Assembly: GCA_028705995.1 (NCBI GenBank)
Contig: JAQWCH010000010.1
Span: forward strand, 1 to 36,091
Direction: 5' to 3'
Source: Bacilli bacterium
GTDB lineage: Bacteria; Bacillota_I; Bacilli_A; RFN20; CAG-826
DNA length: 36,091 nucleotides
Shown: piece by piece, positions 1 through 36,091 of the stretch
How positions within the stretch are numbered: position 1 is the first letter of the stretch
How the letters are laid out: each line of letters starts with the position of its first letter
Translations under genes and position numbers: made by a program
Notes under the pieces: generated by a model
The model's input: only the letters and a program-made list of their open reading frames with translations
Databases searched by the model: none
Told to the model about the DNA's origin: nothing

Positions 1-73
1 TATTGAATTTTGCAAGAAATATTTCTTATCTTTTTGATAAATATGAAAGCAATAAAAATATACGAAAAATACA

Positions 74-96
74 ACAAAAAAACCGCATAAAGCGGT
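74..96 (-). terminator. Intrinsic terminator downstream of tRNA-Thr
   Basis: On the minus strand ACCGC-tttat-GCGGT followed by TTTTTTTG. Confidence 0.7.
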
Positions 97-110
97 CTGT
101 TTTTGAAAAA

Positions 111-186
111 TGGTGCCGACTAGAGGACTTGAACCCCCAACCTACTGATTACGATTCAGTTGCTCTACCAGTTGCGCTAAGTCGGC
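111..186 (-). tRNA. tRNA-Thr (anticodon CGT), CCA encoded
   Basis: Reverse complement gccgact...actga-atCGTaa-tcagt...ggttcaagtcc...agtcggc-a-cca forms acceptor, anticodon and T arms; 7-nt anticodon loop ATCGTAA. Confidence 0.93.
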
Positions 187-243
187 GTGTCTAAAACATA
201 ATAAATAATAATCAAATAAATATCAATGAAAATAAAAGTGTGT

Positions 244-720
244 TTAATCGTTTATTTTTGGTGAGCTGAACTTTTTCGCAATTGATAATTGGTGTTGACG
301 AATGGCTTTCACCGCATCAATATTTTGTGGTGCATTTAAATTAACAATATATACAAGATAATCGGTTGCAACAATTGCATGTGTTGGGACATGAGCCGCT
401 GCTAAAACATGACCCCAAGCCCGATAATAAGCCCGTGTTAATGGATGCGGACTTTGACGTGCTAAATCATGCAGTTTAAGCGCTAAACTACGCATACTAC
501 TAATTTTTACATTTCGTTGTTGATAACTATTAATTGTATTTTTAATTTCTTCGATAATAATCGGCGAATAATATGCTTTCTCAATCGCAAAATCACAAAC
601 TGCTTTGCTCGCAAATAGGACTGCTTCTTGGCGACTTAGTTGCTCAATGGTCATCAGTAAATCTGCGCGTAGAATTTTATCATCGTTTATTTTTAGTTTT
701 GTAGCGAGTTTTTTGTCCAT
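244..720 (-). CDS. Putative Imm5-like immunity protein
   Basis: 158 aa ORF with the pattern RxxALxLHDLAR...ARAYYRAWGHVLAAAHVPTHAIVATDYLVYIV, resembling the putative immunity protein family. Confidence 0.55.
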   Translation of the reverse strand: MDKKLATKLKINDDKILRADLLMTIEQLSRQEAVLFASKAVCDFAIEKAYYSPIIIEEIKNTINSYQQRNVKISSMRSLALKLHDLARQSPHPLTRAYYRAWGHVLAAAHVPTHAIVATDYLVYIVNLNAPQNIDAVKAIRQHQLSIAKKFSSPKIND

Positions 721-830
721 TGTTAAGTCCCCCTTTTAGGATATTATATAATAAAAAAGGGAATTCTATATAAAACGTTTTATAATATTTAAGTAATTTG
801 AATTTCTTTTATGTTTAGCGCAAATTATTC

Positions 831-860
831 TTGCGAGCACATTTTATTGAACGTTATAAT
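831..860 (+). promoter_or_regulatory. Sigma-A type promoter of pyrophosphatase gene
   Basis: TTGCGA - 18 nt - TATAAT, followed by RBS AAGAGGA before ATG 892. Confidence 0.55.
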
Positions 861-891
861 AAAAACAACAACACGATAAGAGGAAAAATAT

Positions 892-3033
892 ATGGCAAAT
901 ATCGATGTAATCTTACTGACGCTCATTATTGCGGCTTGTTTATTGACTCTAAGCTATGTTTTTATTATTTTTCACAAAATTAATCGGCTAAAAGTTGTCA
1001 ATGCTGATGTCGATGAAATATCTGGATACATCCGTCAGGGGGCGATTACTTTTTTGAAACGAGAATTTAAGGTAATCATTCCCTTTGTTATTGTTGTTTC
1101 GTTGTTACTAGTTGGACTTGGTTTTCTTCCAATATTTCATGGTGCTGAAGGTGTCGGTTGGGAATCGGCAATTTGTTATTTAATTGGTTCTGCGTTTTCT
1201 GGACTTGCTGGGCTTGTCGGAATGATGGCTGCAACAAAAGCTAACGCTCGTACAACTGATGCGGCAATTAATCGTGGAATGAGTGGGGCTTTAAAAACGG
1301 CTTTTTCGGGTGGCGCTGTGCTCGGATTATCAGTTGCTGGTCTTGGTTTACTTGGTTTAACTGGGCTATTTATATTAGGTTATTTTGCATTTGTCGCTCT
1401 TGGTGATACACAACTCGAAGCAATAAAAGCCGCCGCCCATGTCGTCACAGGTTATGGGCTCGGCTGTTCAATGATAGCTTTATTTGGCCGGGTCGGTGGT
1501 GGAATTTATACGAAAGCTGCTGATGTTGGTGCAGATCTAGTCGGGAAGGTGGAAAGCAACATTCCAGAAGATGATCCACGCAATCCCGCGACAATTGCCG
1601 ATAACGTTGGAGATAATGTCGGCGATATTGCTGGTATGGGATCAGACCTCACGGAGTCATTTGTCGGATCAATTATTTCTGCCATTACCATCGCTTCGCT
1701 TTATGTTGAACAAATTGGCACGGTATTAACTAAAGTATCTTGGATTGTATTTCCGCTTGCGATTGCTGGCGTTGGTACACTTGGTGCGGTAATTGCCGTT
1801 TTAATTGTTCGTAGTCGCGAATGGAAAAATCCACAAAAAACACTGACAATTTCCACGTATATTACAACGGGGATTGTATTTATCGCTACCGTTTTTCTTA
1901 GTGTTTTTTATTTAAAAGACGCACGCGCAATTATTGCAATTGCCGCCGGATTAGCATGTGGAATTGGTGTTGGTTGGATTGCCGAATACTACACATCGAG
2001 TGATTTTAAACATGTAAAAGAAATTGCTGAAGAATCACAAACTGGTCATGCGACAAACATTATTTCTGGACTTGCTATTGGTATGAAGTCAACGGCCTTA
2101 ACAATTATCTCTCTTGCGCTTGGAATTATTATTTCCTACTTTGCGATGGGAGGAAAATCCGGATTTGGAAACTATGGTATTGCTCTAGGCGCAGTCGGTA
2201 TGCTATCAACTGTTGGAATTACTGTTAGTGTCGATGGTTATGGTCCAGTCAGTGATAATGCTGGTGGCATTGCCCAAATGGCAAACCTAGATCCACATGT
2301 TCGCAAGATTACCGATAAGCTTGATAGTGTCGGTAATACAACTGCCGCAATCGGTAAAGGTTTTTGTATCGGTAGTGCCACATTAACTTCGCTGGCGCTT
2401 GTAATCTCTTTTGGAGCAGCAACTGGACTAAGCGCAGATAACTTTTCCTTGATGGAACCCCGCGTAATTATCGGCGTTCTAATTGGTGGTATGCTTCCAT
2501 TCTTGTTCTCTTCACTCGTGATTGATTCGGTCGGACGTGCGGCAAACCAAATGGTCAATGAAATTCGTGCCCAATTTAAAGCTGATCCCGGTATTTTAGC
2601 AGGTACCAGCACACCGGATTATCAACGTTGTATTGATATTTCTACACGCGCCTCCTTGAAAGAAATGGTTTTACCTGGCGTAATTGCGATTCTTTCACCA
2701 ATTGTGGCGGGTTTTATCTTAGGGTCAGCTGGCTTAGGCGGTTTATTAATTGGCGGATTAATTTCAGCGATTATGCTTGCCGTATTTATGGCGAATGCTG
2801 GTGGTGCTTGGGATAACGCGAAAAAATATATTGAGGAAGGTTTTTTTGGCGGTAAAGGTAGTGAAGCCCATAAGGCATCAATCACTGGTGATACCGTCGG
2901 TGATCCACTCAAAGATACCGCTGGTCCAACAATGGATATTTTAATTAAAATGATGTCGATTATTTCACTAATCATCGCACCCGTGCTAAAGGAAGTTCCA
3001 TCACTTTGGGACTATATTGTTGATTTGCTATAA
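892..3033 (+). CDS. hppA: Membrane-bound (Na+/H+-translocating) pyrophosphatase, K+-dependent type
   Basis: 713 aa polytopic protein; [43 protein letters not shown] and [10 protein letters not shown] motifs. Confidence 0.95.
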
Positions 3034-3051
3034 TTTTTTATAACAATAAAT

Positions 3052-3082
3052 GGTGGGTAGCTGATACTATCCACCTTTTTTT
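3052..3082 (+). terminator. Intrinsic terminator after pyrophosphatase gene
   Basis: GGTGGGTA-gctgatac-TATCCACC followed by TTTTTTT. Confidence 0.85.
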
Positions 3083-3185
3083 AATTTATGTTTCGTCTTA
3101 AGAAATTTAAACATAATAAGTGATGTTTTAATCTATATTTTTTTATTAAATCTAGTAGAATAGAGCACGAAGGTTATTTTTATAT

Positions 3186-4946
3186 ATGCTATTTTTAAAG
3201 CACTTCCGCCAGTACTATTTCAAATACGCATGGGCATTCATCTTGGGTGTCCTACTTTTAATTGCGATTGACTGGTATCAGCTTGAAATCCCAAGTATTC
3301 TAAGTGCTGTGATTGACGGTGTTGATGATGGTGTAATTACACAAATGAGCGAAATTATCACGCCCTTAACTCAAATACTAATAATTATTATTGCACTGAC
3401 ACTTGGCCGCTTTTTGTGGCGCTATTTGCTTTTTGGTACAAGTCGCAAGATTGAGACTGACATCCGCGGTAAAATGTTTGCCCACGCTGTTACTTTAGAT
3501 CAAAATTTCTATAATCAACAAAAAATCGGTGGTTTAATGTCGTACTTTACAAATGATTTAACCGCTGTTCGTGAAATATTCGGCCATGGGTTATTGATGC
3601 TTGTTGATGGACTTGTTCTTGGTGGTTTTGTTTTGGTGAGAATGTTCCGTTTAAACTGGTTGATGACACTTTATGCTTTTATTCCAATCGCCTTAATGGG
3701 TGTGCTTGTCTTTTTTCTTGAGTTACGCATGGAACGCAAATTTAAAGTACGACAAGAATCATTTGAAAAAATGAGTGACTTTGCACAAGAATCTTTTAGC
3801 GGCATCACGGTGATCAAAGCTTATGTTCGCGAAGCGGCCGAAGCATTGGGTTTTAAGAAAAGATCTTCTGATTTATATAAAAATTCAATGGCGCATCTTA
3901 AGTATGCCGTCATCGTCAATGTCATCATTGATGTGATGATTAATCTCGTTATATTAGCAATCATCGCTTATGGGGCTATTCTTATCGCCTATGGCGATTT
4001 AAGTAGCGGGGAATTAACCGAATATACGGCTTATTTCTTTAATCTCTTGTGGCCGGTCTTTGCCCTTTCTTGGTTTTTAAATATCAATGGCCAGGCACAA
4101 GCCTCTGCTAAACGAATTTATGCATTTTTAGAATCGAAACCTCTTGTCGCGGAAAAAGATGATGCAATTAAAAACGTTACTTTAAATGGACGAATTGAAG
4201 CGAAAAACCTTACATTCACTTATCCGGACGGCCGCGATCCTGTTTTGCATGATGTGAATTTTCTAATTGAAAGTGGGCAAATGGTTGGAATTCTTGGTAA
4301 AACTGGATCTGGCAAATCCACTCTTGTTGAGTTATTACTGCATATTTATAATACTGATCCTGGCATGCTCCTTGTTGATGACTATGACATCGCACAACTT
4401 TCAATTAATACGTTACGTAATCATATTGGTTATGTTCCTCAGGATAACTTTCTTTTTTCCGATACAATTGAACGCAACATCGGGTTTGCTTTTGAAAAAA
4501 TTGAACACAACGCATTAGTGAAAGCAGCTAAACTTGCCGATATCGATGAAAACGTTCAAGAATTTAAACTGCAATATCAAACGATGCTTGGTGAGCGTGG
4601 TGTGACGGTTTCTGGTGGGCAAAAACAGCGTATTTCAATTGCGCGTGCCCTTGCAAAAGATCCATCAATTCTTATTCTTGATGATTCAGTATCCGCAGTT
4701 GATACGAAGACAGAGGAAGAGATTATCACTAATCTACAAAATGTACGAAAAAATAAAACTACTATTTTTATTGCCCATCGGATTTCAACTGTCAAGCGTC
4801 TTGATAAAATTATCTTACTGGAACAAGGCCATGTCGTTGGTTTTGGTAGTCATCATGAGTTGCTTGAAAGTAATCACCTTTATCAAGAAATGGTGCGATT
4901 ACAAGAATTAGAAAATCTTATCGCGGAGGTCGAAGTTCATGCGTGA
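3186..4946 (+). CDS. ABC transporter, fused permease/ATP-binding protein, degenerate-site subunit of a heterodimer
   Basis: N-terminal TM domain; Walker A GKTGSGKST, signature SGGQ, Walker B ILILDD (Asp instead of catalytic Glu), H-loop IAHR. Confidence 0.92.
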   Translation: MLFLKHFRQYYFKYAWAFILGVLLLIAIDWYQLEIPSILSAVIDGVDDGVITQMSEIITPLTQILIIIIALTLGRFLWRYLLFGTSRKIETDIRGKMFAHAVTLDQNFYNQQKIGGLMSYFTNDLTAVREIFGHGLLMLVDGLVLGGFVLVRMFRLNWLMTLYAFIPIALMGVLVFFLELRMERKFKVRQESFEKMSDFAQESFSGITVIKAYVREAAEALGFKKRSSDLYKNSMAHLKYAVIVNVIIDVMINLVILAIIAYGAILIAYGDLSSGELTEYTAYFFNLLWPVFALSWFLNINGQAQASAKRIYAFLESKPLVAEKDDAIKNVTLNGRIEAKNLTFTYPDGRDPVLHDVNFLIESGQMVGILGKTGSGKSTLVELLLHIYNTDPGMLLVDDYDIAQLSINTLRNHIGYVPQDNFLFSDTIERNIGFAFEKIEHNALVKAAKLADIDENVQEFKLQYQTMLGERGVTVSGGQKQRISIARALAKDPSILILDDSVSAVDTKTEEEIITNLQNVRKNKTTIFIAHRISTVKRLDKIILLEQGHVVGFGSHHELLESNHLYQEMVRLQELENLIAEVEVHA

Positions 4947-6753
4947 TTTTGTTGAACATCACGAAGCGCATCAAGACTCGCGGTTGCTGCTTCGACTATT
5001 AAAATATTTAAAACCCTATGCAAAAAAGTTTGTATTAGCATTTTTCCTTATGATTATTACAACCTTTGCTGGTATGGTTCTTCCGCTCGCGTCTGGATTA
5101 GCAATTGATATCATGACTGATCCCGCCTATACGATTGAAGCGAAAACAACAATTATTTTCATCGGTACAGCAGTGATTTTACTAATAACTGGCATCGCTA
5201 TTTTGGTTGGTTATTATCAAAATGTGATGTTGCAAAGAATTGGTCAAGAAATCACCCATCAAATGCGTGAAGAAGTTTTTACACATATTGAAAAATTATC
5301 AATTGGACAAATCAATGATTTGCCAGTTGGTAAACTTGTGACGCGCGCCACTAATGATCCTGGTAATATCTCTGATATGTTTACCAATACAATTGTAAAT
5401 TTAATTCGCAATATTCTGATGATGGTGATTATTGCTGTAATTTTGTTGTTCATTAATCCCTTAATGGCGTTAGTCGCCCTTGCTGTTTTCCCGCTAATTG
5501 TGATTGCTTCGCTTTTCTTTAATAAATTTTCACGCACGGCCTACCGTGAAGTTCGTCAAAATGTATCAGAAATTAATGCCTTTTTATCGGAAAATCTTTC
5601 AGGAATGAAAGTCACACAAGTATTCAACCAAGAAGAAAAGAAAAAACAACAATTTAAAATTATTAATCAACGCTTAAACAAAAGTTATATCAAAGAAATT
5701 ATGGTATTTGGTATTTATCGGCCGTTAATATATTTTCTCGCGATGATTGCGACAATTTTATCAATCTATTTTGGTGTAAGCGCAATTTTCGCGGGTAGTT
5801 TAACTATCGGACTATTTGTCTCTTTCTACTTCTACATTGGTCAATTCTTTGAGCCCGTCCAACAAATTGCCGAACAGTTTAACTCCTTGCAAAGCGGTTT
5901 TGCTTCGGCGGAAAAAATCTTTGATGTATTAGACACGCCACCCGCTATTAAAGATGCAGAAGATGCTATTACACTTGATCACTTAGCGGGCGAAATTGAA
6001 TTTAAAAATGTCTGGTTTCAATACATTCCTGAAGAATGGGTGCTCAAAGATATTTCGTTTAAAGTCGCGGCCAATGAAACTGTTGCTTTTGTCGGGGCAA
6101 CGGGCAGCGGTAAAACAACAATTTTACAATTAATTGTCCGTAATTATGATATTCAAAAAGGACAAATTCTTATTGATGGAATTGATATTAAGAAGATCAA
6201 ACGCTCATCTTTACGGGCTTTTGTCGGTCAAATGCTTCAAGATGTCTTCTTATTCTCTGGGACAATACGTGAAAATATCACTTTAAGAAATGAGAATATC
6301 CCCGAAGCTAAGATTCTCGAATCGACACATTATGTCGGGCTTGATCAAGTGCTTAAACGCCTACCAAATGGTCTTAACGAAGAAGTCAAAGAACGTGGTA
6401 AAAACTTCTCCGCAGGTGAACGGCAATTAATCTCTTTTGCTCGTGCTGTTACCTATCAACCATCAGTGATGATTCTTGATGAAGCAACCGCTAATATCGA
6501 TTCAGAAACAGAGGCAATTATTCAAGAATCTTTAGCAAAAATGATGAATATTTCGACAATGTTAATTGTTGCCCATCGGCTCTCAACAATTCAGCACTGC
6601 GATAAAATTTTTGTCATGCATAAAGGTGAGATAGTTGAAACTGGTAATCACCAGACACTATTACAAAAAAATGGACTTTATTACAATTTATACCGTTTAC
6701 AGTACGATCAACAAAAGCGCGAAGAAAATAACATTCTACAAGTGACGAACTAA
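4939..6753 (+). CDS. ABC transporter, fused permease/ATP-binding protein, second subunit
   Basis: Overlaps previous ORF by 8 nt; Walker A GATGSGKTT, FSAGE signature, Walker B VMILDEAT, H-loop VAHR. Confidence 0.92.
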   Translation: MRDFVEHHEAHQDSRLLLRLLKYLKPYAKKFVLAFFLMIITTFAGMVLPLASGLAIDIMTDPAYTIEAKTTIIFIGTAVILLITGIAILVGYYQNVMLQRIGQEITHQMREEVFTHIEKLSIGQINDLPVGKLVTRATNDPGNISDMFTNTIVNLIRNILMMVIIAVILLFINPLMALVALAVFPLIVIASLFFNKFSRTAYREVRQNVSEINAFLSENLSGMKVTQVFNQEEKKKQQFKIINQRLNKSYIKEIMVFGIYRPLIYFLAMIATILSIYFGVSAIFAGSLTIGLFVSFYFYIGQFFEPVQQIAEQFNSLQSGFASAEKIFDVLDTPPAIKDAEDAITLDHLAGEIEFKNVWFQYIPEEWVLKDISFKVAANETVAFVGATGSGKTTILQLIVRNYDIQKGQILIDGIDIKKIKRSSLRAFVGQMLQDVFLFSGTIRENITLRNENIPEAKILESTHYVGLDQVLKRLPNGLNEEVKERGKNFSAGERQLISFARAVTYQPSVMILDEATANIDSETEAIIQESLAKMMNISTMLIVAHRLSTIQHCDKIFVMHKGEIVETGNHQTLLQKNGLYYNLYRLQYDQQKREENNILQVTN

Positions 6754-7458
6754 ATCGAAAACACTAATCAGGCCTAATAAAGCTTCATCTTCATTACCAT
6801 TTTCCGTAACAAATAGGAGTTCTGTTTTTTTCTCGATGTCTTCTTCGGTTTTAAAATAATCAAACAAACGATAAATATCGACTTTTCTTGATACAAAGTG
6901 ATATTCAACCGATGGTTGCTTTTCTATCTTAATTTTATCGATGACATCAACAAAGTGCACTTTTGTCAATTCCGCAAGAATCTCACCTTGTTCATTAATG
7001 AATTGCGAAAAGATTGTGCTTTCATTAAAAACACCGATAAGCCGATTGATACGCATAATCGGAATGTTTGATAAATGATAATTTTTCATTAAAAGATAAG
7101 CATCAAACAAAGTTTCTTCTATTTGGCACATTTTAATTTGACTAAACGGAATCATCACTTTTTCCGCCGTTAATGGATGAGTTATTTTCTTTACTAGTTG
7201 CTTAAACTTGGCCATGAATTCTAGCGTTGGATAGGCAACTTCATTATTATGAACAATAATATTGCGCAAATCGGCAACTAAAAAGAGAAATTGGCGGTTT
7301 TCTCCATGATTAATGATTTTATTGTTTGACTGATTAACAAGTGAAGAAAAACTTTGATAACGATCGGTGCCTTTTTCCTTGCTTTTTAAATAACTTTCCA
7401 ATTGATTAAAGGTATGAATAAATTCCGCGTTAATTTTCTTTTGTTCGCTCGTGAGCAT
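6736..7458 (-). CDS. CBS-domain-containing protein
   Basis: IKMCQIEETLFDAYLLMKNYHLSNIPIMRINRLIGVFNESTIF resembles a CBS motif pair. Confidence 0.7.
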   Translation of the reverse strand: MLTSEQKKINAEFIHTFNQLESYLKSKEKGTDRYQSFSSLVNQSNNKIINHGENRQFLFLVADLRNIIVHNNEVAYPTLEFMAKFKQLVKKITHPLTAEKVMIPFSQIKMCQIEETLFDAYLLMKNYHLSNIPIMRINRLIGVFNESTIFSQFINEQGEILAELTKVHFVDVIDKIKIEKQPSVEYHFVSRKVDIYRLFDYFKTEEDIEKKTELLFVTENGNEDEALLGLISVFDLVRHL

Positions 7459-7606
7459 AATCTTCTCCGATCAAGATGTGTTTAATGAAATGACAAATTA
7501 ATTTCGAATGGCAACTGCTTGTGTTTTTCAAGAATATTCTTTATCTTATTTCTATATATATATTAACTGAGATCAATAAAAAAAAGCAAAGTTGAGTACA
7601 TAAAAA

Positions 7607-8419
7607 ATGAAAATTCCAAAAGTGTTCCCTGGTGTATCCACTGGGCAATTAATTATTACATCACTTGTGATGAACACTTATCCTGATCAGCGTGAGCGCC
7701 CTATTCGTATTTGGCTACCGCCAGGTTATAGCCAAGAGAATCCACAAAATCGTTATCCAGTTTTTTACATGCATGATGGCCAAAACTTGTTTGACAGTGC
7801 TACTTCTTATGCTGGCGAATGGGAAATTGATGAAACTATCACGGCCTTAATTGCTAAAGGTGACCATGGAACTATTGTTGTTGGTATTGATAATAGTCAG
7901 GATCGACTAAATGAATTATCACCTAATTGGCCACGTATCTTGGGAATAAGAAAAAAGATTAACCAACCATCTGGAGAACTATACGCCTCCTTTATTGTTA
8001 ACACGGTTAAACCATATATCGATACACATTTTCACACTTTGAGTAACCGCTCTAATACTGGCATTGGTGGATCAAGCATGGGTGGTGTGATGTCTTTTTA
8101 TATGTTGCTCACCTACCCTGAAATATTCGGCTCTGGCTTATTATTTTCGACTGCTGCTCAGCTTTATAAATATGCTTCGATTAAAAACTTTGTCCAAACA
8201 AAAATAAGTACGATGAATGATTATCCGCGTATATTTCTTTTCGCTGGTGGCTTAGAACGTTCAATTACTCCTTATGTTAAGCGGCTAAGTCATTTGCTAA
8301 TTAAAAATAATTTTCCAAAAGAAAACATTGCTACATTGATTGATCCTCGGGCAAAACACAATGAATTAGCGTGGGCTAAACACTTTCCAAATGCATATCA
8401 ATGGTTAACAAAAAAATAG
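7607..8419 (+). CDS. Alpha/beta hydrolase, putative esterase (esterase D-like)
   Basis: YPVFYMHDGQNLFD and GIGGSSMGGVMSFY nucleophile elbow. Confidence 0.88.
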   Translation: MKIPKVFPGVSTGQLIITSLVMNTYPDQRERPIRIWLPPGYSQENPQNRYPVFYMHDGQNLFDSATSYAGEWEIDETITALIAKGDHGTIVVGIDNSQDRLNELSPNWPRILGIRKKINQPSGELYASFIVNTVKPYIDTHFHTLSNRSNTGIGGSSMGGVMSFYMLLTYPEIFGSGLLFSTAAQLYKYASIKNFVQTKISTMNDYPRIFLFAGGLERSITPYVKRLSHLLIKNNFPKENIATLIDPRAKHNELAWAKHFPNAYQWLTKK

Positions 8420-8465
8420 TGGCAAAAAGACCTCTATTTATCAAAACACCCTTGATTTGCCTATA

Positions 8466-8981
8466 TTATTGAATCGGCTTTTCAAATGCGATTCGCACTT
8501 TATTTCCTTCAAGGATAGCCACACCGACTGCTCGATAACCATTCTTTTTTAATAAATTAATCATCGGTATGTTTTTTTCGTGTGTATCAATTCGCACAGC
8601 GGCTTGCTGTTTTTCATGCGCTAAATGCTCGACAAACTGAAGCATTTTACTCGCTATACCTTTTTGCCGGGCTGAACTAGTAACGGCAAAACGGTGAATG
8701 ACAAAATAGGAACCCGCAACTTGCCAACTGCCACTTTGTAGCTGGTCATAGTCTTTTTCGTAATCAAGGACCGCCATCACGGCAAGAATTTTAATGCCTT
8801 CTTTTAACACATAAAAGGCCTTATTTAAAATGTCCTGTCGAATTGTATTTTCGCTCGGTGTTCCATCTTGCCATTGACCAGAGTTTTGGGTTTTAAGCAA
8901 TTGGCGTGCATCATCAATTACTTTCATAATCTGCTCTAGATCATTGGGTTTTGCTAATTCAATTAAATAGTTTGTTTCCAT
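8466..8981 (-). CDS. GNAT family N-acetyltransferase
   Basis: VIHRFAVTSSARQKGIASKMLQFVE (acetyl-CoA loop) and IDTHEKNIPMINLLKKNGYRAVG. Confidence 0.88.
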   Translation of the reverse strand: METNYLIELAKPNDLEQIMKVIDDARQLLKTQNSGQWQDGTPSENTIRQDILNKAFYVLKEGIKILAVMAVLDYEKDYDQLQSGSWQVAGSYFVIHRFAVTSSARQKGIASKMLQFVEHLAHEKQQAAVRIDTHEKNIPMINLLKKNGYRAVGVAILEGNKVRIAFEKPIQ

Positions 8982-8996
8982 TTATTTTTGTTCTAT

Positions 8997-10211
8997 CTAG
9001 TTAATTTTTTGATCCGCTTTTTCAATAAATTCGATATACGTTTTTAATATTTGTTCAACAACTGCCGGGCGTACATTGTCCAATGTATCCTGTGGTGTAT
9101 GATAGACATTTGAACGGTTTTCATTGCTCCATGGCATCCCGATTGCTGTTGTCACACGCACACCTTTTTTTGCTAACTCCGCAGCATCTGTTCCACCAGT
9201 TAGAAATGCTAGTTTCTGTGTTGTCACTTTTTCTCCATGCTGAGAGGCAATTGTCGCTAATTCAGTTGCCAATGCTACGTCAAGGGCAACAAAGTTATTT
9301 AAATCACTAGTTAAAAAGAATAGTTCACGTTCATCATACAAACAGTCCATATTTAAACCGATTGTTGGCGTTTCTTTAAACTCTTTAAGATGTTTTTTCG
9401 CATATGAGCGTGCCCCTCGTAAGCCTTCTTCTTCAGCATCAAAACTCATAAGAATTAAGCGTGTGTGTTGGAGACCTTTTCCCGCGCTTTTTTGTTCTTT
9501 ATAGTATTGTCCGATTGTTAGAGCAAGCGCTGATGCTACAAGGTTATCACCTGCACCTGGTGTGGCGGTTTTACTTGCGAAAAACCACATTTGACCAACA
9601 AGTAGCGTACCCCCTGATAAGACAATTTTTAGTATTAGGTTAAGCGTAGTAAGTGGCGGATAAATTAATAAATAAGCGGATACGACAATCAGTAATATAA
9701 CAAGGGCAATCGAGCCTGTTGTCCGTAAATTGTAAAGTTTTGGCTGATGAATCAGAAAATTAAATGTATGGGCACTATCGTGATGACCAGAAACAATAAT
9801 TTGTTGTTTCACTTCTTTTTCTGGTTCAAGCACACCATAAACGTTCCGCGCTTTTTTTCGCGGATAGAAAATATCTAATAAAGGTAAGTAAAGGAAAAAC
9901 TGGAACACTAAGATTAGCAGTGCAAGTGCAGCGATAATTAAGGCATAAAGAGGAAGTTTAAACCAAAGCAAGGTCACACTAGCAATATAGGCAATTACAA
10001 GTAGCCGAATCCAACCAAGAAAAGCACCTTTATGGATAATGAAGTCTTCACTTGCCACCCAATCCGAAAACGTTTCAAGTTCAGCTTTTAAATCATCCGC
10101 AGTCGCTAATGCGGCTTTGGTACCAGCAAGACGTGGACCGTGCGTTTTAATCAATTTATCGGTTCGCTTAAACACATCTTCGCGTAACTTTTTGACATCC
10201 ATAATATTCAT
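8997..10211 (-). CDS. Membrane-associated M28 family metallopeptidase
   Basis: Zinc-ligand motifs SGHHDSAH, GAGDNLVAS, FDAEEEGLRGARSY, VYHTPQDTLDNV; internal TM helices. Confidence 0.9.
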   Translation of the reverse strand: MNIMDVKKLREDVFKRTDKLIKTHGPRLAGTKAALATADDLKAELETFSDWVASEDFIIHKGAFLGWIRLLVIAYIASVTLLWFKLPLYALIIAALALLILVFQFFLYLPLLDIFYPRKKARNVYGVLEPEKEVKQQIIVSGHHDSAHTFNFLIHQPKLYNLRTTGSIALVILLIVVSAYLLIYPPLTTLNLILKIVLSGGTLLVGQMWFFASKTATPGAGDNLVASALALTIGQYYKEQKSAGKGLQHTRLILMSFDAEEEGLRGARSYAKKHLKEFKETPTIGLNMDCLYDERELFFLTSDLNNFVALDVALATELATIASQHGEKVTTQKLAFLTGGTDAAELAKKGVRVTTAIGMPWSNENRSNVYHTPQDTLDNVRPAVVEQILKTYIEFIEKADQKIN

Positions 10212-10321
10212 CTCCTCAATGTATTTTGATCAGTCTTTTTTATTATAATTTAGAACATAAAAATTGACTATATCTTTCAAACGTACGCCCTCTCACGTAT
10301 ATATAATTGGTATTTGAACAG

Positions 10322-10351
10322 CAAATAAAAAGGCCAAATTATTTTGGCCTA
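10322..10351 (-). terminator. Intrinsic terminator of the GGDEF gene
   Basis: Minus strand AGGCCAAA-ataa-TTTGGCCT then TTTTATTT. Confidence 0.8.
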
Positions 10352-10396
10352 AATTTAACTATGTTTTATCAATTCATTAAAACTAAAAAAACTAAA

Positions 10397-11557
10397 TTAT
10401 TTATCCGCGCATTCGCTACTTGTTTGCTCAATAAGTTTGCGTTCTTTTTTATTTTCATACATCGCATCATCAATAATTTCCAAAAATTCTTCTGCGATAC
10501 AATTTTGTCCTTTGCAAAAGGCATGACAGCCAATACTCAGTGTAATTGGCACCGCTGTTGTCGGCAACGCGTTATATTCTTTAATTGCTTCAATTAACTG
10601 ATGTTTATAATCCTTAAGTTCACTTGGATCTTTTAAAGGACGAATAACAACAAATTCATCACCGCCAAAGCGCGAAACGAAATCACCTTTATTCATGAGA
10701 TTAAGTAAAATATCAGCAAATTCACGCAGGGCGGCATCACCAGCATTGTGACCTTTTTCATCATTGAGAGCTTTAAAATTATCAAGATCAATCATATAAC
10801 CGCCAATACAAGTATCTTTATTCATGCGTTTAATCTTTTCATTAAGTTTTTGGATTAATTGCCGCCGATTATATAGGCCAGTTAAATAGTCGGTAACGGC
10901 AAATAAATGTTGTAAACCCAGGGCAGTAATAATAAAGGTCAAAATCAGGCTTGTGATTAAAATTGTAAAGTCGCCAATTATTGTCTGACTAACAATTCCC
11001 ATAAACGGCAAAAAGTTAATAAGAAACATAATTTCAGGATGGTTAGCTGGTTTGATACTGCGCCACTGCGCGAGAATAATAATTAAGGAGATGACAAAAG
11101 GAATTAGTGTAAAAATACCATAGATAAAGAAATATGGGCCAATTTGCGGCGGGTATGTCCCTGAAAAATCAAAATACAAATTGTATCCCGGTATAATTGA
11201 AAATATAGAGAAGCCTAAATTAGCAAGCAAAATAATGAGCGCGATAATGTTTAATATTAAACTTTTAAATTTACACTTTGTGAATGAATAGACAAAAAAT
11301 AGCCAAAAAACACTGATTAAAGGAACGATGATACTGCTTAAAACTACAAATAAAACAGTTAATCGATGGAGGGTATTAAATAGATAGGAAATATGAATAA
11401 CAACATTAAAGGCTAAAAGTAAAATGATTGTATAAAAAATGCTTTTGAAAATACGATGTGCTTGATTGCCCGGACTAAACTGCTTATATAGATAAGCGTA
11501 GACAGCAAGTACAACGATGAAAAGAAATATATCAGTCATTAAATTAAGGTATGTCAT
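10397..11557 (-). CDS. Multi-TM diguanylate cyclase (GGDEF domain)
   Basis: Polytopic N-terminus, then DYLTGLYNRR...FVSRFGGDEFVVIRP with intact GGDEF. Confidence 0.93.
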   Translation of the reverse strand: MTYLNLMTDIFLFIVVLAVYAYLYKQFSPGNQAHRIFKSIFYTIILLLAFNVVIHISYLFNTLHRLTVLFVVLSSIIVPLISVFWLFFVYSFTKCKFKSLILNIIALIILLANLGFSIFSIIPGYNLYFDFSGTYPPQIGPYFFIYGIFTLIPFVISLIIILAQWRSIKPANHPEIMFLINFLPFMGIVSQTIIGDFTILITSLILTFIITALGLQHLFAVTDYLTGLYNRRQLIQKLNEKIKRMNKDTCIGGYMIDLDNFKALNDEKGHNAGDAALREFADILLNLMNKGDFVSRFGGDEFVVIRPLKDPSELKDYKHQLIEAIKEYNALPTTAVPITLSIGCHAFCKGQNCIAEEFLEIIDDAMYENKKERKLIEQTSSECADK

Positions 11558-11842
11558 AATAAAATTATTACTTTAACTGATAAAAGGTTATCGTAATTTC
11601 GTCCCCCTGAAATTAAATAATCTCACAAAAATTTAAATGCTCTACAGTATTTATGATTATATCATAAGGATTACGCTGTGGACACTCATTTTTTAATTAC
11701 TCTAAATTTAGTTGTTTGTCACGCCGAATCTTTCTATTTAAAGTTATTATTTACGAAAAAAATATAGTGAGCATACGAAGAGTTTTACTTTAAATACGAA
11801 TTTTTTGCCTTTTTTACACTATTTTGAAAATTTGAAGATTTA

Positions 11843-11871
11843 TTGACATCCATTTTTAAAGTATTTATACT
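11843..11871 (+). promoter_or_regulatory. Sigma-A promoter upstream of riboswitch 1
   Basis: Consensus TTGACA - 17 nt - TATACT; predicted TSS near 11878 at the start of the aptamer. Confidence 0.85.
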
Positions 11872-11879
11872 TTGCTTAG

Positions 11880-11952
11880 AGACAAAGGCAAAACTAGAGC
11901 AATCTAGCGACGCAAAGCTATAGGGCCTTATTGTGAGGTAGCCAGTTACCTA
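11880..11952 (+). ncRNA. Cyclic di-GMP-I (GEMM-I) riboswitch 1
   Basis: aaaggcaaaactagagcaatctaGCGACGCAAAGCtatagGGCCttattgtgaGGTAGCCagttacc matches the GEMM-I core (GACGCAAAGC ... GGCC ... GGTAGCC). Confidence 0.9.
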
Positions 11953-11990
11953 CTGCTTGAATAGAGGGAAAGGTACTGCGCTACTTTTTT
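11936..11990 (+). terminator. Expression-platform terminator of riboswitch 1
   Basis: GTAGC-CAGTtACC ... GGTACTG-CGCTAC-TTTTTT; the 5' arm is the 3' strand of the aptamer. Confidence 0.7.
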
Positions 11991-11997
11991 GTAACCA

Positions 11998-12873
11998 ATG
12001 GGCAAAAAACACTGGCTTTTAGCGACTAATTTTATAACTTTACTTGTGAGTGGTATGCTGCTTTCAACTTTTTCCTTTGCGTGGATAAATAACAACCGGT
12101 TTGTTGATCACATTGAACTTCAAATTGGTGAAGCGCAAGCACAAGTCCAAGGTTATATGTTTAAACGTCAGCATAGTGGACTCACGACCTATACGAATTT
12201 AACTCCTGAACTTAATGAGAGTCTTATCGCTAGCGACCAAGGTCAATTAACATTTACGTTTGAAGATGCAAGCGGAACCTTTTTCAGTGACTTTTCGCTC
12301 GCTAACTTATATCTAAATGAAAATACGCTTAATGCCAATGCGTTCCCGGCATATTTTGTCGAATTGCAACTATTTGCCAACGTGCCGCTCTCATATTTAA
12401 AAATATCGTTGATGCTCCCAGACTATGTAAGTCCAGAAATCGTCCCTGCTTTTAGTGATTTCTCCTACCGTTTTATGGTGCAAAACAATAATGCTTTACT
12501 TCCGCTGGAATATGCGACGCCCGCACCAAACGGCGTTGATATTTTATCTACCTATGGACTGATCAACATGTTAAGTGGCGTCACTAATTACGATCCAACT
12601 ATAAATAATTTAGGTCCTTATGACAGTCTTAATGGTCGCATTATCGATGAAAATAATAGTGAACAGATTACCTTAATGATTCCGGCTGGAGAACAAGGAT
12701 TTTACTACAATCATTTTTTAAAAAGTGTGGTGGTCGAAATTACACCAGATCCGCTAGCTTTTTATCAATTCATTGATAATAATCCAGATCTTGCTGATAA
12801 TGATTTGCTATTCGGTCGCAAACTACAGTTCAATTTCCAATATTCGCTCGTGCCTTTTGGAGTAACGCCATGA
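11998..12873 (+). CDS. Exported protein with SipW/TasA-type N-terminus (putative surface/matrix protein)
   Basis: [33 protein letters not shown]; next ORF starts in an ATGA overlap. Confidence 0.75.
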   Translation: MGKKHWLLATNFITLLVSGMLLSTFSFAWINNNRFVDHIELQIGEAQAQVQGYMFKRQHSGLTTYTNLTPELNESLIASDQGQLTFTFEDASGTFFSDFSLANLYLNENTLNANAFPAYFVELQLFANVPLSYLKISLMLPDYVSPEIVPAFSDFSYRFMVQNNNALLPLEYATPAPNGVDILSTYGLINMLSGVTNYDPTINNLGPYDSLNGRIIDENNSEQITLMIPAGEQGFYYNHFLKSVVVEITPDPLAFYQFIDNNPDLADNDLLFGRKLQFNFQYSLVPFGVTP

Positions 12874-15203
12874 AGAAAATGAATCTTAAAACCATTTTGC
12901 TCCTTTTAGGTTCAATCGTGACTGGGGCTGCTGCTTCAATTGGTTTTGCTTCAGCCGCCTTTATATACAATCAGCAATATCAAGTGCCGGTTGATTTTAA
13001 CGTTGGGCGTTTATCAACATATTTTGAAGGCGGAAATGGGAGTAAAACTACTCCGTATCTAATTGCAACTCCCGATCATTTACGCAATTTACAAAAACTT
13101 AATGTGCTTGGTGTGTTTGGCAAAAACACACATTTTCGCTTAAGTTCAACAATCCCGACGACCGGAATGGTTTGGAGTGGTGAAAATCTTATGCCGATTG
13201 GTAGTGAAGATTACCCATTTTTCTCGCAGTTTGATGGTAATGGTAAAATCATCAATAATTTAGTTGTCGTCGGCTCGCAAACAAACGATGTCGGTATGTT
13301 TGGCTACACCGCGATTAATAGTCAAGTACATGATTTCATTTTAAGTGCGCCAACAATTTATGTGAACGCTGAAAATAACCCCAACCAATTAGCAACAACT
13401 AATCCTTTTGATAGCATCTTAAGTACGGAAGCAACTAATTTACAAATTACCCTAACACCACGCAATGGGACTGCTCAAGCGTATTTTACCGTTAGCGCAA
13501 CAAGTGTCAGCGCTAATGGCGTTAGCTACGCAATCCAATGGACAAGTAGTGATGAAAGTCTTTTAGTTTATGATGCGAATACAAGTCGCTGGAATGTTAA
13601 TGTTCCTGCCGATGCTGAAGATGGGGCGTTTTATCCTGTTCAATTAGCAGCAACTGTATACGGTTTATATCAAGACATGATTGTTTCTTACACGCTCGAA
13701 AGATGGCAAATAAATGTGACCGATGCTGGTGATGTAAATATTGCCGATGTTTCAACTGACACCAATCAAGGTTATTGGAAAACTATTCATGATATAGATA
13801 ACATTGGTTTTGGCGTTCATGCTACTTATGTTGGATTCTTTATTGGTCATCTCGATGGTGAAGCACGAAATCTTGGTCTTTATGGTGGCAGTGATAACGC
13901 TCTTGCCAATAACGCTAAACTTTACGTATCCGGCCGCCAGGTGCAATCTTATACAACATTGATTGGACGTTCTGTTAACGATAACGTTAATGATGATGCA
14001 AACGGTGAATTCACCCGGCGCTTTTTTGATTATGATGCTTTGATTCGCGATTCAGCTAATCTTTATCCCCCACTGCCTGAGCAACTTTTACCAGCTGTTA
14101 ATGAACCAGCGTTACCAACTGTTTCAACCGAAATCAATACTTACTACACAGATATGCAAACTTACGCACAAAATTTATCTTCGCACTATGGAGTGACAAC
14201 AAGCGAATTTTCCTATCTCCGGCACTATCCTGGTCTTACTGATACGAGTTATATCAATGGCGCGAACACGCAATATGCGCTCCAAGTTGATGATGCTCTC
14301 GCCGGCTATATGGTCATTCAGAAAAAGAGTTCCTGGATTGGAACCCGCTATATCAATACGTATTCGTTCCTACATAATGGTATTTGGATTTACATGAGCA
14401 CGACAAATCCGGGATGGTCAAGTTTGATTACAAATACGCGCTATGAAGCAAAAATTCGTGTTTCTTATGTGGCAACCGGAAGTAACGAAAACAAATTCCA
14501 ACTATTATTTAACTCTTACAATCCAAATCCCGGAAGCTTTCTCGGAATTCCGCTCAATTATTATTCCACAAATGTTTTTGAAGATTTAAGTACTGAACTC
14601 GATGATAATAATAACCCAATCTACGATCCAAGTGCCCATTCTGTAATTCTTACTGATGAATTTGGTAGTCCATTAACTGGTGTTGTTGAACAAGAATTAT
14701 CCTTTGTTTTTGATCGTGATCGCTTTGCTTTATCGTCTGGCTATCATCTTGTAATCGGCTTAGGTGTTGGGCGCACGCGGTTAACTCCAACTTATGTGGC
14801 GAGCACATCAACTGATAATACCGCAATGACAAGACAAACATATGATCTTAATTACACGAACTTTTCATTGAAGATTCTTAGTTTAGATTTATTTTTCACT
14901 TCATTAGATGGAACCATAAGCCGGCAAATTAATAACGTTGACTATTTATATGCTTTGCCAAGTTTTAGTGATGGTAGTTGGACCGATTGGCCAATTAGAA
15001 GTGGGGTCCGCATAAACTTTGATGTCGTCACAAGCGCGATATATACAAGCGGTCAATACGCGAATTACCGTTTCTATCGCTCGGCTAATCAATTCTTTAG
15101 TGGTTCAACGGTCTATGGCATTCAAAATGTCACTAGTAACGATTGGAACTTAGAAAATACGACTAATTATTCATCCGCCACATTTTCCAGTGAAACATGG
15201 TAG
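12870..15203 (+). CDS. Large exported surface protein with GLUG-like repeat region
   Basis: N-terminal signal anchor; YLIATPDHLRNLQKL and FDGNGKIINNLVVVGSQTNDVGMFGYT resemble GLUG-type repeat contexts. Confidence 0.65.
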   Translation: MKKMNLKTILLLLGSIVTGAAASIGFASAAFIYNQQYQVPVDFNVGRLSTYFEGGNGSKTTPYLIATPDHLRNLQKLNVLGVFGKNTHFRLSSTIPTTGMVWSGENLMPIGSEDYPFFSQFDGNGKIINNLVVVGSQTNDVGMFGYTAINSQVHDFILSAPTIYVNAENNPNQLATTNPFDSILSTEATNLQITLTPRNGTAQAYFTVSATSVSANGVSYAIQWTSSDESLLVYDANTSRWNVNVPADAEDGAFYPVQLAATVYGLYQDMIVSYTLERWQINVTDAGDVNIADVSTDTNQGYWKTIHDIDNIGFGVHATYVGFFIGHLDGEARNLGLYGGSDNALANNAKLYVSGRQVQSYTTLIGRSVNDNVNDDANGEFTRRFFDYDALIRDSANLYPPLPEQLLPAVNEPALPTVSTEINTYYTDMQTYAQNLSSHYGVTTSEFSYLRHYPGLTDTSYINGANTQYALQVDDALAGYMVIQKKSSWIGTRYINTYSFLHNGIWIYMSTTNPGWSSLITNTRYEAKIRVSYVATGSNENKFQLLFNSYNPNPGSFLGIPLNYYSTNVFEDLSTELDDNNNPIYDPSAHSVILTDEFGSPLTGVVEQELSFVFDRDRFALSSGYHLVIGLGVGRTRLTPTYVASTSTDNTAMTRQTYDLNYTNFSLKILSLDLFFTSLDGTISRQINNVDYLYALPSFSDGSWTDWPIRSGVRINFDVVTSAIYTSGQYANYRFYRSANQFFSGSTVYGIQNVTSNDWNLENTTNYSSATFSSETW

Positions 15204-15209
15204 CAAATT

Positions 15210-16031
15210 ATGAATAAACATCAAAAGCGCATTTTCCAACTTCGAATTAAACTCGGGCTCACATTTGTCTCGTTAGCCGTCGCTTTAACATCGCTTGTCT
15301 ATGTTACATATTCCTGGTTTATGTTTAATCGTAATGCTTCAATTGGTGGATTAGATGTTGGAATTGAACAAATTGTTACCCATCAGTTGAAATACTTTGT
15401 TGGTAATGGTGATGAAGGTTATCCTTCAAGTGATTTTTCCTCAACTGATGTCGATGTGAGTGTTGATGATTACGCGAGTGACTTTGTCCCTGTCTCCAGT
15501 GATTTTCATCAATATCAGTTATCAATCAAACAACCATCCTATCGTTTGACCTTTGCTTTAGAATTATCACTAAGTGCGAGTGATGTCGCGCGTACGTATG
15601 AAATAAAGATTAATGGATTTACAAGTGAAAGCGCGGCAAATTACTATAACGTTGCGACCAATCAACTAATCAATATTGCCGAGGCGGTTAATATCTATAG
15701 CACGATTATTAATGGTGATGCTGACAATACTACAATTACAAGTAACGCCGCCGCTTTTGTGAGTGCAGCCACACCAGCTGAAGGTGATAAATTTGATGGA
15801 ACTGACGAGTACGCAACTTTAAATTCTTTCTCTTTTGATGCGAGTGTCGTCCCGCAAAAAAGAATTTTTCTTTTTACAATTAACTTTAGTGATGACCCAG
15901 CGACTTACTATAATTTTCATTCCTATGCTGGAGATAATCTATATTTTGAAAAATCTCCACTCGGAAATTCTAATGTCTATCAAGGACTGATTTTCCGCTT
16001 GGATGCTCTACTTATTAGCCGTACTAATTGA
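15210..16031 (+). CDS. Exported protein with SipW-type N-terminus
   Basis: LRIKLGLTFVSLAVALTSLVYVTYSWFMFNRNASIGG; same operon, 6-nt gap to previous gene. Confidence 0.65.
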   Translation: MNKHQKRIFQLRIKLGLTFVSLAVALTSLVYVTYSWFMFNRNASIGGLDVGIEQIVTHQLKYFVGNGDEGYPSSDFSSTDVDVSVDDYASDFVPVSSDFHQYQLSIKQPSYRLTFALELSLSASDVARTYEIKINGFTSESAANYYNVATNQLINIAEAVNIYSTIINGDADNTTITSNAAAFVSAATPAEGDKFDGTDEYATLNSFSFDASVVPQKRIFLFTINFSDDPATYYNFHSYAGDNLYFEKSPLGNSNVYQGLIFRLDALLISRTN

Positions 16032-16081
16032 TCTTTTATCAAGTCAAAATGCATTTTTTAAAAAAATTTAATACATTCCGC

Positions 16082-16111
16082 TTGCATAAAAATTTGCATT
16101 TGAATTATAAT
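16082..16111 (+). promoter_or_regulatory. Internal promoter ahead of the tandem TasA-like genes
   Basis: TTGCAT - 18 nt - TATAAT. Confidence 0.6.
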
Positions 16112-16112
16112 A

Positions 16113-16248
16113 AAGGTACCAAAAATTAACCGCACCTCCCTCGTTGGTTAGATTCTTGGAAGCGAATTGCCCGCTTGACTCGGTGCCCATTAACATGCGA
16201 GTCTCACCCCTTGATGACAAAGGGAATAAAAAATGGAGGATTTTAGTC
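16113..16248 (+). promoter_or_regulatory. Structured 5' leader with anti-Shine-Dalgarno potential
   Basis: Stems GAAGCG/CGCTT, GACTCG/CGAGTC, CCCTT/AAGGG and TAACC/GGTTA; CCTCC (16135-16139) complementary to RBS GGAGG (16235-16239). Confidence 0.45.
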
Positions 16249-17082
16249 ATGAATAAGAAGAATAAAGTTTTATTAACATCTGTCGGTCTTGCCTTACTCA
16301 GTGGTATTGCCGCAACTGGTTCCACCTTTGCTTGGTTTACAACCACCCGGACGGCGAGTGTTTCCTACTCAAAAGCGACGGTTAAATCTGGTCAAAGTAA
16401 TTTACTTATTGATTATGTCAGTTCACTAAATACGATGACAGAAAGCCAAGCTGATAGTCTACTTACCTTAACTGGCGGAAATATGGTAACTGATATTTCT
16501 GGTAATGGTTTGAATTTCTATAAGCCAGTGTGGAGTGCTGATCCAGCGATGGCTAGCTCAATTAATGTAGTGGATTTTTCCTCTTCAGCTGACGGTTTAT
16601 TTATTGATTTTACAATCAGCGTCACCATTCAAGGTGAAGCTTCGATGAATGTTTATCTTGGCGCGGACACTGTAATCTCTGCTTTTGACGCTAATCCGGA
16701 AAGTGTTGAGGCTGTAGCCTCATCGAGAATGGCGGTTATTGTTGATGGTGCCGCTGTTTTATATTATGCCCCTGATCTGGATGGAGCTGCCCCACTTAGT
16801 GCTGCTTCATCAACACCAGTAGCAATTGCTAGTGCAACAACTACTGCTCTTTCACCAGTACCAGTAGCTTCTTTCACCACTCATACATCCAATCCTGTTG
16901 ATTTTGCTGGACGTATTTTATCCTTAGTACCAACAGAGTCTGTTCTTGGTGCAGGAGACTGGTCAGCAACTAAAAACGTTACTTTCCGGGCATGGGTTGA
17001 AGGTCAAGATGCCGATTGTGATAACGATGCCATTGGCGGCATTTTCGATATCGACATTGATCTCTTTGCGCTTGAAGCTTAA
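16249..17082 (+). CDS. TasA/CalY-like (SipW-dependent) surface fibre subunit, paralog 1
   Basis: ATG 16249 with RBS TGGAGGA; MNKKNKVLLTSVGLALLSGIAATGSTFAWFTTTRTASVSY; C-terminal FRAWVEGQDAD. Confidence 0.78.
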   Translation: MNKKNKVLLTSVGLALLSGIAATGSTFAWFTTTRTASVSYSKATVKSGQSNLLIDYVSSLNTMTESQADSLLTLTGGNMVTDISGNGLNFYKPVWSADPAMASSINVVDFSSSADGLFIDFTISVTIQGEASMNVYLGADTVISAFDANPESVEAVASSRMAVIVDGAAVLYYAPDLDGAAPLSAASSTPVAIASATTTALSPVPVASFTTHTSNPVDFAGRILSLVPTESVLGAGDWSATKNVTFRAWVEGQDADCDNDAIGGIFDIDIDLFALEA

Positions 17083-17117
17083 GTTATTTGCTATTTATTT
17101 TGTGATCTAGTTAATAA

Positions 17118-17155
17118 GAAGACTTTATGGGTGTACCCATACTCATAAGGTCTTC
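17118..17155 (+). other. Intercistronic hairpin without U-tract
   Basis: GAAGACTTTATG ... CATAAGGTCTTC, 12-bp stem with one G-U, followed by AAATAAAA. Confidence 0.65.
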
Positions 17156-17216
17156 AAATAAAATAGTTCATCATCCATTTAAAAAAGAAAAGGAAAACAA
17201 AAAAAGGTATTCAACT

Positions 17217-18059
17217 ATGAATAAAAACAAAAAATTATTGTTGTCTTCGGTTGGACTTGCGGTCCTCAGCGGAATTGCTGCGACTGGTTCAACCTTCGCT
17301 TGGTTTACAACAACACGTACAGCCACTATTTCTTATACAAGCGCGACGGTTGTTTCTAAACAAAGCAATCTAAAAATTACATATGTTAGTTCTAATGATA
17401 CATTTGATCCAGTGCCTGAAGCCGGAGCGGTAAGTTCATTATCCTTAGTCGGTGGTATGGATATTACCGATATTTCTGGAGATGGTCTTAATTTCTACAA
17501 GCCGGTTTGGAGTGCTACTGCCGAAACTGCCAGCGCAATTAACGCTGTTACAGCATCAGTTGGTAATTGGGTCGAATTTACTGTCACTATTAGTCGTGAT
17601 AATGTCACTGGCATGAAAGTTTATCTTGGTGCAGGAACATCTATCACGCCTAAAACTGCTCTTGATGAGCAAGATCTTAAGGCAGTTGCCGCCTCCCGTT
17701 TAGCTGTAATTAACGTTGATACACCAGCCTCTCCAGTTGTCGAATGCATTTATACACCAAGTGACGCTAGCCATAGTTATTTAACTACTGCTGCTGCTGG
17801 CACAGCCGTTTATGGTATTGATGGTTATACTAAGGTTACTTATGCTGGTGACTTAGTGACCGGGACTTTAGCAACACAAACCACCATTGGTGCCGCAGAT
17901 GCTGCTAAAACACTTGTTGCTGATTTATCTACAGAGACTTCAGCCGATGTTACTTTCCGGGCATGGCTTGAAGGCGAAGACACCGATGCGATTAACGAGG
18001 CGATTAGTGGCGTCTTTGATATTAATATCTCCTTGTTCGGTCTTGACGTTGTTGCCTAA
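17217..18059 (+). CDS. TasA/CalY-like (SipW-dependent) surface fibre subunit, paralog 2
   Basis: MNKNKKLLLSSVGLAVLSGIAATGSTFAWFTTTRTATISY, near-identical N-terminus to paralog 1; C-terminal FRAWLEGEDTD. Confidence 0.78.
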   Translation: MNKNKKLLLSSVGLAVLSGIAATGSTFAWFTTTRTATISYTSATVVSKQSNLKITYVSSNDTFDPVPEAGAVSSLSLVGGMDITDISGDGLNFYKPVWSATAETASAINAVTASVGNWVEFTVTISRDNVTGMKVYLGAGTSITPKTALDEQDLKAVAASRLAVINVDTPASPVVECIYTPSDASHSYLTTAAAGTAVYGIDGYTKVTYAGDLVTGTLATQTTIGAADAAKTLVADLSTETSADVTFRAWLEGEDTDAINEAISGVFDINISLFGLDVVA

Positions 18060-18096
18060 AAATTTAAAAAAGATAGTCTAAATCATATATTTATTT

Positions 18097-18137
18097 GGGT
18101 GTTAATCAAGTTTTGATTGACACCCTTTCTTTTTTTT
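18097..18137 (+). terminator. Intrinsic terminator ending riboswitch-1 operon
   Basis: GGGTGT-tAATCAA-gttTTGATT-gACACCC followed by TTTCTTTTTTTT. Confidence 0.92.
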
Positions 18138-18180
18138 ACTACGATAAACTTGTATACCAAGATTAGAGGGTTATAAATTA

Positions 18181-18549
18181 ATGGAAACAATTGAAAAAAA
18201 GGCGAAAATACCTGGGTGGCTGTCTTTAACGTTACTAATTGGTGAAGTCGCTTTAATGCTATTCCTTGTCACTATTTCAATCATTACAATGGCAACAGTT
18301 GGAAGCGCTCAAGGTATTATTAAGTGGTTTCAACTAAATCCGATCTGGATGTTTGTGATTGTGGTCTTTCCTCTTATTGTGCTCTTCTTGTTTAATGTCT
18401 ATCTATTAATCAAAACACTTAATTCACAAAAAGAAAAATCTTTTGATCCAAGTGGTATGACACAGGAAGAATTACTCGAAGAGGCGCGTAAACAAGCTCG
18501 TGAAGAATTAATGAAAGAAATGGAAAAAAACAAGGATTCCAAACAATAA
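18181..18549 (+). CDS. Small two-TM membrane protein with charged C-terminal coil, unknown function
   Basis: 122 aa; two hydrophobic helices, then EELLEEARKQAREELMKEMEKNK. Confidence 0.7.
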   Translation: METIEKKAKIPGWLSLTLLIGEVALMLFLVTISIITMATVGSAQGIIKWFQLNPIWMFVIVVFPLIVLFLFNVYLLIKTLNSQKEKSFDPSGMTQEELLEEARKQAREELMKEMEKNKDSKQ

Positions 18550-18572
18550 TTCTTGCAATAATTTAGTAAAAT

Positions 18573-18600
18573 AGGGTGGAGCAATCTACCCTTTTTGTTT
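18573..18600 (+). terminator. Intrinsic terminator
   Basis: AGGGT-ggagcaatct-ACCCT followed by TTTT. Confidence 0.65.
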
Positions 18601-18626
18601 ATTTAGAAAAATTCTAAGTATGGGTA

Positions 18627-18655
18627 TTTACAATTATTTTTATATCGTTTATAAT
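18627..18655 (+). promoter_or_regulatory. Sigma-A promoter upstream of riboswitch 2
   Basis: TTTACA - 17 nt - TATAAT, TSS predicted near 18662. Confidence 0.8.
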
Positions 18656-18662
18656 TTAGTCG

Positions 18663-18733
18663 TTAAAAGCAAAGCTAGAGAAATTTAGCGACGCAAAACT
18701 ATAGGGCCTTCTAACGATGGTAGCCAGTTGCCA
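18663..18733 (+). ncRNA. Cyclic di-GMP-I (GEMM-I) riboswitch 2
   Basis: taaaagcaaagctagagaaatttaGCGACGCAAAACTATAGGGCCTTctaacgatgGTAGCCAGTTgcca; same core as riboswitch 1. Confidence 0.88.
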
Positions 18734-18790
18734 AAATGAATAGAAAGATCTAATCATTTATCGGGCAATTCATGGTTATCATCGTTTTTA
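18714..18790 (+). terminator. Expression-platform terminator of riboswitch 2
   Basis: CGATGGTAGCC...TTGCC pairs with GGCAA...GGTTATCATCG followed by TTTTTA; overlaps the aptamer 3' strand. Confidence 0.7.
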
Positions 18791-18946
18791 TTCAAATAGA
18801 GGGACTCTCCACTCAGTATGAGTAAAGAGCAGAGTGAGCAAGCCGCGTGACCATATGTAATGGATATGCGTTAAAGCTGGTCTTGTTTGCGAAAAGCATC
18901 GTAGATGTGTTCTTTCACGTTGTTTATTGAGAAAGGAGGTAGATCA

Positions 18947-20104
18947 ATGGCAAAGATTAATTTAGAACAAGAATTTATCGATAACCGCAAGCGCAAAAAA
19001 CGCGCGAAGGTGCTCGGTATCATTTCAACTTCTTTAATCACCGGCTTTGTGATTATCTCTTATCTCGGGTACGCGGTTGGCGAGCATCTGGCAAACGCAA
19101 CAACTGTATCATTAATTGATCAGTCAGATGATATCGGTGTAACCGAAATTGGATTCCGCGTGCCGTCAATGATTCCTTATGCCGACCAAGAAAAATATGA
19201 TCTTCATCCAGATGAATACCAGGTGCATGGTGATGGTTATGTCTATTGGACATCAACCAAAGTCAGTGGACAAGCAATTCGCTACATTGTCAATCATTGT
19301 GGCTATTCAGCGAATAATACAATTGAACCCGTGACATCTGGCCCATTTCAAAAAGGTCAACAGTTAAACCTGCTTTCACAAACAGAGCTGGCAGGTGTTA
19401 GCCCATATGTCGAACAAACCGAAGATGCACAAAAAGCGCACTATATTGCCTTTGAACTGCTTTTCCGCGTTGCTCATGAACAAGCAAATGATTTCTATGT
19501 CGGTGTTGAAGATTATTATATTTATCTTAGCCGCGATATTCAATTTTATGGCGAAGACCGGATGGTCGATGCGTTACGCTTTGGTTTTGCTAGCAGCTTA
19601 ACAACGGATATTATTAATCCAAGCCGCTCCCAAGGTGGAACAACCGAAGTCGGTGGTCGTCTCGATTTGGACCGCGATGGTTATTTTGACTATACATTAG
19701 AAGGGTCACGGTTAAATCCCGATGATCCAGTTGGTTATCAATATGAAATTGGTTATGGCTCATTCCTTGAACCGTTAGAAGCGGATAGTTGGGGTGAAGT
19801 TTTAACTGCTGACGTCCCAATTGAAGACCAAAACGCATTATCTTTTTATCATGCTAATTCAAAAAACGGTGTAAAACCCCTTTTATCGTATACGCCGGCT
19901 GTGGCGGAGTATTCAGCTTTTGCCGATTATACTGTTGAAAATCCCGATGGTGAAGCAATTGCCATCACTGATGCTAAAGGCATCGCGGAAGTTTCCATCA
20001 AAATTTGGCTTGAAGGTTGGGATGCTTCTTCAATTGACGAACTTCGCGATAAAACATTTGGGGCTAACTTACGTTTCACCGCAAGTGCTGGTAGCGAAAT
20101 ATAA
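18947..20104 (+). CDS. Exported/membrane-anchored surface protein related to TasA-like subunits
   Basis: RBS GAAAGGAGGT; N-terminal TM; C-terminal VSIKIWLEGWDASSIDELRDKTFGANLRF shares the WLEGxDxx pattern with the 16249 and 17217 products. Confidence 0.7.
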   Translation: MAKINLEQEFIDNRKRKKRAKVLGIISTSLITGFVIISYLGYAVGEHLANATTVSLIDQSDDIGVTEIGFRVPSMIPYADQEKYDLHPDEYQVHGDGYVYWTSTKVSGQAIRYIVNHCGYSANNTIEPVTSGPFQKGQQLNLLSQTELAGVSPYVEQTEDAQKAHYIAFELLFRVAHEQANDFYVGVEDYYIYLSRDIQFYGEDRMVDALRFGFASSLTTDIINPSRSQGGTTEVGGRLDLDRDGYFDYTLEGSRLNPDDPVGYQYEIGYGSFLEPLEADSWGEVLTADVPIEDQNALSFYHANSKNGVKPLLSYTPAVAEYSAFADYTVENPDGEAIAITDAKGIAEVSIKIWLEGWDASSIDELRDKTFGANLRFTASAGSEI

Positions 20105-20155
20105 TTATTTATTTTCACTGATTATTGCTATAATTAACCAAGGATATGTTTAAAA

Positions 20156-21679
20156 ATGACAGCATTTTTTAGTTACATTCGTGAACTATTTGAAGCGATT
20201 TTTCGTAATATCTGGCAATTCATTGTGACACTTTTTGCCCGTCCATGGATCGGTGCAGCAAGTGATTTTCAAGAGTACTCATTGATTTTCGAAACATATA
20301 ATCCCCAGTTCCGTGTCGGCGGATGGATTTTCTTTGTCATTTTTATTTTAATCGTTATCGCTTTTTTAGCTGGTGTTGGTTATGGCGTCTACTACTTAGT
20401 ACGTAAATTTGTCGTCTATCATCATCACACGGTGACGAAAGAACGCTTGATTGAAGAAAATCAACGACTAAACAAAGAATTACTCTTTGCAATCCAGGAA
20501 AAAAACGAGATTTTAAAATTGAAAGCAGAAACATTTGGGGTTGATTTAGCCGAAGGCGATCAAGACACCGCAAATCGTAAAGCGCAGGAAGCTTTCCCGC
20601 GTTTAACCGAAATTGATACGCTTTATCAAGAAACGCCACATGAAATTAATATTCCGGCATCTGATGTTGGCCTCTCACTTGATCAATTAGTTAAACGTTA
20701 TCAAAGATTTGCCGCTTCACAACTTGGCTTATATTATGATATCCAAACAATCCGGACGATGTTTGCCGCACTTGGAACAAGTAAATTCATTATTCTTGAA
20801 GGTGTATCTGGTACTGGTAAAACCTCATTTCCTTATTCGTTAGGCAAGTTCTTTAAACGCGATGTTACTGTTTGTTCGGTCCAACCATCATGGCGCGAAC
20901 GCACAGAAATGATGGGATATTTTAACGAATTCACGAAAAAGTTTAATGAAACAGAATTTTTATGTGCGATTTATGAATCCACCTACCGCAAAGATGTCAA
21001 TATTGTCATTCTTGATGAGATGAATCTGGCACGAATTGAATATTATTTTGCTGATTTCCTCTCAATTATGGAAATGCCGGTAGTTGAAGAGTGGCGCGTA
21101 GAAGTCACACGGACGCCCGACAACATGAATCCAAAACGAATTGAAGAGGGCAAACTCTTAATCAATCAAAATTTATGGTTTATTGGCACGGCTAATAACG
21201 ATGATTCAACTTTTAAAATTACAGACAAAGTATATGACCGGGCAATAACGTTAACACTCAATGACAAGGGTGAACAATTTGATGCCGAATATACTGAAGG
21301 TGTTTTTATACCGTATGACAATCTCGCACTTTTATATCAACAAGCGCAAACTAATTATCCAATTAGTAAAACAACATTAGCAAAATTTGAAAAACTTGAT
21401 GAATATGTTGCTACGCAATTCCGCATCGGTTTTGGTAACCGAATTATGAAACAATTAAAAATCTTTGTGGCCAATTATGTGGCCTGTGGCGGAAAAGAAT
21501 TAGAAGCCGTTGACTTTATTTTTGCTTCAAAGATTCTTAAAAAGTTCACGGCTTTAAATCTCCCGTTTATGCGCGATGAACTTAATGCCCTTCATAGTGA
21601 ATTAGATAAACTATTTGGTAAAGGAGTGTTCGCCCAGTCACAAAGATTAATCAAAGATTATCTGAAAGTTAGTGGCTAA
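20156..21679 (+). CDS. Membrane-anchored McrB-like AAA+ ATPase
   Basis: TM helix GGWIFFVIFILIVIAFLAGVGYGVYYLV; Walker A GVSGTGKTS; SWRERTEMMGYFN; Walker B IVILDEMNLARIEYYFADFLS; FIGTANNDDSTFKITDKVYDRA. Confidence 0.85.
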   Translation: MTAFFSYIRELFEAIFRNIWQFIVTLFARPWIGAASDFQEYSLIFETYNPQFRVGGWIFFVIFILIVIAFLAGVGYGVYYLVRKFVVYHHHTVTKERLIEENQRLNKELLFAIQEKNEILKLKAETFGVDLAEGDQDTANRKAQEAFPRLTEIDTLYQETPHEINIPASDVGLSLDQLVKRYQRFAASQLGLYYDIQTIRTMFAALGTSKFIILEGVSGTGKTSFPYSLGKFFKRDVTVCSVQPSWRERTEMMGYFNEFTKKFNETEFLCAIYESTYRKDVNIVILDEMNLARIEYYFADFLSIMEMPVVEEWRVEVTRTPDNMNPKRIEEGKLLINQNLWFIGTANNDDSTFKITDKVYDRAITLTLNDKGEQFDAEYTEGVFIPYDNLALLYQQAQTNYPISKTTLAKFEKLDEYVATQFRIGFGNRIMKQLKIFVANYVACGGKELEAVDFIFASKILKKFTALNLPFMRDELNALHSELDKLFGKGVFAQSQRLIKDYLKVSG

Positions 21680-21696
21680 AGGATGGAACTCAAGTA

Positions 21697-23130
21697 ATGC
21701 CGAATAATCAAAAAAAAACACCAATAAAAAATAACAAGACGATTGATAGTTATAAAGAAGCATACTTTTCTCATCTCGAAAAACTTGTTCGTGATGATAA
21801 AAGTATTGCTTTGTTATTTCAAGCATTTAAAAATGGTAAAAATACCTATGCTGGTATCCATCGGCGGGAGAATAAGACTTACTCACCAGATTTTATTGTC
21901 GAAATTGAAAGTGCAATTGGCTCATTAGAAGCAATTGTTAATGATCCCCATCGTTTTATTAAAGAAAATCCTCTTGTTGTCGAAGTTGAAAAAGCAAAAC
22001 GTGTTACCCATCACTCGATTAAACATATGGCCCAGCATACGGAGAATATTGCCTCGGTTGGTAACGATGGTTCGGTTGATCCAAAGCGCGTTTTAAATAT
22101 GTTTATTGAAGACGAACTTAAAATCTATGAAAACCGTTTTATTATGACGCTTGTTCGGCGTTTACAAACTTTTATTGAACTGCGGTATAAATACATAATC
22201 GAACATAGCGATACACGTGATAGCGATGCCGTAGCGATGACCAGCCAAGTTAAGATTGGCGATGTCACCTATGAGATGGAAACAAAACTCAAGGTCGTTA
22301 TACCTAGTGATGATGAGGGACACCGCGCAGCGAATCAAGATTTATTAAATCGCTTAATCATGCTGCGTAAACGCACACTATTTTTGGCAACCTCGCGCTT
22401 CATGCTCGAAATGCAAAAGGCGGCTCCGGTCAGTGATCCAGTTTTACAAACAAATATTATGCGCCTGAATTACGATTATCAAAATGCTTATCGTTTATGG
22501 TTATTCATTAGCCGTTACGATCAATTAGGGATTGAATACAAATTTCAAGAAACTAAATTTGATTTTAATGAAGACTATCTAAATCGACTGGCTTTCCTCA
22601 ACCTAAGCTCTTATCTTTCGGTTGATAGTCCTAACCAGATTTTGCCGGATGATAGTAGCAAATTGTATTTTTATAAGCCGAAATTCCAAAAGCTTAATCT
22701 CGATGTCGACCTCACTGATGAACGCATCTTCGCCAAGGGCAATCCATTTAAGATTAATAATAACCGGGAAACTGAAGCGCAGATTGCCGCAAAGTTAAAA
22801 CGACAAAAAGCTGCGGAAGAACGCCGGCTTAAAAAAGCAGAAGAAAAACAAAAACAAAAAGAATTAGCCGCGCAAAAACGGCTTGAAGCGAAAAAGAAAG
22901 CGGAAGAAAAACGACTTGAGGCAAAAAAGAAAGCCGAAGAAAAGAAAGCCCGGGAAGCGGAACGCAAACGTCAGTTAGCGTTAGTGGCTGCTGAACGTAA
23001 GCGAATTGAAAAAATTAAACTTGAAGAAGCGAAAAAACTAGAAAAAGCCCGGCAAGATGTCGCAAAGATTGCGATTAAACGGAAAAAAGTTACAAGTAAT
23101 GAGCGCACAAGTAGTAAATCCAAAAAATAA
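21697..23130 (+). CDS. DUF2357/McrC-like partner with C-terminal Lys/Glu/Ala-rich coiled coil; no PD-(D/E)XK motif seen
   Basis: Adjacent to McrB-like gene; FIEDELKIYENRFIMTLVRRL resembles the DUF2357 core; C-terminus RLEAKKKAEEKRLEAKKKAEEKKAREAERKR. Confidence 0.6.
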   Translation: MPNNQKKTPIKNNKTIDSYKEAYFSHLEKLVRDDKSIALLFQAFKNGKNTYAGIHRRENKTYSPDFIVEIESAIGSLEAIVNDPHRFIKENPLVVEVEKAKRVTHHSIKHMAQHTENIASVGNDGSVDPKRVLNMFIEDELKIYENRFIMTLVRRLQTFIELRYKYIIEHSDTRDSDAVAMTSQVKIGDVTYEMETKLKVVIPSDDEGHRAANQDLLNRLIMLRKRTLFLATSRFMLEMQKAAPVSDPVLQTNIMRLNYDYQNAYRLWLFISRYDQLGIEYKFQETKFDFNEDYLNRLAFLNLSSYLSVDSPNQILPDDSSKLYFYKPKFQKLNLDVDLTDERIFAKGNPFKINNNRETEAQIAAKLKRQKAAEERRLKKAEEKQKQKELAAQKRLEAKKKAEEKRLEAKKKAEEKKAREAERKRQLALVAAERKRIEKIKLEEAKKLEKARQDVAKIAIKRKKVTSNERTSSKSKK

Positions 23131-23872
23131 AAAGAAAAGCCTCTGGAGTAAAATTTTCACTTATGGATTTGGTGTTTTAATTGCACTCCTGCTTGGCTTT
23201 CAAATTATTGGCACCATTTCGGCACAAAACAATTTTGGTGTTGCCAGTTTTTTTGGCTACCAAACATTGATTGTTGAAACAAATTCCATGGAACCAGCAA
23301 TTATGACCAATGAAGCGATTGTGATTAAGAAAGTTGATCTTGCGACAATTAAAGCCTCTTCTTCTTATGAAGAGCTTGATGGCGACGTTATTACTTTTTA
23401 CCGCCGTGATGATGGACGAATAGTAACGCACCGTGTGGTCGAGATTCTTCCACAAGTTGATGGTAGTTATAATTTCCGTACACTTGGCGATAATCTATAT
23501 GCCGATTCGTGTCCTGGTGGATATTGTGACCCGATGATGAGTCGGGACTATGTCTATGGGGAAGACGTGCTTGGCGTTGTAGTTGGCAAAAGTGCCTTCT
23601 TTGGCGCGGTGGTTAATTTCATGACAAAACCATTTGTGATTGCTATTGTCGCAGTTGTTCCACTATTCTACGTATTTATTAGTTCTATCATTGATATAGT
23701 AAAAAATAGTAAAATGAAAGAGGAAGATTTTGCTAGCGACGAGCTAGATGATTTTGAAGCACTCAAACAACGAGAAAAGTTCAAACTCTTGATTGAAATG
23801 GAAAAAGAAAAACTTCGCACGGAATTACAGTCTGATAAAAATAGTGATAAAGTAGGTGAGCATGATGAGTAA
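23099..23872 (+). CDS. sipW: Signal peptidase I, ER/SipW type
   Basis: TNSMEPAI (Ser nucleophile), VITFYRRDDGRIVTHRVVEI (His in place of Lys), RTLGDNLYAD; overlaps the end of the previous gene (ORF also open from 23057). Confidence 0.88.
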   Translation: MSAQVVNPKNKKKSLWSKIFTYGFGVLIALLLGFQIIGTISAQNNFGVASFFGYQTLIVETNSMEPAIMTNEAIVIKKVDLATIKASSSYEELDGDVITFYRRDDGRIVTHRVVEILPQVDGSYNFRTLGDNLYADSCPGGYCDPMMSRDYVYGEDVLGVVVGKSAFFGAVVNFMTKPFVIAIVAVVPLFYVFISSIIDIVKNSKMKEEDFASDELDDFEALKQREKFKLLIEMEKEKLRTELQSDKNSDKVGEHDE

Positions 23873-25433
23873 CAAAAAAACAAAATTATTAAGTGGTAAT
23901 AAGCGCATTGATTATAAGCGCTTGTTCTTCATTTTCTTCGTATGCTTTTTTGTTTTATTCGCCTTTGTCATTGTGCTAGCAACTGGCTTGCTTGATAATG
24001 CTTTGGGCGCAACTTTAAAATGGGTATTGATTATTCTAACCAGTGTAATTGCCCTTACTTTTTTAATTCTCGCCTTTTTATTTTTCTCACAGTCGAAAAA
24101 ACTTGCCGTGCAAAAACAACTTGATAGTGATGTATTTCCCTTACTTGATAACGTTTTTGATGAACGGGCATTAATTGAAAGAACGAATAAATTATTAAAA
24201 AGACGACCTGATCAAGTTTTTTATAGTGTTGCTTTTTCAACCTTCAAATTTAAAAAAGAAGTTTTTATGCGTTATGGTTATGAAAAAGAATCGCAAATTA
24301 TCTCAATTATCTTCTTAGCGATTGATGAACTTAAAGCACAAGTGCCGAATACTATTTATGGTTATGACTATAGTGAGCACTTCTTAATACTCTTACAAGA
24401 TGTGTCGGCGAACGATGTGCAAAATATTTTAGAAAAGCTTACAGAGCGCATTAATCGTCTGCTTGAAGAATATAAGATTGACATAGAAATATTACCGCAT
24501 TATGGGGTTGGGGTCCGCTCAGATCAAGAAAGCTTAACGGCGCAGGCTCTTTACCAAAATGCATTAACCGCCAGTGACCATGGGCGCCTTTCAAGTGAAC
24601 GGGGCGGCATCTTCTTCTTTGATGAAACGATGTTTAGCCGCAACGAACGCAATGTCGGGCTTGCCCGTGATATTGAAAAGGGACTGGAAAAAAATGAATT
24701 TGAAGTTTATTTCCAACCAAAATATGATTTAAATCTCAAACGTTTCTCCGGCGCTGAAGCTTTATTAAGATGGCATCACCCTGAACGCGGGACAATTCTC
24801 CCGGGTGCTTTTATTGCCTTAGCAGAACAATCAGACTTAGCCATTCGGATTGACTATTACGTTATTGATTTAGTTTGTAAATACTTGGCTGATTGGCGAG
24901 ACAAGGGATTACGGCTATTGCCCGTCTCAGTTAATATTTCTAAACGGACGATTTTTACCGTCGATATTGCCGCATATATTGAAAAAACAATTAAAAAACA
25001 TAGTATCAATCCGTTGTTACTAGAAATTGAAATTGTGGAAGCCCCATCGCCTTATGATGTTTTGTATTTATTAACAACAGTCAAGAAAATTAAGGCCTTG
25101 AATATCAAAGTTTCAATTGATGATTTTGGTACTGGTTTCTCTTCGTTAAGTTACATTAAAAAAATCCCGTTTGATATTATTAAAATCGATAAAGCCTTCT
25201 TAAGCGATATTGAAATTGATCATAAGTCACGGGGCCTCGTCGAAGAAATTATTAAATTAGCCCATATTCTTGAAACTTATGTAATTATTGAAGGTGTCCA
25301 AGAAGCTGAACAAATCAAACTGCTCAAAGCGATGAAAGCGGACTGCATTCAAGGTTATTATTATAGTGAACCTTTAAAGCCACAAGACTACATTGCCTTT
25401 ATCACCAATAATAAATTCGAAAAAAGGAAGTAA
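23865..25433 (+). CDS. Membrane EAL-domain c-di-GMP phosphodiesterase with degenerate GGDEF
   Basis: Two N-terminal TM helices; GGDEF position reads YDYSEH; EAL motifs AEALLRW, NIS, EIEIVE, DDFGTGFSSL, KIDKAFL, EGVQE, GYYYSEPL. ORF open from GTG 23856. Confidence 0.9.
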   Translation: MSNKKTKLLSGNKRIDYKRLFFIFFVCFFVLFAFVIVLATGLLDNALGATLKWVLIILTSVIALTFLILAFLFFSQSKKLAVQKQLDSDVFPLLDNVFDERALIERTNKLLKRRPDQVFYSVAFSTFKFKKEVFMRYGYEKESQIISIIFLAIDELKAQVPNTIYGYDYSEHFLILLQDVSANDVQNILEKLTERINRLLEEYKIDIEILPHYGVGVRSDQESLTAQALYQNALTASDHGRLSSERGGIFFFDETMFSRNERNVGLARDIEKGLEKNEFEVYFQPKYDLNLKRFSGAEALLRWHHPERGTILPGAFIALAEQSDLAIRIDYYVIDLVCKYLADWRDKGLRLLPVSVNISKRTIFTVDIAAYIEKTIKKHSINPLLLEIEIVEAPSPYDVLYLLTTVKKIKALNIKVSIDDFGTGFSSLSYIKKIPFDIIKIDKAFLSDIEIDHKSRGLVEEIIKLAHILETYVIIEGVQEAEQIKLLKAMKADCIQGYYYSEPLKPQDYIAFITNNKFEKRK

Positions 25434-25438
25434 GCGAT

Positions 25439-26170
25439 ATGATTTTAATAATTGGTACGACACCTGATGATATCATCTACTATAAAAACCGCATGCGGAT
25501 TAAAGAACAAGGCTTAATTTCTGCTAACTATCCTTATTATGTCGGGCGTTTAGCAAATAAAGATGTTTGTTTAACCTATACAGGCTATTCGAATATTGCT
25601 TCTGGCGTGATTGCTGGTTATATGATTGAGAAATTTTCGCCATATATTGTGATTATCACTGGGGCCGCATCGACGATCAATTTAAAAGCCAAGCAGTCCG
25701 ATTTATTTATTGCTGAGAAAATTTATCTTGGTGATGTCGATCTAACTTCGCTCGCTGATGTGCGTTATGGCCAAATTGAAAATCTCCCGCCATTTTATTC
25801 TTCCGATGAAGACTATATTCGCATGATTGAAACAATAAATAGCAAAACCGAAAATCGTCATTTATTGCGTGGTCCATTAATTTCGACAAACGTGTTCTTC
25901 AACGAGGAGAAAAAAGCCGAAAAGGTGCTTAAAGATCAATTTGGCAATATTGAATCGATGACGGCGTTTGATACAGAAGCCGGTGGCATTGTGACCGCTT
26001 GTGGCATTTATAGTGTTCCCTGGCTCCTACTTAAAGTAATTAATTACCACGTCGGTGATGAAATGGAATTTATATCAAGCCCGCGCATTAGCGTTGAAGC
26101 ACAGCCACAAATTGGTTACATCATCGAAACCTTGCTCTTAGAATTAGTTCATTCATTTAACAATATCTAG
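25439..26170 (+). CDS. Nucleoside phosphorylase/MTA-SAH nucleosidase-like protein
   Basis: VIITGAASTINLKAKQSDLFIAEKI and TAFDTEAGGIVTACGIYSVPWLLLKVINYHVGDE. Confidence 0.8.
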   Translation: MILIIGTTPDDIIYYKNRMRIKEQGLISANYPYYVGRLANKDVCLTYTGYSNIASGVIAGYMIEKFSPYIVIITGAASTINLKAKQSDLFIAEKIYLGDVDLTSLADVRYGQIENLPPFYSSDEDYIRMIETINSKTENRHLLRGPLISTNVFFNEEKKAEKVLKDQFGNIESMTAFDTEAGGIVTACGIYSVPWLLLKVINYHVGDEMEFISSPRISVEAQPQIGYIIETLLLELVHSFNNI

Positions 26171-26230
26171 ATTTCACACTTCGATCGCGCTTAAGCAAGT
26201 AATAATACATCACAAAATTGGAGGTCGCTT

Positions 26231-28714
26231 ATGTTTGAAAAGATTCTCATCTTTGCACAAGTTAAAGCAACACGGGAAGCTATTGCCATTGCACTTGCTG
26301 ATACGTATTCCACGATTTGTGTGCAAGATGAACACACTGCTATTCAAGAAATTAAAAATAACAGCGACATCCGCATTTTATTAATTGATCTTGAAAATAA
26401 TGATTTTGTCGCTGAAAATTTTATTGAAATTTTTAATATTCACTCGACCTTTCGTAAAATTAAAATTATCGTCTTTGGTGGCGCTAATGATCAAGAATTA
26501 ATCGCGCGTTGTTTAGAAAAAGGCGCAAGTGATTTTGTTATAAAACCGCTTGATGCCGGTGCATTAAAAATATTATTATCAATGCATATCAATCAGATGT
26601 CCGATACCGTGCTTGAAGATGCGCTTGAAGATACAAATGTTATGTTTAATCGTTTATTTAACGATTCACCGATTGGCGTCGCAATTACGCGCATTAGCAA
26701 AATCGGTGAAGACAAATTACGAACCGTAATTATGAACCCGACCTATGCAAAAATAATTGGTCGGAAAAACGAAAGATTCAGTGGACTTGATTGGCAAGAA
26801 ATCACTCATCCTGATGATGTCGAAATAAGCCGCAAACTTTACGAAAAACTCGAACGCGGTGAAATCAATAGCTATACACGAGAAAAACGTTATATCCGTC
26901 CCGATGGTTCAATTGTCTGGGTCAATGTGATTGTTTCTGCATTTGCCAGTACAAATCCACATGAATTCTCTTTTATTTCGTTTATTCAAGATATTACAGA
27001 AAACCGCAAAATTAACACCGACTTAGCCGAGAGTGAACGCAGTAAATCAGTTTTATTATCACACCTACCCGGACTTGCTTATCGTTGCGATTACGACCGT
27101 GATTGGACAATGCGCTTTGTTTCCCAAGGCTGTAAAAAATTAACTGGTTATGATCCGGAAGATTTAATTGATAATAAAGTTATTTCATATAATGACCTCA
27201 TAGCACCCGAATCGCATTATCCAATTTGGCAAGAATGGAAACGCGTATTAGCAAAAAGATTACCATTTACTTATGAATATCAAATCATCACGAAAGAAGG
27301 CGTCCGCAAATGGGTGTTAGAACTCGGCGAAGGGGTTTTTGATGATGATGGTCAGGTCATTGCTTTAGAAGGCATTATTGTTGATATTGATTATTTAAAA
27401 CAAATGGAAGAAAAGATTCGCTACAACGCTGACTTTGATGAGGCGACCAAACTTCATAACCGCAATTATCTCGAACGTTTACTTGATACCCATATTAAAC
27501 AAGGACGAACAACAAATAAAGCGTTATTTGGAATTAACCTTAATACAATCCAGGCGTTAATCCTTGCCCGTGGTTATCACTATGGAATGGATTTAATTCA
27601 TAAGATTGCTGATGAACTAAAAGCTTTTACCAGTGAAAACTTTCAACTATTCCTGACACATGAAAACCGTTTTTGCTTCTATATTCAAAAATATGAAAAC
27701 AAAGAAGAATTAATTCGTTTTAATCAAAAGATTACCAAGGTACTTGAACCGATATTACTTATGGAACGTATTTCATGTGGTATTGGTATTTTAGAAATTA
27801 CAAATGCGCATTATGAGTCTGCTGACCAGATCCTTAAAGATACATTAGTAGCGACCGAACGCGCATTGCTTAGGGGTGATGAAGATAGTCTTATTTCTTA
27901 TACCTTCTTTGATCAAAAAATGCTCGATGCCATTGAACGCGAAAAAACATTAAAAAGTGAATTATTAGCGTTATCAACCTCAGCCGATGACTCTAACTTA
28001 ATTCTACACTTTCAACCAGTGATGGATCTAAAAACGGATAAGGTTGTTTCGTTTGAAGCTTTGGTTCGCTTCCAAAGCCCGACACTTGGATTAATTCCGC
28101 CGCTTGAATTTATTCCATTACTCGAAAAAACCAAACTCATTATTCCGATTGGTGAAATGATTTTAGGACGCGCCTTGCGTTTTTTGAAAAAACTCGAGAA
28201 AAATGGATTTACGGGGACGATATCAATCAATGTTTCCGCTGTACAGTTACTATCACAAGACTTCGCTTTCCGCGCAATTCAAAAAATTCGTGATATTAAT
28301 GTCGATCCAAACAAGATATGGCTCGAAATTACCGAATCCGTCTTTGCCAATAATTATCAAGTGATTAATGAAGTTCTTGGTCATGTAATTGACCTCGGCG
28401 TCCATATCACAATTGATGACTTTGGAACTGGTTATTCTTCTTTATACCGGCTATTGAGACTCAATACAAACGGTTTAAAAATTGATCGCGCATTTATTGA
28501 TGGCATCGAACTTGTCGATGAGCATATGGCAATTACCCAAGATATTATCTCGCTTGGCAAAAAACTAAACTATCTAATCGTCGCCGAAGGTATTGAAAAC
28601 GAGAAACAACTGCATTACCTCAAGGGCTATAATTGTGATTACGGTCAAGGTTACTTATTCTCGCGTCCGCTTGATGAAGAGCACGCGCTAGAGTACTTTA
28701 TTAAACATAGCTGA
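26231..28714 (+). CDS. REC-PAS-PAS-degenerate GGDEF-EAL protein (c-di-GMP phosphodiesterase)
   Basis: REC domain LLIDLEN...GASDFVIKPLD; two PAS domains; GGDEF position THENRF; EAL motifs FEALVRF, NVSAVQL, EITESVF, DDFGTGYSSL, KIDRAFI, EGIEN, GQGYLFSRPL. Confidence 0.9.
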   Translation: MFEKILIFAQVKATREAIAIALADTYSTICVQDEHTAIQEIKNNSDIRILLIDLENNDFVAENFIEIFNIHSTFRKIKIIVFGGANDQELIARCLEKGASDFVIKPLDAGALKILLSMHINQMSDTVLEDALEDTNVMFNRLFNDSPIGVAITRISKIGEDKLRTVIMNPTYAKIIGRKNERFSGLDWQEITHPDDVEISRKLYEKLERGEINSYTREKRYIRPDGSIVWVNVIVSAFASTNPHEFSFISFIQDITENRKINTDLAESERSKSVLLSHLPGLAYRCDYDRDWTMRFVSQGCKKLTGYDPEDLIDNKVISYNDLIAPESHYPIWQEWKRVLAKRLPFTYEYQIITKEGVRKWVLELGEGVFDDDGQVIALEGIIVDIDYLKQMEEKIRYNADFDEATKLHNRNYLERLLDTHIKQGRTTNKALFGINLNTIQALILARGYHYGMDLIHKIADELKAFTSENFQLFLTHENRFCFYIQKYENKEELIRFNQKITKVLEPILLMERISCGIGILEITNAHYESADQILKDTLVATERALLRGDEDSLISYTFFDQKMLDAIEREKTLKSELLALSTSADDSNLILHFQPVMDLKTDKVVSFEALVRFQSPTLGLIPPLEFIPLLEKTKLIIPIGEMILGRALRFLKKLEKNGFTGTISINVSAVQLLSQDFAFRAIQKIRDINVDPNKIWLEITESVFANNYQVINEVLGHVIDLGVHITIDDFGTGYSSLYRLLRLNTNGLKIDRAFIDGIELVDEHMAITQDIISLGKKLNYLIVAEGIENEKQLHYLKGYNCDYGQGYLFSRPLDEEHALEYFIKHS

Positions 28715-28731
28715 CCACCGCCTAATGGTCG

Positions 28732-28770
28732 AAAAAAATGTGTTCAACTTTCGCTGAACACATTTTTATT
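28732..28770. terminator. Bidirectional terminator between convergent genes
   Basis: AAAATGTGTTCA-actttcgc-TGAACACATTTTTATTTATTTT; A-tract upstream serves the minus strand. Confidence 0.9.
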
Positions 28771-28785
28771 TATTTTGAGAAGTGA

Positions 28786-30390
28786 TTAATCCCGGTACTT
28801 AGATTGATAAAAACGTTTCTTTTTTGTATAAGTTCGTGGAGCTGAAGAAAATTCTCCACCAGTTGCTTGATCGGCACGCTTTTTCTTTGAATAAGCACGC
28901 GGGGCATAGTTTGCTTCCTCTGTGCTCGATTGATAAGCACGCTTTGTTCGATTATAACTACGGGGTTCGGAGTTAAAACCTTCACTACTTGTTTGATAGG
29001 AACGTTTCTTTTTTGCAAAGTTGCGTGGTGCTGAAGAGATTTCTTCGCTCGGTGATTTATCAAACTTTGGCGTGCGTTTACTCTTATATTTTCTTAATTC
29101 ATGATCTGGGGATTCTTTAAAATGCGTAGACCTTTGAAAATTAGTTTTCCGTTCGTCATTATTAGAACGATTACTTGAATAATTTCTTTTTGAATTACGC
29201 GTCGGCTCACGCTTTTCTTCTTTTTCTTGGCTGATAACAACTTTTTTGAATTTACTATCAGCATTAACTGGACCAAGGGTTAATACTATCATTTTTAATC
29301 CGGTATGCTTTTCAACCGCGCGTAGAAGCGACTTTTCCGCCCCGCTACAGAACGTATAGGCTTCGCCGGATAAACCACGTCGACCAGTTCGACCAATGCG
29401 GTGGACATAGGTTTCTGCGCTTTCTGGTAAGTCAAAGTTTATTACGTGCGATAGGTTATCAATATCAATCCCGCGCGCCGCAATATCAGTGGCAACTAAG
29501 ACACGGTTTTTGCCGCTTTTAAAATCATTAAGGGCGATTTGCCTAGCTTTTTGTGATTTGTTACCATGAATAGCATCGGTTTTCACACCATAGGATAATA
29601 AATCTTTAACAAGATTATTTGCCCCATGTTTAGTTCGGGTAAACACTAAAATCGAGGTGAGTTTATTATCAGTAAGTAGATCGAGCAATAAATTAACCTT
29701 TTCTTTTTTCTCAACAAAAAAGACCGAATGATGAATTTTATCAATCATCTTGTCAGGCGCGGACATCATCAATGTTTTTGGATCAATTAATAAATCCCGC
29801 GCAAGCGTTGAAACTGCTGGGGAGATGGTCGCCGAGAACATGAGTGTTTGCCGTTCTTTCGGAATAAAACCTTTAATGTGTTTAACGTCATTAATAAAGC
29901 CCATATCTAACATCGTGTCGGCTTCATCAAGGACAAAGTAATGGACATCACGTAAAGAAACAACATGTTGTTTTAATAAATCTTTTAACCGTCCAGGTGT
30001 CGCGACAAGAATATCGATGCCTTTTTTAAGCATCTTCTCTTGACCACGTTGGGAAGCCCCGCCATAGATGGCACCGGTGTGAATATTCGCGTAACTGCTA
30101 TAGGAGTTAAAAGCATCTTTAATTTGCTCAGCTAACTCACGCGTTGGCGCTAAGATTAACGCCCGAATTTTTTGTTCTTTATCCTGAATTTTACTAATGG
30201 CAATCATTTGAATTAAAGGAATGGCAAAGGCAGCGGTTTTACCCGTCCCCGTTTGCGCACTGGCGAGTAAGTCATGACCGGCAAAAATAACTGGTAAAGC
30301 ACTGGTTTGAATTGGAGAAGGCGTTTCGTAGCCTTGATCATCAATTGCTTTAAGAATTGATGAACTAATTTCGAGTTGTTGGAATGTCAT
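28786..30390 (-). CDS. DEAD-box ATP-dependent RNA helicase
   Basis: AQTGTGKTAAF, PTRELAEQ, VLDEADTMLDMGF, MFSAT, ATDIAARGIDI, HRIGRTGRRG. Confidence 0.96.
   Translation of the reverse strand: MTFQQLEISSSILKAIDDQGYETPSPIQTSALPVIFAGHDLLASAQTGTGKTAAFAIPLIQMIAISKIQDKEQKIRALILAPTRELAEQIKDAFNSYSSYANIHTGAIYGGASQRGQEKMLKKGIDILVATPGRLKDLLKQHVVSLRDVHYFVLDEADTMLDMGFINDVKHIKGFIPKERQTLMFSATISPAVSTLARDLLIDPKTLMMSAPDKMIDKIHHSVFFVEKKEKVNLLLDLLTDNKLTSILVFTRTKHGANNLVKDLLSYGVKTDAIHGNKSQKARQIALNDFKSGKNRVLVATDIAARGIDIDNLSHVINFDLPESAETYVHRIGRTGRRGLSGEAYTFCSGAEKSLLRAVEKHTGLKMIVLTLGPVNADSKFKKVVISQEKEEKREPTRNSKRNYSSNRSNNDERKTNFQRSTHFKESPDHELRKYKSKRTPKFDKSPSEEISSAPRNFAKKKRSYQTSSEGFNSEPRSYNRTKRAYQSSTEEANYAPRAYSKKKRADQATGGEFSSAPRTYTKKKRFYQSKYRD
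28789..29046 (-). repeat. Four in-frame 21-aa (63-bp) tandem repeats at helicase C-terminus
   Basis: EEISSAPRNFAKKKRSYQTSS / EGFNSEPRSYNRTKRAYQSST / EEANYAPRAYSKKKRADQATG / GEFSSAPRTYTKKKRFYQSK. Confidence 0.85.
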
Positions 30391-30435
30391 ATTTTCTCTT
30401 TTCTATGAACTTTTTGTTCATCGGGATGAAACCAA

Positions 30436-30470
30436 TAAAAAAGCGCTGGTATCAAAGCTAAACAGCGCTA
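30436..30470 (-). terminator. Terminator-like hairpin in the 5' leader of the DEAD-box helicase gene
   Basis: Minus strand AGCGCTG-tttagctttgatac-CAGCGCT-TTTTTATT, about 45 nt upstream of the helicase ATG. Confidence 0.75.
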
Positions 30471-30811
30471 TTTTGAATTCATCAATCAAGAGATATTAAT
30501 TCTTATGAACGGTCAAACTGTTTGTAATTAAACAGGCGTTATGTAACTTTTGGTCTTCATATTTTTAATCATCATTTTAAGACCTCGGTGAGTATACCAT
30601 AAAAACAATAAAGTACATAGGGAAATGAAAAATTATCCTAATTCAAGTTGTCGAAGGCGATTTTTAATTGATGTTGATTTGAATTTTCTCATGTAACAAA
30701 AATGACGCAAATAATCCTTTTATAACTTCTAAGCTTGTCGTTAGACAAACAACAAAAAATACTAATTATTTTTTTCAATATCAGCATATAATTGAAATAG
30801 GAGGGATAAAT

Positions 30812-31207
30812 ATGAAACGGGAACTTAAACTCCTAATTGGAGTGCTCCCAATATTAACTAGTCTTATTCTACTTGATAAACAAGCATCGACTACTCAAGT
30901 ACAAGCTTCTGATCCGATTTGGGTTGAACAAGCTATTGCACCATCTGGTGAAGACTACAATTATACGATTTCATATAATCCGACAACTATCTTAGCAGTT
31001 AATCCCACCTTCCCAACCGAAGCGGATGGTGAAGACGTTACGCCATTAAATTATATGGAGATATTTTCCACCAATACTTATATTGATTTAACTGGTGGAA
31101 TCCGAAATGATTTTATGACAATGGGCACTTGGGCGATGATTCAAGGAAGTCACTTGCCAAAAAACAGTTTGGTGTGTTTGCTTTTAATCGATATGTATTG
31201 CTCATAA
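30812..31207 (+). CDS. Secreted protein of unknown function, probably frameshifted or truncated
   Basis: RBS GGAGGG; hydrophobic N-terminus; A_AAA_AAC near 31154 followed by an open -1 frame QFGVFAFNRYVLLINSA. Confidence 0.4.
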   Translation: MKRELKLLIGVLPILTSLILLDKQASTTQVQASDPIWVEQAIAPSGEDYNYTISYNPTTILAVNPTFPTEADGEDVTPLNYMEIFSTNTYIDLTGGIRNDFMTMGTWAMIQGSHLPKNSLVCLLLIDMYCS

Positions 31208-31281
31208 ATTCGGCATAACTAAGTAAAAAATGAATTGATACCATTTTCTTGTACTTTATGTTCTTTGTAGTTATTGATCAT

Positions 31282-31360
31282 TTATTGATTCATGAGTCTA
31301 TATTGTATAGGAGAATATCCTCCTAATGTCAACTTAATCCCAACGGTAATTAATCAGCAT
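31282..31360 (-). mobile_element. Remnant of IS3-family transposase OrfB C-terminus
   Basis: Minus strand encodes KLTLGGYSPIQYRLMNQ* with INYRWD in a neighbouring frame, resembling NYRxx...KMSPVQYR ends of IS3 OrfB. Confidence 0.45.
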
Positions 31361-31733
31361 CCATCTGCCTTGAATAAAACATTAAAATAGTAGTGCCCGC
31401 TATCATAATCAACATAGATACAGGAACTACCACTTTCATGATTGGAGACCAAGATATAATCCACTCTTGTAGTCTTACAATTCCTTGATAAACAAAATAA
31501 CCAATTAAAATCAAAATAATAAATACTGCAGAATATGCCACTTTTCCGGCGTTTCGACCGGAAATAAGACCCAAAGAAAACATGATTCCAACAATGGCAT
31601 AAGTAACCATACCTAAACCTAGCATTACCAAATTCCATATCTTATTATCAAGAAAACTAACACCCGTAATTGATATAGAGGTAATTAATGTAACAAGAAT
31701 AACTTTATAGACACCCAATGTTTTTGATTTCAT
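31350..31733 (-). CDS. Small polytopic membrane protein, unknown function
   Basis: 127 aa with about four hydrophobic helices. Confidence 0.6.
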   Translation of the reverse strand: MKSKTLGVYKVILVTLITSISITGVSFLDNKIWNLVMLGLGMVTYAIVGIMFSLGLISGRNAGKVAYSAVFIILILIGYFVYQGIVRLQEWIISWSPIMKVVVPVSMLIMIAGTTILMFYSRQMDAD

Positions 31734-31765
31734 GTATTAGCCCAAATTTACTCACCTTATTTGTG

Positions 31766-32374
31766 TTATTCAGTCGGATGATGAGGCACTTCAATAATAC
31801 TCTCGTTAGTAATGATGTTTTGGATATCAAATTCAATAAGATAATAAACCTCATGAGTTACTAATACCGCTTCTTCTAAACCAAGCGAATAGTAATATTT
31901 CAAATCTTCTTCTCTATCTGGTTGACCCAGTAGGATAATCGCATATTCTAATTCTTTCTCAACTAGTTCATGCTGTTCACGGAAATAATGAATCATGTGT
32001 GAACGTTCATCTTCATTAGCAGTCGCCCACTTTTCCGCACTAAAGGCATAGGTTGAATCATAGATTTGATGATCGATAAAACGATAGATGCTTAGCATAG
32101 CGATAGGAGAAATATAAATCGCTAACATTATTAAAGAGAGTGTCAGTTTCTTGACTTTTAACTTCTTATATAATTCAACCGAACCAACAATGATTAAACC
32201 TAAAGCATAAGGTAATAAGATGGGGGCGATAAATAGGAGAGCAAGAAGATCCTGTAATGTATCACGCCCCCAAAGTGATTGATGAAAATAATAACCAAAA
32301 ACTCCCATTGTAGTTAAAAAAATAAGAGTGCCTAAAATAAGGATGATAATCGCTTTTTTCAAATTATTCTTCAT
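31766..32374 (-). CDS. Membrane protein, unknown function
   Basis: 202 aa, three hydrophobic helices then an acidic soluble C-terminus; 32 nt from the next gene. Confidence 0.65.
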   Translation of the reverse strand: MKNNLKKAIIILILGTLIFLTTMGVFGYYFHQSLWGRDTLQDLLALLFIAPILLPYALGLIIVGSVELYKKLKVKKLTLSLIMLAIYISPIAMLSIYRFIDHQIYDSTYAFSAEKWATANEDERSHMIHYFREQHELVEKELEYAIILLGQPDREEDLKYYYSLGLEEAVLVTHEVYYLIEFDIQNIITNESIIEVPHHPTE

Positions 32375-32942
32375 GCGTTTATTATAAATAGCCGGTTAGT
32401 GATTGTCTATTTAATCTCTTTGTATTTGACAGAATAGTTATGTAGTGAAAAGATTAAATTAACTGACAATTACGCACAACAATAAAATCAACAACAAACT
32501 ACATTCAAGTGGATTTTTCATCTCTTATTTGCCTATTGTTAGAGTATCAAGCTGAAAAATTTATCCTATTTTTGTCATGGTATGGTAGTGTTTAGTTGTC
32601 CACAAGAATAGGACAATTAAAATCTGAAAGGCCGCAATCATATTATTTATTTTGCTATCTATGAGTTAGAAAGATATATAGGATTGAAGGCAGAAAAAAT
32701 TAGTTTTCAATTAGCAAAAAGTGTAACATGTTTTACGAGGTGGTGTATGAACTAGCAAACAATTGATTGAAATTAGATACAGGCTACATTAATTTTTACG
32801 TAATTTTGTCATAAATGAAAGACGACCAACGGAGTAAGTAATCATTTGAGATTATTCAGTTCATTCAGTGAATACTGAAAGTCGTTGGAATAATAACAAT
32901 GTTCATAAATGATGGTGTTATTTGACTATTTGATCCATCAAA

Positions 32943-35900
32943 TCAACTTTTGAACTTGATCAACCTAATTAAGATGTCTTTAATAAATACATATCTTCTA
33001 GTGTAGTTATTAGGAATTCGAATAAGTTTTATACCGTTATCTTCACAGATTTTTTCTTTCATTTTATCGCGTGTAATGACTTGATTATCAGTCGTGTGCT
33101 CTTCGCCGTCAAGCTCAATCACTAAACGTGGGAATTCATCTTCTTTGATTTTTTCATAAATAACAAAATCAAAAACTGACTTGGTCCCGTAATCAAATAG
33201 TTCGGGGCTCGTGAATCGATTAAGGACATCGCTGACCTTGACTTGTTTTTCAATTGTAAATTGGCTTTGAATAGAGAGGATCTGATTGACGGTCGTAAGG
33301 AGTTCTTTTTCTTTAATCGTGCTATATTGCCGATAGTTCATACTATTCACATATTGATTGTTTGATGTCTCTGTTAATTTTATTTCTTTACCTTTATCCG
33401 TCAAATAATGAATCAGTTCATAAATATCATTTGAGGCTTTTGAGCGTCGATTAATTTCTCGCATGTCTCCAACCATTACAAACTCTTTCTTAGCCCTAGT
33501 TGTGGCGACATTAATGAGTTCCTGATTATTTTTAACCCAATCAAAGGCTTTGGGTGTCGTTTTTCGTGTAATCGCAGTCGAAAAATAAATTTTATCTTTT
33601 TCATCCCCTTGAAAAGTATGCACCGTGCCAACATCGACGCCAGTGATATTTTCTTTCTTAATGCGATCTAGTATCAAATCTGCTTGATTTCTAAAAGGGG
33701 TAATGATACCAATTGACTCTCCATTTTTATTTGTTTTTATGTCAGAAATAATCGCGTCAATTTCAGGTAATGATGTATTCTTCGTGTTAGAACGGGCAAA
33801 TATTTTTTGATTTACCTGAATATGGAAAAGGACCTTCTTTTCAAGGTCATCTTTTTGGGGAACGATTAACTTTGAGTGATAGTATTTTTTATTACTAAAC
33901 GCGATGATGTCTTGATGGCAACGATAATGATAACGTAATAGAACAAATTTAGAGACACTATCAACGCTTTGCATTGTTCGAATAATTGAACTTTCAACAT
34001 AATGATAGGGTTTGGCTATTTTATACTTATTCATTAACATCTGGTTCACTTCTGGTGATATGGTAATGACAGGTTGTAACTGATTTTGATCGCCAACGAG
34101 TAGCAAGCGTTCCCCACGGATTATTGAGAAAAGCGAATATCCGATTGAGCATTGACCCGCCTCATCGATAATTGTGAGACTAAAGGATGGTGTGGGTGGG
34201 CCTAGACGCCATGCAGATTGATTTGTCGTCAACACAATCGGAAAAACTCGCTGCAGCATCGTCAATTTTTTTAAATCCATGATGTAGCGATTAAAAGCAG
34301 ACACTTGCTCATATTCATCTTCGATATCAAGCAGGTCAACAAACTCCTTATATTTAGGTTCGTCTAGGCGTTTGATGCACTTGACACTTGTATAAAAAAG
34401 CCACATCAAAAACGAATCATTAGCTTGGACAACGTTTTTATGGATTTCTTCATCTTGATAGATTGGCAAAGTAGCCAATTTAGCCTTCTTCGCTTCGAGT
34501 TCTGATTGCACAATAATATTAACGCGTAAGTCATGCGCAAGATATTTGAGCATACTTTCTAAGGCATCAATAGACTCTTCGAGTTCCAGCCTTTCTTCGT
34601 ATTGATCGATGATTAAATTGATTGTTTTTAAATTGTGCTTATTACTCAAACTAATGCGACTAAGTTTTTCTTCATCAACAATGTAATGCTTATGCTTTTG
34701 AATGTTGCTTTTTATTGCAAGTAATGATTCACGAATCTTACCATTGTTACCCAAACGGAGAAATGGCAAAGGAATAGGACGATTTTGATATTTAATGTTT
34801 TGCAATTTTAATCCGATGTCATCAATTGGTTTATTGTTATTTGATGACACAAGTACGGTTTGTTCATTAAAAAAGGCGGAGATAAGTAGATTGATAATGC
34901 TATGTGTCTTACCTGTGCCAGGAGGTCCTTGAACATAGGTTACTGGTTGTTTTAGAGCATTATGAATAACACGTAACTGATCGACATTCATCATTTGATT
35001 TATTAATACGATATCAAAGGCACGTTTACGGCTCAATTGGCTAGTATCCATATTTCCAAAGAAAGCATTAAGGGGAGTTGAAAGGAGGTCTTTATTTTTG
35101 GCGGTTGCAATTGATTGAAACTCTCGTTCAATATAACTATTATAATTTCTGACCAAATCAAATATATAGGGACGATCATCAATACTTTCGTTAAAACGCT
35201 TCAATGATTTCTCCAACATTTGCTTTGCTTTATGAGGATTATCAATAAATAGTTTTGTAAAAACATCCACTTCTAAATCAAGATAATTCCTAATGTTATG
35301 TTTGAACTCACTTTCTTTGTCACTTGCGAATTCGTAATTAAATAACGTTTCATCGCCGATGACTAATTGGCGATTTTCCGGATCGAACATCAGACGTTTA
35401 TAAACACAAACAAAGAGACCTTTAGTTGTTTTTATTGATAAAAGATTAAAGGCTAATTCAGTAATTTGAAATGTTTTTTCTTTATCCTGACGAGCAATTC
35501 GTTCGATTTTTTCGGTTAACTCCGCCATTTGTTTTAACGACAATTCGTAAAAGCCATGCTTCTTTGCTCTTTTCAACTCATCTTCATCAATTGCACTAAC
35601 TAGATTCGTATCCTTTTGATAGGGGACATTATCATATTTAATAGCTTCTTTAAGATAATCAAGGATTTTATCATTATATAAATCATATTCAAGCCACTGC
35701 AGATCTTTAAGGTTATTTTCAATGAACGGTATCAATTTTTTTGGGCGTTTATAGATTGTGTGGTCAAGTACATTTGCCGTTTTGATCTTATCAAAATGAA
35801 GTGCAATATTGGTCAAGATACCATTTGTCTCATTATTAACCATCCCAATGTTAAAAGCCGTAACGATTAGACGTCTTGATTTAAGATCTATATCATTGAC

Positions 35901-36005
35901 AGCACACCAATAATAAGTTTCGCCTCCGGTTTGATTCAAATAATCAATGGATAACCACTTTGCCTCTTTTATGGCTTGAGAAATTGACTTCGCGATGTCG
36001 CTCAT
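32943..36005 (-). CDS. SF1 (Dna2/Upf1-like) helicase fused to C-terminal Vsr/DUF559-like nuclease domain
   Basis: VQGPPGTGKTHSIINLL, TIIDEAGQCS, LVGDQNQLQP, VGTVHTFQGDEKDKIYFS, ATTRAKKEFVMVGD; C-terminal FDYGTKSVFDFVIYE...LVIELDGEEHTTDNQVITRDKMKEKICEDNGIKLIRIPN. Confidence 0.9.
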   Translation of the reverse strand: MSDIAKSISQAIKEAKWLSIDYLNQTGGETYYWCAVNDIDLKSRRLIVTAFNIGMVNNETNGILTNIALHFDKIKTANVLDHTIYKRPKKLIPFIENNLKDLQWLEYDLYNDKILDYLKEAIKYDNVPYQKDTNLVSAIDEDELKRAKKHGFYELSLKQMAELTEKIERIARQDKEKTFQITELAFNLLSIKTTKGLFVCVYKRLMFDPENRQLVIGDETLFNYEFASDKESEFKHNIRNYLDLEVDVFTKLFIDNPHKAKQMLEKSLKRFNESIDDRPYIFDLVRNYNSYIEREFQSIATAKNKDLLSTPLNAFFGNMDTSQLSRKRAFDIVLINQMMNVDQLRVIHNALKQPVTYVQGPPGTGKTHSIINLLISAFFNEQTVLVSSNNNKPIDDIGLKLQNIKYQNRPIPLPFLRLGNNGKIRESLLAIKSNIQKHKHYIVDEEKLSRISLSNKHNLKTINLIIDQYEERLELEESIDALESMLKYLAHDLRVNIIVQSELEAKKAKLATLPIYQDEEIHKNVVQANDSFLMWLFYTSVKCIKRLDEPKYKEFVDLLDIEDEYEQVSAFNRYIMDLKKLTMLQRVFPIVLTTNQSAWRLGPPTPSFSLTIIDEAGQCSIGYSLFSIIRGERLLLVGDQNQLQPVITISPEVNQMLMNKYKIAKPYHYVESSIIRTMQSVDSVSKFVLLRYHYRCHQDIIAFSNKKYYHSKLIVPQKDDLEKKVLFHIQVNQKIFARSNTKNTSLPEIDAIISDIKTNKNGESIGIITPFRNQADLILDRIKKENITGVDVGTVHTFQGDEKDKIYFSTAITRKTTPKAFDWVKNNQELINVATTRAKKEFVMVGDMREINRRSKASNDIYELIHYLTDKGKEIKLTETSNNQYVNSMNYRQYSTIKEKELLTTVNQILSIQSQFTIEKQVKVSDVLNRFTSPELFDYGTKSVFDFVIYEKIKEDEFPRLVIELDGEEHTTDNQVITRDKMKEKICEDNGIKLIRIPNNYTRRYVFIKDILIRLIKFKS

Positions 36006-36091
36006 GGAAGACTCCTAAATATATCTTGATAAGAGAATTATACCCTATATAGAGAAAGATACCCGCACGCTTTTCCCTTCCTTGTGCAAAT

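Follow-up and report, generated by a model that had tools for sequence, protein, structure and literature searches.

Organization of the Locus

The stretch of DNA analyzed here (the window, 36,091 nucleotides; contig 13 of the 34 contigs of the 1.02-Mb source assembly that was searched) carries an AAA+ ORF of 507 aa and, 17 bp downstream on the same strand, a partner ORF of 477 aa. A first-pass annotation had paired the two ORFs over 20156-23130, and both the coordinates and the pairing were borne out; each protein was also found to be conserved across dozens of genomes. The unit of interest was wider than this pair, however, and covered about 11998-26170 with the following genes:

11998-12873, + strand: secreted protein with a SipW-type N-terminus (STFSFAWINN), from sequence
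12870-15203, + strand: large secreted protein of 777 aa, conserved in locus L043 (sequence, locus comparison)
15210-16031, + strand: secreted protein with a SipW-type N-terminus (TYSWFMFN), conserved in L043 (sequence, locus comparison)
16144-17082, + strand: SipW-type signal-peptide protein, paralogue of the 17127-18059 protein, with a likely true start at about 16249
17127-18059, + strand: SipW-type signal-peptide protein (GSTFAWFT) with a C-terminal WLEGED motif
18181-18549, + strand: small protein with apparently two transmembrane (TM) helices (by eye), also kept in the operons of close relatives
18905-20104, + strand: secreted or anchored protein just upstream of the AAA+ gene, with an N-terminal hydrophobic helix and a C-terminal IKIWLEGWD
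20156-21679, + strand: AAA+ protein assigned to the McrB family, bearing the NxD signature, membrane helices at its N-terminus and a coiled coil (McrB profile, motifs, TM scan, AF2)
21697-23130, + strand: DUF2357 (McrC N-terminal-like) partner without nuclease, with a long charged C-terminal helix (Pfam, composition, model)
23057-23872, + strand: SipW-like signal peptidase with NSM, THR and GDN motifs, overlapping the partner gene by 74 bp
23856-25433, + strand: membrane EAL (c-di-GMP phosphodiesterase) protein, a conserved downstream neighbor
25439-26170, + strand: nucleoside-phosphorylase/MTA-SAH nucleosidase-like protein, the conserved next gene in close relatives

The nucleosidase-like protein at 25439-26170 showed weak similarity (5.9e-10) to the fibril protein Fib of Spiroplasma, which is itself a relative of nucleosidases.

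The AAA+ Protein Is McrB-Like and Carries an N-Terminal Membrane Helix

When the AAA+ protein was searched against solved structures, the top match was E. coli McrB (6hz4), with an E-value of 6e-4 for the single sequence and 4e-6 for a 21-sequence profile. The Walker A (GVSGTGKT) and Walker B (ILDEMN) motifs were readily recognized, and the AAA+ signature read GTANNDDST, the shortened NxD form (N347-x-D349-D350) instead of NxxD, a form that sets one branch apart within the McrB family (PMC11090510). The earlier claim of McrB-type motifs stood for the Walker motifs and the McrB match, and it needed correction for the signature, which is not the plain McrB one. Both Walker motifs, the sensor Asn347, Asp349, Asp350, and the finger Arg362 were invariant in the 21-sequence AAA alignment, and the NxD+D signature was present in every SipW-linked relative whose motif was found (that of L072 was not resolved). 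The Pfam AAA_5 family fell under its cut-off in the window's protein and matched 20 of the 21 relatives. On these grounds we assign the protein to the McrB family; it would hydrolyze GTP or ATP, the choice of nucleotide being putative.

A single strong TM segment was returned by the hydropathy scan (KD 2.94 at 54-72), with the TM helix lying at about residues 54-82, and the AF2 model (mean pLDDT 79.6) showed an unbroken helix at 54-127 followed by the AAA module, in agreement with the N-terminal TM helix and coiled coil that had been noted at first pass. By the hydropathy scan such an N-terminal TM was found in nearly all relatives and was absent from the restriction-type L068 and L067. A DNA-recognition domain, said at first pass to be lacking, was looked for specifically; N-terminal to the AAA module neither the Pfam scan nor the AF2 model revealed one, the region being made up of the TM and the helix. 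DivIC/FtsB was absent among the 25 Pfam families listed at E ≤1 for this N-terminus, and the agreement with FtsB was one of topology alone.

The Partner Has a DUF2357 Core and a Long Helix at the Nuclease Position

In a profile search of the genome, DUF2357 was detected in the partner at window positions 21754-22290 with 28.7 bits against the Pfam cut-off of 23.3; hmmscan of the window's partner protein missed the domain, and 16 of 20 family members matched DUF2357 at that region. The partner model (mean pLDDT 75, pTM 0.47, from a shallow alignment) comprised a helical bundle, a long beta hairpin (stalk) at 174-203 and a single helix of ~110 residues at 360-470, and the C-terminus consisted to 74% of K/E/A/R/Q. 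Both the DUF2357-like core and the C-terminal Lys/Glu/Ala coiled coil of the first-pass annotation were thereby recovered. The model is similar to the McrC finger domain, a bundle with a beta stalk (PMC7680126), and the long helix sits at the position of the McrC nuclease. Foldseek with this model gave no significant match of any kind, McrC included, so that the assignment of the partner is carried by the DUF2357 profile; the sequence of a restriction-type partner also gave no match to solved McrC. An equivalent of McrC Lys157/Arg263, through which McrC sets off hydrolysis, could not be mapped on the partner, the local alignment being ambiguous there.

The partner had further been described as lacking a PD-(D/E)XK motif, and this was confirmed by Pfam, by the model and by Foldseek. 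No PD-(D/E)XK family was found by Pfam in any of 20 partners (the window copy and 19 relatives), and neither a PDB-chain profile search nor Foldseek revealed a nuclease fold in the window's partner. The same Pfam method gave both DUF2357 (1.5e-32) and PDDEXK_7 (7.4e-27) in the partner of L068, a relative of restriction type that belongs to the same bacterial family and lies beside a C-5 cytosine methylase, and this served as the positive control. The PDB-chain profile matches that were obtained with the window's partner were rejected as coiled-coil artefacts. The L068 island (3746-12313) was seen to hold an NxD McrBC with PDDEXK_7, the C-5 cytosine methylase and ABC-3C middle component/CTD1 proteins.

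A SipW-Like Peptidase and Its Probable Substrates Share the Operon

The peptidase encoded after the partner contains the Ser-His-Asp motifs of the ER type (NSM, THRV, GDN) and scored 63.5 bits (1.9e-17) in NCBIfam; since the Bacillus cut-off in NCBIfam is 190, we name it a SipW-like relative and not the Bacillus equivalog. It was the sole SipW-family match in the source genome, the housekeeping type I signal peptidase of which was found on a different contig. The secreted proteins encoded upstream end their signal peptide in the SipW style (TFAWF) and have a C-terminal motif W-x-E-G-x-D in common; the IKIWLEGWD motif of the 18905-20104 protein is likewise common to SipW-type proteins. A profile of the secreted proteins matched three places in the source genome, every one of them in this operon. 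No PDB profile match to solved TasA/CalY was obtained with the secreted proteins; TasA identity was thus rejected, the proteins are named SipW-type only, and that they form fibers is something we infer.

Conservation of the Linkage and Variants of the Family

A SipW-like gene was present within two genes of mcrB at 27 of 29 SipW-linked and 7 of 7 ABC-transporter-linked loci (34/36, counted by hand from the locus tables, with contig fragments and one duplicate left out), and because the grouping of loci was itself guided by context, the tree and a genome-wide test are the fairer measures. In the genome-wide test, the NCBIfam SipW model NF046067 lay within 5 kb of 27 of 32 strong mcrB loci in 58 genomes, when about 1% was expected; the binomial tail is about 4e-47, a figure that exaggerates the evidence because related genomes are not independent. 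An EAL neighbor was found at 20 of the 24 loci having enough flank. No SipW neighbor was found at the Acholeplasma-type and double-McrB loci, so the motor family does not strictly require SipW. The family as a whole was found in 54 of 299 genomes sampled from the phylum.

In the AAA tree, each of two variants, the ABC-linked and the double-McrB one, came out as a single supported group; the two relatives of restriction type were placed far off on very long branches. The first-pass annotation had proposed a motor repurposed from restriction to envelope work: the envelope part gained support from the conserved SipW linkage, but the direction of change, read from the outgroup position, cannot be proven from a tree in which the restriction-type branches are so distant and so long.

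Several variants were met among the relatives, with one, four or about twelve TM helices on McrB, and no recognizable nuclease was found in any variant tested. At L060-L062 and L069-L072, McrB had about four TM helices and a SipW-like gene lay upstream; at L061, the one tested, an ABC transporter pair was found downstream together with a Flg_new-repeat surface protein. A related cassette was seen at L065 (7097-9769), L066 (8655-11363), L073-L079 and L081, in which an NxD McrB AAA continues into about 600 residues where about 12 TM helices are predicted (the TM scan covered L065 and L066), the DUF2357-like partner measuring about 510-535 aa. The neighbors of this cassette were not conserved, and the copy at L065 has a BREX-type island with PglZ and BrxL next to it. 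Two McrB-like genes flanked one DUF2357-like partner at L018, L019, L063 and L064, where no SipW neighbor was present, and the L063 locus adjoined a large transglutaminase-domain protein. At L004, L006, L007, L008, L009, L011, L015, L055 and L056, the pair of mcrB and partner stood between two SipW-like peptidase genes.

Relation to Known Systems

The architecture of the locus has a name. Bell et al. (2024, eLife, PMC11090510) gave the name CoCoPALM, in one paragraph that holds no analysis and defers to a later paper, to a clade with an NxD McrB, the signature of which is as a rule followed by D or E, carrying an N-terminal TM/coiled coil, a McrC homologue with a coiled coil and a linked signal peptidase; the McrB N-terminal domain was noted there as FtsB-like, and the main text gives no substrate type, c-di-GMP link or SipW assignment. 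Our literature search found no later CoCoPALM study. As the clade of Bell et al. has this architecture together with the signal-peptidase link, and nothing defining differs in the window, the locus can be classed from its sequence features as CoCoPALM-type, that is, as a member of a named, unstudied kind and not as a new system. The present analysis adds to CoCoPALM the SipW-like peptidase, its likely same-operon substrates, the regular c-di-GMP phosphodiesterase neighbor, the lack of a nuclease, checked with a positive control, and a number of additional variants.

With the McrBC type IV restriction systems of E. coli and T. gammatolerans, the window pair shares the AAA core, the sensor-1 Asn with Asp, the arginine finger (R362) and the adjacently encoded DUF2357 partner, whereas it is without DNA-reader domain and nuclease, has gained a membrane helix and has NxD in place of NxxD. 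The CoCoNuTs (types I-III) also have an NxD McrB with coiled coil, and some of their partners are without an active nuclease; nuclease-less CoCoNuTs always adjoin HEPN or another nuclease (PMC11090510), and RNA is the predicted target of CoCoNuTs. In contrast, no HEPN or other nuclease was found among the window operon neighbors tested. In the SipW operons, tasA of B. subtilis and bsaA of C. perfringens, a dedicated SipW peptidase and its own secreted substrates similarly stand in one regulated operon, but a McrBC-like motor is not described for them and the window substrates have no detectable TasA match. Those operons produce fibers (PMC9674648, PMC7395162), and BsaA of C. perfringens polymerizes even when produced in E. 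coli (PMC7395162).

Proposed Function of the Motor Pair

An envelope role of the motor pair is supported by its gene context, and three other functions were weighed against the one we favor. Anti-phage defense, by a membrane-bound McrBC-like sensor that would hit the envelope (abortive infection) and not DNA, is unlikely, though it fares best among the three. Restriction systems do occur within the NxD clade, the relative at L065 with its 12 TM helices lies beside BREX genes, and the AAA core of the window matches the PADLOC candidate-defense model PDC-M26A (3e-35). This model, on which nothing useful was found in the literature, matches any AAA core of the McrB family, however, and scored the restriction relative at 196.7 bits versus about 116-125 bits for those CoCoPALM-type proteins that were tested; the assignment to defense by PADLOC was therefore rejected as unspecific, and no partner had any PADLOC match. 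The lack of a nuclease among the tested operon neighbors, the synteny with secretion genes kept across clades and the absence of full-length copies from 72,556 plasmids and 50,697 phage records also speak against defense.

Somewhat less credible is a motor for protein remodeling or quality control that works at the translocon/SipW site, which would unfold or extract stalled precursors and would not assemble fibers. The same SipW linkage data fit it, AAA+ rings of its clade often remodel proteins, and the fold neighbors include RavA/MoxR; but one expects the DUF2357 stalk to block the pore, as happens in McrBC (PMC6624300), which disfavors the threading of a polypeptide, and neither a protease nor pore-loop evidence was found. 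The least probable of the three is a cell-division or cell-shape factor, for which the TM and coiled-coil N-terminus, FtsB-like according to Bell et al., speaks and the shift of S. aureus PcdA, a McrB-family protein, from restriction to division and a cell-structure role (PMC10602043) offers a precedent, but PcdA has EVE domains, degraded Walker motifs (Walker A included) and no DUF2357 partner where the window pair has intact motifs, a partner and no EVE, no division gene stands among the annotated neighbors, DivIC/FtsB was missing from the Pfam families listed, and the patchy spread in the phylum is unlike that of a core division factor.

We consider it probable that the locus encodes a CoCoPALM-type membrane motor driving the biogenesis of SipW-processed secreted proteins under c-di-GMP control, and within this reading the most likely role is that of an NTP-driven membrane motor for SipW-processed surface-fiber biogenesis. 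The McrBC structures that have been solved show the McrB hexamer plugged by one finger of McrC, which stimulates single sites in turn by placing a basic residue close to the signature Asp, an arrangement suggestive of rotation (PMC6624300, PMC7680126). By analogy, the conserved AAA motifs, DUF2357 and the stalk hairpin would allow a McrBC-like cycle in the window pair, where both ring assembly and stalk activation may be expected. The NxD AAA+ protein would form a hexamer ring, held beneath the cytoplasmic membrane through the helices at its N-terminus. The helical bundle of the partner, with its beta-hairpin stalk, would enter this ring and, as McrC does, trigger the NTP hydrolysis site by site; the long C-terminal helix of the partner, standing in for the nuclease, would relay how the stalk moves or where it stands to a further component. 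Tethering of the ring and the exchange of the nuclease for the long helix may have redirected the output to the envelope. The gene context suggests that this output is the processing, release or assembly of the same-operon SipW-processed proteins, probably as surface fibers, and that the neighboring EAL protein could place it under the control of c-di-GMP.

A further step, which we regard as possible and put forward tentatively, is that a membrane-fixed, stalk-driven AAA+ protein of McrBC descent powers the assembly or release of SipW fibers and so represents a new, c-di-GMP-gated class of fiber-assembly motor. SipW-type fibers are not known to depend on a cellular motor of their own. CoCoPALM received its name on the basis of gene neighborhoods only, and the operon described here narrows the set to be tested to one SipW-like peptidase, a few of its secreted proteins, an EAL protein and the nuclease-less motor pair. 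If the motor does drive fiber assembly, SipW-type fibers would gain an NTP-driven branch, and the stalk mechanism of McrBC would have a use other than on DNA.
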